Positions 1 to 64,000 of a DNA stretch of 64,000 nt are shown here, piece by piece. The stretch lies in the NCBI RefSeq assembly GCF_900129225.1, contig NZ_FQUG01000004.1, positions 62,001 to 126,000 on the forward strand, written 5' to 3'. How positions within the stretch are numbered: the first letter of the stretch is position 1; every line of letters begins with the position of its first letter. This stretch comes from Schwartzia succinivorans DSM 10502 (GTDB lineage Bacteria > Bacillota > Negativicutes > Selenomonadales > Selenomonadaceae). Below the pieces are notes generated by a model, which had not been told where the DNA came from, searched no databases, and saw only the letters and a list, made by a program, of their open reading frames with translations. The position numbers and the translations under genes are program-made.

Positions 1-176
1 TCAAGCGAATTGACTGTCCCGACACCTTCATCCGCAAGTCTCGAAACCATTTGCGGATTATGAATAATCGGCCCCAATGTATTGGCAGGCCCGGGCGCAG
101 CATTGGTGCGCGCCAAATGAATCGCACGTTTAACGCCGTAACAAAAGCCTAAATATTCAGCTAAAATTACTTCCAT
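1..176 (-). CDS. ispH: 4-hydroxy-3-methylbut-2-enyl diphosphate reductase IspH (partial, N-terminal 58 residues)
   Basis: IspH is the last enzyme of the MEP isoprenoid pathway, a [4Fe-4S] reductase making IPP and DMAPP. Only the N-terminus is inside the window; the rest runs off the left edge. The reading frame from the ATG at 176 gives the family opening GFCYGVKRAI, with the cluster-ligand Cys at residue 12, followed by LGPIIHNPQMV carrying the conserved His. It follows plsC by about 57 bp on the same strand, ending the aroA-cmk-plsC-ispH run. Whether an S1 domain is fused at the C-terminus, as in some Bacillota, cannot be seen. Confidence 0.93.
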   Translation of the reverse strand, partial: MEVILAEYLGFCYGVKRAIHLARTNAAPGPANTLGPIIHNPQMVSRLADEGVGTVNSL

Positions 177-233
177 GAGATTCTTTTTACACCTTGCCTT
201 TTACAATCTAGTGAACAGTATACCATAAATTCA

Positions 234-833
234 TCATTTATTGCTATGATTATTTTTCATTTTTGTAATTTCTTCCATAATTTTTTGCGAAAACTTCTGC
301 AATTCATCTTTATTTTTGCTTGTGCCTTCAAAAAAAAGCGGTTTACCATAAATAATTTTTAGGTGTGGAAAAAAATTCTTTGATGAAAAAATTTCATTCG
401 TACCTATGATAGCTGCCGGAACCACCGGCACCTTTGTCATAGCCGCAATCAAAGCAATACCGGATTCTGCTTTGTGAACCTTGCCGTCTTTGCTGCGTGT
501 TCCCTCAGGAAACATTCCGACACAATTACCCGAGTTCAGTTCTTTGACAGCAGCCTTTAATGCGCTTCGGTCCGCAGCACCGCGGTTGACCGGGAATGAA
601 TGACAGCTTCTGATAGCAGCGCTGAATATTGGAATCTGAAACAATTCCTTCTTTGCCATGTAGGCAACCGGTCTGGACAAAAATGTTGCCAAAAAAGGCG
701 GATCCCAGTTGCTCATATGATTAGCCGCAAGAATAACTCCACCGCTTTCAGGCATATTTTCTGTCCCGATTATTTCTGCATGAAATACGCGGGAAAAAAG
801 CCACGTGAAAAAAATCTGCAAAAAATGATACAC
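234..833 (-). CDS. plsC: 1-acyl-sn-glycerol-3-phosphate acyltransferase PlsC
   Basis: PlsC acylates lysophosphatidic acid to phosphatidic acid at the inner membrane face. The 199-residue protein has the acyltransferase HX4D motif (NHMSNWDPP, His39 and Asp44), the FPEGTRSKDG substrate block and a hydrophobic N-terminus with aromatic residues suited to membrane attachment. The start is a GTG at 833, preceded by the ribosome site AGGTGAT. It lies 6 bp downstream of cmk and is almost certainly co-transcribed with it. The length is normal for short single-domain PlsC proteins. Confidence 0.92.
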   Translation of the reverse strand: MYHFLQIFFTWLFSRVFHAEIIGTENMPESGGVILAANHMSNWDPPFLATFLSRPVAYMAKKELFQIPIFSAAIRSCHSFPVNRGAADRSALKAAVKELNSGNCVGMFPEGTRSKDGKVHKAESGIALIAAMTKVPVVPAAIIGTNEIFSSKNFFPHLKIIYGKPLFFEGTSKNKDELQKFSQKIMEEITKMKNNHSNK

Positions 834-839
834 AGTGAA

Positions 840-1496
840 TCACCTGCACATATCCAAAATTTTCTCAACAACTTCATCTATAGTCATTCCGGTTGTATCT
901 ACGAGGACTGCCTCCGGAACTTTGACAAGCGGTGAAACCTTTCTCTCACTGTCAGCCTTATCACGCGCCGCAATATCCTTTTGAAGCTCAGAAAGCTCAA
1001 CATCAAATCCCTTTGCAGCCATTTCCTTATATCTGCGTGAAGCGCGCTCTTCGATTGAAGCTGTGAGGAAAATCTTTAGATCAGCATTCGGAAGAACATG
1101 CGATGCAATATCACGTCCGTCCATTACAACAGCACCTTTTTCAGCCATTTTGCGCTGAAGATGAACCATTTTTTCACGAACAGGCGCAAGCATAGCAACC
1201 ATGGATACAATCTTGGTGACTTCCGGAGTACGGATTTCATTTGTAATATCATTGCCATCAGCAAAGACATGCAGTCCGCTGTCTGTGTTTTCAAGACGAA
1301 CCTCTATATCCTTGGCTACTGCAAGAATATTTTCCTCGGTTACATCCTTTCCGGATTTAAGCACAGCCCATGATACGGCGCGGTACATTGCACCGGTATC
1401 GATATAAACATATCCGAGCTTCTCTGATAAAATTTTTGCAATTGTGCTTTTCCCGGCGCCTGCCGGTCCATCAATGGCAATTACTAATTTCTTCAT
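840..1496 (-). CDS. cmk: (d)CMP kinase
   Basis: Cytidylate kinase phosphorylates CMP and dCMP with ATP in the cytoplasm. The 218-residue product begins with the P-loop GPAGAGKST (residues 10-18). It continues with DTGAMYRA and the VMDGRDIASHVLPNAD segment that contacts the nucleotide, and ends with an ordinary LID region. The start ATG at 1496 has AGAGGTAACGGAAG upstream. It sits between aroA (26 bp away) and plsC (6 bp), an order common in Bacillota. Confidence 0.96.
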   Translation of the reverse strand: MKKLVIAIDGPAGAGKSTIAKILSEKLGYVYIDTGAMYRAVSWAVLKSGKDVTEENILAVAKDIEVRLENTDSGLHVFADGNDITNEIRTPEVTKIVSMVAMLAPVREKMVHLQRKMAEKGAVVMDGRDIASHVLPNADLKIFLTASIEERASRRYKEMAAKGFDVELSELQKDIAARDKADSERKVSPLVKVPEAVLVDTTGMTIDEVVEKILDMCR

Positions 1497-1521
1497 CTTC
1501 CGTTACCTCTTTGTTTATTTA

Positions 1522-2841
1522 TTAAATCTGTACATTTGAAAGTGTATCATAAAATTCCGGATATGAAATATTAACACACTCAGGATGTGAGATTTCTACA
1601 CCTTCTCCGGCTGCACCGGCAATTGCAAGAGCCATTGCAATCCTGTGGTCATCATATGAAAATGCTTCTGAATTTTTTAACGGGAGTCCGCCCTTTATAA
1701 TCAGGCCATCCTCCAGTTCAGTAATCGCCGGAGCAAGCTTGTTAAACTCTTCAGCTATCGCATGGAGCCTGTCTGTTTCCTTTACGCGAAGCTCTTCTGC
1801 TCCGGTTATTTTGGTTTCTCCTTCGGCAAACAGAGCGGCGACCGCGATTATAGGAATTTCATCTATAAGTCTCGGCATGATATCCTTCCCGAATGCAGTT
1901 CCATGCAGTTTTGCGCTTTTGACGTGAATGTCTGCAATAGCCTCTCCGCCGCTTTCATAACGGTTCGTTTCGACAATATCCGCGCCCATATCACGCAAAA
2001 CATCGAGAATACCTGTTCTGGACGGATTTACTCCGACATTCTTTAAGACTATTGAGCTGTTCGGAATTATGCTGCCTGCTACAAGCCAAAAAGCGGCTGA
2101 GCTTATGTCACCCGGTACTTCAATAGTCTTCGGACCCTGCAGTCTCTCAGCAGGATGAAAAACTACCTCATTGCCGTTTGTTTCAACATTTATTCCAAAA
2201 GCACGCATCATACATTCCGTATGGTTTCTTGAAGGAACCGGTTCAATGATTTTAACTTCAACTCCGGCAGTAAGCGCCGCCAAAAGAATCGCAGATTTCA
2301 CCTGTGCGCTTGCAACAGGCATCTCGTAGGTTATCCCATGGAAGTTCTTCTTTTCATTTGGAAGAATCGTTATGGGAAGAAGTGTATTGTCTTTGCGCCC
2401 CACGATTTTTGCGCCCATCATCTCAAGCGGTTTAATAACACGCCCCATTGGTCTCTTATGAAGTGCCGCGTCACCTGTAAACGTTGTCAAAAACGGCTGT
2501 GCCGCCAGAAGCCCCATCATAAGACGAAGAAGCGTTCCTGAATCTCCTGCATCAACAATAGTCTGCGGTTCCTGCAGCCCCTGAAGCCCGACACCTGTAA
2601 TGTCAAGGGAATTATCCTCATTTTCCTTGACCGTTACACCAAGTGCACGAATTGCCTCCAATGTTGAGAGGCAGTCTGCAGAACGAAGAAAGTTTTTCAC
2701 ATGTACAGTTTGACCGTCACATAAAGCAGAAATCATCAAACTGCGGTGAGATACCGATTTGTCTCCCGGAATAACGATAGTTCCGTGTATGCCGTTTTTT
2801 ACTTTTGCTATAGTCTTGTTCAAAGGAATCACTCCACTCAT
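1522..2841 (-). CDS. aroA: 3-phosphoshikimate 1-carboxyvinyltransferase (EPSP synthase)
   Basis: AroA transfers enolpyruvate from PEP to shikimate 3-phosphate, the sixth step of the shikimate pathway that feeds the trp genes in this window. Visible family motifs are GDKSVSHR, DAGDSGTLLRLMMG and KETDRLHAIAEE near the C-terminus. The start is uncertain. An open frame extends to 2880, but the ATG at 2841 or a TTG at 2823 (preceded by GGAGTGA) gives the usual N-terminal length. It begins just after the flavoprotein gene ends. Confidence 0.95.
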   Translation of the reverse strand: MSGVIPLNKTIAKVKNGIHGTIVIPGDKSVSHRSLMISALCDGQTVHVKNFLRSADCLSTLEAIRALGVTVKENEDNSLDITGVGLQGLQEPQTIVDAGDSGTLLRLMMGLLAAQPFLTTFTGDAALHKRPMGRVIKPLEMMGAKIVGRKDNTLLPITILPNEKKNFHGITYEMPVASAQVKSAILLAALTAGVEVKIIEPVPSRNHTECMMRAFGINVETNGNEVVFHPAERLQGPKTIEVPGDISSAAFWLVAGSIIPNSSIVLKNVGVNPSRTGILDVLRDMGADIVETNRYESGGEAIADIHVKSAKLHGTAFGKDIMPRLIDEIPIIAVAALFAEGETKITGAEELRVKETDRLHAIAEEFNKLAPAITELEDGLIIKGGLPLKNSEAFSYDDHRIAMALAIAGAAGEGVEISHPECVNISYPEFYDTLSNVQI

Positions 2842-2858
2842 TATTAGTGATACAGCTT

Positions 2859-4109
2859 TTAATTTTCGTCCATGTTCCAAACACTCCAGTTTCCTGCAGC
2901 ATAGCCCATAGAAAATGCTGCCTGGAGATTATAGCCTCCGGTGAATCCGTCTATATCCAAAACTTCACCTGCAAAATAAAGTCCTTTGATGATTTTTGAT
3001 TCCATTGTTTTGGGATTAACTTCCTTAACAGATACGCCCCCGCAGGTGACAATCGCTTCATCCAAAGGCCGTGTCTTTGAAATACTGATAGTCAGATGCT
3101 GCAAAAGATTTACAATTCTGAAGCGCTCAGCACGGGTAAGCTGGTTTACAGGCTTGTCCGGGTCAATAAACGCCAAATCCAGTATTATCGGAATCATTCT
3201 CATTGGAAGTAAATCGTGCATGGCATTTTTTATTGATTTTTTCTGATACAGCTCAAAATCCCTTTCAACTCTTTTTTGAAGCTGTTCCGGAGTAAGCGCG
3301 GGCTTTAAGCTGAGCTCCAGCTCCACTTCTTTTTCGTCATGCAGGGCAAAAGCGGCAGTTCTGCTCAACGTGAGAATTATCGGCCCCGTAACACCAAAAT
3401 GCGTGAACATCATTTCGCCAAATGCGTCAGCAGTTTTTTCACCGTCCACCAGCAAATCCACATGCACATTTTTCAGAGACAGTCCCTGAAGCTCAGCCAC
3501 CCATTCTTCTTCGGATTCAAGCGGGATGAGTGCAGGCAGCAGTGGGATGATTGTGTGCCCTGCTTCCTTTGCGAGCTCTGCCCCGCTGCCATCGGAACCG
3601 GTTTTGGGATATGAAGCCCCACCGGCGGCAAGAATTACTGCATCTGCCTCAAGTATTTCTCCGTCCTTCAGCTGGACGCCTGTGACCTTCTGTTTATGAA
3701 AGACAATATGCTTTACTTCTGATTTTACTGCTACCTCTACTCCTGCTTCATGCAATTCATGAAGCATCGCATTAACGCAGTCATCCGCATGGTCACTGAC
3801 AGGAAAAACTCTGCCACCGCGTTCAACCTTTGTGGGCACAGAAGCATCTTCAAAAAACTGAATAACGTCCTGATTATCAAAGGCCTTAAATACACTATGC
3901 AGAAAAGCACCGTTACCAGGAATATTTTTTATTATCTCCTGCATATCGGCAGCATTTGTTATGTTGCACCGGCCCTTTCCTGTTATGCGCATCTTTTTGC
4001 CTACGCGGTCAGTCTTTTCCAGCAGACACACATCAGCTCCGTTACGGGCTGCAGCAATTGCCGCCATCATTCCGGCAGGGCCTCCGCCAATTACAAGTAC
4101 CCGGCTCAT
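2859..4109 (-). CDS. HI0933-family NAD(P)/FAD-dependent oxidoreductase
   Basis: This is a flavoprotein of the HI0933 (BaiN-like) family. The N-terminal dinucleotide-binding fold VLVIGGGPAGMMAAIAAA is followed by GKGRCNITNA, and the C-terminal FAD contact FAGEVLDIDGFTGGYNLQAA closes the fold. Reported physiological substrates vary across the family, so no specific reaction is assigned. Its ATG at 4109 overlaps the stop of rluB, which indicates translational coupling, and it precedes aroA. The length of 416 residues is normal. Confidence 0.88.
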   Translation of the reverse strand: MSRVLVIGGGPAGMMAAIAAARNGADVCLLEKTDRVGKKMRITGKGRCNITNAADMQEIIKNIPGNGAFLHSVFKAFDNQDVIQFFEDASVPTKVERGGRVFPVSDHADDCVNAMLHELHEAGVEVAVKSEVKHIVFHKQKVTGVQLKDGEILEADAVILAAGGASYPKTGSDGSGAELAKEAGHTIIPLLPALIPLESEEEWVAELQGLSLKNVHVDLLVDGEKTADAFGEMMFTHFGVTGPIILTLSRTAAFALHDEKEVELELSLKPALTPEQLQKRVERDFELYQKKSIKNAMHDLLPMRMIPIILDLAFIDPDKPVNQLTRAERFRIVNLLQHLTISISKTRPLDEAIVTCGGVSVKEVNPKTMESKIIKGLYFAGEVLDIDGFTGGYNLQAAFSMGYAAGNWSVWNMDEN

Positions 4110-4846
4110 TATTTCTTTTCCTCCGTACCGCTTAATTCGTACAAGCTTCTGATTTCTTCTTCAGTTAAGGGACGATGCATACCTCGTTTTAATCCTGAAA
4201 GATTAAGCCCCGCGAATTCTGTACGTTTAAGGCTGTTAACAGGGTGCCCCACAGCCTCGCACATACGGCGTACCTGTCGGTTTCTTCCTTCGTGAATCAT
4301 TATTTCCAGCTTTGTTCGGTTGTTGGGTATATCACGAAAAAGAATCCTTACGCCCGCAGGAGCGGTCATTCCGTCGGAAAGCTCTATGCCGTTTTTCAGC
4401 ATCAGGATTTCTTTATCGGTCGGAATACCTTCTACTAAAGCAACATAGGTTTTATAAACTTCATATTTCGGATGCAGAAGTCCGTTCATCAGACTGCCGT
4501 CATTGGTAAACAGCAGCAATCCTTCTGTATTTCCGTCAAGTCTACCGATAGGGAAAATCCGCTCTTTTACTTCGGGGAAAAGGTCTATGACTGTTTTCCG
4601 TCCGCGGTCATCCTTTACTGTTGAAATATATCCCTTCGGTTTATTCAACATATAGTAAACAAGAGCTTCTTTACGTTCAATGGGATTTCCGTCAACAAGT
4701 ATTGTATGGCCCTCTAATTCGGTCTTATAGCCCAGGCTGTCAATGACCTCGCCGTCAACCGTAACTCGTCCGGCCAGAATTATTTTTTCTGCCTCACGGC
4801 GGGATGCAATCCCTGCCTGCGCTAAAATTTTCTGCAGTCTTTCCAC
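4109..4846 (-). CDS. rluB: rRNA large-subunit pseudouridine synthase, RluB/RsuA family
   Basis: This enzyme isomerises a uridine in 23S rRNA. An N-terminal S4 RNA-binding domain (LQKILAQAGIASRREAEKII) leads into the catalytic domain with GRLDGNTEGLLLFTNDG, which contains the catalytic Asp, and ends with the family HEGRNRQVRRM block. The frame is open to 4924, but the GTG at 4846 (reading VERLQKILAQ) has AAGGAGA upstream and gives the family's usual 245 residues. It lies 16 bp downstream of dacF in an apparent operon. Confidence 0.92.
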   Translation of the reverse strand: MERLQKILAQAGIASRREAEKIILAGRVTVDGEVIDSLGYKTELEGHTILVDGNPIERKEALVYYMLNKPKGYISTVKDDRGRKTVIDLFPEVKERIFPIGRLDGNTEGLLLFTNDGSLMNGLLHPKYEVYKTYVALVEGIPTDKEILMLKNGIELSDGMTAPAGVRILFRDIPNNRTKLEIMIHEGRNRQVRRMCEAVGHPVNSLKRTEFAGLNLSGLKRGMHRPLTEEEIRSLYELSGTEEKK

Positions 4847-4862
4847 ACAATTCTCCTTCAAA

Positions 4863-6062
4863 TCAAGTAAACAGCGAATATATAAGCCTGAACAATGATT
4901 TACGTTCAATTGACTCTGATGCAATCAGCGAAACAGAAGCAACTTGTTTTCCATTGTACAAGATGATTTCATTTCCGACAACATCTCCGCGATGTATTCC
5001 CGCATTCAGGGAATCCGGAACATCATATTTAACATCGTATTTATCCCGGTCTGTTTTGCACTTCGGCAGGACAACCGAATCCTCGGCTACCAGGTCAACC
5101 ATCTTCTTGCTGCCGCCACGTACCGGCACAGCTGCTGCTTTGCTGCCTTTTTTTACGACCGTTACAGGCTCGATATTTTGAAAACCGTAATTCAGCATAG
5201 CAATAGAGTCATTCCACATATACAGGCTGTCAAAGACAACCGCTATGAGCTGAATTCCATTTCTTTTGGCGGCAGAAACAAGACATCTTCCCGCGTCATC
5301 AGTATATCCTGTTTTTACACCATTCGCTCCATTGTATATCCACAAAAGAATATTTTCATTTTCAACGTCTCTGTTATACGGTTCTCGCTCCCGCAGCATC
5401 ATGTGATTTTTTGAGGAAACAATATTCTCAAACCCCGGAATTGAATAACCGTATGCCGTAAGCATTGCCAAATCCCGTGCCGTGGTATAATGCTGCGGAT
5501 CAGGCAGCCCGGAAACATTCCTGAAGTTGGTATGCACCGCGCCAAGTTCATGTGCACGTTTTGTCATTTTTTCGGCATAATTTGCGCTGCTTCCCATATA
5601 ATGCTCAGCTATCGCAGCTGCCGCGTCATTTCCCGAAACCAGCATCATCCCATACAATAAATCTCTAATCCTGACACGCTCATCATATTCCAGCCAGACA
5701 GTTGAGCCTTCCGTATCAGCCGCATTGACGCTTACCTTTGTTACATCATCAAGATTTCCTTTTTCAAGTGCCATAATCAGCGTCATTATTTTCGTCGTGC
5801 TCGCAGGATAACACAATGCATCAGCATTACGCGAATAAAGAACCCGCCCTGTCAACGCCTCTATCACTATAGCAGATTTTGCCGTAACAGAAGGAAGCGC
5901 ATCATTAGCCGAAACGTAATAAGCGAAATCATCCGTACCGGATATATTATTAGTCATAACCTGTCCCTCACAGGCTGCATATCTGCTACCCATGAAGAAC
6001 ATACTCAATCCAATGACAATACTTAAAAACTTTATTTTTTTTGATTTATTCAGCCACTTCAA
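4863..6062 (-). CDS. dacF: D-alanyl-D-alanine carboxypeptidase (DacF-like, S11 family)
   Basis: A low-molecular-mass penicillin-binding protein that trims the terminal D-Ala from peptidoglycan stem peptides outside the cytoplasmic membrane. The three S11 motifs are present in order: SXXK (ASTTKIM), SXN (SGND) and KTG (GVKTGYTD). A C-terminal domain follows and ends in a hydrophobic, basic stretch that could be a membrane anchor. The start is most likely the TTG at 6062 behind AAGGTGAT, giving KWLNKSKKIKFLSIVIGLSM, a clear signal peptide. An upstream ATG at 6119 would overlap dnaE. Confidence 0.92.
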   Translation of the reverse strand: MKWLNKSKKIKFLSIVIGLSMFFMGSRYAACEGQVMTNNISGTDDFAYYVSANDALPSVTAKSAIVIEALTGRVLYSRNADALCYPASTTKIMTLIMALEKGNLDDVTKVSVNAADTEGSTVWLEYDERVRIRDLLYGMMLVSGNDAAAAIAEHYMGSSANYAEKMTKRAHELGAVHTNFRNVSGLPDPQHYTTARDLAMLTAYGYSIPGFENIVSSKNHMMLREREPYNRDVENENILLWIYNGANGVKTGYTDDAGRCLVSAAKRNGIQLIAVVFDSLYMWNDSIAMLNYGFQNIEPVTVVKKGSKAAAVPVRGGSKKMVDLVAEDSVVLPKCKTDRDKYDVKYDVPDSLNAGIHRGDVVGNEIILYNGKQVASVSLIASESIERKSLFRLIYSLFT

Positions 6063-6078
6063 GTTATGTATCACCTTG

Positions 6079-9000
6079 TCAACGTTTAAGAATACTTCCC
6101 TTACCAAACAGATTTTCAACAGCAGCTATAATATCCGCACTGTCGTTCATCCAATAGGAAGCATTGGTTTTTATTTTTTGATTTTTGTCTTTAATAAATA
6201 AATATACGACGTGATTTCCGTGGTTTTTCGCAAAGATATCATTCAATTTGGCAAAATTTTCATCATTGGCCATTCCCTCCGGTACGGTGATGTAATATTC
6301 AAACTGATAGTCCTTGATCGATTTTATCCATTCAACAATTATCTTTGCACCTGTATCAGTCGTATTGACACGTCCCTGTAAGACGACCAGCGAATCATCT
6401 ACAAGTAAATCCATATTGTCGTAAAAAACATTAGGAAATACTACACATTCTACCCCATTGGTAAAGTCAGAAATTGATGCAAACGCCATCGTATCGCCTT
6501 TTTTTGTCGTCATACGTTTTACAGAGGAAATAATTCCTGCGACACGGATAAGCTGGCGATCCTTCTTTTGACCGGAAATTATATCTCGTATCGGAACAAG
6601 ATTATTTACCAAATCCCTGTAAGCATCCAAAGGATGTCCTGAGATATAAAATCCTATAAGCTCCTTTTCCCATGAAAGAATTTTGTCAAATGACTCCTCA
6701 GGGATGTCAGGATATGTGATTTCTATAGCGTCCTCAATTGCCTCATCCGAAAACAGCCCAATCTGGCCATTTGCATGGTCTTTTTGCAGTCTTGCGGCAT
6801 TGTCGATGATTTTTCCGCAAACTACCAGCATTTGCGACCTTTTTACACCAAAAGAATCAAACGCACCGCATTTTATCAGACTTTCCAATACCCTTTTATT
6901 TATAACAGATGAATCAATGCGCTCACAGAAATCAGATAACGACTTGAAAGCTCCGCCATCTGCTCTGACCTTTTCGATTTGTGTAATAGCTGCCATTCCA
7001 ATATTTCTGACAGCCGCAAGGCCAAAACGGATTGCCTGTGAATCCACGGAAAATGTAGCACTGCTGGCGTTAATATCCGGGGGAAGAATCTGTATCCCCA
7101 TTTTTTTCGCTAACTCAATATAAGTCGTTACCTTATCATTAAAATCGACAACGCTTGTGAGCATAGCTGCCATAAATTCAGCAGGATAATGTGCTTTTAA
7201 GTAAGCAGTCTGCCACGCAACCAACGCATATGCCGCACTGTGTGACTTATTAAATCCATAGTTTGCGAAATGAGTTAACAGCTCAAAAATACGTTCAGCC
7301 AGTTTGCTGTCTATTTGATTGGCTACCGCGCCCTTCAAAAAGACTTCCTTCTGCTTCATCAAAAGCTCAGGTTCCTTATGTCCCATCGCCCGCCGCAAAA
7401 GGTCAGCCTGCCCCAGAGAAAATCCGGCAAGCACCTGAACGATTTGCATAACCTGCTCCTGATAAAGAATGACGCCGAAGGTTTCTTTTAATATCGGCTC
7501 AAGTAAAGGATGCAGATACGTTACCTTCTTTTTACCTCTGCGGCCTTCAATGAAGTCCTGAACCATTCCGCTTCCCAATGGACCGGGCCGGTAAAGCGCA
7601 ACAGTCGGAATAAGGTCTTCAAATCCTGCTGGATGAATATCCTTCACAAGAGCTGTCATTCCTGCGGATTCCATCTGGAATACAGCCCCCGTTTTCCCTT
7701 CGCATAGCATCTGCGCGGTCTTTTCATCCCGGGAAGGAATCGTCCTGACATCAAAATCCTCGCCTGTTGATTTCTTGATATTAGCGATAGTATCAGCAAT
7801 AACGGTCAAGGTTCTGAGACCGAGGAAGTCCATTTTGAGCAGCCCCAGCTGCTCTACGAGGTCTTTATCATATTCAGTAATCAAAGTGCCGTCATCTGCC
7901 TGCTGTACCGGCATATATTCTGTTAAAGCATCACGGGCAATAACAATTCCGGCTGCATGTGTAGATGACTGCCTCGGAAGACCTTCTATAGCTCTTGCCA
8001 GGTCAATCAATCTTCTGATCTGCGAACTGCCCTCATACTTGCGTTTCAAATCCTGGGAATCATTTAACGCCTTTTCCAATGTTATTCCCAGTTCTGTAGG
8101 AATCAGCTTTGCTACCTCATCAACCTCTGAATAAGGCATATTCAAAACTCTGCCCACATCACGCACGGCACCCCTTGCGGCCATAGTGCCGAAGGTTATA
8201 ATCTGTGCAACATGGTCGGTTCCGTAGCGTTTCTTTACGTATTCTATAACCTCCTTGCGTCTTATGTAACAAAAATCCACGTCAATATCAGGCATAGAAA
8301 CACGTTCAGGATTCAAAAAACGCTCAAAAAGGAGCTTATATTTTAAAGGATCAAGGTCAGTAATACCCAAAACATAGGCAACAATACTTCCGGCCGCGCT
8401 TCCTCGCCCCGGACCGACTGCAATACCCTGTGAACGCGAAAAGTTAATATAATCCCATACAATCAGGAAATAGCTGTCAAATCCCATTCGATGGATGATT
8501 TCCAGTTCATAATCCATTCTCTGCTTCACTTCATCAGTGATATCCGGATATCTCGAAGAAATATTTTCCTCGCAGAGTTTTCTGAGATATTGCTCATCTG
8601 TCATTCCGTCAGGAAGAGGAAATCTCGGCAAAAAATGGTTCCCAAAGGTAAAGTTTACATTGCATCGCTCGGCAATCTTCGCAGTATTCGACAAAAATTC
8701 CGGGTTATCGGGAAAGAGCGCTTCCATTTCCTCTTCTGATTTTATGTAAAAAGAATCACCCTTAAATCTCATTCTTCCGGGATCATCAATCGTTTTACCT
8801 GTCTGAATGCACAAAAGAACATCCTGTGCCTCAGCATCTTCCTTCCGTACATAATGAGCGTCATTTGTCGCTACGACACCCAGGTCATATTTCTCAGCTA
8901 AAGCGATAAGTGACGGTATAACCTTTTTCTCCTCAGGTATTCCATGATCCTGAAGTTCAATGAAAAAGTTATCCTTTCCAAATATCTCGATATACTCTTT

Positions 9001-9483
9001 TACCAGATTATCCGCCTTTTCAGGATTGTCCTGTATAAGTGAATGCGGTATTTCCCCAGCTATGCAGGCCGACAGACAAATCAATCCATCGTGATATTGG
9101 CGTAAAAGCTCCTTATCTATCCGAGGTTTATAGTACATTCCCTCTGTATTTGCCAGAGAAACCAGTTTAACAAGATTTCTGTAGCCTGTCTCATTTTCTG
9201 CCAGAAGAATCAGATGATAATAACGGGTATGATCAACCTCGTATTTTTCTTTTCTTGACCGTGGTGCTAAATATACCTCACACCCGATAATAGGCTTAAT
9301 ACCTGCTTTTACAGCTTCTTTATAAAAGGTTACGGCACCATACATATTGCCATGGTCTGTGATAGCAACAGCATTCATTCCCAGTTCTTTCACACGTGCT
9401 ATTAAATCAGGAATTCTGCTTGCACCATCAAGGAGACTATACTCTGTATGAACATGCAGGTGTACAAACTTGCAATCGGCCAT
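6079..9483 (-). CDS. dnaE: DNA polymerase III subunit alpha (DnaE)
   Basis: Replicative C-family polymerase of about 1134 residues. It opens with the PHP domain (FVHLHVHTEYSLLDG), has the catalytic triad segment MPDIDVDF and further family blocks (GPGRGSAAGS; the Pol3 thumb with GFNKSHSAAYALVAWQTAYLKA). It ends with helix-hairpin-helix and OB-fold regions (LIRVAGIISSVKRMTTKKGD). The start is the ATG at 9483 with AAGGGG upstream; the longer open frame to 9540 lacks support. It lies downstream of rnjA behind a terminator, with dacF 16 bp after it. Confidence 0.97.
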   Translation of the reverse strand: MADCKFVHLHVHTEYSLLDGASRIPDLIARVKELGMNAVAITDHGNMYGAVTFYKEAVKAGIKPIIGCEVYLAPRSRKEKYEVDHTRYYHLILLAENETGYRNLVKLVSLANTEGMYYKPRIDKELLRQYHDGLICLSACIAGEIPHSLIQDNPEKADNLVKEYIEIFGKDNFFIELQDHGIPEEKKVIPSLIALAEKYDLGVVATNDAHYVRKEDAEAQDVLLCIQTGKTIDDPGRMRFKGDSFYIKSEEEMEALFPDNPEFLSNTAKIAERCNVNFTFGNHFLPRFPLPDGMTDEQYLRKLCEENISSRYPDITDEVKQRMDYELEIIHRMGFDSYFLIVWDYINFSRSQGIAVGPGRGSAAGSIVAYVLGITDLDPLKYKLLFERFLNPERVSMPDIDVDFCYIRRKEVIEYVKKRYGTDHVAQIITFGTMAARGAVRDVGRVLNMPYSEVDEVAKLIPTELGITLEKALNDSQDLKRKYEGSSQIRRLIDLARAIEGLPRQSSTHAAGIVIARDALTEYMPVQQADDGTLITEYDKDLVEQLGLLKMDFLGLRTLTVIADTIANIKKSTGEDFDVRTIPSRDEKTAQMLCEGKTGAVFQMESAGMTALVKDIHPAGFEDLIPTVALYRPGPLGSGMVQDFIEGRRGKKKVTYLHPLLEPILKETFGVILYQEQVMQIVQVLAGFSLGQADLLRRAMGHKEPELLMKQKEVFLKGAVANQIDSKLAERIFELLTHFANYGFNKSHSAAYALVAWQTAYLKAHYPAEFMAAMLTSVVDFNDKVTTYIELAKKMGIQILPPDINASSATFSVDSQAIRFGLAAVRNIGMAAITQIEKVRADGGAFKSLSDFCERIDSSVINKRVLESLIKCGAFDSFGVKRSQMLVVCGKIIDNAARLQKDHANGQIGLFSDEAIEDAIEITYPDIPEESFDKILSWEKELIGFYISGHPLDAYRDLVNNLVPIRDIISGQKKDRQLIRVAGIISSVKRMTTKKGDTMAFASISDFTNGVECVVFPNVFYDNMDLLVDDSLVVLQGRVNTTDTGAKIIVEWIKSIKDYQFEYYITVPEGMANDENFAKLNDIFAKNHGNHVVYLFIKDKNQKIKTNASYWMNDSADIIAAVENLFGKGSILKR

Positions 9484-9542
9484 AGACAATACCCCTTCTT
9501 TACAAAAAGATTCAAACGGTAAGAGATTATTCACTAACATTC

Positions 9543-9578
9543 AAAAAGGCTGCCTCCGGATATTTCCGGGCGGCAGCC
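9543..9578 (-). terminator. Intrinsic terminator after rnjA
   Basis: On the minus strand a GC-rich stem (GGCTGCC pairing with GGCAGCC, with an inner CCGGA/TCCGG helix) is followed by five T residues. It sits between the rnjA stop and the dnaE start. Confidence 0.85.
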
Positions 9579-9590
9579 CAATACATATTC

Positions 9591-11255
9591 TTACACTTCC
9601 ATAATAATCGGAAGTATCATCGGACGCCGGCGCGTCTTTTCGAAAAGATAGCGGCCAAGTGCATCACGAACATTCGACTTAATCGCAGCCCACTCCGTAA
9701 TATTACTATCCTGACAACGCTCAAGTGCCTGTTCTACCCGCTCACGTGCTTCATCCATCAAAGCCTCGGACTCACGTACATACACGAATCCGCGTGAAAC
9801 AATATCAGGTCCTGACAAGACTTCTCCGGTCTGCTTGTTCATTGTAAGAACAATAATCAGGATTCCATCCTGGGAAAGCTGGCGGCGGTCACGAAGAACG
9901 ATATTTCCAACGTCTCCAACGCCAAGACCATCAACCAGAACACGGCCTGCAGTAACCTTTCCGGTTAAAGCACCTTTTTCTTTTGTAATTTCCAAAATCT
10001 GCCCGTTTTCGCCTATGAAAATATTTTCCTTCGGCATTCCCAAGTCACGGGCCAATTTTGCATGCTTAACCAAATGATGGTATTCACCATGAACCGGCAT
10101 AAAGAACTTAGGACGAACCAGATTGTGCATAAGCTTAAGTTCTTCCTGACTTGCGTGACCGGAAACATGAATTCCTTCATTTCTTCCGTATATTACATTT
10201 GCGCCAAGCTTCAAAAGATTGTCAACAGTACGGGATACTAATTTTTCATTTCCCGGTATAGGGGTAGCGGAAATAATTATCGTATCACCCGGAACAATGT
10301 TCACCTTACGATGGTCAGACATTGCCATACGGGTAAGTGCCGACATCGGCTCTCCCTGACTTCCTGTCGTAATGATAACAACCTGCGAACCGGTGTAGTT
10401 TCCGATTTCATCAATATCAATAAGAGTACCTTCCGGAGCATGAATATAACCAAGCTCCAGAGAAATATTTACGACGTTAACCATACTTCTTCCAAGTATG
10501 GCAACCTTCCTCTTGTACCTGCATGCAGTATCAATTACCTGCTGGATGCGGTGTACATTTGAGGAAAATGTTGCAACTATAATACGCTGTTTTGCATTAT
10601 GAAAAGCCTTGTCAAAAGCAATACCAACCGTACGCTCGCTTGAAGTATGTCCTTCTTTTTCAGCGTTTGTACTGTCAGCCATCATAAGAAGAACGCCTTT
10701 GTTTCCTAAATCGGAAAAACGCTTGAAATCTGTCATTTTCCCATCAATAGGAGTGTAATCAAGCTTAAAATCGCCTGTATGCACAATCATTCCCAGCGGT
10801 GTCTTTATGGACAAGCCAACTGCATCCGGGATACTGTGATTAACACGAATAAACCCAACACTAAAGCAGCCGGCATTTATGATGTCACCCGGCATAACAG
10901 CATGAAGATTGCCGCAGTCAACATTATTTTCCTTCAAACGGCCCTCTAAAATACCCAGCGTAAGCCGCGTTCCATAAACCGGAACATCAATCTGCTTCAG
11001 CACATACGGCAGCGCACCAATATGATCCTCATGCCCATGTGTCAAAACAATACCTCTAACTTTATCACTGTTCTCCAAAAGATATGTTATATCAGGAATA
11101 ACTAAATCAATACCAAGCATATCTTCATCAGGGAACATTAATCCGGCGTCAATCAGAAGAATATCATCCTCGTACTGGATAACGGTCATATTCTTTCCGA
11201 TTTCGCCTAATCCGCCCAACGGAATAATCTGCACTTTTTGTGGTTCTTTACCCAA
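9591..11255 (-). CDS. rnjA: Ribonuclease J
   Basis: RNase J is a 5'-exo/endoribonuclease of mRNA decay and rRNA maturation. The 554-residue protein has the metallo-beta-lactamase signature THGHEDHIGALPY (HxHxDH), the beta-CASP segment (GRSMVNVVNISLELGY), the PVHGEYHHLVKHA zinc-site histidines and a C-terminal domain. The start at 11255 is followed by KEPQKVQIIPLGGLGEIGKNM, typical of the family. The upstream 325-bp gap contains the trpG terminator and a pair of hairpin repeats. Confidence 0.95.
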   Translation of the reverse strand: MGKEPQKVQIIPLGGLGEIGKNMTVIQYEDDILLIDAGLMFPDEDMLGIDLVIPDITYLLENSDKVRGIVLTHGHEDHIGALPYVLKQIDVPVYGTRLTLGILEGRLKENNVDCGNLHAVMPGDIINAGCFSVGFIRVNHSIPDAVGLSIKTPLGMIVHTGDFKLDYTPIDGKMTDFKRFSDLGNKGVLLMMADSTNAEKEGHTSSERTVGIAFDKAFHNAKQRIIVATFSSNVHRIQQVIDTACRYKRKVAILGRSMVNVVNISLELGYIHAPEGTLIDIDEIGNYTGSQVVIITTGSQGEPMSALTRMAMSDHRKVNIVPGDTIIISATPIPGNEKLVSRTVDNLLKLGANVIYGRNEGIHVSGHASQEELKLMHNLVRPKFFMPVHGEYHHLVKHAKLARDLGMPKENIFIGENGQILEITKEKGALTGKVTAGRVLVDGLGVGDVGNIVLRDRRQLSQDGILIIVLTMNKQTGEVLSGPDIVSRGFVYVRESEALMDEARERVEQALERCQDSNITEWAAIKSNVRDALGRYLFEKTRRRPMILPIIMEV

Positions 11256-11352
11256 AAAACTGCACCTCCATATATTTAATTTTTTGTTTTCTGTCCGATC
11301 CGTTCAATTTGCAAATAGTAAAAAACAACCGATCAAATCAATTAGTATAATT

Positions 11353-11404
11353 ATAACGCATTCGTTCAAGTTTTACCAGTGGTAAAACTTCCTCTGTCAG
11401 CGTT
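11353..11404. repeat. 52-bp hairpin repeat, copy 1
   Basis: First of two tandemly spaced 52-bp repeats in the rnjA upstream region. It starts ATAACGC, ends GCGTT, and has a perfect 10-bp inner stem (AAGTTTTACC against GGTAAAACTT, loop AGT). It matches copy 2 at 43 of 52 positions by hand alignment. Confidence 0.8.
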
Positions 11405-11437
11405 TTAACAAGGCAGTGAGAGATTTCCTGCCGAGTT

Positions 11438-11489
11438 ATAACGCCTTCGTTCCAGTTTTGCCGTAGGCAAAACTTCATCTGTCGGCGTT
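11438..11489. repeat. 52-bp hairpin repeat, copy 2
   Basis: Second copy, 33 bp after the first. The inner stem is AGTTTTGCC/GGCAAAACT. Relative to copy 1 an A-T pair is replaced by a G-C pair, so the stem is kept by a compensatory change. Terminal AACGC/GCGTT inverted repeats suggest a small MITE-like or REP-like element, or a structured RNA domain. Confidence 0.8.
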
Positions 11490-11499
11490 TGTCAAAAAC

Positions 11500-11570
11500 A
11501 AAAAAGCCCAATCTCTGCTGAAATAAAGTAAAGCAATAGCTTCACTCTTAAATTTCAGTGAGATTGGGTT
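11500..11570 (-). terminator. Terminator of the trp operon
   Basis: Long hairpin just after the trpG stop. On the minus strand CCCAATCTC plus CTGAAAT pairs with ATTTCAG and GAGATTGGG around an AT-rich loop, followed by CTTTTTTG. Confidence 0.85.
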
Positions 11571-11581
11571 CAATTTCAAAA

Positions 11582-12154
11582 TCAGCGTTTAATACTCTTC
11601 AGCCAGTTTTTCATCATAAGCGGGCCTTCCGGAGTAAGAATGGATTCAGGATGGAACTGTATTCCCTGCACATCATATTTTTTGTGCTTTACCCCCATAA
11701 TCATTCCACCTTCAAGCTCACTTGTAACCTCAAGGCAGTCAGGCAGGGTTTCGCGGTCAATAATCAATGAATGATATCGTCCTATTTCGGCACCCTGAGA
11801 TACTCCTTCATATATCCCCTTGCCGTTATGCTTGATTTTTGATACCTTTCCATGAATGATTTCCTTTGCACGCACAATTTTTGCGCCAAAGACCTCACCT
11901 ATAGCCTGATGCCCAAGACAAATTCCGAGTATAGGCAGCTTCCCCTTAAGACTGCCAATCAAATCCTCAGTTATTCCTGCATCCTTGGGCTCACCGGGGC
12001 CGGGTGAAATAACGATTGCTTCGTAGCCCCGTGTTGCAACGTCGGCTACACGAATTTTATCATGCCGTACAACATCAACATCTGCCCCCAATTCAGAAAG
12101 AAGCTGGTAGACGTTGTAGGTAAATGAATCGTAATTATCTAAAAGCAACAACAT
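11582..12154 (-). CDS. trpG: Anthranilate synthase component II (glutamine amidotransferase)
   Basis: TrpG supplies ammonia from glutamine to TrpE; the same subunit can serve aminodeoxychorismate synthase (PabA). The class I amidotransferase nucleophile is in PILGICLGHQAIGE, and the catalytic His-Glu is in GIQFHPESILTPEG. The 190 residues are standard. Its start overlaps the 3' end of trpE by 20 bp, consistent with translational coupling. It is the last gene of the trp operon. Confidence 0.94.
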   Translation of the reverse strand: MLLLLDNYDSFTYNVYQLLSELGADVDVVRHDKIRVADVATRGYEAIVISPGPGEPKDAGITEDLIGSLKGKLPILGICLGHQAIGEVFGAKIVRAKEIIHGKVSKIKHNGKGIYEGVSQGAEIGRYHSLIIDRETLPDCLEVTSELEGGMIMGVKHKKYDVQGIQFHPESILTPEGPLMMKNWLKSIKR

Positions 12155-13649
12155 CGTTTTCCACCTCCTCTACAACCTCGAACAGAGCCTTTGATTTCTG
12201 CAAAAACTCATTGTATTCTTTTTCAGGCACAGAATCCGCAACAATACCTGCTCCTGACTGTATAAATGCCTTGCTGTCGTCCTCTATCCGCATTGTTCTC
12301 AGGGTAATACAGACATCCATATTGCCGCAGAAATCAAGATATCCGACACATCCTGCATAGCTTTCCCTGCGTACAGGTTCAAGCTCATGGATAATTTCCA
12401 TGGCTCTCAGCTTAGGTGCTCCGCTGACAGTTCCTGCAGGAAACGCGGCTTTCAATACATCCATGGGAGTATATTCCGGGCGGAGCGTTCCGACGACCTC
12501 GGATACCATGTGAATTACATGGCTGAACTTTTCAATCGCTCTCAGCTTTGTTACCTTTACCGTTCCCGGAAGACTTATTCTTCCGATATCATTTCTCGCC
12601 AAATCCACCAGCATGGAATGCTCCGCACATTCCTTCACATCAGCTGCAAGGTCTATTGCCAATGCCTTATCTTCCTCATCATCACGGCCTCTGCGTCTTG
12701 TCCCGGCAATCGGATAAGTATAAACCTTATCTCCTTCAACCTTCACAAGCCGTTCCGGTGATGCTCCCACGAGCTTTACTCTTCCAAAATTCAGATAAAA
12801 CATGTACGGAGAAGGATTTACCTGGCGAAGCCTGCGGTAAAAATGGAATGCCGGCTTTGTAATCTTCTCCGTGAACTGGAAGGATGGAACAGCCTGAAAA
12901 ATATCCCCGGCGAAAATATGCTCCTTGATTTTACGGATAGCATTCAGAACACGTTCAGGCGGATTTTTGTACCGCTTAAGGAAATCCACCTTGTCATTGC
13001 GCTTTTTGATTTCCTTTCCGTTTTTTTCCACCGGAGCCAATATTTTATTCTGAAGCTCCTCCATCTTTTCGACGGCCTGCTCGTACGTTTCCTGCGCAGT
13101 TTCAGGAGTTGTTTCAGTAAGCAGTACAAGCTTGGCAATATTTTTCAATGCGTCAAAAATAACCATTACACGGCAAATCATGAACTGACCAAGTATCTCA
13201 TTTTCTCCCAGCTCCATCCCGCGTACACGGTCAAAGGTTGAAACAATTTCATAATTGAAATACCCGATCATACCGCCATTAGCCAGTGGTACCTCCGAGT
13301 CAGCAATGGCAGGGTGATATGATGAAACATATTTCTTTATGGTTTCAACAGGCGACCCTGTCATATATTTCATCAAATCATTTTCTTTTATCATCAGGTG
13401 GTCTTTGAATACCTGGAGTCTGACGAATGGCTCCGCGCCTATGAAGGAATACCGTCCGAACTGCTGATGGCTGGTATCAACGGACTCCAATATATAACCC
13501 TTACCGTCACCGACGAGCTTATAGTAAACAGAAACGGGAGTATCCAAATCGATAGATATTTCGGCAGAAACAGCTATAAGATTTGTCTTTTTGGCTATCT
13601 TTTTGTACTCCGGCAAAGCAGGAGTCATACATATTTTGTTATTATTCAT
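12135..13649 (-). CDS. trpE: Anthranilate synthase component I
   Basis: TrpE converts chorismate to anthranilate with TrpG. The C-terminal chorismate-binding domain shows AGTRRRG, ARNDIGR and FPAGTVSGAPK. The N-terminal regulatory domain carries a LESV-type block (GYILESV), the element linked to tryptophan feedback in this family. The 504-residue length is typical. It follows trpA by 36 bp, so here trpE-trpG come last rather than first in the operon. Confidence 0.95.
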   Translation of the reverse strand: MNNNKICMTPALPEYKKIAKKTNLIAVSAEISIDLDTPVSVYYKLVGDGKGYILESVDTSHQQFGRYSFIGAEPFVRLQVFKDHLMIKENDLMKYMTGSPVETIKKYVSSYHPAIADSEVPLANGGMIGYFNYEIVSTFDRVRGMELGENEILGQFMICRVMVIFDALKNIAKLVLLTETTPETAQETYEQAVEKMEELQNKILAPVEKNGKEIKKRNDKVDFLKRYKNPPERVLNAIRKIKEHIFAGDIFQAVPSFQFTEKITKPAFHFYRRLRQVNPSPYMFYLNFGRVKLVGASPERLVKVEGDKVYTYPIAGTRRRGRDDEEDKALAIDLAADVKECAEHSMLVDLARNDIGRISLPGTVKVTKLRAIEKFSHVIHMVSEVVGTLRPEYTPMDVLKAAFPAGTVSGAPKLRAMEIIHELEPVRRESYAGCVGYLDFCGNMDVCITLRTMRIEDDSKAFIQSGAGIVADSVPEKEYNEFLQKSKALFEVVEEVENDVVAFR

Positions 13650-13685
13650 TATTTAACATCTCCGCGAAATCCAGACCAAAAAATA

Positions 13686-14501
13686 TTAGGCATCCAGAGC
13701 CGTTCTGAGTGATGCAATGAACTTTTCCGCTTCTCCCAGCTTATTCTGCAAAATTTTGCTTACTACAGCGCTGCCTACGATAACAGCATCGGAATGCTTT
13801 GCAGCAGCAACAGCAGCCTCCGGTGAACCGATTCCAAAGCCAACAGCCAAAGGTACATTAGTTTCTTTTTTTACAAGCTCCGCGACCTTACCGATTACTT
13901 CGTAATCAATAACGGCAGCCTGACCGAAAGCCTGTGCTCCGCCGTCACGCGCACCGGTTACACCGTTTACGGATACTGCATAGATGAAGCCGTCCGCGCT
14001 GGAGCATGTTTCCTTCATGCGTTCAACGGTTGTCCCCGGAGTAACAAACTCAATCAGGTGGAAATCTTCTTTTTTGCAGACAGCTCTTATATCCGCGCTT
14101 TCTTCATGGGGAACGTCAGGAATAATCATACCGTCGAGGCCTGCTTCCTTGAAATCCTTCACGAATTTTTCGACACCGTAATGAAGAATGTTATTGATAT
14201 ATCCCATACCAATAAGAGGAATTTGCGTCTCCGTGCGTATCTTTTTTATTAAATCAAGCAGTCTCGTAAGGTTCATTCCACCCTTTATTGCTTTTATTCC
14301 TGCTTCCTGAATCACCGGTCCGTCCGCCAGCGGATCCGAGAAAGGAATACCAAGCTCTATAACATTTGCCCCTGCACGCTCTGCTGCCTTCACAGCTTCA
14401 ATCGTACCTGCCTCATCAGGTACTCCTGCCATCAGATATATAAAGAGTCCTTTTTTATTTTGATTTTTGAGTTCAGCCAGAACTTTATCCAATCGTGTCA
14501 T
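13686..14501 (-). CDS. trpA: Tryptophan synthase alpha chain
   Basis: TrpA cleaves indole-3-glycerol phosphate to indole inside the alpha2-beta2 complex. The TIM barrel has the catalytic Glu in VIELGIPFSDPLADGPVIQ and the catalytic Asp in GLDGMIIPDVPHEE, with the phosphate loop near VGFGIGSPE. The length of 271 residues is usual. Its start overlaps the trpB stop by one base, the coupling expected for subunits made in equal amounts. Confidence 0.97.
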   Translation of the reverse strand: MTRLDKVLAELKNQNKKGLFIYLMAGVPDEAGTIEAVKAAERAGANVIELGIPFSDPLADGPVIQEAGIKAIKGGMNLTRLLDLIKKIRTETQIPLIGMGYINNILHYGVEKFVKDFKEAGLDGMIIPDVPHEESADIRAVCKKEDFHLIEFVTPGTTVERMKETCSSADGFIYAVSVNGVTGARDGGAQAFGQAAVIDYEVIGKVAELVKKETNVPLAVGFGIGSPEAAVAAAKHSDAVIVGSAVVSKILQNKLGEAEKFIASLRTALDA

Positions 14502-15685
14502 TATTCAATCCCCTCCCCCAGAATTTTTGCAACCATCTGTACATCCTTGTCACCGCGTCCCGACAGGCAAAGTACAACTACCTCGTCCTCTTTCGTCTGC
14601 GGCATGAGTTTTTCGAGATATGCAAGTGCATGGCTGCTTTCCAGTGCCGGAATTATACCTTCAAGCTTTGAAAGTCTCCGGAACGCATCAAGAGCCTCTG
14701 TATCAGTAACAGATACGTATTTTACGATACCCTCATCCTTGAAATATGAATGCTCAGGGCCGACACCCGGATAATCAAGGCCTGCAGAAACAGAATATGC
14801 TTCAACAATCTGTCCCTCAGGTGTCTGAAGCACGTAGCTGTATGCTCCATGAAGAACACCCGGTTCTCCTGCTCCCGAAAGGGTTTTCGCGTTGTCTCCG
14901 CTTGTATCGCTCCTGCCGCCTGCTTCAATACCGAACTTCTTTACATCCTTATCATTTCGGAATTCATAGAAGGTACCGATAGCATTGCTTCCGCCGCCAA
15001 CACATGCCAGCAGGTAATCAATACGGCCGCCGGCCTCTTCTTTAATCTGCTGACGGATTTCCTCACCGATGCAGGACTGAAAATCACGTACAATTGTAGG
15101 ATACGGATGAGGACCGACTGCTGAACCGATTATGTAATGAGTATCCTCAACATGGGCTGCCCAGTAACGGATTGCCTCACTTGTAGCATCCTTAAGTGTA
15201 CCGGTTCCGCTTGAAACAGGTATAACCTTTGCTCCAAGAAGCTTCATGCGGAATACGTTCAGCTTCTGACGCTCCATATCCAGTGCGCCCATAAAAACAC
15301 AGCAGTCCAGACCAAACAATGCCGCAGCCGTTGCTGTTGCGACGCCATGCTGCCCTGCACCCGTCTCAGCAATAATCTGCTTCTTTCCCATACGCTTGGC
15401 CAGAAGTGCCTGACCGAGAGCGTTATTGATTTTATGGGCACCTGTATGAAGCAGGTCCTCACGCTTCAGATAAATCTTTGCCTTGCCATAATGCTCAGTA
15501 AGCTTTTTAGCGTAATACAGCATTGTAGGTCTGCCGGCGTACTTGTTGAGATAATATCTTACGTCTGCCTTAAAGCTCTCATCATCCTTATATTTTTTAT
15601 AGGCTTCCTCCAGTTCCTTCAATACAGGCATAACTGTCTCAGGAACGTACTGCCCACCGAACTTTCCAAATCTTCCCTCTGTCAT
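14501..15685 (-). CDS. trpB: Tryptophan synthase beta chain
   Basis: PLP-dependent TrpB condenses indole with serine. It starts [19 protein letters not shown]. The PLP lysine is in [20 protein letters not shown], and the phosphate-binding loop is [10 protein letters not shown]. The ATG at 15685 has GGGAGGAATAAAG upstream; the frame is open to 15733 without another ribosome site. The 394 residues make this a TrpB1-type chain working with the adjacent trpA. Confidence 0.97.
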
Positions 15686-15725
15686 CTTTATTCCTCCCGT
15701 GTTTGTCTTTATCTGAATTTTTCTA

Positions 15726-16526
15726 TCAGGCACTTTTACCGTTTACCGCGGAAACCAAAGATAATTCTCTTGTCTTTGCTGAAATATCATCTGCCCGGAC
15801 CAGGCCTTCGCCAACAAGAATTCCCTGGAACCCCGCGTCCTGCAGCACAACTGCATCCTCTGATGTAAATATTCCGCTTTCACTTATGAGAGTACGGTTA
15901 TCTACATGACCAAGTTTTTTTGCCAGTTTCAAAGAATTGTCAATATCCGTCGTGAATGTAGTCAGATTTCTGTTGTTGATTCCCAAAAACTCAGCCGGTG
16001 TTGACAATGCTTTTTCAAGGTCGTCTTCATCATGAATTTCAATTAAAGCATCCATGCCAAGTCCCCATGCGGTATACAAAAATTCAAGAAGCTGCTGTCT
16101 TGGCAAAATTCTTGCAATCAGCAGTACTGCATCTGCCCCAAGCATACGTGCTTCATAAAGCTGATATTCATCAATGATGAAGTCCTTTCTCATAATCGGC
16201 AGAGAAGTTTTTTCTCTGACCGCTGTTAAATCTTCATTTTTTCCCAGAAAATGCTCATCCGTATGTACGGATAACATGCTCGCTCCATTTTCCTCATAAA
16301 TTTTCGCCAGCTCAAGTACGCTGTGTGTTTGACATAATCTGCCTTTGGCAGGACTCTGAAGCTTACATTCCGCAATCAGATTCCAGTTTGACCTGTGCAT
16401 ATTATGCGATGCCATAAACTTTCCGTGATTGATTTTTTTCTTTATCTCAGCTAATGGTACATTCTTTTTTTGAGCTTCAACCTTTATCTTTTTATCTTCA
16501 ACAATCTCTGCCAAATAATTTCTCAT
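15726..16526 (-). CDS. trpC: Indole-3-glycerol phosphate synthase
   Basis: TrpC closes the ring of CdRP to indole-3-glycerol phosphate. Family blocks are visible: [11 protein letters not shown] with the active-site Lys, [36 protein letters not shown] and SESGIF. The ATG at 16526 follows AGGAGGAGCCACG; the longer frame to 16544 overlaps trpF. The 266 residues make it a monofunctional TrpC, separate from TrpF. Confidence 0.96.
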
Positions 16527-16540
16527 CGTGGCTCCTCCTG

Positions 16541-17155
16541 TCATATACCTTTGGATTTCTTCAAAAAGCTGCGTATTTTCTCCGGTGACTTGCAGTTGTT
16601 TATTTCAAGACTGCTCGAAACATCTACGCCTATGTTGTCATCCGGAAACAATTCCTTCAGTTCAAAAATATTATCTTCTGTAATGCCTCCTGCAATTAAA
16701 ACAGGCTTTTTTATCATCTTTATTTCTTTGGCAGCCTCATGCCAGTTGAAAACCTCTCCCGTTCCACCGTTTGTCTTCTTGTTAAAGCTTTCTATCAGAA
16801 CAATTTCACAGGGATATTTATTTATTGCTTCAACATCAAAGTCATCATGCCATCGAAATGCCTTAATAACCGGAAGCCCGATTTTTGACGCGTATTCGGC
16901 ACTCTCATGACCGTGAAGCTGTACATAATCTATACAGGTAAAATCTGCTATCGTGTTAACACGTTCAAGATCTTCATCCAGAAAGACTCCAACCTTTTTT
17001 ATGCTCTTATGTTTGCTGGAAATGCCCTCTGCCAGTCCAGGGTCTAAATAACGTTTTCTTCCTTTTACAAATATCATTCCAAGGAAGTCGCCATTGCCCT
17101 CTACAACCGCATCAGCAGCCTCATTTGTTTTGATTCCGCATATTTTGACCAGCAT
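16541..17155 (-). CDS. trpF: Phosphoribosylanthranilate isomerase
   Basis: TrpF performs the Amadori rearrangement of PRA to CdRP. It starts MLVKICGI with the catalytic Cys in KICG, and shows VGVFLDEDLE, YVQLHG and the C-terminal GVDVSSSLEI. The ATG at 17155 has GGGAGGTTTAAGG upstream, just after the second T-box terminator, so this is the first gene of the operon. The length of 204 residues is typical. Its substrate requires trpD activity, which is not encoded in this cluster. Confidence 0.95.
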   Translation of the reverse strand: MLVKICGIKTNEAADAVVEGNGDFLGMIFVKGRKRYLDPGLAEGISSKHKSIKKVGVFLDEDLERVNTIADFTCIDYVQLHGHESAEYASKIGLPVIKAFRWHDDFDVEAINKYPCEIVLIESFNKKTNGGTGEVFNWHEAAKEIKMIKKPVLIAGGITEDNIFELKELFPDDNIGVDVSSSLEINNCKSPEKIRSFLKKSKGI

Positions 17156-17167
17156 CCTTAAACCTCC

Positions 17168-17528
17168 CAACAAAAAAACCATTCCGTCACGCAACCTTTA
17201 AGCTGCGGGGCGAAATGGTTTCGCGGTACCACCCGTATTTTAGTTCATAGGTATAAAAAAACCATTTCACTCCCAAAGGGAATGAAATGGTTCTGCCACC
17301 CTATGTAACGTCTCATCGAATACAATAAATATATTCTAGCTATGTAACGGTAGCTCCCGTCCCCGCATACTCACGCCAAAACGCTTTAAGCAGGCTCTCA
17401 CAGGTCCATTCACACTGCCTCTCATGTCGATCATCACACCTCCGGAAACCGGTTATCGACTCGCTGTAATGAGGTAATGCTGTGCTACTATTTCCTGTTC
17501 AACGATTTGAAATATTCATTTTCGATAT
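17168..17528 (-). promoter_or_regulatory. Tandem tryptophan T-box leader upstream of trpF
   Basis: Read on the minus strand, the leader holds one long stem I region with GTGAATGGACC (17403-17413), whose TGG at 17406-17408 fits a Trp specifier codon. Two T-box sequences follow: AGGGTGGCAGAACC (17289-17302) and GGGTGGTACCGCG (17222-17234). Each is followed by its own terminator hairpin (17254-17292 and 17172-17220) with near-identical AACCATTTC arms and a T-run. Uncharged tRNA-Trp would favour the antiterminators. Only one stem I is apparent, so this looks like a partly duplicated, double-terminator T-box. Confidence 0.92.
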
Positions 17529-17533
17529 TTCAA

Positions 17534-17562
17534 ATAATAAGGCTAAACGTAACATGTGTCAA
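17534..17562 (-). promoter_or_regulatory. Sigma-A promoter of the trp operon
   Basis: Minus-strand TTGACA (17557-17562) and TATTAT (17534-17539) with exactly 17 bp between them, just upstream of the T-box leader. A perfect 10-bp helix (TTTGAAATAT/ATATTTCAAA) starts the predicted transcript. Confidence 0.85.
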
Positions 17563-17625
17563 CACAAATTTGTAACTTTAATCGAATTTTTATAAAAAAA
17601 AAGAGTGTTAAGTGTTAACTAAGAT

Positions 17626-18846
17626 TTATTTGCTCTGCAGGCGATAATACTTTTTCTTACCTTTTCTCACTATCGCACTGCCATCATTAAAGTCTGCTGC
17701 TGTAAGTACATAGTCAACATCCGTTACCTTTTCGTCGTTAAGAGTCAGTCCGTTCTGCTGCACCAGTCTTCGCCCTTCACCCTTTGAAGCAAAGACACCG
17801 TTCTGAGTCAAAACATCTATCAGCTTTTCTCCGCCGGAAAGAGCAACGTCTATTGTCGGCATATCTTCTGCAGAACCCTGTCCTGAGAACAGCGCCTCTG
17901 CAGCCTCTTTTGCCTTCTTAGCTTCTTCTTCGCCATGTACAATCTTCGTAACCTCGAAGGCCAGAACCTTCTTGGCTTCGTTAATCTCGGCATCCTTCAG
18001 TGCACCCAAACGGCGTACTTCATCCATCGGCAGGAATGTCAGCAGCGCAAGACATTTTTCAACATCAGCATCGTCAACATTGCGCCAATACTGATAGAAA
18101 TCATACGGAGAAGTCTTCTCTGCATCAAGCCAAAGCGCTCCGCCTGCAGTTTTACCCATTTTCTTTCCGTCACTCTTGGTCAGAAGCTTATTGGTAAGTC
18201 CGTATACAGCAGTATTGCTCTTACGGCGGTTCAGCTCAACACCGGCAATGATATTTGACCACTGGTCATCTCCGCCCATTTCGAGCTTGCAGTCATATCT
18301 GCGGTTCAGTTCGAGGAAATCATAGGCCTGCATTACCATATAGTTAAATTCAAGGAAAGTCAGTCCCTTTTCCCAACGCTGTTTATAGCATTCTGCAGCA
18401 AGCATACGATTGACAGTAAAGCATGCTCCTACATCACGAAGCAAATCAATGTAATTCAGCTTGCGGAGCCAATCTCCGTTATTTACCATAATGGCCTTGT
18501 TATCGGAAAAATCAATGAACCGCGAAATCTGCTTTTTGAAGCACTCGCAGTTATGCTCAATGTCTTCATCTGTGAGCATTTTGCGCATATCCGTACGGCC
18601 GGAAGGATCTCCGACCGTGCCTGTTCCACCGCCAACAAGACAGATAGGAACATGACCTGCACGCTGCAGATGTGCCATTGCCATAAGGGCTATAAAATGA
18701 CCTGCATGGAGACTGTCTGCTGTCGGGTCGAAGCCGATATAAAATTTAACCTTTTCAGTTTCAAAAAGCTTCCGAAGCTCCTCTTCATTTGTACATTGTG
18801 CTACAAATCCGCGTTCAACTAACGTATCATATACATTTTGTCCCAT
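17626..18846 (-). CDS. tyrS: Tyrosyl-tRNA synthetase
   Basis: Class I aminoacyl-tRNA synthetase charging tRNA-Tyr. The HIGH-like motif is in [14 protein letters not shown], the KMSKS-like motif in [12 protein letters not shown], and the C-terminus carries an S4 RNA-binding domain ([17 protein letters not shown]). The ATG at 18846 follows AAAGGAG; the open frame to 18891 would overlap the PBP1A gene. It lies 16 bp after that gene and has no leader of its own here. The 406-residue length is typical. Confidence 0.96.
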
Positions 18847-18862
18847 CAAAGAAACTCCTTTA

Positions 18863-20959
18863 TCAATTTTTTCCTTTTCCCATATTACCATTCATGCTTG
18901 GTGCGGATGGTGCCGGAGAAGCCGGCTGTGCAGGCGCATTCTGTTCTCTGCGTCCTGCATCATTTTTGGATGGACGTGCAGCCGGTGCCGGATTTTCTGA
19001 AGCAGCATTATTTTTGTTATTCTTCTTTCGGTCATCCGTTACCTTAGTACTCTTGTCATCAGCTAATTCACCAATGGCATCCTTATACGCTGAAACACCG
19101 TCAAACTGTTTTACAGGCATATCCTTAACAGCCTGCTCCATAAACAGCCGCCATATAGTCGCAGGCATAGTACCGCCAGTCATGCCGTCCAGATCGCTGT
19201 TATCGTCGCAGCCAATCCACACGCCCGCTACAAGATCTGTTGTATATCCGACAAACCATGCATCACGGTAATCACTGGTCGTTCCTGTTTTGCCTGCTGC
19301 CGGACGGCCGATATTGGCCCCTGTTCCTGTTCCGCGCAGTACAACGCCCTGAAGCATTCCTGTCAATTCAGCAGCACTGCTTTCACTTATTACAGTACGT
19401 TTCTGCGGATTCGCCTGTTCAAGCACCTTTCCGTTTCTGTCCAAAACCTTAAGAATAGCAACAGGCTCTATATGTACACCCTTATTTGCGAATGTACCAT
19501 AAGCACTTGTAAGTTCAAGCGGGGTTACACCTTTTGTTAAACCACCTAAAGAAGCCGCGAGATTTCTGTCATTCATCGGTCCGTCCAAAACAAAGGTGGT
19601 AATACCCATCTCCTGGGCATAATATATAGGTTTCTCTATTCCCAGCTTCTGTGCGATTTTTACTGTCGGAACATTCAGGGACTGTTCGGCAACTGTCCTC
19701 AGAGTTACCTTTCCGCTGAATGTACGGTTATAGTTTTCCGGTTCCCAATCCCCTATACGGACAGGACTGTCTTCAATTATTGTTGAAGCCGAAAAATTAT
19801 TTTCCAGTGCCGCCGCAAAAACAAACGGCTTAAATGCAGAACCCGGCTGACGCTCAGCCATTGTTGCCCTGTTGAACTGGTCAGTTCCACGGCCTCCGAC
19901 CATTGCTTTAATCTGTCCTGTATGCGGATCAATTGCAATCAATGCTCCCTGAGGCTGCTGGATTCCCTGGGCATCAGTTTCAAAGGTTGGAAGATTTGCC
20001 ATGGCTGCTTCCGCTGCTTTCTGCTTGTCCATGTCAATTGTAGTGTATATCTTCAATCCCTGCTGATAAACTGCATCTGCGCCATATTTATCTATCAAAA
20101 TCTGTGTAACATAATCAATGAAATACGAAGCCGTTGTTGAATTCGAGGTTTTTTGCGGCTTTACAAGCTTCATGTTTTCTTTTTTGAGCTTATCCGCCGT
20201 TGCTTTCGAAATATAGCCATACTTTGCCATCTGATCAAGTACAGTAGATTTTCTCTCCTGTGCCGCTGTTAAATCGTTGAAGGGCGAATAATAATTTGGG
20301 CTTTTAGGTATACCTGCCAGCATTGCGCATTCATTCAAATCAAGGTCACTGGCATTTTTGCCAAAGTACGTCTTGGCAGCTGCCTGAACTCCATACGCGC
20401 CTTGCCCGAAATATATCTGATTCAAATACATTTCCAGGATTTCCTGCTTCGTATACTGACGTTCAAGCTGAAGCGCCAAAAACATTTCCTGAACTTTTCG
20501 CTTTAAGGTTCTTTCCTGTGTCAAATATGCATTTTTTGCAAGCTGCTGTGTTATTGTAGAGCCGCCTTCAGCCACAGTACCACCGGAAATATTCGTCCAA
20601 AGTGCGCGCAGAATACCCCGTGGGTCAATTCCCGAATGTTCATAAAATCTGGCATCCTCAACGGCAACAAAGGCATCCTGCAGTCCTTTCGGTATCTGAT
20701 TCAGCTTCACCGGAACGCGGTTTTCAGCTGCGTGTATATTGGCAATTTCGTTGCCATTAACATCATATATCTGCGAGGATGCAGACGGAGTCAGATCGCC
20801 TGCAAGATTTGGCTTGGTATTCATGCTTGCCGTCAAAAAACCACAGCCAATGCCTGTGAGCATAACAATGACAACAATTAAAAAGCCGAGTAAAATCCGT
20901 CCCCAGCTGCTTTTCTTTTTTGACTGCGTTTTTTTCTTTCCGGCAGAATGCTTTTCCAT
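18863..20959 (-). CDS. pbpA: Class A penicillin-binding protein 1A
   Basis: Bifunctional peptidoglycan synthase anchored in the cytoplasmic membrane. A basic N-terminus and one membrane segment ([20 protein letters not shown]) precede the GT51 glycosyltransferase ([35 protein letters not shown]). The transpeptidase follows, with the SXXK serine in [10 protein letters not shown], a SLN motif and [13 protein letters not shown]. The tail is low-complexity, rich in Asn, Pro, Ala and Lys. The ATG at 20959 has AAGGAGGA seven bases upstream. The symbol is generic. Confidence 0.94.
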
Positions 20960-21019
20960 TGAAAAATCCTCCTTCATGAATCCTTTCCATTTTACCATAA
21001 ATAAACAAAGAACGCAGTT

Positions 21020-23392
21020 TTATTTTAAGTAAACAACTGTTGCTCCGGAACCGCCTTCATCTATATCAGCAAAAATGAAATTTTTCACGCTCTTATGCCT
21101 CTTTAAATACTCATGAATTCCTTTTCTGAGCGCTCCTGTCCCTTTTCCGTGAATTACGAGTATGTCCTTCAGTCCGGCAAGCTCAGCATCATCAATAAAT
21201 TTGCCGACACACTGCTCACCTTCATCTACCATCATTCCTCTGATATCAATCTCACGACGAACATTCTGAGCTTTCTGCAGAAGCTCGCGTGCTCCGTTTT
21301 TCATGCTGCCTTTTTCTGCTGGAGACTTTTCTGCCCTTGAAACAAAACGGCAGGAGTCAGCAGATACCTTTGTCGTCATATTTCCAAAATCTACTTCAAT
21401 AGATTTTCCTTTTTTCGAAATTACACGCCCTTTTTCATTCAGTGCAGTAACAAAAACAATATCCCCTATTTCAAGCTTCTCTGTATCAATTCTTTCTTTG
21501 TATATCGTGCTGGTTTTGAATTCAGGCCGTACGGAATCAGATAATTCGGATAAACGGCCGCGCGCGTTCTGGATTGTACTTTGCCGTTTCTTTACACCGT
21601 AATCATTAAACTGATCCTTGAGCTCCTGAATAATCTCTTCAGATTCGCGTTTTGCACGGCGGATGATGGTGTTTCCTTCACTTCTTGCCTGTTTCAAAAT
21701 CTGAGTTTTCTTCTCAGACAATTCTTCACGCATCTTCCGAAGCTTTTCTTCCAGTTTTCTCGCGTGCTCCTGCCGTTCACGAATTTCCTCGTTTCGCTGC
21801 TCATAAAGAATCTTTTCCTTTTCGAGGGCATCCACGACATGCTCAAACTGTGCGTGGTCTTCCCGAATCAATTCCTGAGCACGCAAAATCAATGCTTTAC
21901 TCAAACCCAGCCTGCGACTGATTGCAAAAGCATTACTTGCTCCCGGAATACCCGTAAGAAGACGATATGTCGGACGAAGTGTCTTCAAATCAAACTCCAC
22001 ACACGCATTTTCGATGCCGTCATGTGTGTAGGCAAATGTTTTCAATTCGGAATAATGTGTTGTAGCAACAACAGAAATATTCCGCTCATGCAGTGTCTCA
22101 AGAATAGACATCGCAAGCGCGGCACCTTCCTCAGGATCTGTCCCTGCTCCCAGCTCATCCAGGAGTATCAGATCTCCGCTTTCTGCTTTTTCCAATATAT
22201 CAACAATATGCCGAATATGTGAAGAAAATGTGCTGAGGCTTTGTTCTATGCTTTGTTCATCCCCTATGTCAGCATAAATATTCTCATAAAACGCAACATC
22301 AGAATCAATTTCCGCAGGGATGAAGCAGCCGGATTTTGCCATAAGCGCAAGCAATCCCAGTGTTTTCATGCTTACAGTTTTTCCGCCTGTATTCGGTCCT
22401 GTTACCAAAAGCATTGAATATTCCCCGCCCAGAGCAATATTTACAGGAACAACTGTATCCTTACTGATCAGCGGATGTCTTGCCTGTTTAATGTCGGTCA
22501 GGCCGGATTTATTCAGCTTTGGACGTGTACCGTTCATATCCACAGCCAGTTTTGCCTTTGCAATCGTAAAATCCATTCTGCCCAGAATCTGCATATTCTG
22601 CGAAAGTTCAGAGGAAACTTTACCTATCTCCTGTGAAATTCTGCGCAATATACGTTCAATCTCCTGTTTTTCCTCCAATGTCAGCTGCTTCAGATCATTG
22701 TTCAGATTAACTATTGCCATAGGCTCAATGAACAGTGTTGCCCCTGTTGCCGACTGGTCGTGAATGATACCGGGAAATGCGTAACGGTATTCCTGCTTAA
22801 CAGGGATAACGTAGCGGTCGTCACGAATAGTAACAATGCTGTCCTGAAAAAACTTCTGATAAGAAGGATTATGAAGCGTTGCGGATAGCTGAGTTTTTAC
22901 ATCGCGCTCGGTCTTTCTTATGCTTTTCCGTATTCTTGCCAATTCGATTGTAGCTTCATCCCGAATTGTCCCGTTTTCATCTACCGTATTTTCCAGACGC
23001 CGTTCAAGCTGCCCCAAAAGCTCAATGTCATGTGCCCAGCTCTTCAAAATCGGGACTTCCTGCTCGATTTCCTTGAAATATTTTTTCACGGCACGCATAA
23101 CATACATTGAGTCCCGCACAAGAAGCAGTTCTTCCATATCCAGGAAAGCACCGCGTTTTACCTTCTCAAGCTGCTTTCTGATATCACGCATACCTCCGAT
23201 TGGCGGCATTGCTCCTGACTGAAGCAAAATGAATGCTTCCTCTGTTTCATCAAGCAGCCTCAGCGCATCATCAAAATCTTCCGCAGGGCGCAGCTTTTCA
23301 GCCAGCTCTTTTCCCAAAACAGAACCGGCTTTATCCACCAATAGTTTGCGGAATTTATCAAATTCCAGCGTTTTTTCTTCTTTTTCCTTCAT
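21020..23392 (-). CDS. mutS2: Endonuclease MutS2 (RqcU)
   Basis: MutS2 has a MutS-type ATPase without mismatch-recognition domains, and is linked in Bacillota to recombination control and to splitting collided ribosomes. It shows the Walker A motif TGPNTGGKTVSMKT, the DELGAGTDPEEGAALA block, a long charged coiled coil (about residues 510-620) and a C-terminal Smr domain (IDIRGMMVDEGEQC, VIHGKGTGALRKG). The ATG at 23392 follows AAAAAGGTG. At 790 residues it is full length. Confidence 0.96.
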   Translation of the reverse strand: MKEKEEKTLEFDKFRKLLVDKAGSVLGKELAEKLRPAEDFDDALRLLDETEEAFILLQSGAMPPIGGMRDIRKQLEKVKRGAFLDMEELLLVRDSMYVMRAVKKYFKEIEQEVPILKSWAHDIELLGQLERRLENTVDENGTIRDEATIELARIRKSIRKTERDVKTQLSATLHNPSYQKFFQDSIVTIRDDRYVIPVKQEYRYAFPGIIHDQSATGATLFIEPMAIVNLNNDLKQLTLEEKQEIERILRRISQEIGKVSSELSQNMQILGRMDFTIAKAKLAVDMNGTRPKLNKSGLTDIKQARHPLISKDTVVPVNIALGGEYSMLLVTGPNTGGKTVSMKTLGLLALMAKSGCFIPAEIDSDVAFYENIYADIGDEQSIEQSLSTFSSHIRHIVDILEKAESGDLILLDELGAGTDPEEGAALAMSILETLHERNISVVATTHYSELKTFAYTHDGIENACVEFDLKTLRPTYRLLTGIPGASNAFAISRRLGLSKALILRAQELIREDHAQFEHVVDALEKEKILYEQRNEEIRERQEHARKLEEKLRKMREELSEKKTQILKQARSEGNTIIRRAKRESEEIIQELKDQFNDYGVKKRQSTIQNARGRLSELSDSVRPEFKTSTIYKERIDTEKLEIGDIVFVTALNEKGRVISKKGKSIEVDFGNMTTKVSADSCRFVSRAEKSPAEKGSMKNGARELLQKAQNVRREIDIRGMMVDEGEQCVGKFIDDAELAGLKDILVIHGKGTGALRKGIHEYLKRHKSVKNFIFADIDEGGSGATVVYLK

Positions 23393-23450
23393 CAAAACAC
23401 CTTTTTTAATGCTTTATTCCAACGAAGCATAAGAGCAATCTTTTGTCAGG

Positions 23451-25943
23451 TCACAAAACACCACGGAAATAATGTCCCCGTGTAAAGGACTGCCCTTCAA
23501 ATGAATCACAGCGAATCTGCTGGTCTTCAGTCAGCTCTTCGTTATATTTCATGAAATCCCTAAAAATAGTGACAGAACGACGTATCTCTTCTTCATTCAG
23601 ATACGCGCCGTCAATCCGAAGACGTTCAACTCCCATTTTTGCAAATTTCATTGCATGCGGCAGCATGCTTAATATCTTTGAATTCAAAATATGCATATTG
23701 CAGTCTGCGTCGTTAACCACAGGAAACTCTGCTCCCATTCTGTCAGTCAGCTTAAATCCGCCGCACATACATGGCGCACTGCACGCACCGGAATCAACAT
23801 TTCCAAGAAAGCTTCCAAGAACACAATAAGCAGAGACCATAAGCTCCAATCGTCCGTAGACAATACATTCCAAAGGAAGCGGTGCTTTTTCGGCAATTGA
23901 AGCTACCTGCTGCAGATTTAGTTCAGGTGAAAGTGTCGCCCTTACAACGCCCAGCTCCTTGAGATGCTGTATCGTCTGTTCATTGTAGGATATAAGGGAA
24001 AAATCACTCTGAACAGGAAGCCCTGTTTTTTGGGCCATGTACAGAGAGCCTATGTTATGAACAAGAACTGTATCTGCTCCTATTTTCTCCCATTCCTGCA
24101 TCATTTTCTGCATTTTTTCTGCGGCGGCTGCCCGTAAAATACGCGGAGTGTTGAAATCCACAGTCCTGTTATATTTTTTTGCATACTCAAACACATCACT
24201 ATATTCCTTCAGTGAAAAAACGTGATGTGAATAAGAGTCACCGCCAAAAATAATTCCATCGGCGCCTGCATCTACAGCAGCTTTGGCCTTTGCCACAGAA
24301 TCGACACGCACGACAAGCTTTGCAGACTTTTCTCTGTTCTTTCTGATATCACAGGAAGGAAGTGATTTAACTGCACCGGTTTCGCTCAAAGAAACCCGCT
24401 TGTATTTTTCCAAGCGTTTTCCATCCAATATTTCTGATGCCTGTCTGCGCAGATTGTTCAAAACACTCACAGGAACAATTGCATTGTCATCAAGCTCTGC
24501 TGCAAAATTTCTTAATTCATATACGGTTGTACCCAGCCTCGATAACTGCTTCTGTAATACCTCAACGGAAACAGGCGTTTTTTGCGCCTTTTCACAAATA
24601 AAATCCGATACTATTTCTGCTTCTGCGCCATCCGCAGTCCTGAAGGAAACCATGACAGGCTTTCCTATTCTTGCTGTCACACTGCAGTCAACAGGAATAC
24701 GCCGCACAGGCGCTCCGTTTTGAAACGTACTGCGGGCTTCCTGCATCAGCTTCGCGTCATATACCCGAAAAACACGATCATGAACCTTTACTGTTTTTGC
24801 CAGCGGAAAGCTGATTTCTTCTCCGGCCTTTCCTTCCGTGACGGAATGTCCTTTTTCATCTTTAATATCGGTCAGTGCTGTCGTTACACGTCCACCGACC
24901 TTAACCCAAAAATCAAGCTCGTCACCTTCGGTCACGTCAGCCGATAATTTTACAAAAACCCTTTTTGATGAAAAATCATATTTTGTTACACGGCCTATGA
25001 GGAGTCCTCTGTTATTCGGACGGCGGTCGCTCATAAGATTTTTCCCCGGATTATTCAAAAGGAAGCCTGTTGTGAAATCCCTGTTAAATATCTGAGCAAG
25101 ACGACGGTGGCTTTCTTCTTTATCGCTGCTTTTTTCAATGCCGTATATACGGTCAAGCTCTTTTCTATAGGTGCTTACAACGACCGAGACGTACTCAGGG
25201 CGTTTCATACGTCCTTCAATTTTCAGGGAAGCTACTCCTGCCTGAATAAGCTCAGGGAGTATATCAATAGTATTCATATCTCTCGGAGACAATAAATAAT
25301 TTCCTGCAGTATCTCCTAAAACGTCATTTCCTTCGTCATTTACCAAGGTGTAAGGAAGGCGGCAGGGCTGGGCACAGCGTCCGCGGTTTCCGGAGCGTCC
25401 GCCAATCATGCTGCTCATAAGACACTGCCCTGAGTAGCAGACACATAACGCGCCGTGAGCAAAGCACTCTATCTCCACAGGACTCTTTCTGCATATTTCC
25501 CGAATTTCGTTAAGTGACATTTCACGGGATAAAACAACACGTGAAAAGCCCATATCCGCCAATGCCAATACCCCTTCAAGGTTATGTACTGTCATCTGCG
25601 TACTCGCATGCATTGGTAAATCCGGTACAACACTTTTTGCAACACGCGCGACACCTAAATCCTGCACAAGGATTGCGTCAGCACCTGCTTCGTACAGGAA
25701 TCGCAGATAATCAGCCAACTCCTCCATTTCATTGTCTCCGACAATAGTGTTGACTGTTATATGGATTGCCACCCCGCGCAAATGCGCGAATTGAATGGCT
25801 TCACGTAAATTTTCACGGTCAAAATTATCCGCGTAAGCTCTGGCTCCGAAAAGATTTCCCGCAAGATAGACTGCATCTGCTCCATTTTCGATTGCTGCCG
25901 TAAGAGCTTCTCTGCTCCCTGCCGGAGCCAAAAGTTCAATCAT
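23451..25943 (-). CDS. Long U32-family protein (RlhA/TrhP-type, with DUF3656-like C-terminus)
   Basis: U32 proteins, once called collagenase-like peptidases, include the RNA hydroxylation factors RlhA (23S rRNA) and TrhP (tRNA wobble uridine). The N-terminal half has the U32 signature ELLAPAGSREALTAAIENGADAVY (residues 3-26) and a Cys-rich cluster including CYSGQCLMSS and GRCAQPCR. An RNA-binding-like middle and a second barrel-like half with further Cys residues follow. The 830 residues fit the long RlhA-like form. Its start overlaps the stop of the small membrane protein gene upstream. The exact substrate is unknown. Confidence 0.82.
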   Translation of the reverse strand: MIELLAPAGSREALTAAIENGADAVYLAGNLFGARAYADNFDRENLREAIQFAHLRGVAIHITVNTIVGDNEMEELADYLRFLYEAGADAILVQDLGVARVAKSVVPDLPMHASTQMTVHNLEGVLALADMGFSRVVLSREMSLNEIREICRKSPVEIECFAHGALCVCYSGQCLMSSMIGGRSGNRGRCAQPCRLPYTLVNDEGNDVLGDTAGNYLLSPRDMNTIDILPELIQAGVASLKIEGRMKRPEYVSVVVSTYRKELDRIYGIEKSSDKEESHRRLAQIFNRDFTTGFLLNNPGKNLMSDRRPNNRGLLIGRVTKYDFSSKRVFVKLSADVTEGDELDFWVKVGGRVTTALTDIKDEKGHSVTEGKAGEEISFPLAKTVKVHDRVFRVYDAKLMQEARSTFQNGAPVRRIPVDCSVTARIGKPVMVSFRTADGAEAEIVSDFICEKAQKTPVSVEVLQKQLSRLGTTVYELRNFAAELDDNAIVPVSVLNNLRRQASEILDGKRLEKYKRVSLSETGAVKSLPSCDIRKNREKSAKLVVRVDSVAKAKAAVDAGADGIIFGGDSYSHHVFSLKEYSDVFEYAKKYNRTVDFNTPRILRAAAAEKMQKMMQEWEKIGADTVLVHNIGSLYMAQKTGLPVQSDFSLISYNEQTIQHLKELGVVRATLSPELNLQQVASIAEKAPLPLECIVYGRLELMVSAYCVLGSFLGNVDSGACSAPCMCGGFKLTDRMGAEFPVVNDADCNMHILNSKILSMLPHAMKFAKMGVERLRIDGAYLNEEEIRRSVTIFRDFMKYNEELTEDQQIRCDSFEGQSFTRGHYFRGVL

Positions 25944-26146
25944 TTTCGTTTCTCCTGTTTTTCCTTCTTGGCAAGCTCAAGCTTCGCCTTTTCCAATTCT
26001 TTTTCCTGCATCAATATCTTCTCTTTCTTTCCGTCCTTATACATCAGATAGAAAGCAACCGCTGAAAGAAGCGCTGCAGCAATATATAAAATCATAAGCT
26101 GCGGATCATCAAGAATACTCCACCATGAATTCAAAATTTTATCCAA
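25940..26146 (-). CDS. Small single-pass membrane protein
   Basis: A 68-residue protein with one hydrophobic segment (LMILYIAAALLSAVAFYLMY) followed by a strongly charged Lys/Glu helix likely in the cytoplasm (KILMQEKELEKAKLELAKKE). I do not recognise the family. The best start is the TTG at 26146 with GGAGG upstream; a TTG at 26161 has no ribosome site. Its stop overlaps the ATG of the long U32 gene (ATGA), so the two are coupled. The integrated element begins about 15 bp upstream, so its original promoter region may have been displaced. Confidence 0.7.
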   Translation of the reverse strand: MDKILNSWWSILDDPQLMILYIAAALLSAVAFYLMYKDGKKEKILMQEKELEKAKLELAKKEKQEKRK

Positions 26147-26162
26147 AATATTAACCTCCAAC

Positions 26163-26176
26163 TTGGCAAGAAAACA
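26163..26176. repeat. attL core direct repeat
   Basis: TTGGCAAGAAAACA, identical to 38873-38886. It lies between the integrase gene and the small membrane protein gene. On the minus strand it reads TGTTTTCTTGCCAA, matching the T-run of the scpB terminator at the other end. Confidence 0.85.
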
Positions 26177-26229
26177 AATTCTGAGTCTATACCCCTTTAT
26201 TTATAAGGATTCTAGCAATTCATTATCGA

Positions 26230-26250
26230 AAAAAGTAACCGAAAAGTAAC
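26230..26250. repeat. Possible integrase arm-type sites, left
   Basis: Two direct copies of AAAAGTAAC spaced 11 bp apart, between attL and the integrase gene. The related AGGTAACAAAAA pair is found near attR (38721-38740), as expected for arm-type binding sites. No binding evidence is available. Confidence 0.45.
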
Positions 26251-26252
26251 AT

Positions 26253-27308
26253 TTACTTTTGCAACTCATCTAAAAGATTTTCGATTTCTTGTTTGTCTTG
26301 CTTGACTTTGACATAGTAATCAAACATAACTTTTGTTGAGTGACCGAGTCTATCGGCTGCAACTGCCGGATTCATATTTTTTAGTATTAAATACGATACA
26401 TGTGCTTTTCTAAACGAATGTAATGTTACTTTTTTTAACTGCTCTCTATCGCAGAAATCTTTCAAGAATCGCAAAGTTGCATTCTCGGTTTTCTTGAAAA
26501 TGCGTTCGTTATCTGATATTTCATGTTCGTCAACGAATCTTTTAATTTTATCATACAAATCTTGATTAATAAATACTTCTCTATCTTTATGATTTTTCGT
26601 GTGTATGAGCGTTATTTCGTTCTTTGAGTTGAATGTCTTATTGATTTTTAGCTTGTATATGTTGCTTTCACACACAACATCGTCAGGTGTTAACGCTAAT
26701 ATTTCGCCAATCCTACAACCAGTCAAATAAAGCAACTCAAAAATGTGTTTATAATAATGATAACTCGGTCTTTCGCTAGTGTTCATAATGTTCATCGCTC
26801 TTTTGAATTCGTCGATTGTCCACCGTGGTGAATATTTTAGCGGTGACTGAGGTTTGTCAATCTTATCGAGCGGATTCTTCAGGTCGAGCATTCTTTCGAC
26901 ATACGCAAAAAAAGCATGTAAATACATGTACGAATTCGCTGCATACGATTCCGAGCGTTCTTTTATCTGTCTTTGCAAATAAAGATTGAAAAACATCGGT
27001 GTAAACGAAGATAATTCTTTATCGCCAAACTCTTTTTTAAATCGAGTCGTAAACGCTGATTTAATAGTATCAATCGTCGAAATTCTTAGTTTTTTTACAT
27101 TACTAATGTACGGAATATAGTTTAATTCGTAGAATTCCCAAAACGAGTGATTTGAACTCACTTTATATTGCATAAGAAAGCGTCGTTCTGCTTCCTGCGC
27201 TTCGTGCTTTGTCTTAAATCCACTTTTCTTAACGAGTCTTTTTTCAGCATCACGCGCGAAAAACATCCACTTTTTCCCTTTTTTTGTAGAATAAGATTGG
27301 ACAGACAT
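26253..27308 (-). CDS. int: Tyrosine-family integrase
   Basis: Site-specific recombinase likely responsible for integration and excision of the element. The 351-residue protein has an N-terminal AP2-like arm-binding region (KKWMFFARDAEKRLVKKSGF, about residues 12-31), a SAM-like core-binding domain and a complete catalytic domain. The catalytic residues are Arg199 (TGCRIGE), Lys238, His297 and Arg300 (LHSFR), His323 (LGHST) and nucleophile Tyr332. It lies 77 bp from attL, the usual position for an integrase. The ATG follows GAAAGG. Confidence 0.95.
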   Translation of the reverse strand: MSVQSYSTKKGKKWMFFARDAEKRLVKKSGFKTKHEAQEAERRFLMQYKVSSNHSFWEFYELNYIPYISNVKKLRISTIDTIKSAFTTRFKKEFGDKELSSFTPMFFNLYLQRQIKERSESYAANSYMYLHAFFAYVERMLDLKNPLDKIDKPQSPLKYSPRWTIDEFKRAMNIMNTSERPSYHYYKHIFELLYLTGCRIGEILALTPDDVVCESNIYKLKINKTFNSKNEITLIHTKNHKDREVFINQDLYDKIKRFVDEHEISDNERIFKKTENATLRFLKDFCDREQLKKVTLHSFRKAHVSYLILKNMNPAVAADRLGHSTKVMFDYYVKVKQDKQEIENLLDELQK

Positions 27309-27609
27309 ATATTCACAACCTTTCTTATTCTTTCTATTTTATCCTGTAAAAAGTGTGTTTTCAATCGTTGAAGCTGTTTTTTTTGCGTAAATTTAGACGA
27401 CAAGCTAATTTTTGCGTAAAAAAAATACGCTCAAATTCGCGTTTTAAGACGCTTTTTGAAAATCGAGAGTTATATTTATACTTGCGTTTTAAAAAAGTCG
27501 CTAAAAAACGCATTTAAACGCGAAATCGCTGAAATCCTTGATATTACTGGGTTTTAAGCACTTTTGCAGTAAAAAAAAGAGCCGATTCCTCGGCTCTTTG
27601 GCGGTTGTT
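27309..27609. other. Intergenic region between resolvase and integrase
   Basis: About 300 bp, strongly AT-rich, with several short GCGTTT/AAACGC words and one clear terminator (27571-27600). Short open frames overlapping the integrase start here lack ribosome sites. I see no gene. Confidence 0.6.
27571..27600 (-). terminator. Terminator after the resolvase gene
   Basis: AAAGAGCCGA paired with TCGGCTCTTT around GGAA, followed by a run of T on the minus strand. Confidence 0.88.
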
Positions 27610-28212
27610 TTATGCTTCTTTTTTGAGTTTTTTACGCTCTTCTGCAACCCACTTTTGTATCGTTGTCTTGCTAACTGAGCATTCTTTAGCCATGCGCTCA
27701 AAACTTGTCTCACGATTTAGCCATTTTTTATAAACTTGTGGCCAAAATTTCGGCTGCTTCTTTTTTGGACGCTTGTATTTTCCCTGTGCTTTCGCCAATG
27801 CTATGCCAGCGCGCTGGCGTTCTTTGCGAATATCGTTTTCTAATTGATACACTGCACCGAGAATTGCGATTATGCAATCACCTAATGGGCCTGCTGTATC
27901 TATTCCTTCTTTTATACTGTACAGTTTAGCTTTTTTCGATTTAATAGCGTCAACTATCGTTAGCAAATCTCTTGTGCTTCTTGCTAAACGAGAAAATTCA
28001 CGAATGATTAATACATCGTTTTCTTGCAAGTCGTCTAACATCTTCTGCAAGTTTGGGCGATTGTCTGTTGTCGTTCCGCTTGCTTCATCTGAATATATGT
28101 TTTCAGATGCGATTTCTTCGTTAAATTTGTCTTTTGCGTAGTCAATAATTTCTTTAATCTGCGGTGCAAGATGCTGTTCTTTTGTCGATACTCTCACATA
28201 AGCTTTTATCAT
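27610..28212 (-). CDS. Serine recombinase (resolvase/invertase family)
   Basis: A 200-residue small serine recombinase. It starts AYVRVSTKEQ with the nucleophile Ser9 and has EFSRLARSTRDLL with the conserved Arg residues, a long E helix and a C-terminal helix-turn-helix (ERMAKECSVSKTTIQKWV). Such proteins resolve plasmid multimers or invert DNA; with a plasmid replicon nearby, multimer or cointegrate resolution is the likelier role. A 25-bp palindrome at 28279-28303, upstream of its start, could be part of a res site. The ATG follows AAAGGGGT. Confidence 0.93.
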   Translation of the reverse strand: MIKAYVRVSTKEQHLAPQIKEIIDYAKDKFNEEIASENIYSDEASGTTTDNRPNLQKMLDDLQENDVLIIREFSRLARSTRDLLTIVDAIKSKKAKLYSIKEGIDTAGPLGDCIIAILGAVYQLENDIRKERQRAGIALAKAQGKYKRPKKKQPKFWPQVYKKWLNRETSFERMAKECSVSKTTIQKWVAEERKKLKKEA

Positions 28213-28278
28213 ACTGATTACCCCTTTTTGTTCTTTTACATTTAGAATGTCTGTTATTTGTCGTAGAACTTAAAATTT

Positions 28279-28303
28279 ATTAGTTATAAATCATATAACT
28301 AAT
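28279..28303. repeat. Perfect 10-bp inverted repeat upstream of the resolvase (candidate res site)
   Basis: ATTAGTTATA, five bases, then TATAACTAAT. Its size and place, within 100 bp upstream of a serine resolvase gene, fit a crossover subsite or an operator. Confidence 0.4.
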
Positions 28304-28371
28304 GTCTATGTATATATTATAGCAAAACATAAATTTGATTCTAAATTTTTCAGTATACCCAGAAAAACCGC

Positions 28372-28396
28372 AAAAAAAAGAGCCTTTCGGCTCTTT
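28372..28396 (-). terminator. Terminator of the small acidic-tail gene
   Basis: AAAGAGCC, TTTC loop, GGCTCTTT with an A/T run on both sides. It functions for the minus-strand gene ending at 28400. Confidence 0.85.
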
Positions 28397-28399
28397 GCG

Positions 28400-28564
28400 T
28401 TAAAACGGAACATCAACATTGATGCTTGAATCAACAGAATCAACGCTTGAATCATCATCATCATCGTTACTCATTGGATTTTCGATAATATACTTAAGCG
28501 GATTTTTTTGAAATTCAGCGCGTTGTTCTTCTGTCATTTGATAAAGTCTGCGAAACGAGTACAT
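28400..28564 (-). CDS. 54-residue protein with an SSB-like acidic C-terminal tip
   Basis: A small gene with the ribosome site GGAAGTGATACT before ATG, the same leader as the secreted 206-residue gene, and its own promoter and terminator. The product has a basic, helical first half (MTEEQRAEFQKNPLKYIIEN), then five consecutive Asp residues, a Ser/Asp stretch and the ending INVDVPF. Acidic tails ending D-x-P-F are the protein-interaction tip of bacterial single-stranded DNA-binding protein. There is no OB fold, so this would be an SSB-tip mimic or a linear peptide ligand. The function is unknown. Confidence 0.7.
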   Translation of the reverse strand: MYSFRRLYQMTEEQRAEFQKNPLKYIIENPMSNDDDDDSSVDSVDSSINVDVPF

Positions 28565-28598
28565 AGTATCACTTCCTTTCCTAACTAAATTTTTTAAT

Positions 28599-28640
28599 AT
28601 TATAGTTAAAATTTTTGCAATAGCAAATTTTTGCTATAAT
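28599..28640. promoter_or_regulatory. Divergent promoters around a palindrome
   Basis: Minus strand: TTGCTA, 16 bp, TATAAT (28599-28604) for the small acidic-tail gene. Plus strand: extended -10 TGCTATAAT with TATAAT at 28635-28640 for the CRISPR-like unit. The perfect inverted repeat ATAGCAAATTTTTGCTAT (28620-28637) covers the plus -10 and the minus -35, so one regulator could control both. Confidence 0.65.
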
Positions 28641-28673
28641 ATGAATGAAGCATAAAGCTTCAACTTCTTCCTT

Positions 28674-28821
28674 ATTATTCACCGCATAGGTGATTTAGAA
28701 TAAGTGCTGTTGTTCTTCATCACGCGCCTATTTGTTATTCACCGCATAGGTGACTTAGAATTTCAAGTGTTTCCAAATCTGCAGTAGCATCGAGTTATTC
28801 ACCGAATAGGTGACAAAGAGC
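28674..28821 (+). CRISPR. Minimal CRISPR-like array, type I-F-like repeats, no cas genes
   Basis: Three 28-nt repeats start at 28674, 28734 and 28794 with an exact 60-bp period, leaving two different 32-nt spacers (28702-28733 and 28762-28793). Each repeat has a stem TCACC/GGTGA around a 5-nt loop (GCATA or GAATA) and, in copies 1 and 2, the tail TTAGAAT. The architecture and the CCGNATAGG and CTTAGAA blocks mirror type I-F repeats, with stem bases changed in pairs. The third repeat is altered at its 3' end, where it merges into a terminator. A promoter and a 5' hairpin leader precede it. No cas gene is in the window. Confidence 0.78.
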
Positions 28822-28840
28822 CTTTTGGCTCTTTTTTTTT
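28815..28840 (+). terminator. Terminator of the CRISPR-like unit
   Basis: AAAGAGCC, TTTT, GGCTCTTT and a T-run. Its 5' arm is the altered tail of the third repeat, so the transcript would be about 195 nt from the promoter at 28635. Confidence 0.85.
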
Positions 28841-28880
28841 GTTTATTTTATGCCGTTCTGGAATATTTATACCATGGCGG

Positions 28881-29120
28881 AAAAACACTATCAAATAGTC
28901 AAAAAGAGCATTAAATACTTAAAAGTAATGTTAAGTAGTATCAAGTAGTGCGAAATAGTATTAAATACTTAAAAGTAGTATCAAGTGGTATTAAATGATA
29001 TGAAATAATATGAAATAGTAAAAAGTAGTATTAAGTAATCAAAAGTAGCTGCATTTTCTGCGAAGTAGTGCTAAATACTGCTAAACACTACTATTCATTG
29101 CTAAATAATGCTAAATAAAC
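28881..29120. repeat. Array of about 20 degenerate 10-bp repeats in exact 10-bp phase
   Basis: Consecutive 10-mers fit the consensus NNAARTAGTA, for example TTAAGTAGTA, TCAAGTAGTG, CGAAATAGTA and TGAAATAGTA. They are most regular from 28911 to 29050. One helical turn per unit puts all units on the same DNA face and should bend the DNA. Possible roles are a partition (centromere-like) site, a filament-forming protein's binding site or an origin accessory. No ParA/ParM-like gene is visible. Confidence 0.8.
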
Positions 29121-29129
29121 GACAAAAAA

Positions 29130-29151
29130 ACGCTATTTCTAGCGTATTTTT
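29130..29151 (+). terminator. Hairpin with T-rich tail after the 10-bp array
   Basis: ACGCTA, TTTC, TAGCGT followed by ATTTTTTAATTTT, preceded by an A-run, so possibly bidirectional. Confidence 0.6.
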
Positions 29152-29184
29152 TAATTTTATTTTAATTCTGACATAAAAATTGTG

Positions 29185-29227
29185 AATTTGAATTTAAAAT
29201 TTTAATTCTGGATTTTAAATTCAAATT
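29185..29227. repeat. Perfect 16-bp AT-only inverted repeat
   Basis: AATTTGAATTTAAAAT (29185-29200) and its exact reverse complement (29212-29227), 11 bp apart, in a nearly GC-free stretch between the 10-bp array and the structured RNA. It may be a melting region or an operator. Confidence 0.6.
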
Positions 29228-29317
29228 GACAATTAAAATTGTGAATTAAAATCCTGAATTTTTTGTTCGTTTTGCTTTAAAATTTGTCGCGGACGAAAAA
29301 TTTGTTATAATATTAAT

Positions 29318-29469
29318 GAGTTCGGGGCAACTCATCGTTGTCTGCAATACTCACGAGTATTGCAGATGTTTGGTGCGTCGCCCCAAGCTTAATGTCTTTT
29401 GCTATCTTTGATAGCAGTTTGTCGCATACGCGACTCAAAAAAAACCGCTCTGATGAGCGGTTTTTTTTT
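29318..29469 (+). ncRNA. Compact structured RNA with predicted pseudoknot
   Basis: An extended -10 promoter TGTTATAAT (-10 at 29306-29311) precedes the transcript. Stem 1 is ATGAGTT/AACTCAT (29316-29335) and its loop CGGGGC can pair with GCCCC at 29380-29384, enclosing a 10-bp hairpin (29342-29365). Two more small hairpins follow (GCTATC/GATAGC at 29401-29415; GTCGC/GCGAC at 29421-29434). An intrinsic terminator (29443-29469) ends the unit. No open frame of note lies inside. It does not match any RNA family I can name with confidence. Confidence 0.6.
29443..29469. terminator. Bidirectional terminator between the ncRNA and the 93-residue gene
   Basis: AACCGCTC, TGAT, GAGCGGTT with an A-run on the left and a T-run on the right. 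It serves the plus-strand RNA and the minus-strand gene ending at 29468. Confidence 0.9.
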
Positions 29470-29749
29470 ATAATTCTATGATTTCTTTGCATTTTCGCAA
29501 AAATCTCCGCAAAGTCTTCTGTTCTTTGTATGTATATCCAAGGTTGTACAATTCTTCACGATTATTCGCTAATGCAAACTTTAACGACAATGTGCTTGCG
29601 TATTCGTCAATTTCTAACAAGTCTTCGCACATGTTTATCCACTTTTCCCACATTAAATTTGCTTCTTTATATGTCATTTTGAACGGTTTCGCTGCAACGT
29701 TGTTCTTTCGTGCTTGTTTTAGCATCGCTTTGATGCGTGTTCTTAACAT
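29468..29749 (-). CDS. Hypothetical 93-residue basic helical protein
   Basis: A small protein with a strong ribosome site (AAAGGAGTGATAAT before ATG), lying 16 bp downstream of the second tyrosine recombinase and sharing its leader style. The sequence is highly basic at the N-terminus (MLRTRIKAMLKQARKNNVAA) and predicted mostly helical, with several Lys/Arg-Glu segments. I recognise no domain. Position suggests an accessory DNA-binding factor of the recombinase, or a protein acting at the nearby 10-bp array; both are guesses. Confidence 0.7.
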   Translation of the reverse strand: MLRTRIKAMLKQARKNNVAAKPFKMTYKEANLMWEKWINMCEDLLEIDEYASTLSLKFALANNREELYNLGYTYKEQKTLRRFLRKCKEIIEL

Positions 29750-29765
29750 ATTATCACTCCTTTAT

Positions 29766-30725
29766 TTATTTAATTCCTAAATATCTATCAACAATGTCGA
29801 GGCGACCGTGGAAAAGCGCATTTGCACATATTGCGCGTGCTTCATCATGCGTTTTACCGCTGGCACGACAAACATTATATAAATTTTGACAAAAATTGTA
29901 GCGGAACGGGTGACTTCCACTATACTTTTCGCCGGTCTTTTCGCAAGCTTCTTTAATTTCTGCTAAATATTTTTTGTAGTCGATAAGCTGAAAGCTTGTT
30001 TTTCCGCCACTGAACTCTTTCAGTTTGTCGTATATTTCTTTTGATACTTTGAATTCTTTGACAGTATACCCAGCTTTTGACACTACGAATAGCGTATTAT
30101 TCGAATTTAGCTTGATATTGCTTGTATTCATTACGCGTAAGCCGTAGTTTAACTGGAGAGTTGCACAGAGCTTCGCTTCGTCTGTTTTTAAGTTTGCTAT
30201 GACATTCTCTGGGTTCTTAAACGCTCTGTTTTCGTGCGTTTCGTTCATCTCTATCTTTAAATCTGCTCTGATTTCCGCGATTACTTTTGAAAAATCTTGC
30301 TTTTCGTATCGCATTTCGCCGAAACGCTCGATTTGCGATGCGTTAAGCATATCATCTAACTTGTTAAATGCAGTTAAATCGCTCATTATCGTCTCATACG
30401 AGCAATTTTGCTCTATTCTGTACGCTACAAAATCGCGGATTTGTTCTGGTTTATATGTGTAATGATTTCGCCCAAGGCCCTCCGCCCGGCAAAACTTAAA
30501 AAACTGTCTGCACGAACTTTTGTAGTTAGCTAGCGTCTTGTCGTTGTGAATGCCGACTTTCCCCATTAAATTCTGCCTATCGCATTTTTGTCCCTCATCT
30601 CGTAGTTCTTGTTTTGCTTCCGCGGTTTCTTCCCTGCGAGATTGCGAATCGTTGATTTTAATGTACTCTGATTCGTGAAAAATATTGTCAACTTCGCTCT
30701 TTACAGACATGAATTTCTGCGACAT
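29766..30725 (-). CDS. Second tyrosine recombinase (XerC/D-like catalytic domain)
   Basis: A 319-residue protein with a charged N-terminal extension (about residues 1-60), a SAM-like core-binding domain (TLANYKSSCRQFFKFCRAEG) and a complete tyrosine recombinase active site. That site has Arg197 (YGLRVMN), Lys217, His272 and Arg275 (SHPFRYN), His306 (FHGR) and Tyr315 (DRYLG). It diverges strongly from the integrase at 26253. It may be a plasmid dimer-resolution enzyme or an ancestral element recombinase. The start has GAGGTGATAAT upstream. Its 1.1-kb upstream region holds RNA-like structure rather than genes. Confidence 0.85.
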   Translation of the reverse strand: MSQKFMSVKSEVDNIFHESEYIKINDSQSRREETAEAKQELRDEGQKCDRQNLMGKVGIHNDKTLANYKSSCRQFFKFCRAEGLGRNHYTYKPEQIRDFVAYRIEQNCSYETIMSDLTAFNKLDDMLNASQIERFGEMRYEKQDFSKVIAEIRADLKIEMNETHENRAFKNPENVIANLKTDEAKLCATLQLNYGLRVMNTSNIKLNSNNTLFVVSKAGYTVKEFKVSKEIYDKLKEFSGGKTSFQLIDYKKYLAEIKEACEKTGEKYSGSHPFRYNFCQNLYNVCRASGKTHDEARAICANALFHGRLDIVDRYLGIK

Positions 30726-30839
30726 ATTATCACCTCTTTTTTGTTTTTTCAGTGCTTAAAAGCACACGAAAACACGCTAAATTGCGATATTTAGCGTACT
30801 TTAGTATGCTTTTAAGCTTGTTTTTTTTGCTTTTTTTGC

Positions 30840-30845
30840 TACAAT
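30840..30845 (+). promoter_or_regulatory. Extended -10 promoter for the large structured region
   Basis: TTTGCTACAAT with -10 TACAAT at 30840-30845 and a TTGTTT-like -35 at 30818-30823 (16-bp spacer). It belongs to the same TG-N-TATAAT style used by the other plus-strand RNA units of the element. Confidence 0.55.
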
Positions 30846-30851
30846 CCAGCG

Positions 30852-31416
30852 CAGGTAAGCAACCTGACCGTTCTTACAGGTCTGACGGTGATGTAACTTG
30901 TAATTTACAACTTCATACTGGCGACCAACCCCAGTATTGCATTTTCGAGACTACTTCGCGAGTGACTAATTCGCTATAATCTCAAGTATTCGTCATCACG
31001 GTTCTCTTAAAAAAGAGGTAACGGCTTCCGCGCGCCGTACTACAGTCAACTTCTGTCATTACACGGGCAGAAACGTGTTCGTTTAGTGCATCTTGAAAAG
31101 CTTAATGTCTTTGAAAAATGGTACGTCTGAAAAGCTTAATGTCGTTCGGCGGTCTTACAGACCGCACAAATTTGAAAATTTGATACATAAAAATCACCCT
31201 TTCGTTTTTTTCATTTGATGCGTCTTTGAAACTTAATGTCTTTGTGTGTATGTCATAGACATACGAATTTAGCACTATCCCTGCGTCCAGAAGCACGCTT
31301 ATTTACTGGGGAACAGCAGTGCTCAGCACTAAACCCTGTATTATCATAGATAATACTAACGCTTGGGAAAAGCTGTGCTACATCTTTTTGCCAGTAAAAA
31401 CTGGCGGTTGATACAC
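30852..31416 (+). ncRNA. Candidate large structured noncoding RNA or long 5' leader
   Basis: About 560 nt without a credible gene but crowded with short hairpins on the plus strand. Examples are ATACTGG/CCAGTAT (30916-30936), ACGGC/GCCGU (31021-31038), GCGGTCT/AGACCGC (31148-31165), GTATGTC/GACATAC, GTATTATC/GATAATAC and GCCAGT/ACTGGC just before an ATG. It has a promoter at its left end and three copies of a 27-nt motif shared with the RNA at 29318. Large ornate RNAs are known from plasmids and phages, but I cannot assign this to a family. Boundaries are uncertain. Confidence 0.5.
31086..31243 (+). repeat. Three copies of a 27-nt motif shared with the upstream ncRNA
   Basis: Copies at 31086-31112, 31121-31146 and 31217-31243, plus a fourth at 29373-29399. 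The shared core is (G)TGCGTC, four to six variable bases, then AAAGCTTAATGTC. Three of the four copies are followed within 10 nt by a perfect triloop or near-triloop hairpin. This suggests a repeated RNA domain or protein-binding site. Confidence 0.7.
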
Positions 31417-31587
31417 ATGAATTATATTCAACTTTTTTCGAATTTCAAATTTAAAGATTTAGTTTTGCAAAAAAAATTTAGTATAATTTTAAAAACCGAC
31501 GCGCGCCGGCTTTGCCGGCGGAGAGTCGTCCTCGGCGCTCGACGCAAGGCTCCACGCTCGCACCGCGGACGAGGTCGAAAGCTGTAA
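31417..31587 (+). other. Weak 56-codon frame sharing the leader of the next gene
   Basis: The ATG at 31417 is preceded by the leader GGNGGTTGATACACATGA, almost identical to that of the 31897 gene. The frame runs into the GC-rich hairpin island and becomes Arg-rich, which is unlikely to be a real protein. It may be a leader peptide, a truncated duplicate or a chance frame. A hairpin GCCAGT/ACTGGC sits on the ribosome site. Confidence 0.2.
31482..31487 (+). promoter_or_regulatory. Possible promoter -10 upstream of the hairpin island
   Basis: TTTAGTATAAT with TATAAT at 31482-31487 in an A/T-rich stretch, reading toward the hairpin island and the plus-strand gene at 31897. The -35 is poor. Confidence 0.4.
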
Positions 31588-31809
31588 CCAGCTTTGTATA
31601 TGCGAGCATATACAAAGCTGTCACACGCTACACTTGCAACAAAATACACTACGCTTCGCTCCACGCTGGGCGAGGCTTCGCCCCGCCTTTAGGTGACGCA
31701 CTGCGTCACCGTGGGCTTCGCCCACATTTTCGCTTACGCGAAATAAATTTTTGTGACCGCAGAATTTGCGCTCACAAAAATTTTCAAAAACGAGCTTTGC
31801 TCGTTTTTG
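31504..31809. repeat. Island of eight short hairpins with 3-5 nt loops
   Basis: GC-rich against the surrounding AT-rich DNA. Stems include CGCCGGC/GCCGGCG (31504-31520, loop TTT), a perfect 14-bp stem with loop CGAG (31589-31620), GGTGACGC/GCGTCACC (31692-31710), GTGGGC/GCCCAC (31711-31725), TTTCGC/GCGAAA (31728-31743), AATTTTTGTGA and its complement (31746-31782), and an 11-bp stem with loop TTT (31785-31809). No gene is credible. It is either a structured 5' leader of the next gene or a DNA-level structure. Confidence 0.8.
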
Positions 31810-31896
31810 AAAAAATGCGTTTCTGCTTTTTTCGTAGCACTAAAAAAAGCACCCACCAATTTAGTATGAATTGTATGAATTCGGAGGTTGATACAC

Positions 31897-32568
31897 ATGA
31901 AAGAACGCTTTGATGCTAGTACGCAAAAGAAAATGTTTACTATTTCTGAGATTGAAGAAGCACGAAAAATCGTGTCAGATGATTTAGTAAAAGATGAACT
32001 TTGGAAGTATTTTGCTAAACGTACATCAACAGAAAGAACTAAAGTTTTAAATCTTCAGTTAGAGATTAACTTAAATTTCAAGAAAGCTTTAAATTTAAAA
32101 ATGGCAGAAGTATTCGCAATAGCGATGTATTTCGTCAAGAAGAAAAATCATAATTACTTCTCGACAGTAGAACAAATCAAAGTAAAAAAAGAGCGCGAAG
32201 TTAAACGCAAAAACAAGAAGCGAAGAGCAAATCAAAAGACAGTCTGTGCGATGTATATGTCCGAGCTTCATCAACTGAAGCTCGGCGGAATGAGTACGAA
32301 AGATGCTATCGAAGTATTGTATTCGAAGCATCGAAGCGACTTCTGGGGACAGAAGCCTACAGCGCAGATGATGAATCGCTACTATCTGGCGTGGCGAAGA
32401 GAAAAGAATATAGCACAAGAACAGATAGTTCAACCGCCAGCGGTAGAACCGCCCCGGGAGGTTGAAAATGCTGTGCTTGATGTTTTTAAAAAAATAGCAG
32501 AACGAGCAGAAGAACCGCCCGTGGCGGTACCTCTGCTCCCGGGCAACGATTGCTCCGCTGAAATCTAA
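31897..32568 (+). CDS. Hypothetical 223-residue protein, only plus-strand gene
   Basis: The only convincing plus-strand gene of the window. The ATG at 31897 has GGAGG nine bases upstream. The product is basic and mainly helical in the middle, with a Lys/Arg run (KKEREVKRKNKKRRANQK). A segment MSTKDAIEVLYSKHRSDFWG could be helix-turn-helix-like, and the C-terminal tail is Pro/Glu-rich. I recognise no family. A DNA-binding or RNA-binding role for the element is possible: single-protein partition systems such as StbA and pSK1 Par have similar size, but no motif proves it. Confidence 0.72.
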   Translation: MKERFDASTQKKMFTISEIEEARKIVSDDLVKDELWKYFAKRTSTERTKVLNLQLEINLNFKKALNLKMAEVFAIAMYFVKKKNHNYFSTVEQIKVKKEREVKRKNKKRRANQKTVCAMYMSELHQLKLGGMSTKDAIEVLYSKHRSDFWGQKPTAQMMNRYYLAWRREKNIAQEQIVQPPAVEPPREVENAVLDVFKKIAERAEEPPVAVPLLPGNDCSAEI

Positions 32569-32604
32569 AAATCAGCTACGCTAATTTTCAAAATTCAGCT
32601 ACGC

Positions 32605-32638
32605 AAAAAAGCACACTTCAAAGCTGAAGTGTGCTTTT
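32605..32638 (+). terminator. Terminator of the plus-strand gene
   Basis: AAGCACACTTCA, loop AAGC, TGAAGTGTGCTT followed by TT, preceded by an A-run. Confidence 0.85.
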
Positions 32639-32829
32639 GAAAGCTTAATAAATCAACATTTTACTGCACTTTTGCGTTTATTTGCGTCTATTTCGCATTT
32701 TCTACCGCTAAAGGTATAAATACACTCAACGAGCGGAAAAAACGCGATATGACGCGAATTTAAGCGTGTTTTTGAATGCGAAAAACGAAAATCAGCGAGC
32801 AAATTTAAAAAAATCTGCTCGCGCACAAT

Positions 32830-32868
32830 AAAAAAACACTAATCAAATTAATTGATTAGTGCTTTTTT
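32830..32868. terminator. Bidirectional terminator after the secreted 206-residue gene
   Basis: CACTAATCAA paired with TTGATTAGTG around a short AT loop, with an A-run on the left and a T-run on the right. Confidence 0.85.
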
Positions 32869-32899
32869 ATTGTGTTAGTATAAATTTGTTTATAGTATG

Positions 32900-33520
32900 T
32901 TAGAACTGTTTATTGTTTTTGAGCATTTCGACAGCCCAATCAGCCCCGGCGGATTCGGCTGCATTCTTTGCAAGCTTGTATATATTCTTATCTTGAAGCG
33001 GATTTGAGTTTGTCTGGTCGTAGCTAATTGAATATATATATCCGTTTTCTATTTTGTAGAGATTTTCAAGAAGCGAACAATAACGCGATATTTCATATAT
33101 ATCTGCGTTTAATGTATCTGAATGTCCGATGTACAGATTTTGCGGATTGTCTTGATGTCTACTTTCTTCGTAGCATGACATTAAGACAATCTTTTTAACT
33201 GGCAAAGTAAAAAGGTATTCATTCTCTTTAATCAAACGGTCGATACATTGTTCGACTGTTTCTTTTGTATGTCTGTTTTTTTGTAAATACAAGCGTCCGC
33301 GTGAATCTCCGTGGACTTCAATGTAAACTGCTTGTTCGCTCGGTTCGTATGCAAAATTGAGCATTTTGTTTTCTGCACTTCTGTCGTATTGCTTTAAAAG
33401 CTTCGCTTTAAGCATCACTACTTTATAGCCTGACGCATCTATTTTTGCATCAATTCTTTGTGCGAAGCAGATATTTGAAAAGCATAAACATATAAAAACA
33501 AAGAGAAAAATCTTCTTCAT
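32900..33520 (-). CDS. Secreted protein with clan CD (caspase-like) protease signature
   Basis: A 206-residue protein with a classic signal peptide (MKKIFLFVFICLCFSNICFA, cleavage likely after Ala20). A hydrophobic strand followed by His-Gly (VYIEVHGDSRG, His70-Gly71) and, 46 residues later, a hydrophobic strand followed by Ser-Cys (KIVLMSCYEE, Cys116) match the catalytic dyad layout of clan CD cysteine peptidases (caspases, gingipains, C80, legumain). Spacing also fits. Overall similarity cannot be tested here, so catalytic activity is a prediction. The start has GGAAGTGATACT upstream. It follows the large secreted gene. Confidence 0.75.
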   Translation of the reverse strand: MKKIFLFVFICLCFSNICFAQRIDAKIDASGYKVVMLKAKLLKQYDRSAENKMLNFAYEPSEQAVYIEVHGDSRGRLYLQKNRHTKETVEQCIDRLIKENEYLFTLPVKKIVLMSCYEESRHQDNPQNLYIGHSDTLNADIYEISRYCSLLENLYKIENGYIYSISYDQTNSNPLQDKNIYKLAKNAAESAGADWAVEMLKNNKQF

Positions 33521-33560
33521 AGTATCACTTCCTTCGTTAACATTTTATCATTTTTTGTAT

Positions 33561-33590
33561 AAAAAAGGCGGTAAAAACCGCCCTTTTTAT
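33561..33590. terminator. Terminator after the 719-residue gene
   Basis: GGCGGT, AAAA, ACCGCC with an A-run on the left and CTTTTT on the right. It acts on the minus-strand gene ending at 33592. Confidence 0.85.
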
Positions 33591-33591
33591 T

Positions 33592-35751
33592 TCATGTATC
33601 AAAAATTTGATTTAATAACGCAACATTGATTTTTACTTGTTGCTCTATTTCTTTTTGTATTTCTTTTGTAAAATCGTCTACACAACTTCCAAAGCTTCTT
33701 CCGCTGCTTTTTTGTTGTGTTTTATTTTCTTTCTGTGTACGTTTAACTTTTGCGGTGTTTAAGGTGTTAACAGTAAAATCGCTAATACGCGAAGCTTTTT
33801 TATTTGTGCTTGAAAGATTTTGCATGATATTGTTGAAAGCTTCTTTTATGTAGATGTTTTTTGTGTTTTCATCACTTACATAAACACGCGTTATTGTCGT
33901 ATCATCAACTGTTTTTGTTTCAACGATTAAAGCATCTTCGTTAATATTAAACGCATCTGCAAATTCAGCTAATGTATATGTTTCGTTTGTTGCTACATCA
34001 GTTAACAGTGCATTGTTGTTTTCATCAAAAGAAGTACTAACAACTATATTACCGTCATTTACTGCGATTGTTGATACATCATCTTGCACGATATTATTTT
34101 TAACAATATCTTTGTATGTGTTTATAGTAGCTTCATCTTCAATATTAAATATTGCGTCTTGCTTATCTGTTAAGATGACAGAAGAATCATCAATAACAAC
34201 TCCAAGTCTGCCACCATCGCTATGAAGTAACGCATTTTCAATATAAATTTTTGAAGATGCTTTAATATCCTCGCAAGTCTCTTTGCTCATTTTAACTTCA
34301 GCAGGCATTGATTCAGTTACTTTAAAAGCTTCTTCATTAAGCATTTGTGCATAACCATTGTTAACATCAAATGAACAAATAGAGTTTTCTTCGTCATAGC
34401 GTACATTCGATACATCGCCAGCTATAGAAAATTGCTCTATTTCTTCGGATATTTGCGTTAATTTAATGTCTGCAAACTGTTTCTTTTGCTCGTCCGTTAA
34501 TACTGTAACTTCGTCATATACTTTAAAACTCGTCTTAAATGTAGCTTTGCGTATATCTTTGTCATAGACATATATAACGATATTGTACTGTCCCGGTGTT
34601 GCTTCTTTACTAAGAAGAAATTCTTTGTTTTCTTTTGTAGTAAGTGTTTCTATTTCTTTTGATGGCATTTGAACACGAACAACAAGTTTGTCGCTTTCTG
34701 TATCTTTAACATTAATAGTCGCACTGAGTTTTTCGTAAGCAGTAGGTATCTTTGGATTAAATTTGATGTCTACTTTTGCGTTCTTATCTATATTAGACTG
34801 TTGAAATGTTAAATCTTTGCTAAGATGTGTTGTTGTGTCAGTACCCGCAGAATCTTGTTTTTTAGAGTCTTTTTTGTTATTTATACCCCCGGCGAAGATA
34901 GCACCAGCAGACAACAGGTCTTTTAAGATATTGCTTTTATTTTCTTTTACGGAATTATGTTTCGTTACTTTGCATTGCTGTTGTGCTGTGTCCCAACTAT
35001 AAGAATATGTTCCGTCGTTTGGTGGACAACAATGCGTAGCATCTGCTTGCACCCAACCATCGATAGCGCAGGAACCGTCGCTTGTAGCGAGAGTAGCATT
35101 AGTGAGGGTATCGCGGTTAATTTGATACTTTTCTGTATTATCTATTTGAGCGAAGTCGCTTGCAGAAAGTTTACTCATATCTATACTTGAGTCGGCAGAG
35201 CAGACCATGCGACTATCGGAAAGCTTTATGCAATTAGTTCCGCTGATATGCCCGTCCGCATCTATAGAACGGAACTTGTAGTATGGATTATCAAAAGATG
35301 TTACGAAGTATTTCTTGTCGCTATCTGTATATACTGCATTTGCTGGTACTGAATAAATTTGATGCTCTGCTGTGTTGTCTATATTTAGTGATTTCACTTC
35401 TTTTGAGTTATCGTTACGAACTGTTGTATAGTTACATGATACTGTGCGAGAATCGCTTGAAACTGAGCATACTTCATATTGCTTACCGAGGCTTACAGTG
35501 CTTGTGCTATTGTCGCTTGCAGTAGTTTCGACAGTCAAATCTGATACTTTAACATACGCTTTACTGTTATCAGAATAAGAGAAAGTAGCAGAACCATTGT
35601 CTAAGTCGCTGAAATCGTTTTTCGTTAATGCTTGTGAAGCTTTAACTGCAAAAGTATCATCAGCGGAGGACTCGGCTGCATACGCAAGCGGTGAAAAGAA
35701 CATCTGTGTAGTCAACAGAACTGCTATATGTTTGTTTATACTTTTTAGCAT
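33592..35751 (-). CDS. Large secreted protein with Cys pairs and an Ig-like region
   Basis: A 719-residue exported protein. It has a signal peptide (AVLLTTQMFFSPLAYA, cleavage near Ala25), then a long Ser/Asp/Thr-rich extracellular-type region. Cys residues are at 95, 106, 174, 184, 228, 241, 242 and 260, including CAIDGWVQADATHCCPP. A beta-rich segment at about 322-412 resembles an Ig-like fold (PGQYNIVIYVYDKD). The C-terminus is Lys/Gln/Ser-rich. I see no LPXTG, SLH or autotransporter domain. It may be a surface adhesin or fitness factor. GGAGATGA precedes the ATG. The neighbouring protease-like protein may act on it. Confidence 0.78.
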   Translation of the reverse strand: MLKSINKHIAVLLTTQMFFSPLAYAAESSADDTFAVKASQALTKNDFSDLDNGSATFSYSDNSKAYVKVSDLTVETTASDNSTSTVSLGKQYEVCSVSSDSRTVSCNYTTVRNDNSKEVKSLNIDNTAEHQIYSVPANAVYTDSDKKYFVTSFDNPYYKFRSIDADGHISGTNCIKLSDSRMVCSADSSIDMSKLSASDFAQIDNTEKYQINRDTLTNATLATSDGSCAIDGWVQADATHCCPPNDGTYSYSWDTAQQQCKVTKHNSVKENKSNILKDLLSAGAIFAGGINNKKDSKKQDSAGTDTTTHLSKDLTFQQSNIDKNAKVDIKFNPKIPTAYEKLSATINVKDTESDKLVVRVQMPSKEIETLTTKENKEFLLSKEATPGQYNIVIYVYDKDIRKATFKTSFKVYDEVTVLTDEQKKQFADIKLTQISEEIEQFSIAGDVSNVRYDEENSICSFDVNNGYAQMLNEEAFKVTESMPAEVKMSKETCEDIKASSKIYIENALLHSDGGRLGVVIDDSSVILTDKQDAIFNIEDEATINTYKDIVKNNIVQDDVSTIAVNDGNIVVSTSFDENNNALLTDVATNETYTLAEFADAFNINEDALIVETKTVDDTTITRVYVSDENTKNIYIKEAFNNIMQNLSSTNKKASRISDFTVNTLNTAKVKRTQKENKTQQKSSGRSFGSCVDDFTKEIQKEIEQQVKINVALLNQIFDT

Positions 35752-35906
35752 ATTGATTCATCTCCTTCTTAGTGTTTACAAGTGTTGCGAAGATTTAAGG
35801 GACGCTATAATTATATGTAATTCTATCAAAATTACAAATTATAACGCAAAATAAACGAAAAACTAAATCATCGTTTTTTGCGTTTAATTCGCTTTATTTC
35901 GCATTT

Positions 35907-35944
35907 TTATGCTAATCAAGTATATTTTTACTTGATTAGCATAA
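35907..35944. repeat. Long AT-rich hairpin between the primase-like and secreted genes
   Basis: TTATGCTAATCAAGTA, a 6-nt spacer and its exact complement, a perfect 16-bp stem. It lacks a good T-run, so it may be an RNA processing site, an operator or a weak terminator. Confidence 0.6.
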
Positions 35945-35976
35945 TCTCGCGAAATAGAGCTATTCACGCTTAAATA

Positions 35977-36822
35977 TCATATAGTTGCAAGACAATTATT
36001 CCAACTCGCTTTAGACGGTGATATTCTTCTGTAAATTTTTTCGTTTGAGATGTCATTAATACATTTTGAAGCTATGACTACTTCTTTGATTTGTTCATTC
36101 AATAAGATTTTATTTATCGCTCGGATTCTTTGCGGATTACCAATACTTACAAATAAGCCATTGCGTATTTTATTAAATCTTTTATTTAGTTCGTAAAGGC
36201 TCATAGCTTCTAAAGCAGTAGTGCATATGTAAGCAGTATCATAGTTTTCTATGTCTGCGAAAGACCAACATTCGGAAGGTGATACGCCATACAATAATCT
36301 ATAGAATTCGTTTCTTAAATCTGTTCCAACACGCTCCCCGTAGTTTTTTTCTTTATTCAAAAAAACTATGTTATCAAATCCGTAGTTGTCAGAAAGATAA
36401 AGCAAATTGTCAGATTCTAATTTATTGATTAAATCCTTCGATATCTTCTTCATCGTTAAGTAGTTAACTAATGCGTCATCATAGTTTAATTTACTTGGAA
36501 TACTGAATTGATGAGGTTTATTCTTTTCAGAAAATTGATATTCGTCTTTCGATAGTTCGCAAACTGCTGAATAAAAGTCATAGTTCAAATATCGCACAAG
36601 AAAATCGATAGCGTTAGCACTTGCAAAAGTACCAGCTTTGTTTATTTGTTTACCACTTGTGAGGTCGATATAACCGTACCCGGTTTTAGATATTTGTATA
36701 GCTGGGTTTGACTTCATTTCTATGTAGTTCAAACTCACTGATTTAAACAAATCGCTATGATTTTTTTCACAAAACTTATATAAACTTGCTTTTCTTGCTT
36801 TTGTTATTTTATCTGATGGCAT
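35977..36822 (-). CDS. Primase-like protein (DUF3991/TOPRIM-type) with decayed TOPRIM residues
   Basis: The 281-residue protein resembles plasmid DUF3991-TOPRIM proteins. Its N-terminal half (YGYIDLTSGKQINKAGTFAS, AIDFLVRYLN) looks like the CHC2-like domain. VNYLTMKKISKDLINKLESD matches DUF3991. DTAYICTTALEAMSLYELN aligns to the TOPRIM strand that normally carries a catalytic Glu, replaced here by Thr, and no DxD motif follows (VVIASKCIND). A catalytic role is therefore doubtful; a structural replication role is possible. The start is the ATG at 36822 behind AAAGGAG, within a small hairpin; a TTG at 36831 is less likely. Confidence 0.7.
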   Translation of the reverse strand: MPSDKITKARKASLYKFCEKNHSDLFKSVSLNYIEMKSNPAIQISKTGYGYIDLTSGKQINKAGTFASANAIDFLVRYLNYDFYSAVCELSKDEYQFSEKNKPHQFSIPSKLNYDDALVNYLTMKKISKDLINKLESDNLLYLSDNYGFDNIVFLNKEKNYGERVGTDLRNEFYRLLYGVSPSECWSFADIENYDTAYICTTALEAMSLYELNKRFNKIRNGLFVSIGNPQRIRAINKILLNEQIKEVVIASKCINDISNEKIYRRISPSKASWNNCLATI

Positions 36823-36831
36823 AGTTGCCAA

Positions 36832-37346
36832 CTCCTTTCTAGTATATATATATTTTTTTTCGGAATTGATATAACCGCATCTGTTTAGTTTGGTACTTTA
36901 AGATATTCGCGGTTAAACTTGAATATGTTCTTAAAGTTGATTTTTTCTTGTAAAAAGAACCTCAGCTTTTCTCTTCTCTATGGCAAAAGGAAGAGCCGTT
37001 GCCCCGGGACGGATTTCTCCGAAGTTTTCTTTAATAAAAACTAGCGTCTGGTGAACTATTTATTTAATATCGCGAGTAGCGTATATTAAGTTAACGACTA
37101 GATGCGTTCATATCAATTCCGCTTGTAATTAGTATTTATATGTACAACTGTGTAGGTCGTCACTTTACTACTAGTTTTTTTAAGTTAGCTCACCACTTTA
37201 TCACTCAAAATCATGCTCAGGTCACCACTTTATTACTCATTAAGTTTGCTTCTGCTCCGCAGTATATACATATATATATTAAAAGCGTATACGCAAACGC
37301 AAAAATGCTTTCAAATGCTGATTTTTCGCAGTTTTACAGAATTTGC
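36832..37346. other. Origin-proximal noncoding region
   Basis: About 515 bp without a credible gene. It contains AT-rich tracts (TATATACATATATATATT at about 37263), degenerate iterons (37160-37238), a CGGA-GAAA-TCCG hairpin on the minus strand near 37010 and a GCGTATACGC palindrome. It probably forms the unwinding part of the replication origin. No clear DnaA box was found by eye. Confidence 0.55.
37160..37238 (+). repeat. Degenerate iterons, second family
   Basis: TCACCACTTTATCACTC (37190-37206) and TCACCACTTTATTACTC (37222-37238), 32 bp apart, plus a partial TCACTTTACTAC at 37160-37171. They share TCACCANTTT with the main iterons and similar spacing, suggesting weaker Rep-binding sites. 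Confidence 0.65.
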
Positions 37347-37475
37347 TATTCACCAGTTTGCACATATTATTTTTGCTCGTATTCACCAGTTTGCACATAT
37401 TTTTTACTCGTATTCACCAGTTTGCACATATTTTTTGCCATTTATATTGCTCGTATTCACCAGTTTGCACATATT
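37347..37475 (+). repeat. Four iterons at the replication origin
   Basis: Four identical 22-bp direct repeats beginning TATTCACCAGTTTGCACAT at 37347, 37380, 37411 and 37454, at intervals of 33, 31 and 43 bp (about three or four helical turns). The last one abuts the stop codon of rep. Direct repeats beside a winged-helix initiator define an iteron-type theta replicon. Confidence 0.9.
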
Positions 37476-38453
37476 TTATAATTTTAAATCTCCGCTCTCT
37501 ATCGCTGCAATTTTCTTGTTATCTTTTTCTTTTTGAGATTGTTTGTTAACAATCAATTTAATTGAGAATAGCTTTTTCTTTAGTTTTATTGGTGTGTAGT
37601 CTATGATTTCTTTTTCTTTTTTTGCTAATTCAAGAAAATCAAAAACCCTTTTTACAAACCTGTCGTAATGTGCTTTTGTTATTTTTTCGCTGGCCATTTC
37701 TTCAACTTTCTTCTGCAAGTCTATCATTGTGATAGTATCTTGCATTTTACCTTTTTTAATGCCACCAATTCTCTGAATAAGATAATCAGCTATAGCTATT
37801 TGAACATCATTTGCACAGTTTGATTTAAGTAACTTCACTGGAACATTAATAAAAGTGTTCCAAATCTCGTTATACCTCATTAAAATGGGAACCTTATCAA
37901 TTTTATAGCGTATTTTCTGCTCACCGCGCCATGTTCTGAACCCAGTTGTAAGCTGAATCATCTGTGTTCGAATAATAAAAGTGTCATTGAAAAAGTACGG
38001 CTTTATTAAAGAATAGTCTTTGCCCGTTTCTTCTCTTCGTGCGTATTCGTCGCAGATATTCAAACAAATAAACGTTGTTGAAAGCTTTCGCATAGTAGCA
38101 TCGAGTTTTAAAAGGTTTCTTTCTCCGCGACCAAGACCGCTTTTCAAAAGTATCTCATTCGCAGAAAATGAGTAGTTATCATCTTTCTTTTCTTTAATTA
38201 GTGTGCAAACTGCTTGAAATATACGCATGTCAGTTGGTGTTAAGCGTTTGCTTACTACTGCTGACGGGTTCCATGGTTCGTCTGATTTGATTATTTTTTG
38301 TTCCTTTTTCTTTTTTAAATCTTCTTCGAAAATTAGCTTGACTTTCGTGTAGATTCCACCATGCGTTCCGCTGATTTTCACGCGCGTATCAGTCGAAGTG
38401 AGATTCTTATTGACATTACTGTTCTGCATTTTGAAGTTGTTTTTCTTTGCCAT
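37476..38453 (-). CDS. rep: Plasmid replication initiator protein (two winged-helix domains)
   Basis: A 325-residue Rep protein. It has a basic N-terminus, a first winged-helix region (RLTPTDMRIFQAVCTLIKEK, LLKSGLGRGERNLLKLDATM) and a second (NDVQIAIADYLIQRIGG, TMIDLQKKVEEM, YDRFVKRVFDFLEL). This is the architecture of iteron-binding initiators. Iterons lie directly downstream of the stop. The best start is the ATG at 38453 with AAAGGAAG upstream, enclosed by a TGCCA-ACTA-TGGCA hairpin; a GTG at 38462 is the alternative. A terminator and an antisense RNA lie in the leader, so expression is probably attenuated. Confidence 0.88.
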   Translation of the reverse strand: MAKKNNFKMQNSNVNKNLTSTDTRVKISGTHGGIYTKVKLIFEEDLKKKKEQKIIKSDEPWNPSAVVSKRLTPTDMRIFQAVCTLIKEKKDDNYSFSANEILLKSGLGRGERNLLKLDATMRKLSTTFICLNICDEYARREETGKDYSLIKPYFFNDTFIIRTQMIQLTTGFRTWRGEQKIRYKIDKVPILMRYNEIWNTFINVPVKLLKSNCANDVQIAIADYLIQRIGGIKKGKMQDTITMIDLQKKVEEMASEKITKAHYDRFVKRVFDFLELAKKEKEIIDYTPIKLKKKLFSIKLIVNKQSQKEKDNKKIAAIESGDLKL

Positions 38454-38478
38454 AGTTGGCACTTCCTTTCTTTACAAT

Positions 38479-38510
38479 AAAAAAACGGCAATGATAAAGA
38501 ATCATTGCCG
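38479..38510 (-). terminator. Attenuator terminator in the rep leader
   Basis: CGGCAATGAT, TCTTT, ATCATTGCCG plus a run of seven T residues, only about 25 bp before the rep start. A 13-bp competing helix can form between minus-strand CCGAACTTGCTTT (38572-38584) and AAAGCAGGTTCGG (38508-38520, one G-U pair). The latter overlaps the first three bases of the terminator stem, so the two structures exclude each other. Confidence 0.85.
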
Positions 38511-38561
38511 AACCTGCTTTTATTTTTCGTATCTTTTTGATTTTTTTGCTATAATGTTATA

Positions 38562-38637
38562 TAGAAAGATGAAAGCAAGTTCGGTTGTTCTTCATCATGT
38601 GCCTTCTGAGTAGTTGGTAGCTATTCAGAGGGCTTAT
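38562..38637 (+). ncRNA. Antisense countertranscript RNA controlling rep
   Basis: An extended -10 promoter (TTTGCTATAAT, -10 at 38550-38555) drives a plus-strand RNA opposite the rep leader. It contains a hairpin GATGAA/TTCATC (38570-38596) and ends in a strong 13-bp hairpin (38601-38633) with loop TTGGTAG, which includes a YUNR-type UUGG kissing motif, and a U-rich tail. It would base-pair with the rep leader and sequester the antiterminator arm at 38572-38584, as in pIP501-type copy control. Confidence 0.8.
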
Positions 38638-38641
38638 TTAT

Positions 38642-38647
38642 ATTATA
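38642..38647 (-). promoter_or_regulatory. rep: rep promoter
   Basis: Minus-strand extended -10 TTTGTTATAAT (-10 at 38642-38647), giving a leader of about 180 nt that holds the two hairpins complementary to the antisense RNA and the attenuator. Confidence 0.7.
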
Positions 38648-38691
38648 ACAAAAACTTATTTCAACTCGAAAAAATAACAACGCAAAAACAC

Positions 38692-38720
38692 AAAAACCCG
38701 CGATTTCACGCGGGTTTTTT
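38692..38720. terminator. Bidirectional terminator upstream of the rep promoter
   Basis: CCCGCG, six-base loop, CGCGGG with A-run and T-run on the two sides, insulating rep from attR-side transcription. Confidence 0.85.
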
Positions 38721-38740
38721 AGGTAACAAAAAGGTAACAA
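38721..38740. repeat. Possible integrase arm-type sites, right
   Basis: Two direct copies of AGGTAACAAAAA, about 130 bp inside attR, related to the AAAAGTAAC pair at the left end. Confidence 0.45.
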
Positions 38741-38872
38741 AAAAGTTTTACTGTATTGCATTTTCTCGCGTTTTTCGATTTTTTTAACGCACGAATGTAC
38801 TAAAAAAGTTGAATTTTGCCTAAAAACACGTTTAAAATGCAATTCTCGAAGTCTCAAATTTCTGTACTGATT

Positions 38873-38886
38873 TTGGCAAGAAAACA
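38873..38886. repeat. attR core direct repeat
   Basis: TTGGCAAGAAAACA, identical to attL. It overlaps the T-run of the scpB terminator, so the target appears to be a terminator region rather than a tRNA gene, and integration keeps the terminator intact. Confidence 0.85.
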
Positions 38887-38907
38887 CACCCTGCCGCAGA
38901 GTGTGTT
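38876..38907 (-). terminator. scpB terminator
   Basis: Minus strand AACACACTC, loop TGCGGCA, GGGTGTGTT then TTCTTGCC. The tail is shared with the att core. Confidence 0.75.
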
Positions 38908-38923
38908 GAAATCTCATTTAATA

Positions 38924-39523
38924 TTATTCATTTCCCTCATCAGAGGAAATGCTTTCCTTATCTCCCAAATTCATCAGCAAAAGCTGCTCTGCCTGTTCAT
39001 TATCTATATCCGGTTCAGGAAGAGCAGGAAGCTCATCCAATGATTTTAAACCAAAGGACTGCAGAAAAATATCCGTTGTGCCGTAAAGAAAAGGTCTGCC
39101 GATTACGTTTTTCCTGCCAACCTCTGTAACAAGCTCCCTGGCAATCAGCTGTGCCAGAACACGCTCTGCCTTGACGCCTCGGATTTTTTCGATTTCCTGC
39201 TTTGTAATAGGCTGCTTGAATGCAATTATTGATAAGGTTTCCATAGCCGCTTTTGAAAGCTTTCTGTCTGATACCTCTGCCAGCTTCTCTACATACGCAA
39301 AGCACTCGGGCCTGGTAACAAGCTGCCAGCCTCCAGCTGTCTCCTGAAGCATAATTCCACGCGTTTCAAGGTCACGCTCCAACGCTTCAAGCAGTTCATG
39401 AAGTGCTTCTTCATCCACTTCCAGAATAGAACAAAGCTGTTTTTCTGAAACAGGTTCCCCACCGGCAAATAATACTGCCTCAAGCGGTTTTTTCATTTCA
39501 TTCAAAAACATAATCCTCTTCAT
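38924..39523 (-). CDS. scpB: Segregation and condensation protein B
   Basis: ScpB is the winged-helix dimer partner of kleisin ScpA in the SMC condensin complex. Two tandem winged-helix domains are visible (KPLEAVLFAGGEPVSEKQLCSIL; LSIIAFKQPITKQEIEKIRG, RPFLYGTTDIFLQSFGL). The length of about 199 residues is normal. The start overlaps the end of scpA and is uncertain among the GTG/ATG at 39526/39523, the ATG at 39511 or a TTG at 39505. The coding sequence is intact; the integrated element begins after its terminator. Confidence 0.93.
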   Translation of the reverse strand: MKRIMFLNEMKKPLEAVLFAGGEPVSEKQLCSILEVDEEALHELLEALERDLETRGIMLQETAGGWQLVTRPECFAYVEKLAEVSDRKLSKAAMETLSIIAFKQPITKQEIEKIRGVKAERVLAQLIARELVTEVGRKNVIGRPFLYGTTDIFLQSFGLKSLDELPALPEPDIDNEQAEQLLLMNLGDKESISSDEGNE

Positions 39524-40259
39524 CACGCTCCATGGATGGCATCCAGTCCTTACGCAGACAAATATTTATGGATGAAAAAAGCATATCCTGCCTGACAACG
39601 ACACGATGGCGGCGAATCAGCTCAAGCAGCGCCAAAAAAGATGCTATAAGCTCGCTGCGCATTCCTGAAACAAAAATAGCTTCAAAACGAATTTCACCCT
39701 CCGGTCTTTCTGCTAAAAGACTCATAATCCTGAGCATTTGATCCTCAATACGGTACTCCTCCTGTGCAACAATCACCGGTGGAATTGTCAGTTCCTTGCG
39801 AACAGCAACAACTCTTCGAAATGCTTCCCAAAGCTCCGTTACAGAAAGATTCTCCGGCGGGCTGTGGTGAATCGGTAGTTCCACAGGCTCACGTGAAAAA
39901 AATCTGCTCTGCTCCTGTGCTTTATCCTCCAGCACCGCACTGACCTGTTTAAACTGCTGATATTCAAGGATACGTTCCAAAAGCTCCTGCCTCGGGTCTT
40001 CCTCTTCCTTTTCTTCATCCTGATTGGATTTTGGAAGCATCATCCTGGATTTTATCACAAGAAGTGTAGCTGCCATAACAAGGAACTCACTGGCTATTTC
40101 AATGTCAAATCTTCTCATCTGCGTCAGATAATCCAGATATTGTTCTGTCAATTTAGATATTGGAATATCATAAATATCTATTTTATTTTTTTCTATCAAA
40201 TGCATCAAAAGGTCCATCGGCCCTTCAAATGCTTCTAATCGAACTTCATATTTTTCCAT
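39498..40259 (-). CDS. scpA: Segregation and condensation protein A
   Basis: ScpA is the kleisin bridging SMC heads. It has the family start YEVRLEAFEGPMDLLMHLIE followed by IPISKLTEQYLDYL and AATLLVIKSRMMLP, an acidic linker and a C-terminal winged helix. The 253 residues are typical. It overlaps scpB by 26 bp and lies 64 bp downstream of the M50 protease gene. Confidence 0.95.
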   Translation of the reverse strand: MEKYEVRLEAFEGPMDLLMHLIEKNKIDIYDIPISKLTEQYLDYLTQMRRFDIEIASEFLVMAATLLVIKSRMMLPKSNQDEEKEEEDPRQELLERILEYQQFKQVSAVLEDKAQEQSRFFSREPVELPIHHSPPENLSVTELWEAFRRVVAVRKELTIPPVIVAQEEYRIEDQMLRIMSLLAERPEGEIRFEAIFVSGMRSELIASFLALLELIRRHRVVVRQDMLFSSINICLRKDWMPSMERDEEDYVFE

Positions 40260-40323
40260 AAAGTATAAGCCTTAATAACAGGATAAGGTTTCCATCGGAT
40301 ATTTCAGTCAGGAAAACAACCCA

Positions 40324-40965
40324 TCATATCATAATTCCGACAACACCATAAAGAATCGTCGCATAAGCATTAACAATAAAGCTTGCAATTGGCACAAGAA
40401 TATATCCAAGAATCGGAGTTGCTATCATGACAACAAAAATCAAAAAGCTGTATCGCTCCAATTCCAGAAATCTGTACTGCAAATCATGCGGCAAAAGCTG
40501 CATAAGAACCTTTGATCCGTCCAATGGAGGAATCGGAATCAGATTGAAAACGCCAAAATTGATGTTATACAGAACAATCAGCCATAAAACATTATGAAGT
40601 CCAACTGACATTCTCTCGTTAAAGAGCACAGTGTACAAAACCATGAACAGCATGGCCAGAAACGCAATCAGAAAGTTCATCGCCGGCCCTGCCAGCGCCA
40701 CGAGGATTTCTCCCTTTTTGGGGTCCCTGAAATTTGACGGATTAATCACAACAGGCTTCGCCCATCCAAATCTTGCTATAAGCAGCATAATCAATCCAAT
40801 CGGGTCAATATGCGCAAGCGGATTCAACGTCAGCCGTCCCATCATGCGCGGCGTAAAATCACCCATAGCGACCGCAACACGTGCATGTGCGTATTCATGA
40901 AGCGACAAAGCTAGGATTAACCCCGGAATACTTGCTACCATTGACATTAAATCAAAACCAAACAT
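40324..40965 (-). CDS. Site-2-protease-like M50 family membrane metalloprotease
   Basis: A polytopic membrane protein with the zinc motif HEYAHA in the first membrane segment (LALSLHEYAHARVAVAMGD) and the third metal ligand in NLIPIPPLDGSKVL. Further membrane segments follow (FLIAFLAMLFMVLY; IFVVMIATPILGYI). This compact 213-residue form without PDZ or CBS domains is common beside scpA in Bacillota. Its substrate is unknown. Confidence 0.88.
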   Translation of the reverse strand: MFGFDLMSMVASIPGLILALSLHEYAHARVAVAMGDFTPRMMGRLTLNPLAHIDPIGLIMLLIARFGWAKPVVINPSNFRDPKKGEILVALAGPAMNFLIAFLAMLFMVLYTVLFNERMSVGLHNVLWLIVLYNINFGVFNLIPIPPLDGSKVLMQLLPHDLQYRFLELERYSFLIFVVMIATPILGYILVPIASFIVNAYATILYGVVGIMI

Positions 40966-40992
40966 AAATTTCCTCCAAACAACAAATAACTG

Positions 40993-41559
40993 TCAGCGAC
41001 GTGCGAATTCCCAAAGAATAGCCGCAATGGTCTTCGCATCTATAATTTCGCCGTTTTGTACCATTTCATACGCCTTTTCAAGCGGAACCTCAGCCACATG
41101 GATAAATTCATCATCATCAGTATGCTGCTTGCCCGGAACGAGTCCCTTGGCTGTATAGATATGAATAAACTCATTTGAAAAGCCCACTGTTGTAGCCAGC
41201 GTTAAAATCTTTTCCACATCCGACGCATGATAACCCGTCTCTTCCGCAAGCTCGCGTTTTGCACAATCCAATGGATTTTCATCCGGCGAATCAAGCTTTC
41301 CTGCCGGTATCTCAAGTGTAACCCGCTGAACCGGATATCTGTACTGCCGCACCAAAATAACACGGCCATCCGGAAGTATGGGAAGAACTGCCGCAGCACC
41401 CGGATGTTTAACCCATTCACGTGTTGTTACGTTTCCATTCGGGAGACGTACTGAGTCACAACGTACATGTAAAAGATGTCCGTCAAAAACATTTTTGCTG
41501 TCAATTTTCTTTTCAATCAGGTCATTGTCATTATTGTTCATTTTATCTGTCATCACCAT
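40993..41559 (-). CDS. nudF: ADP-ribose pyrophosphatase (Nudix)
   Basis: Nudix hydrolase cleaving ADP-ribose to AMP and ribose 5-phosphate. The Nudix box lies in GKLDSPDENPLDCAKRELAE followed by ETGY, with upstream VRQYRYPVQRVTLEIPAG characteristic of the NudF/YqkG group. The 188 residues are typical. Its start overlaps the recN stop, so the genes are coupled. Confidence 0.9.
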   Translation of the reverse strand: MVMTDKMNNNDNDLIEKKIDSKNVFDGHLLHVRCDSVRLPNGNVTTREWVKHPGAAAVLPILPDGRVILVRQYRYPVQRVTLEIPAGKLDSPDENPLDCAKRELAEETGYHASDVEKILTLATTVGFSNEFIHIYTAKGLVPGKQHTDDDEFIHVAEVPLEKAYEMVQNGEIIDAKTIAAILWEFARR

Positions 41560-43262
41560 TATTTCCTTTTGCGAAAGGATTCCTTGCGGGCATAAGCATG
41601 CTCAATCATCTCTTCTGCGCTTGTGAGTGCAGCTTTGGATATATCCTTTCCTGATGCCATACGCGCAACCTCACGGATACGTTCATCTCTTGAAAGTTTT
41701 TTTACAGACGTTACTGTTTTTCCTTCATTTACTTCTTTGTACAGATGATAGTGCGCATCTGCCATACACGCAATCTGTGGAAGATGTGTAATACAAAGCA
41801 CCTGCTTAAAGAAACCAACCCATGCGATACGTTCCGCCACCATCTGGGCAGTTTCACCGCCGATACCGGTATCAATTTCATCAAAAACCATGCTTCCAAC
41901 CGAATCATCATTCTGGGCTGAAACAGTTTTAATTGCCAGCGCTATACGGGAAAGCTCTCCGCCTGAAGCCGTTTTTGCCAATGATTTTTCTTTTTCTCCT
42001 TCATTGGCAGAAAACTGAATCGACACCTCATCCAACCCGTTCAATGTCGGTTCTGATTCGGAAATCATGATTCTGAATTGAGAGCTTTGCATACCAAGAG
42101 CTTTAAGCTGGCGCTGTATTGATGATGAAAGCTTCTCCGCAGCGGTTTTTCTTTGCTCAGTAAGTTTATTTCCTTCATCCATGAGGCTGTCATGCAAAAC
42201 CTGTAGCTTTTGCTCATCTGCCTCGAGATTAGCATCAAAGTTTTCCATATCCTCAAGCTCTTGCCGGATTTTTTTCTGATACTGTAATACTTCTTCGACA
42301 GTGCTTCCATACTTTTTTCGAAGCTTGTCGATTTGATCCATACGATTTTGAATATCATCCAACCGTTTAGGGTCAAAATCCAGAGCATCCTTATAATTAC
42401 GAACCGAATAGAATATATCCTGCAGCTGATAAGACGCATCCTCCAGGGGCTGCACCAGCTCGGACAATTGTTCCTCGAACCGCCCTGCCTGCTCCAGACA
42501 CTGACGCACACGTGCAACAGCTGAAAGAATACCCTCACTCTCCTCAGTTCCATCAAATAAGCAGTATGCCTTTTCAACATTTTCGGTGATTCTTTCAGAA
42601 TTCGATAATCTTTTTATATCAGCCTCTAACTCTACTTCCTCGCCTGCAGTCAGCTGAGCCTGCTCGATTTCCTGATCCTGCCAACGCAGCATATCAAGGC
42701 GTTCATTCAGATTAGCTGCTTTTTCCTTTTTTTCTTCAATCTCTGTTAAAAGCTCTTTCCATTTGCTGAATACCATTTCATAGCTTTTAAGCTGGTTATA
42801 AACCTTAGTATTGCTATGATCTACGATATATCTTTGATTATCCTGCTTAAGAATAGAAAGATTTTCATGCTGCCCGTGAATATCTACAAGAGCCTCTCCC
42901 AGACTTTTCAAAAAAGCAATTGTTACATGGCATCCATTTACCAATATACTGTTTTTCCCCTTGGTCGTATATTGTCTTGTAATTATCAGAGTGTCTTCAT
43001 CTGCATCAATTGCCTGTTCTGATAAAATTTCCTTTACATCCTTCTGTCCACTTATATCAAAAACAGCTTCAACCCGAAGCCATTCACATCCTGTGCGGAT
43101 AAAGTCTCCGGTAAGCCGTCTGCCTAATACCGCTCCAAGCGCGTCAATCAGGATTGATTTACCGGCGCCTGTTTCACCTGTAAGAATATTAAGCCCTGCA
43201 GAAAATTCTATTTCTACATGCTCAAGCAAAGCGAAGTTCCATACAGTTAAAGTCTTGAGCAT
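41559..43262 (-). CDS. recN: DNA repair protein RecN
   Basis: SMC-like ATPase acting at double-strand breaks. Walker A is GETGAGKSILIDALG near the N-terminus. Two long coiled-coil arms fill the middle (about residues 160-390). The C-terminal ATPase half has TASGGELSRIALAIK and VFDEIDTGIGGETAQMVA. The 567 residues are full length. The argR gene is immediately upstream, a classic Bacillota pair. Confidence 0.97.
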   Translation of the reverse strand: MLKTLTVWNFALLEHVEIEFSAGLNILTGETGAGKSILIDALGAVLGRRLTGDFIRTGCEWLRVEAVFDISGQKDVKEILSEQAIDADEDTLIITRQYTTKGKNSILVNGCHVTIAFLKSLGEALVDIHGQHENLSILKQDNQRYIVDHSNTKVYNQLKSYEMVFSKWKELLTEIEEKKEKAANLNERLDMLRWQDQEIEQAQLTAGEEVELEADIKRLSNSERITENVEKAYCLFDGTEESEGILSAVARVRQCLEQAGRFEEQLSELVQPLEDASYQLQDIFYSVRNYKDALDFDPKRLDDIQNRMDQIDKLRKKYGSTVEEVLQYQKKIRQELEDMENFDANLEADEQKLQVLHDSLMDEGNKLTEQRKTAAEKLSSSIQRQLKALGMQSSQFRIMISESEPTLNGLDEVSIQFSANEGEKEKSLAKTASGGELSRIALAIKTVSAQNDDSVGSMVFDEIDTGIGGETAQMVAERIAWVGFFKQVLCITHLPQIACMADAHYHLYKEVNEGKTVTSVKKLSRDERIREVARMASGKDISKAALTSAEEMIEHAYARKESFRKRK

Positions 43263-43274
43263 ATGCTCATCCCC

Positions 43275-43736
43275 TCACTTAAACATGGTTTTCATTTTAT
43301 CAGCAATAGCAGGCGCTGCTTCCTTGGGCTTCACCACAACCAGAATATTATCGTCACCGGCTAAGGTTCCAATAATTTCAGGCCACGACGCGCCATCAAT
43401 GGTGGAAGCCACCGCATTTGCTGTTCCCGGCAGTGTCTTCAGCACAATAATATTTTCGCTGTAATCAACACTGGTAACCGAGTCATGAAACATGCGCTCC
43501 ATACGGTCTTTGGAGAAAAACGGCTTGTTATCCTTCGGGAACGCGTATCTATACCTTCCGTCTCCGGTTGGAATTTTAATGAGCATCAGCTCTTTAATAT
43601 CCCTTGATACGGTAGCCTGGGTAACCGCTATATGATGCGCACGCAGTGAAGCCGCAAGCTCCTCCTGCGTTTCGATAATTTCAGTCTCAATAATTTCCTT
43701 AATCCTTGCCTGACGTGCCGACTTCAACCATCTCAC
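43275..43736 (-). CDS. argR: Arginine repressor ArgR/AhrC
   Basis: Hexameric arginine-sensing regulator. The N-terminal winged helix-turn-helix (ARIKEIIETEIIETQEELAA, ATVSRDIKELMLIK) precedes the C-terminal oligomerisation and arginine-binding domain (LPGTANAVASTIDG, EIIGTLAGDDNILVV). The 153 residues are standard. No arginine genes lie in the window, so its targets are elsewhere. The gene lies 7 bp from nadK and 12 bp from recN. Confidence 0.95.
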   Translation of the reverse strand: MRWLKSARQARIKEIIETEIIETQEELAASLRAHHIAVTQATVSRDIKELMLIKIPTGDGRYRYAFPKDNKPFFSKDRMERMFHDSVTSVDYSENIIVLKTLPGTANAVASTIDGASWPEIIGTLAGDDNILVVVKPKEAAPAIADKMKTMFK

Positions 43737-43743
43737 CTCTTAA

Positions 43744-44598
43744 CTACGCATTATACAAAAGCTTCGTACGTATTGTCTGATAATAGTTTTTGTCATCAAA
43801 CTTGACAATTTTGGCAGGAAGCGGTGCCTTACGGACTATAACCGTATCTCCCGGTTTAATTTTAAAGGTTTCCTGACCGTCAAATGTCACAATTATATCC
43901 TGATGAAACGCGGCTACATTTATTTTTACCTCATCATTTTCATCAATGACCATCGGACGCGCATTAAAAGTATGCGGGCATATAGGTGTCAGAAGCAATA
44001 CCTTTATTTTAGGATTTATCAAAGGGCCGCCTGCAGAAAGTGAATACGCGGTAGAACCTGTGGCAGTGGAAACAATGAGTCCATCAGCCTTATAATCCAT
44101 AACCCTGCAGCCGTCAACCATCAAACCAAGATGAAGCATTCTTGCCGCGCCGCTTTTTGTAACAACAACATCATTTATCGCATGTCCCAAAAAACGCTCA
44201 TCATCTTCTCCGCTCTTTACAAAACCCGACACAAGCATACGTTCCTCAATATAATACTGCCCCTGCATAATTTTTTCTAATTTGCTTTCAATTTCAGGAA
44301 GTTCAATATCAGCCAAAAAGCCGAACGTACCGATATTTATTCCGCAAACAGGGATATCACGTTCGTAAAGACGTCTGCAGATACCAAGCAGCGTACCGTC
44401 TCCACCAATCGACAGTGCCATATCTATAGGGTGATTTTCAATGTCTTCAACCCCGTATTTTCCATAATCAAAAAAATTTGCTCCATCCATAGGCATTAGA
44501 ATTTTAACATCCTTGTCATGATAAAAATCGACAATACGCTTTAACACCATGGGAGCATTCTCTTTGTCAATGTTTGGAAAAACTGCTACATTCAACAT
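43744..44598 (-). CDS. nadK: NAD kinase
   Basis: Phosphorylates NAD to NADP. The GGDGTLLG motif (SIGGDGTLLGICRRLY) and the downstream NDVVVTKSGAARML and GLIVSTATGSTAYSLSAGGP blocks define the family. At 284 residues it has normal length. It lies between tlyA and argR, as in many Bacillota. Confidence 0.96.
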   Translation of the reverse strand: MLNVAVFPNIDKENAPMVLKRIVDFYHDKDVKILMPMDGANFFDYGKYGVEDIENHPIDMALSIGGDGTLLGICRRLYERDIPVCGINIGTFGFLADIELPEIESKLEKIMQGQYYIEERMLVSGFVKSGEDDERFLGHAINDVVVTKSGAARMLHLGLMVDGCRVMDYKADGLIVSTATGSTAYSLSAGGPLINPKIKVLLLTPICPHTFNARPMVIDENDEVKINVAAFHQDIIVTFDGQETFKIKPGDTVIVRKAPLPAKIVKFDDKNYYQTIRTKLLYNA

Positions 44599-44610
44599 TT
44601 TACTCTCTCC

Positions 44611-45414
44611 TCAATGATCAAGTGTCTTATGTGCCTCACTGACGACATCCTTGATTTGAATATCTCCTTCTTCTGACTCCGAATTATTCGAAGCCCACAT
44701 CAGATATTCAATATTTCCTTCCGGACCTTTTACCGGAGAATAAGTCAATCCGCAAATAACAAATCCTATTTCCTTTGCGAAAGAGATAACCTCTTCAATT
44801 ACTTTTTCATGTATTTTCGGGTCTTTTACTACACCCTTTTTCCCAACATTTTCACGTCCGGCTTCAAACTGCGGCTTAATAAGCGCCACAAGCTCTCCCG
44901 CAGGCTTAAGCAATTCTTTTACAGGACCGAGTACCTTTGTAAGTGAGATAAACGCCACATCAATTGAAGCGAAATCAATCAGCTCACCAACATCCTCTTT
45001 AGTAACATAACGGACATTGGTACGTTCCATGTTTATAACCCGGGCATCCTGTCTGAGCTTCCACGCAAGCTGTCCATATCCGACATCTATGGCATATACC
45101 TTCGAAGCGCCATTTTGTAAAGAACAGTCTGTAAATCCTCCGGTAGATGCTCCAATATCCGCCATAACCTTACCTTCGAGGATAATCGGAAATGTTTTCA
45201 GCGCCTTTTCCAGCTTAAGCCCACCGCGGCTGACATACGGAAGAGTATTCCCCAAAATACGTATTTCCGCATCAGGCTTTATCATAGTTCCGGCCTTATC
45301 AACCTTCTGCCCGTTTACAAGAACCAGGCCTTCCATTATCGTTATCTTTGCGCGTTCCCGGCTTTCTGCAAGATTTCTTTCTACCAATAAAACATCCAAA
45401 CGTTCTTTTGCCAT
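44611..45414 (-). CDS. tlyA: TlyA-family rRNA 2'-O-methyltransferase
   Basis: An N-terminal S4 domain (ERLDVLLVERNLAESRERAK) is fused to an FtsJ-like SAM methyltransferase with the SAM motif in GASTGGFTDCSLQNGA, a conserved Lys in LIKPQFEAGRENVGKKG and Asp in SIDVAFISL. TlyA enzymes methylate riboses of rRNA, and hemolysin is a historical name. The ATG at 45414 follows AGGGATTGATT and starts just past the dxs stop. Confidence 0.9.
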   Translation of the reverse strand: MAKERLDVLLVERNLAESRERAKITIMEGLVLVNGQKVDKAGTMIKPDAEIRILGNTLPYVSRGGLKLEKALKTFPIILEGKVMADIGASTGGFTDCSLQNGASKVYAIDVGYGQLAWKLRQDARVINMERTNVRYVTKEDVGELIDFASIDVAFISLTKVLGPVKELLKPAGELVALIKPQFEAGRENVGKKGVVKDPKIHEKVIEEVISFAKEIGFVICGLTYSPVKGPEGNIEYLMWASNNSESEEGDIQIKDVVSEAHKTLDH

Positions 45415-45416
45415 AA

Positions 45417-47288
45417 TCAATCCCTATTCAACATATCATTTATCTTTTCAGACATCTGCTCAGGAGTCAGTCCGCACTGCTCCCTAAGCTCACTCTGTGT
45501 TCCCTGCTCAATAAATTCATCCGGTATTCCAAAACGTAAAACCGGAATGCTTCGGCCTTCGTCAGCCAATAACTCAACTACAGCAGAACCAAATCCACCG
45601 TTCAGGACATTCTCCTCCATAGTCACAACTGCTTCCATCTTGTCAGCCACCTGCAAAATACACTCTTTATCCAAAGGCTTTATAAAGCGCATGTTAACTA
45701 CAGTGCAATTTATTCCGCGCTTCAAAAGAAGCTCTGCGGTCTTGCAGGCAGCAGACACCATTGTTCCCACAGCCAGAATCGCAATACTTCCCCCGTCCCG
45801 AATAACTTCCGCTTTTCCAATCTCCAGCTCATTGAAATCACTGTCCAAAGGAACTCCGATTCCTTCACCGCGCGGATAACGAACAGCAGCCGGTCCTTCA
45901 TAATTCACGGCTGTGTAAAGCATGTGGCGAAGTTCGTTTTCATCCTTTGGTGCCATTACTACCATTCCCGGCATAGTACGAAGATATGACAAATCAAACG
46001 CGCCATGATGCGTAGCTCCGTCTGCACCAACAAGTCCTGCTCTGTCCAGGCACAACGTAACGGGAAGGTTCTGCAGACATACGTCATGCATCAGCTGATC
46101 ATACGAACGCTGCGCAAAGGAAGAATAAATCGCCACGACAGGGTGTATTCCTGCAGTTGCCATACCTGCAGCCAGTGTGACCGCATGTTCCTCAGCAATA
46201 CCTACATCAAAATAACGTTCAGGATAAAGCTCAGAGAAGCGCTTCAACCCTGTTCCTTCCGGCATAGCTGCCGTAATAGCTGCTATACGGGTATTTTTCT
46301 CAGCCAAGGTAACTATTGCATCACTGAATACCGATGTATATGTTGGCGGCTTTCCGCTCGCCTTAATCACCTTGCCGCTTGGAATATCAAACTTTCCTAC
46401 GCCGTGAAATTTATCAGGCTGAAGCTCTGCAGGGAGATAGCCCTTTCCCTTTTTTGTATGAACATGCACTAAAACAGGTCCGTCAACAAGACGTACCCTT
46501 TCAAAGACATCCTTCATAGCAGCAATATTATGTCCATCAATAGGGCCTACGTAGACAAAACCCATTTCCTCAAAAATTTCGCCGGGAACTAAAACTGCTC
46601 TCATTCCATCTTTAAGATACTCTGCAGTTTTTACTACCGTATCACCTATATGCGGAATGCTCCTCAAAAAACCTTTTAAATCTTCCTTCACCTGTCTGTA
46701 CTGCGGAGCAACACGAATTTTTGACAAATACTCTGACATAGCACCGACATTACAGTCAATACTCATGCCATTATCATTGAGTACAACAATTAAATTCTTC
46801 TTCAAATCACCGGCATGATTTAATGCCTCAAAGGCTTCCCCGCCGGTCATTGCTCCGTCACCGATTACAGCAATAACATGCTCACCGCGGCCCAGAATAT
46901 CGCGTGCAGCTGCCATTCCCAGCGCTCCCGAAATGGACGTGCTTGCATGTCCTACACCAAAAGCATCATAAGCGGATTCTTTGCGGCATGGGAAACCTGT
47001 AATGCCGCCCTTTTGCCGAAGCTTTTTAAACTGTTCCCTGCGTCCTGTAAGAATTTTATGGGCATAAGCCTGATGCCCTACATCCCAAACCACCTTATCA
47101 ACAGGAAGGTGAAACGTACTGTATAAAGCAAGTGTCAATTCAACTGCACCAAGACTGGGTGCAAGATGTCCGCCTGTTTGTGATACCGTCTTTATAATAT
47201 ATTCTCTTAATTCGCCCGCAAGCTGTTCTAACTGGTCTATATTTAAAGTATGTAACTGTTCCGGTTTATCTATATATTCGAGCAGCAT
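45417..47288 (-). CDS. dxs: 1-deoxy-D-xylulose-5-phosphate synthase
   Basis: Thiamine-diphosphate enzyme starting the MEP pathway whose last step, ispH, is at the other end of the window. The ThDP-binding motif is in VIGDGAMTGGEAFEALNHAG. The pyrimidine-binding half has GIAEEHAVTLAAGMA, and the C-terminal transketolase domain is complete. The 623 residues are normal. It lies directly downstream of ispA. Confidence 0.97.
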   Translation of the reverse strand: MLLEYIDKPEQLHTLNIDQLEQLAGELREYIIKTVSQTGGHLAPSLGAVELTLALYSTFHLPVDKVVWDVGHQAYAHKILTGRREQFKKLRQKGGITGFPCRKESAYDAFGVGHASTSISGALGMAAARDILGRGEHVIAVIGDGAMTGGEAFEALNHAGDLKKNLIVVLNDNGMSIDCNVGAMSEYLSKIRVAPQYRQVKEDLKGFLRSIPHIGDTVVKTAEYLKDGMRAVLVPGEIFEEMGFVYVGPIDGHNIAAMKDVFERVRLVDGPVLVHVHTKKGKGYLPAELQPDKFHGVGKFDIPSGKVIKASGKPPTYTSVFSDAIVTLAEKNTRIAAITAAMPEGTGLKRFSELYPERYFDVGIAEEHAVTLAAGMATAGIHPVVAIYSSFAQRSYDQLMHDVCLQNLPVTLCLDRAGLVGADGATHHGAFDLSYLRTMPGMVVMAPKDENELRHMLYTAVNYEGPAAVRYPRGEGIGVPLDSDFNELEIGKAEVIRDGGSIAILAVGTMVSAACKTAELLLKRGINCTVVNMRFIKPLDKECILQVADKMEAVVTMEENVLNGGFGSAVVELLADEGRSIPVLRFGIPDEFIEQGTQSELREQCGLTPEQMSEKINDMLNRD

Positions 47289-47307
47289 AACATAATCTTC
47301 CGTTCCG

Positions 47308-48183
47308 TTATTTTTTTCTTGAAATCAAAAACTCAACCAATTCCTTGAGAAACCACGCTTTATCTCCGAAAGGTTCAAGTGCAAGCACGGCCTCATCCAC
47401 AGCATCCTTAGCAAGCTGTCTTGCATTTTCCAACGAAGTAAGCGTGACATACGTCGACTTATGATTTCTTTCATCACTTCCGACCGGCTTTCCTATTTCG
47501 TTTTCATCACCGATAACATCCAAAATATCATCAGTAATCTGAAAAGCAAGTCCAAATGCCTCTGCGTAGCGTGTCAGAGCATTTAATTCTGTTTCACCTG
47601 CACCTGCCAGTATAGCACCTGAACGAATCGCCGCACGGAACAATGCACCGGTTTTACCCATATGCATTTTGCGAAGCTCATCCATCGTAATGCTCTTGCC
47701 CTCTGACTCCATGTCAATTGCCTGACCGCCGACCATACCATCAGGGCCCGCTGCCTGACTAATTTCACGTATTACACGGCAAAGTGTTTCAGAGTCAGCC
47801 TTCTGCCGGAGGATTACCTCAAACGCCAGTGTCAGCAGCGCATCACCTGCCAGAGTCGCAATACCTGCACCATACACCTTGTGATTTGTAAGCTTTCCTC
47901 TGCGATAATCATCATTATCCATAGCAGGAAGGTCATCATGGATTAAAGAATATGTGTGTATCATTTCGAGTGCACATGCAGCATGAATATAGTCCTCACC
48001 ACGGCCGCCCACAGCCTCTGCAGCTTCCATGAGAAGAACAGGCCGAAGCCTCTTGCCTCCTGCCATAAGACTGTATCGCATGGACTCTGCGAGCGTCTTA
48101 TCCAACGCATTTTCAAGATTCAATTCCCTTTCGAGTTCAGATTCCAAAAGTGCACGCTTTGCAGCCCACTCTTCTTTCAACAT
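47308..48183 (-). CDS. ispA: Polyprenyl (farnesyl/geranyl) diphosphate synthase
   Basis: Short-chain prenyl transferase elongating IPP/DMAPP. The first Asp-rich motif is in YSLIHDDLPAMDNDDYRRG and the second in FQITDDILDVIGDENE. Small residues before the first motif are consistent with a C15 product. The length of 291 residues is standard. It forms an xseB-ispA-dxs-tlyA cluster found widely in Bacillota. Confidence 0.94.
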   Translation of the reverse strand: MLKEEWAAKRALLESELERELNLENALDKTLAESMRYSLMAGGKRLRPVLLMEAAEAVGGRGEDYIHAACALEMIHTYSLIHDDLPAMDNDDYRRGKLTNHKVYGAGIATLAGDALLTLAFEVILRQKADSETLCRVIREISQAAGPDGMVGGQAIDMESEGKSITMDELRKMHMGKTGALFRAAIRSGAILAGAGETELNALTRYAEAFGLAFQITDDILDVIGDENEIGKPVGSDERNHKSTYVTLTSLENARQLAKDAVDEAVLALEPFGDKAWFLKELVEFLISRKK

Positions 48184-48188
48184 CAGAT

Positions 48189-48428
48189 TTAATCCCCTTC
48201 TATTTTGAGTTCAAGTTCCTGTACTGTATTTTTTTCTTTCTTCACCATAAGATCCATTGCCTTCTCGGCACGTTCCAGTGATTTCATACATTTCTGAGAG
48301 AGAATAACACCTCTGCTGTACTTCTCCATTAATTCTGCAAGCTCAGGCTCCTGATTTTCCATTTCCTGCACAATACTTTCAAGTTCTTCCAAAGCCTCCT
48401 CAAATGAAGGTTCTTTTGCTTTAGCCAT
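48189..48428 (-). CDS. xseB: Exodeoxyribonuclease VII small subunit
   Basis: A 79-residue helical subunit with the family pattern FEEALEELESIVQEMENQEP followed by ELAELMEKYSRGV. It binds the coiled-coil arm of XseA. Its start overlaps the xseA stop by 8 bp, matching the many-to-one subunit ratio through coupled translation. Confidence 0.95.
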   Translation of the reverse strand: MAKAKEPSFEEALEELESIVQEMENQEPELAELMEKYSRGVILSQKCMKSLERAEKAMDLMVKKEKNTVQELELKIEGD

Positions 48429-49629
48429 GCTTTCCCTCCTGACCTACAGATTCAACAATGCTCGTAAATGTACCATCCACCAGCGTTATTTTCAACTTCA
48501 TATCATTCTTTACCTGTGTAATCTTCCGAATGCTTTTCCCATTTGCATCCGAGATAAATCCATAACCGCGGCGCAGTACATGTACAGGACTCATGCTATC
48601 CAGCTGCTGCATAGCAAACTCCAGCCGATGCTTCTTTTTCTGCATGTATAATTCACGAATCTTTTCCAGACTTCCCTGCAGTTCTTTCAGCCGCTGAGTA
48701 CGAAGCTCAATCTGACGCATTGGTGCTTTAAATATCGGACTTGATAACGCCTTTGTAAGCCGCTGACGCTTCATATCCATCCAACGTTTTCGTACATTGT
48801 CCAATCTGGCTGCTATGCTGTCAACGTACTGTATCAGCTCATTCCGGTCTCTTACGGCAAGCTCTCCCGCCTGCGACGGAGTCGCAGCTCTGACATCTGC
48901 CGCAAAATCGCACAGTGTATAATCGGTCTCATGTCCAACAGCTGAAATAACAGGTATCTCAGAGTCCGCAACCGCTCTGACAATCTCCTCGACGTTAAAG
49001 GCCCACAAATCCTCCATTGAGCCTCCACCACGCCCGACAATCAAAACATCTACGGGATACTCACTGTTGAAGAAACGAATACCTTCAGAAATTTCCTTTG
49101 ATGCCATATCCCCCTGTACCTGCACCGGGTACAAAATAAGCTGTACAGAAGGTTCTCTTCTCTTTACAACCCGATAAATATCATGTAATACAGCTCCGGC
49201 CCGTGATGTAACCACACCTATCTTTTGCGGGAATTTAACCAGCGGCTTCTTTCTGCTTTCATCAAAAAGCCCTTCGTTTTTCAGCTTTTCCTTAAGCTGT
49301 TCGAAGGCAGCAGCCAAAGAGCCTTTTCCCTCAGGCATCATTGTTTCAGCGTATAACTGATATACCCCATCCCGCTCATAAACAGAAATACTTCCTGTCA
49401 CGACAACCTGCATGCCGTTTTGAGGTTCAAACAGAAGTCGTGCAGCATTATTCCTGAACATTACACATTTAAGGCTGGATTTATCGTCTTTAATCGAAAA
49501 ATAGCAGTGTCCCGACGGATATCTCTTGAAATTTGAAACCTCGCCGCGAACTGCCATATTTTGCAAAAGGCCCTGATGATCCAGCAATCCTTTTATAAAA
49601 TGATTTACTTCACTTACAGAATGAACCAT
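48421..49629 (-). CDS. xseA: Exodeoxyribonuclease VII large subunit
   Basis: Single-strand-specific exonuclease. An N-terminal OB fold (VRGEVSNFKRYPSGHCYFSI) precedes the catalytic domain (VVTSRAGAVLHDI, DVLIVGRGGGSMEDLWAFN, SAVGHETDYTLCDFAAD) and a C-terminal coiled coil. The ATG at 49629 has GGGGGTGCCTG upstream; the frame to 49647 is not used. At 402 residues it is slightly shorter than E. coli XseA but complete. Confidence 0.95.
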   Translation of the reverse strand: MVHSVSEVNHFIKGLLDHQGLLQNMAVRGEVSNFKRYPSGHCYFSIKDDKSSLKCVMFRNNAARLLFEPQNGMQVVVTGSISVYERDGVYQLYAETMMPEGKGSLAAAFEQLKEKLKNEGLFDESRKKPLVKFPQKIGVVTSRAGAVLHDIYRVVKRREPSVQLILYPVQVQGDMASKEISEGIRFFNSEYPVDVLIVGRGGGSMEDLWAFNVEEIVRAVADSEIPVISAVGHETDYTLCDFAADVRAATPSQAGELAVRDRNELIQYVDSIAARLDNVRKRWMDMKRQRLTKALSSPIFKAPMRQIELRTQRLKELQGSLEKIRELYMQKKKHRLEFAMQQLDSMSPVHVLRRGYGFISDANGKSIRKITQVKNDMKLKITLVDGTFTSIVESVGQEGKHG

Positions 49630-49650
49630 CAGGCACCCCCATATCATACG

Positions 49651-49684
49651 AAAAAGGCCAAGCCCTGTGCCTGGCCCTTTTTTA
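49651..49684 (-). terminator. Terminator between nusB and xseA
   Basis: GGCCA...TGGCC hairpin with A-run and T-run on both sides, placed immediately after the nusB stop. Partial readthrough is likely because the gene order continues. Confidence 0.7.
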
Positions 49685-50110
49685 TTATTTATCTACCATT
49701 GCACCCAACACACCGTTAACAAAACGAGCTGACTCATCTGTACCAAATTTCTTTGCAAGCTCTACCGCTTCATTAATTACGATTCCCGGTGTTACATCTT
49801 CAATATACTTCATCTCGTATACAGCAAGGCGTAAAATGCTGCGGTCAATAGCTGCCATGCGTGATATTTTCCAACCGTGCGATTTTTTCGAAATAATTTC
49901 ATCAATTGACTGCAATCCCGCTCTGACACCTTTAACCAAGGCCGCCGCGTATCCTTTGTCAATCTCTGAAACTTTCTTAAAATCACCAGCCTGCCATGAA
50001 GAATCCAGCGCCTCCTTTTGCGCCTTATCCTCGTTGTCCTGTGCAGGTTTTATCATATCCAGTTGAAAAAGTGCCTGCATCGCCGCTTCGCGAGCGTATC
50101 TACGACTCAT
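49685..50110 (-). CDS. nusB: Transcription antitermination protein NusB
   Basis: Helical NusB binds boxA RNA with NusE in rRNA antitermination. Family blocks: RRYAREAAMQALFQLD, ISRMAAIDRSILRLAVYEM, VVINEAVELAKKFG-type (here IVINEAVELAKKFGTDESAR) and FVNGVLG. The 141 residues are typical. It follows the Asp23 locus as in many Bacillota. Confidence 0.95.
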   Translation of the reverse strand: MSRRYAREAAMQALFQLDMIKPAQDNEDKAQKEALDSSWQAGDFKKVSEIDKGYAAALVKGVRAGLQSIDEIISKKSHGWKISRMAAIDRSILRLAVYEMKYIEDVTPGIVINEAVELAKKFGTDESARFVNGVLGAMVDK

Positions 50111-50158
50111 ACAATCCTTCTTTCCTTATCTTTTAATATGTCTTGAAAGACACATTAT

Positions 50159-50398
50159 TTACTTAAATGAATCATTACGGCTCCAATGGCTTCTTTCGTC
50201 CGCCCAAGCCGCACCGACCTTATCAAATTTACGTCCCAGCCAAAGTCCGGCTCCCGCGCAGAGCAGGACGAAAAGGACGCGCCATAGTCCGAATAAAAGT
50301 ATAAAGAGAGCAAACAAAACACCTACTACCGTTCCGATAAATGCTCCGCGCTGTTCGTCCCAAAGCATTTTAATAAAAGCAACTGCTTCCTCTTTCAT
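50159..50398 (-). CDS. DUF2273 family small membrane protein
   Basis: A 79-residue protein with two closely spaced membrane segments (GAFIGTVVGVLFALFILLFG and WRVLFVLLCAGAGLWLG). It belongs to the DUF2273 family, which almost always neighbours asp23 and amaP, as here. It likely takes part in the same envelope-associated complex. Confidence 0.88.
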   Translation of the reverse strand: MKEEAVAFIKMLWDEQRGAFIGTVVGVLFALFILLFGLWRVLFVLLCAGAGLWLGRKFDKVGAAWADERSHWSRNDSFK

Positions 50399-50416
50399 GA
50401 CACATTACGCCTCTTC

Positions 50417-50989
50417 TCAGACTACTCGTGGTCCTTTTGAAGGAGCACCTTTAACAAATTCCGAAATCTCCAGTTCAATATTGCAGGTCTTCAGCCCGAG
50501 GACTTTTTCTACATTGTCAATAATACTCTGACGTACCTCATCTGCTATTTCCGTTGCCTTATTTTCCTGACCAACGGCAAGCTTCAGCCGAACATCAAGC
50601 TCAGACATATCATCCTGGGTTTTCTTGGCCCAAACTTTCGATTTCACACTACGAACACCTGAAACAGAAAGCGCTGTTTTCTCAACCAGACTGCGAGCTG
50701 CTTCAACAGAAACAGAAACAGCACCGGTAACTCCCGACAGAAGCAGCATCTCACCACGAGTGCTTCCTTCACTGCTTCCGGATGACAATGCGCATCCCAA
50801 AATATGCACACTAAAGAAGAAAACAAACACAGCTGCCGCGATTGTTTCCCATCTTGATAAAGCAAACTTTATTTCGTTTAAAATCTCATTCATCGGCAGA
50901 ACATGCAGGCAAAGGGCAACAATGCCCAAAGACACAGCTGCAATCGCCAAGGAATAAATAAATAGCAAAAAACGGTTAAAATATCCCAT
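50417..50989 (-). CDS. amaP: Alkaline shock response membrane anchor protein AmaP
   Basis: AmaP anchors Asp23 to the membrane. Two membrane segments are in the N-terminal third (FLLFIYSLAIAAVSLGIVAL and TIAAAVFVFFFSVHILGCAL). They are followed by an Asp23-like cytoplasmic domain (VTGAVSVSVEAARSLVEKTA, VKSKVWAKKTQDDMSELDVR). The ATG at 50989 follows GAGGCATAGA. It lies between asp23 and DUF2273. Confidence 0.88.
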   Translation of the reverse strand: MGYFNRFLLFIYSLAIAAVSLGIVALCLHVLPMNEILNEIKFALSRWETIAAAVFVFFFSVHILGCALSSGSSEGSTRGEMLLLSGVTGAVSVSVEAARSLVEKTALSVSGVRSVKSKVWAKKTQDDMSELDVRLKLAVGQENKATEIADEVRQSIIDNVEKVLGLKTCNIELEISEFVKGAPSKGPRVV

Positions 50990-51006
50990 TCTATGCCTCA
51001 TTCATT

Positions 51007-51408
51007 TCAACGTACACGTACTTCTTCTTCTTCTTTTTCCGGTTCAGGGAAACCAACACCCTGTACATGAATGTTAACTTCAACAACGGAAAGACCTGTC
51101 ATGGTTTCAATTGCCTGTTTGACATTTTCCTGAACGGAAAGCGCAACATCAGGAATACGAACACCATACTTCACAATAATATAAAGGTCGATTGCTGCTT
51201 CCTTTTCGCCGACCTCAACCTTAACACCTTTGGCAAAATTCTTTTTTCCGAGCATTTCAGCAATTCCGCCCACCAGGCCGCCGCTCATACCTGCAATGCC
51301 ATCGACTTCAGTTGCTGCAAGTCCTGCGATGATGCTGACAACCTCGTCTGCAATACGAACCGCACCCAAAACACCTTTTTTGTCCAAGACTTTCGTATCC
51401 TCTGCCAT
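51007..51408 (-). CDS. asp23: Asp23/Gls24 family envelope stress response protein
   Basis: A 133-residue Asp23-domain protein: VRIADEVVSIIAGLAATEVD, GVKVEVGEKEAAIDLYIIVK and VQENVKQAIETMTGLSVVEV. In staphylococci Asp23 forms an AmaP-anchored submembrane scaffold. First gene of its operon, with a clear promoter upstream; GGGAGGG precedes the ATG. Confidence 0.92.
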   Translation of the reverse strand: MAEDTKVLDKKGVLGAVRIADEVVSIIAGLAATEVDGIAGMSGGLVGGIAEMLGKKNFAKGVKVEVGEKEAAIDLYIIVKYGVRIPDVALSVQENVKQAIETMTGLSVVEVNIHVQGVGFPEPEKEEEEVRVR

Positions 51409-51439
51409 TTAAGAACCCTCCCATAATGTATTTATTCTG

Positions 51440-51469
51440 ATTATAACATATTCACGGCTAAACATACAA
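51440..51469 (-). promoter_or_regulatory. Promoter of the asp23-amaP-nusB operon
   Basis: Minus strand TTGTAT (51464-51469), 18 bp, TATAAT (51440-51445), about 30 bp before the asp23 start. Confidence 0.75.
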
Positions 51470-51518
51470 ACTTTCTGAAATTCTATGCGATATAGTTCAG
51501 ACAGTAAAATTTAACATA

Positions 51519-51553
51519 AAAAGACCATTGCACTTAAACTGTGCAATGGTCTG
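51519..51553 (-). terminator. efp terminator
   Basis: AGACCATTGCAC paired with GTGCAATGGTCT around a short loop, followed by TTTTTATG, just after the efp stop. Confidence 0.9.
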
Positions 51554-51558
51554 AAAAA

Positions 51559-52116
51559 TCAAGCACGCTCGATGTAAGCACCTGTACGTGTATCAATGCG
51601 GAGCTTATCGCCTTCATTGACAAACAAAGGAACCTTGACCTGATAGCCGGTCTCAACAGTTGCCATTTTTGTTGCACCCGTTGCAGTATTTCCCTTAACG
51701 CTCGGTTCGCATTCCGTTACCTGGAGAACAACTGCATTCGGAAGATTTACACCAATAATGCGGCTCTTGAAGGACTGAACGCTTACCTCCATCTCCTCTT
51801 TGAGGTAATTGAGAGCATCGCCAAGCTGATCCTTGCTGAGCTCAATCTGCTCATAGGATTCCAAATCCATGAACGTGTACATTCCATCAGCTTCATAGAG
51901 ATACTGCATATTGCGGGTATCAAGATGAGCAGGAGGCATTTTTTCGTTTGGATTGAAGGTACGCTCAACAACTGCACCTGTTTCAACGTTCTTCATCTTT
52001 GTGCGGACAAAAGCAGCACCCTTGCCCGGCTTTACATGCTGGAACTCAACAATCTGCCATACGCTGTTATCAATCTCGATGGTGAGACCTGTGCGAAAAT
52101 CTGTACTTGAAATCAT
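51559..52116 (-). CDS. efp: Elongation factor P
   Basis: Relieves ribosome stalling at polyproline. Three beta-barrel domains are visible: KOW-like IEIDNSVWQIVEFQHVKPGK, the loop GKGAAF whose Lys is the modification site in many EF-Ps, and C-terminal KVPLFVNEGDKLRIDTRTGAY. The 185 residues are exact for the family. It ends the aroQ-pepP-efp cluster. Confidence 0.97.
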   Translation of the reverse strand: MISSTDFRTGLTIEIDNSVWQIVEFQHVKPGKGAAFVRTKMKNVETGAVVERTFNPNEKMPPAHLDTRNMQYLYEADGMYTFMDLESYEQIELSKDQLGDALNYLKEEMEVSVQSFKSRIIGVNLPNAVVLQVTECEPSVKGNTATGATKMATVETGYQVKVPLFVNEGDKLRIDTRTGAYIERA

Positions 52117-52128
52117 AAATTTCTCCCC

Positions 52129-53208
52129 TTAATTAAAAATTTCTATAAGTTTTTTGTCGCTTCGGGTAAGCGGTTCACTTCCCTCAGCTGTCACTAACAC
52201 TGTATCTTCAATGCGGATACCGCCCCAACCCGGTATATATATCCCCGGTTCAACGGTTACAAGCGTATTTGGTTCAAGGTGCTCACATAAGCTTGAGGGT
52301 GACAAACGAGGTTCTTCATGTATTTCCAGCCCGAGACTGTGTCCCAACCCGTGTCCGAAGTACTTTTCATACCCTTTTTCAGCAAAGAGCCCTCTCACCG
52401 CCGCATCAATCTGCTTACCTGAAGCCCCCGGTTTCACCAGCGACTCTCCCAGCAGCTGACCATTCAGTACGAGAGAATAAATCTCCTTCTGTTTTTCATC
52501 CGCTTTTCCAACACAAACGGTACGGGTAATATCAGAATGATATCCTTTGTATACCGCACCAAAATCCATTGTAACAAATTCTCCTGAAACAATCAACTTT
52601 TCCGTAGCAACTCCGTGCGGCAGGCTGCCTCTTGCTCCCGAAGCTACAATAGTCGTAAATGCAGGTCTTTCCGAGCCAAGCTCACGCATTTTCTGCTCCA
52701 TGCGGGCAGCAACCTCTATTTCTGACATTCCGGGTTTAATATACGAAATAATGTCCTCGAATGCAGCATCACTTATTGAAACAGCTTTGCGTATGTACTC
52801 AATTTCATTTTCATCTTTAATCACACGCAAAGAGTCCAACGAAACAGGAATTGCAAAGGAAGCCTCTCCCCTCAGCTCTTTCTCCATCTGCGAATAATTA
52901 TTAAACAAAATGGCGTTGCCCTCGAAGGCAATCTGCTTCCAGCCTTCTTTTTTTATGACTGCAGCAGCTTCCTTCCAAAGTCCGTGTTTTTGCTCAACAA
53001 TCTCAAATTCCGCTGCCTGTTCCGCTGCCTGTTCGGTATATCTGAAATCAGTCAGCAAAAATGCTTTATCCGCAGAAACAAGAAGCAATGTATCATCACC
53101 GCGAAATCCGCTGAAATAATGAAGATTTACCTCTTTGTTAATAAGAACGGCATCCGCACCGTTTTCACGCAAAAAGCTTCTAAGGCCTGCAAGACGCTCC
53201 TCAATCAT
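52129..53208 (-). CDS. pepP: Xaa-Pro aminopeptidase (M24 family)
   Basis: Removes N-terminal residues before proline. A creatinase-like N-domain is followed by the pita-bread catalytic domain with metal ligands in [19 protein letters not shown], the histidine in [18 protein letters not shown], and Glu residues in [19 protein letters not shown]. The 359 residues match the YqhT group. It overlaps aroQ by 4 bp and precedes efp. Confidence 0.94.
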
Positions 53209-53660
53209 TTTGCCGCCCCCATTTTCCTGAGAGCAATATCCAGAGCAGCAATGTAGCTGTCGACACCGAAGCCCGCAATCTGCCCCATGACAACAGGAGA
53301 GATAACTGAATGATGGCGGAACTCTTCACGTTTATGGACATTTGAAATGTGAAGCTCTATAACAGGAACATCCACAGCAGCAATGGCGTCACGGATTGCG
53401 ATACTGTAATGAGTAAATGCCGCTGCATTCAAAAGTATAAATTCATAGCCGTTCTTTCCTGCCTGTTGTATCTCATCAATCAGTTTGCCTTCATAGTTTG
53501 ACTGAACAGAAACAAGCTCAACACCTGCGGCCTTCGCACGCTCCTTGAGCATTACATCAATATCATTCAATGTCGTACTTCCGTATATCTGTGGTTCACG
53601 AGTCCCTAAGAGATTCAGGTTCGGTCCATGCAGCACTAATATTTTTTTCAAGATAGCCAT
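53205..53660 (-). CDS. aroQ: 3-dehydroquinate dehydratase, type II
   Basis: Third step of the shikimate pathway. The dodecameric type II enzyme is recognised by [16 protein letters not shown], the catalytic Tyr in [37 protein letters not shown] and [17 protein letters not shown]. Length 151 residues. It supplies the same pathway as aroA at the left end. Confidence 0.96.
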
Positions 53661-53667
53661 CTCCTAA

Positions 53668-54894
53668 TCAAGACTTCACATCACGGCGCAAAATTGTATA
53701 TGGTTCAACCGGCTGTTCCATTTTTATGTATATAATCTGCTGCGGGTGAGGAGCAGCGGAAATGGGATTTCCTTCTTCGTCAAGCATATCCGAAAGACTC
53801 TGACGGAATCCTTTTGCCCTGGGCTGGAAAACCTCTATTTCCTCACCAAGCTCCATGTGATTTCTTTGTTCTACCTTAGCACGCTTAGATTCATCATCAT
53901 ACGACAATACAAGGCCGACAAAATCAGATGTCTGCTCATAGGAGGACGAACCGTAAATCTGACTTTCAGCCCCCGGCCTTCCGAATAAGAATCCTGTGGT
54001 ATAGGCCCTATGGGATACCTTATTCAGTTCATCAGCCCATTCCTGTTTTACCTCATAGGATTCAGGATTTTCCCAGCATGAGTCAATCGCTTCACGATAA
54101 GCCTTCGTTACACTTGCAGCATAGTGAACACTCTTCATGCGTCCTTCTATCTTCAGGCTGTTAACTCCCGCATCCATCAAATCCTTGAGATACGGCATAA
54201 GGCACAAATCCTTCGAGTTAAAGAAGTACGTCCCTCTCTCATCCTCTTCTACAGGGAAGTACTGTCCCGGACGTGTCTCCTCTACCAGCGAATACTTCCA
54301 ACGACACGCCTGTGCGCATGTGCCGCGGTTTGCATCACGTCCCGTAAGGTAATTGCTCACGAGGCATCGGCCTGAGTATGACATACACATAGCACCGTGA
54401 ACAAACATTTCAAGCTCTACATCAGTACGTTCACGAATTTCACGGATTTCGTTCAACGAAAGCTCGCGGGCAAGAACTACACGTTCGGCGCCCATAGCCG
54501 CCCATGCCTGCACTGTCCGCCAGTTCGTATTGTTAGCCTGAGTGCTGACATGAAGGGGAAGCTTCGGTGCAGCTTCACGTGCGATTGAAAAAACACCCAA
54601 ATCAGCCACCAGCGCAGCATCTGCCCCAATTTCATACAGAAACTTCATATAATCAGGCAGAGCCTCAAGGTCTGAATTATGCGCATAAATGTTCACAGTG
54701 ACATAAGCTTTTTTCCCTTTTTCATGGCAAAAAGCTACAGCTTCACGAAGCTCGTCTTTTGTGAAATTCCCGCCCATAGCGCGCAGTCCGAATGACGGGC
54801 CGCCCATATATACTGCATCCGCACCATAGAGCACAGCCATTTTCATTTTTTCCATTGTGCCCGCCGGCGCCAGAAGTTCCGGTTTAATTCTCAT
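53668..54894 (-). CDS. trhP: U32 family tRNA hydroxylation protein TrhP
   Basis: Short U32 protein of 408 residues. It has the signature KPELLAPAGTMEKMKMAVLY followed by GADAVYMGG, and Cys residues in MCMSYSGRCLVSNY and RGTCAQACRW. In B. subtilis the orthologous yrrN/yrrO genes (trhP1/trhP2), beside yrrM, are needed for 5-hydroxyuridine at tRNA position 34. The same neighbours here (mltG, trmR) support this. Only one short U32 gene is present rather than two. The start is the ATG at 54894 or 54906; both overlap or touch trmR. Confidence 0.85.
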   Translation of the reverse strand: MRIKPELLAPAGTMEKMKMAVLYGADAVYMGGPSFGLRAMGGNFTKDELREAVAFCHEKGKKAYVTVNIYAHNSDLEALPDYMKFLYEIGADAALVADLGVFSIAREAAPKLPLHVSTQANNTNWRTVQAWAAMGAERVVLARELSLNEIREIRERTDVELEMFVHGAMCMSYSGRCLVSNYLTGRDANRGTCAQACRWKYSLVEETRPGQYFPVEEDERGTYFFNSKDLCLMPYLKDLMDAGVNSLKIEGRMKSVHYAASVTKAYREAIDSCWENPESYEVKQEWADELNKVSHRAYTTGFLFGRPGAESQIYGSSSYEQTSDFVGLVLSYDDESKRAKVEQRNHMELGEEIEVFQPRAKGFRQSLSDMLDEEGNPISAAPHPQQIIYIKMEQPVEPYTILRRDVKS

Positions 54895-55510
54895 TATTCT
54901 CTGCATTCCTCCAAGAAACTGTCATTCCGTCTCCAATATGATACAACTCAGTGTGATAACCCGGAGCAGATTTTACAGTTTTAATAAATTCCCTCAAACG
55001 ATACACAAGTGTGCGAAAACGATGCGGAACAAAATCAGGCCCTTCAACCATCCCCTGAAAAAGGACATTATCAGCAATAACCAAAGCATTGGGAGTAAGA
55101 AGATGCTGGATTTTACGCCAATAATCAGGATACTGACCTTTTGCCGCATCAATAAACACAAAGTCGAACGGGCCCCACAGCTGTGGAAGTACTTCCCCCG
55201 CATTTCCCTCAAAAAGCTCAATTCTGCCATTATACGGAGACCGTGCAAAAAATTCCCTTGCACGTTTCACATCATCATCATTTATTTCAATCGTTACAAG
55301 CCGCGCATCCTCCGCCGCAATAGACATGGTAAGCAGCGCCGAATACCCGATTGCGGTTCCGATTTCTAAAATGCGGTGTGGCCGAAAAGCCCCTACAATC
55401 TCAAGAAACTTGTCCCGTTCCAAAGAACGCAGGATTGGAATATGATTGTCCTCCGCATACTGCTCCATCTCGCCAAGAAGCCTATCCCATTTTTCACCAC
55501 CGGATTTCAT
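54884..55510 (-). CDS. trmR: tRNA 5-hydroxyuridine methyltransferase TrmR
   Basis: Class I SAM O-methyltransferase of the O-MT family: RILEIGTAIGYSALLTMSIA (motif I), VTIEINDDDVKRAREFF, DFVFIDAAKGQYPDYW. In B. subtilis the equivalent YrrM makes 5-methoxyuridine from the product of TrhP. The mltG-trmR-trhP order is conserved here. At 208 residues it is typical. It overlaps the mltG stop by one base and the trhP start. Confidence 0.86.
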   Translation of the reverse strand: MKSGGEKWDRLLGEMEQYAEDNHIPILRSLERDKFLEIVGAFRPHRILEIGTAIGYSALLTMSIAAEDARLVTIEINDDDVKRAREFFARSPYNGRIELFEGNAGEVLPQLWGPFDFVFIDAAKGQYPDYWRKIQHLLTPNALVIADNVLFQGMVEGPDFVPHRFRTLVYRLREFIKTVKSAPGYHTELYHIGDGMTVSWRNAENNEN

Positions 55511-56574
55511 TAACGAACCCTCTCAACAATCTCAAGGTGTTCATCGTAAGTTTTCGAGTAATGATTATGGCCTTGACGATCTGCAACAAAATATAAATAA
55601 TCCGTATCTGCCGGGTACAGTACCGCTTCTATAGCATCCATTCCCGGGCTGGCAATAGGTCCGGGAGGAAGCCCATAATGCTGATATGTATTATACGGAG
55701 AGTCTATCTCCGTATCCGCGTATGTCACATCTTCCTTGGGTGCATCCAAAAGATACTGGATTGTCGTATCCGACTGCAGCGGCATATTCATTTTAAGGCG
55801 CTTCAAAAACACCTGTGCAATAATAGGCCTGTCTTCGTCATAGCGGGCTTCTTTTTCCACAAGTGATGCAAGGATTACAAGCTCATAAATCGATAAATCC
55901 ATTTCCTTTGCACGTGCCCTAAGCCCCGCTGTCATACGTGTATCAAAGTCGTTCGTCATCAACGACAGAATCTCTTTGGCGGAAAGCTCATCCTCCACCT
56001 CAAAGGTATCCGGGAACAAAAAGCCTTCTGCACGATAAACAGCATTTTTATTTTTTTCCATGTAGCTGTATGGTGCAAAATCCCGGGCTGCTGATTTTAT
56101 ATCCGCAGCCTTGGCAATTCCTTCTTCTTCAAGGCGTTCAGCAATCTGATTTACATTATATCCTTCCGGAATAGTAAACTTAACCGTGGAAGTCCGTCCA
56201 TCCAGTAAAATCTGCATAACCTCAGACGAATCCATTCCCGGGTTAAATTTGTACATACCTGTCTTAAATTTATCATCTGCCCCTTTCATTTTGGCTGCAA
56301 GCCAAAACCAGTGCCGGCTTCCGATGATTTTTTTATCTTCAAGCACCCGCCCGATCGAGCTTGATGTCATACCCGGAGAAATACGGACATATATTACCTG
56401 ATCAGAAATAGGACTTTTTCCTGAACCTGCCAGAATACAGCCAGTCAAAACAGCTGCCAGCAATAAAAACAAAGCAGCAGCGGCAACAATCTTTCTACTC
56501 ATCTTATCAGGCCATTCAAATGCACCTATCGCATCCGCAAGCCTGTCAAGCTTATCACGAAGCCACTCCGGCAC
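55510..56574 (-). CDS. mltG: Endolytic murein transglycosylase MltG
   Basis: Membrane-anchored transglycosylase that cuts nascent glycan strands. An N-terminal membrane segment (KIVAAAALFLLLAAVLTGC) is followed by a LysM-like region and the YceG domain with catalytic Glu in VILASLVEKEARYDEDRPII and the NTYQHYGLPPGPIASPG block. The best start is a GTG at 56574 with AAGGAG nine bases upstream; the frame to 56640 crosses a terminator-like hairpin. Confidence 0.92.
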   Translation of the reverse strand: MPEWLRDKLDRLADAIGAFEWPDKMSRKIVAAAALFLLLAAVLTGCILAGSGKSPISDQVIYVRISPGMTSSSIGRVLEDKKIIGSRHWFWLAAKMKGADDKFKTGMYKFNPGMDSSEVMQILLDGRTSTVKFTIPEGYNVNQIAERLEEEGIAKAADIKSAARDFAPYSYMEKNKNAVYRAEGFLFPDTFEVEDELSAKEILSLMTNDFDTRMTAGLRARAKEMDLSIYELVILASLVEKEARYDEDRPIIAQVFLKRLKMNMPLQSDTTIQYLLDAPKEDVTYADTEIDSPYNTYQHYGLPPGPIASPGMDAIEAVLYPADTDYLYFVADRQGHNHYSKTYDEHLEIVERVR

Positions 56575-56645
56575 ATCTCTCATCTCCTTCAATAGAAAAG
56601 CCCCTGCCCGGGACATCCCAGGCCGAGGCTTAAAAATCAAAAATT

Positions 56646-56987
56646 TCAGTCCTTATCTTCTTCATCAACCAAGGCATCATAAGCAGCACAAACGGCATCA
56701 AACTCTTCATCGGTAGGCTCGATGTACTCATCTTCGCCATCTTCGCCCGGAACAATTTTTGCGAAGAATGCTTCGTCCTCATCTTCGCAGCCGCAGCCGC
56801 AGCCATCTCCATGCTCATGATTATGCTCTACTTCTTCATCAGAAGCTGTCGGAACAAGCAGTGCAAAATTCTCACCGTTTACCGGCAGAATCATCTCTTG
56901 GCGGTAATAATATTCATTTCCTTCATCATCTGTCATCACTACGATGATTTCATCATCTTCTAAAGCTTCTTTTACTTCGTCTGCCAT
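56646..56987 (-). CDS. DUF1292 domain protein with a His/Cys-rich insert
   Basis: A 113-residue acidic DUF1292 protein (IIVVMTDDEGNEYYYRQEMI; ENFALLVPTASDEE). Between the domain and the C-terminus it has EHNHEHGDGCGCGCEDEDE, a His/Cys cluster that could bind a metal. Such proteins commonly lie between ruvX and mltG. The ATG at 56987 has GAGGTGATTTCT upstream. Function unknown. Confidence 0.88.
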   Translation of the reverse strand: MADEVKEALEDDEIIVVMTDDEGNEYYYRQEMILPVNGENFALLVPTASDEEVEHNHEHGDGCGCGCEDEDEAFFAKIVPGEDGEDEYIEPTDEEFDAVCAAYDALVDEEDKD

Positions 56988-57052
56988 AGAAATCACCTCA
57001 CATACAAAATCTTCAAATCTCTCATGATTGTATCGTACGCTTACAGGTTTTG

Positions 57053-57478
57053 TCAACCTTTGGCCCCGCTGTCCAAAAAGCCCTGCAGGATAAATACCGC
57101 AGCCATCTTATCAATAACCTTTTTGCGTTTTCGTCTGCTCACATCAGCAGAAATTAAAGATTTTGCAGCTGCAACAGTTGACAGTCTTTCATCCCAAAAA
57201 ACCGCATCAGACTCCGGTACAGCCTTTTTTACCTCTTCAAAGAACGCCTTAACAATAGCACATCGCTCACCCTCTGTGCCATCCATATTTTTCGGCAATC
57301 CTATCACAAGGGACGTTGTATCGTATTCATCCATAAGAGTTTTAAGACGGGCAAGATCATCCTTCAATGAAGTACGTCGAATTGTTTCAACACCCTGTGC
57401 TGTTAATCCAAGCGCATCACTTACAGCGATTCCTATTGTCCTGTCCCCTACGTCAAGCCCGAGATACCTTTTTATCAT
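57053..57478 (-). CDS. ruvX: Holliday junction resolvase-like protein RuvX (YqgF)
   Basis: RNase H-fold nuclease involved in rRNA maturation or Holliday junction processing. YLGLDVGDRTIGIAVSDALG carries the first catalytic Asp, VIGLPKNMDGTEG is the middle block and DAVFWDERLSTVAA the third. 141 residues. The ATG at 57478 follows GGAGGAAGCCTGAG and abuts the ireB stop. Confidence 0.95.
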   Translation of the reverse strand: MIKRYLGLDVGDRTIGIAVSDALGLTAQGVETIRRTSLKDDLARLKTLMDEYDTTSLVIGLPKNMDGTEGERCAIVKAFFEEVKKAVPESDAVFWDERLSTVAAAKSLISADVSRRKRKKVIDKMAAVFILQGFLDSGAKG

Positions 57479-57479
57479 C

Positions 57480-57743
57480 TCAGGCTTCCTCCGCTCCGGT
57501 TTCCTTGAGATATGAACGAACAAGCTCCTCTAAAAGTTCATCACGTTCAAGCGACCGAATCATACTCCGCGCATCCTTATAGCTGGTAATATACGCGGGA
57601 TCTCCGGAAAGAATATATCCGACAAGCTGATTTGTAGGATTATACCCTTTTTCTTTCATTGCCGCGCAAACCTTACGAATTATAGACTGTGCTTTGTTTT
57701 CATCCGCTCCAAGGCGAAACATCATTGTCTCATCAGTGACCAT
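57480..57743 (-). CDS. ireB: IreB family regulatory protein
   Basis: Small dimeric protein (87 residues), a substrate of the Ser/Thr kinase IreK in enterococci. Family block: [20 protein letters not shown], with Thr residues near the N-terminus (MVTDETMMF). The ATG at 57743 has GAGAGGAGGCAG upstream. The ireB-ruvX-DUF1292 order is standard for Bacillota. Confidence 0.95.
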
Positions 57744-57809
57744 GGCGCTGCCTCCTCTCATAAGCCATCCTTTGCTTATTTCATCTGTCTGACATTCTAT
57801 TACACTACA

Positions 57810-58841
57810 TTATATCATATCATGCTCAATCATGTATTCGGCAATTTGCAAAGCATTCAATGCCGCGCCTTTTCGTATCTGGTCTCCGCAAACCCAAAAA
57901 TTCAGACCATACTCTACGGATTCGTCAAGGCGTATACGTCCAACCTCAACATCATCCTTGCCGGAAGTAAAGAGCGGCATAGGATATTCCATTTCATCCG
58001 GATTATCCCTGACAACAACCCCCGGGAATGCCTGAAGTGCCTTCTTTGCTTCTTCAACAGATATTGCATCGTCAAACTCTACATTAACTGATTCAGCGTG
58101 GCTTCTCAAAACCGGAACACGAACTGTTGTCGCTGTTACGCGCAGCTTATCGTCAGAAAGGATTTTTCTGGTCTCATTGATCATCTTCATTTCTTCTTTT
58201 GTGTACAGATTATCCTGAAAAACATCAATCTGCGGAATCAGATTCGAGGCAATCTGGTAATGCTTCGGCATGCTTGCCCCCGGAAGAATATGCGGCTCGA
58301 TAGGAGTCCCCTCTGCAATGGCACGAAGCTGTTCCTCAAGCTCCTCCATAGCTTCCTTTCCTCCACCGGAAACCGCCTGATACGTAGATACAACAACACG
58401 TTTCATCTTTGCGATATTATCCAGCGGCTTCAAAGCCATTACCATAATGATAGTTGAGCAGTTAGGATTAGCAATGATTCCCTTATGGTCTTTAATTGCC
58501 TCCGGATTTACCTCAGGGACAATCAGAGGAACCTCAGGGTCCATGCGGAATGTGCTGGAATTATCGATAACAACAGCACCTGCTTTAACGGCAACCGGAG
58601 CAAAATGCTTGCTTATCGATCCTCCGGCAAACAAAGCAATCTCTACATCCTTGAAGGAATCGTCCGTAGCTTCCTCTACAACGTACTCTTTTCCCTTGAC
58701 CATCAATTTCGTTCCTGCAGAGCGCTTTGAGGCCAAAAGCTTCAAATTCTTAAACGGGAAATTTCTTTCCTCAATCAGATTGATAAATTCCTGTCCAACT
58801 GCTCCTGTAGCTCCCAAAATCGCCGTGTTATATGTCCTCAT
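57810..58841 (-). CDS. asd: Aspartate-semialdehyde dehydrogenase
   Basis: Makes aspartate semialdehyde for lysine, diaminopimelate, threonine and methionine. NAILGATGAVGQEF-type Rossmann start (AILGATGAVGQEFI), active-site Cys in IANPNCSTIIMVMAL, and catalytic His in VRVPVLRSHAESVNVEF. The ATG at 58841 follows AAAGGAAGG. It lies 25 bp downstream of dapB, whose substrate derives from its product. Confidence 0.96.
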   Translation of the reverse strand: MRTYNTAILGATGAVGQEFINLIEERNFPFKNLKLLASKRSAGTKLMVKGKEYVVEEATDDSFKDVEIALFAGGSISKHFAPVAVKAGAVVIDNSSTFRMDPEVPLIVPEVNPEAIKDHKGIIANPNCSTIIMVMALKPLDNIAKMKRVVVSTYQAVSGGGKEAMEELEEQLRAIAEGTPIEPHILPGASMPKHYQIASNLIPQIDVFQDNLYTKEEMKMINETRKILSDDKLRVTATTVRVPVLRSHAESVNVEFDDAISVEEAKKALQAFPGVVVRDNPDEMEYPMPLFTSGKDDVEVGRIRLDESVEYGLNFWVCGDQIRKGAALNALQIAEYMIEHDMI

Positions 58842-58866
58842 GATGCCAACCCTTCCTTTTTCAGAA

Positions 58867-59658
58867 TTAATCCAATATCTTTTCCAATCCAACCGTCAGT
58901 CCGGAAAGCGCCCTGACTTTCTTACATGCCAGAACAACGCCCGGCATAAATGACTCTCTGTCCAGTGAATCATGACGGATTGTCAAAGTCTGTCCAAGTC
59001 CACCAAAAATAACCTCCTGATGCGCGACATAACCCGGAAGTCTTACACTGTGAATGCGAATACCCTCATATTCTGCACCACGCGCTCCTGTCATTTTTTC
59101 TTTCTCATCAGGGTGCCCCTGTTTATGCGCTTCGCGAACCTCCTGGATAAGCTGTGCCGTCTGAACTGCAGTTCCGGATGGTGCATCAAGCTTTTTATCA
59201 TGATGAAGCTCAATAATCTCAACATCAGGCAAATATTTGGCAGCCTGCCGTGCCATAAGCATCATGAGAACAGCACCGATAGCAAAATTAGGTGCAATAA
59301 ACACCGGAACCTTCTTTTCCTCTGCAAGCTTTTTTATCTCATTTTTGGCTTCTTCCGATAATCCTGTCGTACCAATTACAGGAGAAACCCCCAGTTTTAT
59401 TGCAGTCATTGCATTTTCAAAGACAACGTCAGGGCGTGTAAAATCTACCATAACCTCAGGCTTTGTCTCCTGTATAGCCTTTGAAAGCTCTGTGCTGACA
59501 ACAACACCGCAGGGAGCTGTTCCCGCCGCTGTACCTGCATCCATTCCGCCCTTGAGGTCAACGGCAGCAACCAGCTCCAAATCCTTGTCATCCAAAACAG
59601 CCTTTACTACAGCCTGTCCCATACGCCCACAGGCTCCTGTTACCAATACCTTTACCAC
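58867..59658 (-). CDS. dapB: 4-hydroxy-tetrahydrodipicolinate reductase
   Basis: Reduces HTPA in the lysine/DAP pathway for peptidoglycan. VTGACGRMGQAVVKAV is the cofactor fold, and IELHHDKKLDAPSGTAVQTA carries the catalytic His and substrate Lys. The 263 residues are standard. It pairs with asd; no dapA is in the window. Confidence 0.96.
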   Translation of the reverse strand: MVKVLVTGACGRMGQAVVKAVLDDKDLELVAAVDLKGGMDAGTAAGTAPCGVVVSTELSKAIQETKPEVMVDFTRPDVVFENAMTAIKLGVSPVIGTTGLSEEAKNEIKKLAEEKKVPVFIAPNFAIGAVLMMLMARQAAKYLPDVEIIELHHDKKLDAPSGTAVQTAQLIQEVREAHKQGHPDEKEKMTGARGAEYEGIRIHSVRLPGYVAHQEVIFGGLGQTLTIRHDSLDRESFMPGVVLACKKVRALSGLTVGLEKILD

Positions 59659-59754
59659 GATATCCCCTCCACCAAAAAGTAACTTTATTGTACAGCATGT
59701 ACACTCTAAAAATCAATATGTGTTTCATGTGCAAAACATTTCTCATTGTGTATT

Positions 59755-60447
59755 TTAACAATTTTTCTTTTTATGCCAGTACCACATGCCGCCATAAACT
59801 GCCGTTGCCAGTATAACAATAACGGTTAATCTAATCATGTTCTCCTCAAGCATAACAAGGTCATGCCCGATTATGACTTCAAGTGCGGTAGAAGGAAACT
59901 TTCCAATAAGATTGGACAAAGCATAATCCCGAACACTTATTTTCGATACAGCTCCCAGCGCAGTCAGGATTCCTGACGGAAAATAAGGAATAGTTCTCGC
60001 AATCAGCATTACCTTAAAACCGTTCTTGCCGCTGAAATCGTCGAGCTTTTTTAAATACGGGCTCTTTTTAATAAGCCTCTCAGCACTTTCCCTGAGCAGT
60101 GTCCTCATCAACAAAAAGCTGATGATTACACCTGTCGTCTCAGCCAGCCAGGACAGAATAATTCCCGGAATTACTCCAAACAGCACGCCATTGGCAGTCG
60201 AGATGAAAATAGACGGCAGAACACTCAATGCGTTAATCAGCACATCAACCCAAAAGCTCACAACCATTGCCCATATACCGAACTGATTAATGTACGCAAT
60301 AGTCTCCTCCATACTTCCGCAGGTCATGACATGCCACAAATCACGATATATAGCCGGATTTAGAATATATATTCCGCCAAGCAGAACAAAAAGCAGTATT
60401 CCTGAAATTATCTGAACCATTCTTTCTGATTTTACATGCAAGTCCAA
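59755..60447 (-). CDS. TVP38/TMEM64 (DedA-like) membrane protein
   Basis: A 230-residue polytopic membrane protein of the SNARE-associated/DedA superfamily. Central block: FISTANGVLFGVIPGIILSW, then FLLMRTLLRESAERL and ARTIPYFPSGILTALGAVSK. Bacterial members are linked to lipid carrier scrambling, but this one has no assigned substrate. It stands alone between recG and dapB. Confidence 0.88.
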   Translation of the reverse strand: MDLHVKSERMVQIISGILLFVLLGGIYILNPAIYRDLWHVMTCGSMEETIAYINQFGIWAMVVSFWVDVLINALSVLPSIFISTANGVLFGVIPGIILSWLAETTGVIISFLLMRTLLRESAERLIKKSPYLKKLDDFSGKNGFKVMLIARTIPYFPSGILTALGAVSKISVRDYALSNLIGKFPSTALEVIIGHDLVMLEENMIRLTVIVILATAVYGGMWYWHKKKNC

Positions 60448-60497
60448 ATTCCCTCCAGAATATTTTTACTATAATATAGAATTCGAAAATGAAAATA

Positions 60498-62573
60498 TCA
60501 GGAATCCGTTATATGTTCAAAATTCATTTTGTATCGGATTGCAAGAAGCTGCTCCATATAGCGCCGTTCATCATCTGTAATCATTGTCTCCTTGGCAGCT
60601 CTTCTGGCTTTCATCAGAATATCCGTATCAGTCAATACGTTTGCTATTTTCAAATCGCCAAGACCATGCTGCATCGCGCCAAAAAACTGTCCTGGCCCGC
60701 GGAGTCTTAAATCTTCTTCTGCCAAAACAAAGCCATTTGATGTCTGTTCCATAATCTTCAATCGTTCCTGCGTCTTTGGCGAACGATTTTCCGAGACAAG
60801 AATACAGTATGATTTCGCTGTTCCGCGTCCTACACGTCCACGCAGCTGATGAAGCTGAGCAAGGCCGAAACGGTCAGCATTTTCAATTACCATGATACTC
60901 GCATTCGGAACATCCACACCAACTTCAATAACTGTGGTAGAAACCAGAAGCTTAAGCTTCCCGTCATGGAAATCAGTCATTACCTGCTCTTTTTCCTTTG
61001 CAGGAAGCCGCCCATGAACCAGGCCGCAGGGAATTCCGTAGAAAACTCCGTGTGACAACTCCTCAAACACATCAACAGCCGCACACAGGCGGTTATCCGC
61101 GTTTTCATCATCATGTTCGATAAGCGGACATACAACGTATGCCTGACGTCCTGACTCGATTTCCTTTCGAACAAAATCATATATAAGCCCGCGCCTGTCA
61201 GAATGACGCAGAAAGGTACGAATCGGCTGCCGTCCCGGCGGAAGATGCTCTATACGCGAAACATCCAGGTCACCATACACAGTCAAGGTCATGGTTCTTG
61301 GAATCGGTGTCGCTGTCATTACCAGAACATCAGGAGTAACATCACTTTTTTTCGACAGCGCAGCTCTTTGAGAAATACCAAAACGATGCTGTTCATCTGT
61401 AACCACAAGACCAAGAGCGTCAAAAACAACCTTCTCCTGTATCAAAGCATGAGTTCCGACAATCAGGTCAAGCTCGTGATTCCCAATCTGCTCCAGAATC
61501 TCCCTGTGCTTTTTGGGAGTAAGCGAACCGACAAGAAGTCCAACACGGATTTGCGTATCTTTTAGAAGCGCACTTATTTTTTCATAATGCTGTCTTGCCA
61601 GTATTTCCGTAGGCGCCATAAATGCGCCCTGATAGCCGTTCTCTATTGTTTTCGCAAGCGCCAGAAGAGCAAGAGCCGTCTTTCCTGAGCCCACATCACC
61701 CTGCACAAGCCGACGCATAGGGACGTTTTTCTCCATATCTGCAGAAATTTCTTTCCAGACTGCAGCCTGATCGGCAGTCAGCTTAAAGGGAAGCAGACCA
61801 TATACCTGCTTCATAAGACGGCTGTCCATCAAATGACGGATTCCCTTTTCCTTTTCTACAGTTTCCTTGCGAATCAACAGCAATCCGCACTGTATAACAT
61901 ACAGCTCCTCAAAAGCCAATCGTGCTCTTGCCCTGCGAAGCTGTTCCATCGATTCAGGAAAATGGATAGCAGCAAAAGCCTTCCAACGATCTATCAGTTC
62001 GAAACGTTCTATTACTGCTCCGGGAATGACCTCCGGCAGTTCAGGATGATTTGTCAGAAGCTCATGTATAATCTTACGGAAATAGTTCTGATTCAGCGCC
62101 TCTGTAGACGAATATACCGGCAAAACTCCAAAGGACGTATTATTCTCTGCCTCCAATACTTCAAAGGTCTGCATCTGAGACATAGCCAGAGCGCCGCGAC
62201 CGCCAAAAGCATAGGTCAGTTTTCCTGTGGCCAGCACCCTTTTGCCCGGAAGCAGTTTTTTCTTCAAAAAAGGCTGATTGAACCAGGTCATCTGCAGCCA
62301 GCCCGTCCCATCCGATAAAACAGCGGTAAGGATAGTCATGCCGCGCCTTGAACCGCGCCTCTCGTTCAAATTTGTTATTACACCCGATACTGTAGCGGTC
62401 TCCCCTGCACGCAGCTCTGCAAACGGTGTCCTGTGACTCTGGTCGATATATGCACGGGGATAATATGTAAGAAGGTCATAAAGCGTTGATATACCAAGCT
62501 TTTTCAATGCCTGTGCCTTTTTCGGGCCAACACCCTTGACCTTGTCAATCGTATCTTCCCATGACATTCCCAT
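60498..62573 (-). CDS. recG: ATP-dependent DNA helicase RecG
   Basis: Branch-migration helicase for stalled forks. An N-terminal wedge/OB domain (VKGVGPKKAQALKKLGISTL, ATVSGVITNLNERRGSRRG) precedes helicase motifs: Walker A in LVQGDVGSGKTALALLALA, DEQH box in VVTDEQHRFGISQRAAL, TATPIPRT, and motif VI in QLRGRVGRG. The 691 residues are full length. GGAGGAGT lies before the ATG. Confidence 0.97.
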   Translation of the reverse strand: MGMSWEDTIDKVKGVGPKKAQALKKLGISTLYDLLTYYPRAYIDQSHRTPFAELRAGETATVSGVITNLNERRGSRRGMTILTAVLSDGTGWLQMTWFNQPFLKKKLLPGKRVLATGKLTYAFGGRGALAMSQMQTFEVLEAENNTSFGVLPVYSSTEALNQNYFRKIIHELLTNHPELPEVIPGAVIERFELIDRWKAFAAIHFPESMEQLRRARARLAFEELYVIQCGLLLIRKETVEKEKGIRHLMDSRLMKQVYGLLPFKLTADQAAVWKEISADMEKNVPMRRLVQGDVGSGKTALALLALAKTIENGYQGAFMAPTEILARQHYEKISALLKDTQIRVGLLVGSLTPKKHREILEQIGNHELDLIVGTHALIQEKVVFDALGLVVTDEQHRFGISQRAALSKKSDVTPDVLVMTATPIPRTMTLTVYGDLDVSRIEHLPPGRQPIRTFLRHSDRRGLIYDFVRKEIESGRQAYVVCPLIEHDDENADNRLCAAVDVFEELSHGVFYGIPCGLVHGRLPAKEKEQVMTDFHDGKLKLLVSTTVIEVGVDVPNASIMVIENADRFGLAQLHQLRGRVGRGTAKSYCILVSENRSPKTQERLKIMEQTSNGFVLAEEDLRLRGPGQFFGAMQHGLGDLKIANVLTDTDILMKARRAAKETMITDDERRYMEQLLAIRYKMNFEHITDS

Positions 62574-62619
62574 TCATACTCCTCCCGAACAAAAGGAACC
62601 TTAAATGCTTTTCTGCATA

Positions 62620-62660
62620 GAAAAAAGGCAAGGGCATTATTACGTTACCCCTGCCTTTTT
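62620..62660 (-). terminator. proS terminator
   Basis: AAGGCAGGGG paired with CCCTTGCCTT around an AT loop, followed by T-run, just after the proS stop. Confidence 0.85.
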
Positions 62661-62666
62661 ATCATA

Positions 62667-64000
62667 TCAGAGCTCCTCCAACATCTTCAAAACAGTTTCC
62701 TTTACTTTTTCCTTCTCACAGACAACAGTTTCTCCCGTGCGGCGGATACGAACCTCTACCGTGTTCTCCTCAACTGTTTTAGGACCTACTGTGATACGAA
62801 CAGGATAACCTATAAGGTCAGCATCCTTAAACTTGACTCCTGCACGTTCCTTTCTGTCATCCAACAGAACATCAACACCGGATACCTTCAATTCATCATA
62901 AAGCTTCTCTCCGGCTTCAAGCTGTTCAGGAACCTTTGCATTGATTGGTACGATAACAGCTTCAAAAGGTGCTATTGCACGCGGCCAGATAATTCCGTCC
63001 TTATCATTATTCTGCTCGATTGCTGCAGCCATTGTACGGCTTACGCCAATGCCGTAACAGCCCATAACAAATGGCTTCTCTTTTCCGTTCTCGTCCAAAA
63101 ATGTTGCATGCATTGCTTCACTGTATTTTGTACCGAGAGTGAATACCTGTCCTGCTTCTATTCCTCGTGTCATTTCAAGCGGCTTTCCGCAGTGCGGACA
63201 CGGATCGCCCTTCTGGACAAGGCGGATATCGAGAACTTCTACGTCCGTGAAATCTCTTTTCGGATTTACTCCTGTATAATGAACATCTTTTTCGTTCGCG
63301 CCCGAAACAGCATTGCAGATATTCATTGCCGTATTATCAACAAGAATCTTCGTTCCCTTTTTGATACCAATAGGACTCATAAAGCCCGGGCAGCCTCCAA
63401 CAGCAATGATAGCATCATCATCTGCCATGCGGAGTTCAAGCGCGCCTACGGCATTCTGAACCTTTGTTTCATTAACCTCGTGGTCGCCGCGGACAAACGT
63501 CAGAACAACCTCGTTCGTTTCCGTCTGAAAAGCGACAGCCTTGATTGTTTTCTCAACAGGAACATTCAGACATTTGCAGAGAAGCTCTATCGTGTGTGCG
63601 TCAGGTGTCGAAACCTTTTTGAGCTCCTGCGCTTCCTCAGCCTGTGCCTCAATGGGTTTAAGCTCTGCTTTTTCATCACTTGCCGCATAATCGCAGGACT
63701 CACAGTAAACGATATTGGATTCACCGGATTCAGCCAAAACCGTAAATTCATGGGAATGAGCACCGCCGATAGCACCGTTGTCTGCTTCAACAGGACGAAA
63801 CTTCAAGCCGCAGCGTGTGAAAATCTTTGTATAAGCATCAAACATTTTCTGATAAGACTCAAGCATACCTGCCTCGTCCTTATCAAAAGAATAAAGGTCC
63901 TTCATGATGAACTCCCTGCCGCGCATAAGACCAAAACGCGGACGGCGCTCATCACGGAATTTATCCTGAATCTGATACAGCATAAGAGGAAGCTGCTTGT
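62667..64000 (-). CDS. proS: Prolyl-tRNA synthetase (partial; N-terminus beyond the window)
   Basis: Class II synthetase. The visible frame enters the window as KQLPLMLYQIQDKFRDERRP, continuing GLMRGREFIMKDLYSFD (motif 2 region). The inserted editing domain typical of bacterial ProRS follows (residues with GCPGFMSPIGIKKGTKILVD), then VMGCYGIGVSRTMAAAIEQN (motif 3) and the C-terminal anticodon-binding domain. At least 444 residues are inside; the start codon is off the right edge. An internal ATG at 63983 is not the true start. Confidence 0.96.
   Translation of the reverse strand, partial: KQLPLMLYQIQDKFRDERRPRFGLMRGREFIMKDLYSFDKDEAGMLESYQKMFDAYTKIFTRCGLKFRPVEADNGAIGGAHSHEFTVLAESGESNIVYCESCDYAASDEKAELKPIEAQAEEAQELKKVSTPDAHTIELLCKCLNVPVEKTIKAVAFQTETNEVVLTFVRGDHEVNETKVQNAVGALELRMADDDAIIAVGGCPGFMSPIGIKKGTKILVDNTAMNICNAVSGANEKDVHYTGVNPKRDFTDVEVLDIRLVQKGDPCPHCGKPLEMTRGIEAGQVFTLGTKYSEAMHATFLDENGKEKPFVMGCYGIGVSRTMAAAIEQNNDKDGIIWPRAIAPFEAVIVPINAKVPEQLEAGEKLYDELKVSGVDVLLDDRKERAGVKFKDADLIGYPVRITVGPKTVEENTVEVRIRRTGETVVCEKEKVKETVLKMLEEL

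Follow-up and report, generated by a model that had tools for sequence, protein, structure and literature searches.

The window analysed here, a 64,000-nucleotide stretch of the genome of Schwartzia succinivorans DSM 10502, contains an integrated plasmid-like element of ~12.7 kb (26163-38886) flanked by exact 14-bp direct repeats, TTGGCAAGAAAACA. One copy of the direct repeat (26163-26176) lies next to an integrase gene and the other (38873-38886) beside the flanking chromosomal gene. The integrase, at one end of the element, is a tyrosine integrase (26253-27308, minus strand; PF00589, E 3.5e-18), and a serine recombinase (resolvase) is encoded on the same strand at 27610-28212. Carriage of the CRISPR array described below by an integrated plasmid-like element, as claimed in a preliminary description of the locus, is thus borne out. 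A 54-aa open reading frame without a Pfam match (28400-28564, minus strand) is divergent from the array; its acidic tail ends in DVPF, resembling the C-terminal tail of single-stranded-DNA-binding proteins.

The array consists of three 28-nt repeats and two 32-nt spacers on the plus strand, at an exact 60-bp period (60 and 60 bp), the repeats beginning at 28674, 28734 and 28794. Repeat 1 (R1, 28674-28701, ATTATTCACCGCATAGGTGATTTAGAAT) and repeat 2 (R2, 28734-28761, GTTATTCACCGCATAGGTGACTTAGAAT), the copy closest to type I-F repeats, have the stem, the loop and the handle TTAGAAT, with T rather than A as the last base (handles UUUAGAAU and CUUAGAAU, respectively). Repeat 3 (R3, 28794-28821, GTTATTCACCGAATAGGTGACAAAGAGC) keeps its hairpin, which is needed to end the second crRNA, and is degenerate mainly past that hairpin, in its 5'-handle part, where it is merged with the terminator. 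No later spacer or crRNA would use the R3 handle. Spacer 1 occupies 28702-28733 and spacer 2, which is without a significant target, 28762-28793. A leader hairpin (TGAAGC-ATAAA-GCTTCA, 28646-28662) stands upstream, and an intrinsic terminator (28815-28841; a stem, 28815-28834, and then a stretch of T residues) overlaps the end of R3. The predicted transcript folds better than shuffled sequences (z -3.15; 1 of 200 shuffles equally good). The preliminary description had reported the repeats, spacers, leader hairpin and fused terminator correctly. The promoter that it also reported fares less well: an extended -10 element, TGCTATAAT, is readable at 28632-28640 (plus strand) as a weak candidate, but a two-hexamer promoter scan of the plus strand just 5' of the array found none.

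This is a real CRISPR-type array. Its geometry (28-nt repeats, 32-nt spacers, 60-bp period) is that of type I-F, and R1 and R2 have the type I-F repeat form, with a 5-bp stem, a 5-nt loop and a TTAGAAA-like handle. With two spacers, no adjacent cas genes and a mobile element as its carrier, it has the attributes of the mini-CRISPR arrays borne by mobile genetic elements (MGEs). Directly downstream lies a degenerate 10-bp tandem pattern (TATTAAATAC/AAGTAGT-like, 28889-29115). At 29315-29475 (plus strand) there is a locus for a very stable structured RNA (fold z -10.2), with TATAAT upstream and a terminator; no Rfam match was found within 26000-40000.

What kind of repeat is it? R2 agrees at 23 of 28 positions with the cas-linked I-F repeat of one genome of the host family (G045, GTTATCCGCCGCATAGGCGGCTTAGAAA). 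Four of the five differences fall in two stem pairs, in each of which both bases have changed with pairing preserved, and the fifth is the last base, in keeping with the type I-F-like repeat with paired stem changes that had been proposed from the array. Family I-F repeats match the array repeat at up to 23/28, and no other 28-mer of the window does better than 17-19/28. None of the sampled family arrays has the TCACC/GGTGA stem, and the searches turned up no matching Cas partner in the clade. Outside the family, the core found here, TCACCGCATAGGTGACTTAGAA, recurs in a long cas-linked array of the Psychrobacter plasmid pA11BP5 (NZ_MN657021.1), so a related repeat linked to cas genes does exist. 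The two are alike in the identical 22-nt repeat core, the 60-bp period and the plasmid carrier; they differ in that the Psychrobacter locus is gammaproteobacterial and its long array accompanies a complete I-F operon (cas1f, cas3f, csy1-3, cas6f). A type IV locus (L011; csf5-csf1-csf2-csf3, NYSS01000182.1) has a repeat, GTGATTCACCGCATAGGTGATTTAGAAG, identical to the array repeat at 25/28 positions and the same 60-bp period, but there cas genes are present, and they are of type IV. (The NYSS01000182.1 contig is labelled Planctomycetota, yet the neighbours of the csf operon look gammaproteobacterial, a possible case of misbinning.) Judged by its sequence, the repeat is of a genuine CRISPR kind, either I-F or type IV; the repeats of the family and the locus in Psychrobacter favour I-F.

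The basal stem pair of the array repeat is U6-A20, which also occurs in the cas-linked Psychrobacter array, whereas it is C6-G20 in 25/25 of the family I-F arrays read (25 loci beside cas6f genes). C6 and G20 are reported to be crucial for binding and processing by Cas6f (PMC10651486); the array repeat lacks this basal pair, on which the Cas6f enzymes characterised depend. Because of this U6-A20 pair, a family (resident) Cas6f may not accept or process the array. When Cas6f residues were compared at the alignment positions that we take to correspond to R102 and Q104 of PaCsy4, Arg was kept throughout, which does not single out a reader of pair 6-20. Unless the array is unprocessed, there must be a partner in the niche, of the Psychrobacter I-F type (or of type IV). 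Three divergent I-F loci (L044, L045 and L046, in genomes G145, G167 and G154) have short Cas8f-like, Cas5f, Cas6f and Cas7f proteins and the repeat GTGTACCGCCGTGTAGGTGGTTTAGAAG or one close to it; a PADLOC scan, which covered L044, gave no match for its neighbouring open reading frames of 441, 328 and 505 aa.

The array can be called I-F-like and cas-less but does not amount to a full I-F system. Searches of the entire genome (20 contigs) for three markers only, Csy4, Csf2 and Cas1, support its designation as an orphan: neither Cas6f (Csy4) nor Csf2, the marker sought for the csf genes of type IV, was detectable. The only cas1 detected in the host belongs to a type III-like locus (L009, C17:188000-199291) with weak Cas10/Csm1-Cmr2 and Csx20 matches and an array, within which the contig ends, whose 37-nt repeat is unrelated to the repeat considered here. 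With no detectable Cas6f and only this unrelated type III-like locus in the host, a resident I-F complex is not what the array borrows here. Of the preliminary suggestion that it borrows a host or co-resident I-F complex, a co-resident partner is left as a possibility, although none was seen. Csy4/Cas6f occurs above the curated cut-off in 25/189 genomes of the host family, and at E <= 0.001 in 26 genomes, covering 13/30 genera. As the assembly is in 20 contigs, a plasmid may be missing from it.

The element also appears to encode its own replication control. A 328-aa gene (37476-38462, minus strand) is a putative replication initiator (Rep), so named from its context of attenuated leader, control RNA and iterons only. 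The protein had no match in a protein family search, its structure model was unusable (pLDDT 36.6), and the collections searched contained no useful relatives of either the Rep-like or a primase-like protein, with one weak match for Rep. Four iteron-like repeats (TATTCACCAGTTTGCACATAT, repeat family D1, 37333-37480) follow the gene. (They have TATTCACC in common with the CRISPR repeat, but at 8 nt only this is likely due to chance.) An attenuator terminator is predicted in the rep leader (38486-38510, minus strand; leader fold z -7.23), the 5' arm of which could alternatively pair with a predicted pre-emptor, CCGAACTTGC, the reverse complement of 38575-38584. Opposite the leader, on the plus strand, lies a predicted copy-control antisense RNA (ctRNA) of ~80 nt (38562-38640; fold z -5.63), with a first hairpin and a terminator hairpin (stem 38601-38633). 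Its predicted promoter is an extended -10 element read from the sequence, again TGCTATAAT (38547-38555, plus strand); the two-hexamer promoter scan found none at this site. The predicted layout is that of antisense-controlled attenuation as in pT181, pIP501 and pSK41 (PMC5703833), which likewise have a ctRNA of ~80 nt ~100 nt upstream of rep and a leader with a terminator-like stem and a pre-emptor. This comparison concerns the replicon of the element, not the array, and differs in that the Rep here matches no family.

The main clue, which the preliminary description missed, lies in spacer 1: it significantly resembles the antisense RNA predicted for the copy control of the element's own rep. 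The match is to 38577-38608 (plus strand), a segment made up of the loop, the 3' stem arm, the linker and the start of the terminator of the ctRNA, with 25/32 identities. No shuffled spacer reached 25 (0/1500 in the 64 kb, 0/5000 in the element), and when 421 real spacers (those of the I-F arrays of the family together with those of the outside loci L007 and L011) were compared with the element, the best match was 23/33. A blastn search with the ctRNA region as the query also finds spacer 1 (E 0.036). The differences are unevenly distributed: 0/14 in the stem-arm stretch (spacer 1 positions 1-2 and 9-20), 2/6 in the loop, 2/4 in the linker and 3/8 in the terminator arm, the ctRNA loop GUUCGG being GUGCUG in spacer 1. 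In control RNAs of the ctRNA type, loop changes alter incompatibility specificity. The pattern of differences is as expected, then, if spacer 1 corresponds to an orthologous control RNA that differs in specificity, and the simplest reading would be that its source was a sister plasmid with a different incompatibility type. The 25/32 match to the element's own predicted ctRNA would thus imply a related plasmid as the target. Of the seven differences between spacer 1 and the element's own copy, those at spacer positions 5 and 7 fall within the I-F seed, and the flank of this copy is GC, not CC. Together, the differences and the non-CC flank should spare it.

Searches for the putative target itself were negative. 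No exact protospacer of either spacer was found in phages, plasmids or IMG/VR, near matches being at chance level; IMG/VR also lacked the array repeat. In 379 genomes of the class, no exact protospacer was found, and the ctRNA core pattern occurred at two sites of the own genome and in nine other matches. These nine were rejected as sister ctRNAs, as all lie in an open frame of at least 139 aa and none in a ctRNA-like setting. Spacer 2 was considered as a match to the Rep gene at 38094, but that 14-nt match includes 3 repeat bases, the 11-nt part in the spacer is reached by ~13% of shuffles, and the pairing energy is ordinary. Conversely, family I-F spacers as guides against this element gave matches at chance level.

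What could such an array be for? The best explanation, which we hold to be just about probable, is that it is a plasmid-borne, cas-less mini-CRISPR of the I-F kind that serves in conflict between plasmids and needs Cas proteins in trans. A short transcript (~28647-28840) would be cut at the base of each hairpin by a Cas6f-type nuclease from the host or a co-resident element, giving two crRNAs, each with an 8-nt handle, a 32-nt spacer and a 20-nt repeat hairpin. With the first crRNA, an I-F complex would be directed at the copy-control region (antisense RNA/rep leader) of a sister plasmid, which, having a differing control-RNA loop, could not be excluded by ordinary RNA-based incompatibility. 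The rival plasmid would be cleared or repressed and the element's own copy left alone. In this scheme we infer that the array is transcribed and processed, that a Cas partner and a sister plasmid exist, and what becomes of the rival.

There are precedents for parts of this scheme. The mini-arrays of the viruses SPV1 and SPV2 (Medvedeva et al. 2019, PMC6858448) also have one or two spacers, a leader with a promoter and no cas genes, and they carry a spacer against a close relative, the orthologous locus of the carrier being mutated, which prevents self-targeting. They differ from the present case in that the carrier here is plasmid-like, the target would be a copy-control RNA locus, and the relative is read from spacer 1 only. 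Viral mini-arrays moreover are reported to share their repeat with a host CRISPR, whereas the array repeat was not found in the sampled family genomes and differs from all host-family CRISPRs sampled. The orphan CRISPR arrays of plasmids (Pinilla-Redondo et al., PMC9071438) are likewise short, cas-less and plasmid-borne, with a putative plasmid target; the swapped stem pairs and the direct link to a replication-control region set the present array apart.

The same idea can be cast with the mechanism left wider, the array being an incompatibility weapon whose spacer, derived from the ctRNA of sister plasmids or shaped like it, removes relatives that escape ctRNA incompatibility, via either an orthogonal I-F-type Cas6 that has adapted to the swapped stem or Cas-free antisense action. 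In this form it is a tentative and somewhat doubtful proposal.

Might the array instead be the surviving end of an earlier I-F array, a functionless passenger? The lack of a Cas partner, the degenerate R3 and the presence of two spacers only would suit such a remnant, and plasmid orphan arrays, which are shorter than cas-linked ones, may be remnants (PMC9071438). However, the hairpin and handle of R1 and R2 are intact, R3 has decayed mainly beyond its hairpin, a promoter-like element and a strong terminator tightly flank the array, and the match of spacer 1 is specific and sister-plasmid-like. Decay is thus an unlikely explanation.

A role as RNA anti-CRISPR appears less likely still. Here the three repeat hairpins would act as decoys like the Racrs: by binding Cas6f or Cas7f, they would block the I-F system of an incoming host and so shield the plasmid, with the spacers incidental. 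In favour of this are the common occurrence of type I-F in the host family and an array that combines a promoter-like element with a lack of cas genes; plasmid-encoded solitary repeat units are known, and RacrIF1 and its like also place an I-F-like repeat on a mobile element without cas genes (PMC10651486). Yet Racrs are solitary, whereas there are three repeats here, at exact 60-bp spacing and with two full 32-nt spacers, of which the first has a meaningful match. A decoy for family Cas6f should also retain the C6-G20 pair, and a C6G/G20C mutant of RacrIF1 lost both binding and activity (PMC10651486); in the array this basal pair is U-A.

Similarly improbable is an antisense RNA acting independently of Cas proteins, in which the spacer 1 RNA would pair with the rep leader of the element or of a sister plasmid and lower Rep, thus forming a second incompatibility RNA. 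Such an RNA would require no Cas proteins, and none suitable was found in the host. The predicted pairing of spacer 1 with the rep leader (-31.9 kcal/mol, 14 contiguous pairs) was equalled by none of 2000 shuffled spacers, the best of which reached -26.1. However, the true ctRNA segment would pair far more strongly (-58.0 kcal/mol), the loop bases where pairing should begin are altered in spacer 1, and the I-F repeats with their intact handles and exact 28/32 spacing would be left unexplained. A CreA-like guide, a degenerate mini-array directing host Cascade to repress a toxin or rep promoter of the same element by a partial match, is very improbable: spacer 1 does partly match the rep control region, and CreA genes carry a repeat or two, ectopic and diverged (PMC9458426, PMC8501985; I-F case PMC10097628), but the seed is broken at positions 5 and 7, the flank is GC rather than CC, no toxin was recognised adjoining the array, there are two full spacers, not one, and the best match falls in the control region of rep rather than being a PAM-proximal one at the promoter of a neighbouring toxin RNA, as in CreTA.

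Arrays without cas genes are known from plasmids but are mostly unexplained. If the array does serve in inter-plasmid conflict, its first spacer, tied as it is to a replication-control RNA, would link CRISPR with classical plasmid incompatibility, and it may be that plasmids keep mini-arrays as a means of excluding relatives with an altered control-RNA loop. The swapped basal stem pair raises the further question of which Cas6 reads such arrays.

Follow-up and report, generated by a model that had tools for sequence, protein, structure and literature searches.

The Saccharolobus portogloboviruses SPV1 and SPV2 carry mini-CRISPR arrays with one or two spacers against close relatives, and the orthologous loci of the carriers are mutated, preventing self-targeting (PMC6858448). 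Orphan CRISPR arrays are also found on plasmids, where their spacers favour other plasmids (PMC9071438), and the Alteromonas plasmids MRG65-300 (L066) and pKD01 (L074) encode type IV-A csf loci with an I-F-like repeat (GTGTGTCACCGCGTAGGTGATTTAGAAG). In addition, repeats that resemble I-F or other type I repeats can lie ectopically, away from any normal array and under a promoter of their own; examples are RacrIF1, a solitary repeat (PMC10651486), and CreTA, in which CreA regulates the promoter of a toxin (PMC9458426).

The locus described here is a short array on an integrated plasmid-like element, and we consider it probable that it represents a cas-less mini-array of the I-F class whose spacer 1 derives from the locus that controls rep in a related but diverged element, with Cas proteins provided in trans. 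It resembles the arrays of SPV1 and SPV2 in its small number of spacers, the absence of cas genes, a mobile carrier, a spacer that would resemble a close relative and an altered site in the carrier itself. It differs from them in that their protospacers have been identified and are 100% identical, whereas the rival is unseen here, and in that their repeats and leader are host-like, whereas here the Cas type is missing from the host and the leader does not look like that of a CRISPR. Unlike the orphan arrays of plasmids and the type IV-A loci, it has no csf genes, comprises two spacers only and resides on an integrated element of 12.7 kb, and neither RacrIF1 nor CreA combines two full spacers with a homologue of a rep locus. 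Taken as a model, the SPV1/SPV2 arrays would account for all features observed here except for the missing rival. Systems of this kind are already known; what is new is the host group, together with a target in copy control.

The integrated element and its array

The element lies within the 64-kb stretch of DNA that was analysed (hereafter the window), between a chromosomal gene for a U32 peptidase and scpB (ScpB, 38924-39526). Its features are collected in Table 1. Two spacers are enclosed by three repeats, and cas genes are absent, in keeping with mini-arrays of mobile elements, which have one or two spacers. The promoter of the array shares the motif TTTTTGCTATAAT with the antisense-RNA promoter at 38550 in the control region of the element. 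The array leader exhibits no similarity to the leaders of I-F arrays in the host family, so that the array probably does not acquire further spacers. The three repeats differ from one another. To judge from its sequence, the handle lost from repeat 3 is the part that would not be needed by any downstream crRNA, and only the parts that crRNAs require appear to have been retained.

Table 1. Coordinates of the plasmid-like element, its array and its rep control region (positions in the window).
Feature	Position	Strand	Description
Plasmid-like element	26163-38886		~12.7 kb; 14-bp direct repeat TTGGCAAGAAAACA at 26163 and 38873
Tyrosine integrase (Phage_integrase)	26253-27308		beside left end of element
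Resolvase	27610-28212		within element
Array promoter	28620-28640	+	extended -10 TGCTATAAT (28632-28640); from sequence
Palindrome overlapping array promoter	28620-28637	+	ATAGCAAA-TT-TTTGCTAT
Leader hairpin	28646-28662	+	TGAAGC-ATAAA-GCTTCA
Repeat 1	28674-28701	+	ATTATTCACCGCATAGGTGATTTAGAAT; 28 nt, 5-bp stem, GCATA loop, 8-nt handle
Spacer 1	28702-28733	+	32 nt; 25/32 to rep control locus
Repeat 2	28734-28761	+	GTTATTCACCGCATAGGTGACTTAGAAT; I-F hairpin and handle
Spacer 2	28762-28793	+	32 nt; no significant match found
Repeat 3	28794-28821	+	degenerate: hairpin retained, 3' handle lost into terminator
Intrinsic terminator of array transcript	28815-28840	+	overlaps end of repeat 3
Four iteron-like direct repeats	37333-37480		TATTCACCAGTTTGCACATATT; just downstream of rep
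Putative replication initiator rep	37476-38453	-	identified by context: iterons, attenuator leader
Rep leader attenuator terminator	38486-38510	-	just upstream of rep ribosome-binding site; fold and terminator scan
Antiterminator 3' arm	38508-38517	-	GCAGGTTCGG; predicted pairing with CCGAACTTGC (5' arm, 38575-38584); overlaps terminator 5' arm
Countertranscript (antisense) RNA	38562-38640	+	predicted; extended -10 TGCTATAAT at 38547-38555
Antisense RNA structures	38568-38596; 38601-38633	+	stem-loop; terminator stem (folds, terminator scan)
Spacer-1-like sequence	38577-38608	+	inside antisense RNA gene / antiterminator 5' arm; 5'-GC for CC
Rep promoter -10	38642-38647	-	extended TGTTATAAT

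A stretch of about ten overlapping degenerate 10-nt units (TATTAAATAC/TATCAAGTAG-like) lies directly 3' of the array terminator, at 28889-29100, and could represent a cluster of binding sites or an origin-like region.

Repeat class and processing

The preliminary description had assigned the array to type I-F by its repeat architecture, and we come to the same assignment, with the qualification that the type IV-A csf genes of the two Alteromonas plasmids are accompanied by similar repeats (22/28 to the window repeat) and that the repeat alone therefore cannot separate I-F from IV-A. Repeats of 28 nt and spacers of 32 nt follow each other with a period of 60, and the repeat forms a 5-bp stem with a 5-nt loop and an 8-nt handle of the CTTAGAAA kind, ending in T where that kind has A. 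Repeat 2 is identical in 23/28 positions to an I-F repeat of the host family (GTTATCCGCCGCATAGGCGGCTTAGAAA, L032), the differences including compensatory changes in two pairs of the stem (6-20 and 8-18), and in 24/28 to the array of the Psychrobacter plasmid pA11BP5, which adjoins a complete I-F interference operon. The arrays of the host family and of pA11BP5 have the 28-nt repeat, the 32-nt spacer, the 5-bp stem, a GCATA-type loop and a TTAGAA handle in common with the window array, but they adjoin csy genes, whereas the window array has no cas gene beside it. A pattern scan for the repeat gave no hit in viral contigs and, among 399 genomes of the phylum, found the window alone; an Rfam search of the window returned zero matches.

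The base of the stem is closed by T6-A20 in the window array and in the Psychrobacter array, and by C6-G20 in all host-family arrays recovered. The C6-G20 pair used by Cas6f, which was reported to be crucial for Cas6f binding in work on Racr (PMC10651486), is thus replaced in the window array, and the Cas6f enzymes of the host family may therefore fail to process it. Its natural partner may be a Cas6f or Csf5 that has yet to be sampled and that differs in specificity.

Cas proteins in the host and its family

In the host genome, which is given as 100% complete, Cas6f (Cas_Csy4), Cas7f (Cas_Csy3) and Csf2 (TIGR03115) are all absent, and the array, lacking these proteins, is probably idle in its current host; it would need another host, or a co-resident, that supplies them. 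Cas6f exceeded the cut-off in 25 of the 189 genomes of the host family, and Csf2 (TIGR03115) in none. A single Cas1 locus was found in the host (L052, 16048-19292 on contig C17), comprising cas1, Cas2, a Csx20-like fusion and a weak Cas10/Cmr2-like match, and is type III-like. Its repeats (GTTACATGTATGTCATTACCGCTTGCGGTATTGAAAC), in an array that is partly masked, belong to another class than those of the window array, which thus has neither the repeats of the host CRISPR nor a leader like those of the I-F arrays of the host family. When 511 I-F spacers of the host family and the 13 type III-like spacers of the host were compared with the window, exact matches were at most 14 nt long, which is the level of chance.

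Another genome of the family (G185, 79% complete and with no match to cas6f) contains two copies of the GTTATCCGCCGCATAGGCGGCTTAGAAA repeat around one 32-nt spacer (L062, 2928-3016 on contig C82), near a coding fragment for a VirD4-like protein (T4SS-DNA_transf). This unit is possibly another cas-less I-F mini-array.

The rep control locus

The putative initiator gene has no useful relative in the databases, and the name rep therefore rests on its context: tblastn of plasmids and a combined pattern and tblastn search of viral and genome contigs gave nothing useful, and the 189 host-family genomes yielded one partial match with 31% identity (E 5e-4) and with stops. A single-sequence structure prediction of Rep had a pLDDT of 40 and was set aside. 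Upstream of the gene, folds and terminator scans predict an antisense RNA, an antiterminator and a leader terminator, an arrangement which we take to be transcription attenuation under antisense control of the pT181/pIP501 type, in which the rep leader likewise combines an antisense RNA, an antiterminator and an intrinsic terminator. The correspondence concerns the target of the spacer and not the array, and it does not extend to rep itself, which has no sequence relative. The copy-control nature of the target, as claimed in the preliminary description, is borne out by these predicted elements.

Similarity of spacer 1 to the control locus

The best match of spacer 1 in the window lies within this locus on the same strand, with the 25/32 identical positions and the run of 14 (GTTGTTCTTCATCA) that had been reported from hand alignment; the second-best site in the 64-kb window reaches 20/32. 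Only one of 20,000 dinucleotide shuffles of spacer 1 attained 25/32 elsewhere in the element, and the same shuffles reached at most 23/32 against the rep leader. Against the whole window, 1,000 shuffles gave a maximum of 24/32, found at a rate of 2 per 1,000, and 469 real 32-nt type I-F spacers from members of the host family did not exceed 23/32. The flanks of the two sites, on the other hand, are identical in 7/20 and 5/20 positions, which is the background level. Since the identity is confined to the exact 32-nt spacer, it looks like the result of spacer acquisition, and simple duplication of the antisense gene would not be expected to produce it.

The mismatches fall on positions 5, 7, 22, 24, 29, 30 and 32. 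Type I-F systems use CC as PAM. The site in the carrier is preceded by GC in place of CC, and this change and the seed mismatches at positions 5 and 7, proposed earlier to spare self, are both present in the alignment. The spacer-1-like stretch spans the loop of the antisense RNA, the 3' arm of its stem, the linker and the start of the terminator, and the seven mismatches are distributed over the loop (two), the linker (two) and the terminator stem (three), leaving the first stem free of mismatches in 13 paired positions (p=0.015; this statistic and the 14-nt run are not independent of each other). Given the predicted folds, this is the pattern expected of a diverged yet functional homologue of the antisense RNA locus.

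Spacer 2 shares 11 nt with the rep coding region (38094-38104), a match that had been cited, with reservation, as further support; it grows to 14 nt if the GTT of the next repeat is included. This support falls away: among shuffles 1.7%, and among real spacers 2.3%, match the rep locus over at least 11 nt, and 14% of real spacers do so anywhere in the element. The duplex that spacer 2 and its repeat form with the rep mRNA is equalled in energy by 9% of the shuffled and 20% of the real sequences. Both values are at chance level, and spacer 2 was rejected as a second guide directed at rep.

Source of spacer 1 and possible function

Searches of viral contigs, phages, plasmids and the 189 host-family genomes gave no perfect or near protospacer. 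Genome contigs returned two chance matches alone to the core pattern, and three protospacer candidates (L018, L019 and L020) were rejected as chance matches in unrelated DNA. The carrier itself holds the 25/32 homologue, and the collections searched contained zero perfect protospacers and zero relatives of rep; a rival plasmid, a Cas partner in another host and a competitive function are accordingly inferred. Of the two proposals of the preliminary description, an attack on the copy-control locus of related plasmids agrees best with the observations, with the reservations that neither a perfect protospacer with CC nor a rep relative was found and that the host has no cognate Cas proteins.

In such a scheme spacer 1 would have been acquired from that stretch of a relative's rep-control locus in which the antisense RNA and an arm of the antiterminator are encoded. 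In a cell that provides a compatible effector, be it of type I-F or of a type IV-A system using this class of repeat, a Cas6-family enzyme would cut the array transcript into crRNAs. Those carrying spacer 1 could then attack or repress the replication-control DNA of the relative, and the carrier would be spared by its non-CC PAM and the two seed mismatches.

Alternative explanations

The array might be a decayed or idle relic, that is, a captured piece of an I-F or IV-A array once directed against a relative and now functionless for want of partner Cas proteins. The absence of cas6f, csy3 and csf2 from a complete host genome would agree with this, as would the dissimilar repeats, the missing handle of repeat 3 and the lack of an adaptation leader; yet the promoter motif, the hairpins and the terminator are intact, repeat loss is restricted to the part needed by no crRNA, and the element is mobile in a family in which other genomes do have I-F systems, and we regard this explanation as unlikely. 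That the similarity is fortuitous, spacer 1 having come from an unrelated invader and merely resembling a T-rich antisense RNA gene, is highly improbable. Spacer and target are indeed both T-rich, the shuffles that reach 24/32 in the window show how close chance can come, and no perfect source was found, but the 25/32 obtained within the element is nearly out of reach of the shuffles, the match falls on the most specific control locus, the mismatches track the structure of the antisense RNA and the similarity ends with the spacer.

Other alternatives assign the array a function towards its own carrier. The preliminary description had also proposed that the transcript acts as an extra antisense RNA on rep mRNA, in which case the unprocessed array RNA would pair in trans with the carrier's own rep leader and lower replication as an additional countertranscript. 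In the absence of Cas6f the transcript would remain uncut, so that this function would be available in the present host; the polarity of the array RNA is antisense to rep at spacer 1, and the predicted duplex with the rep leader (-31.9 kcal/mol) is stronger than the best of 6,220 shuffles (-29.4) and of the 469 real spacers (-27.6). The pairing thus exceeds the leader controls, but the real antisense RNA reaches -58.0 kcal/mol over the same 32 nt, four mismatches in or beside the core (G-A, U-C, C-A and C-A) include no wobble pair, spacer 1 is equalled on the entire rep mRNA by 0.2% of the shuffled and 0.9% of the real spacers, spacer 2 is not significant, and the 28+32 repeat anatomy, as in crRNA precursors, would be left unexplained, which makes this the weaker of the two earlier proposals and a very unlikely one. 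A private copy-control device, in which the Cas-free transcript would serve as a second countertranscript, acting on the leader of rep in the element itself and in its kin, or in which a borrowed effector would extend incompatibility to relatives with a diverged antisense loop, seems to us quite unlikely. Least probable is a role as a decoy, an RNA anti-CRISPR sequestering I-F Cas proteins of a host, or as a CreA-like guide that directs a host effector, by partial complementarity, to regulate the element's own rep or antisense promoter. I-F repeat mimics on mobile elements do inhibit I-F systems (PMC10651486), CreA guides employ partially matching spacers (PMC9458426), and degenerate repeats without an adaptation leader resemble hard-wired guides. 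However, three repeats enclosing two full 32-nt spacers are found here in place of the solitary repeat of Racr, the described I-F Racr needs C6-G20 where the window array has T6-A20, and the GC in place of CC, the seed mismatches at 5 and 7 and the lack of cognate cas genes in the host argue against a CreA-like guide.

If acquisition from a related element is indeed the origin of spacer 1, warfare by mini-arrays, so far shown in archaeal viruses, extends to plasmid-like elements of bacteria, and one target of a mini-array is the very replication-control locus that ordinarily sets plasmid incompatibility. Because spacer 1 differs from the locus of the carrier in the antisense loop and the linker, the array could exclude relatives that escape incompatibility mediated by the antisense RNA.

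Other features of the element

A second tyrosine-recombinase-like protein is encoded at 29766-30725, with weak N-terminal similarity (XerC/SAM-like). The gene at 33592-35751 is an orphan cargo gene for a protein of 719 amino acids with an apparent signal peptide; used as an anchor for related elements, this protein had zero relatives in the host-family genomes, plasmids and viral contigs. A very stable RNA is predicted at 29313-29475 (-73.6 kcal/mol over 162 nt), with a strong terminator at its end and preceded by TTTGTTATAAT near 29308. Its segment AAGCTTAATGTCTTT is repeated near 31098, and similar copies (AAGCTTAATGTC/AAACTTAATGTC) occur near 31133 and 31229; together, the RNA and these segments possibly form a family of small RNAs or of sites of the element.
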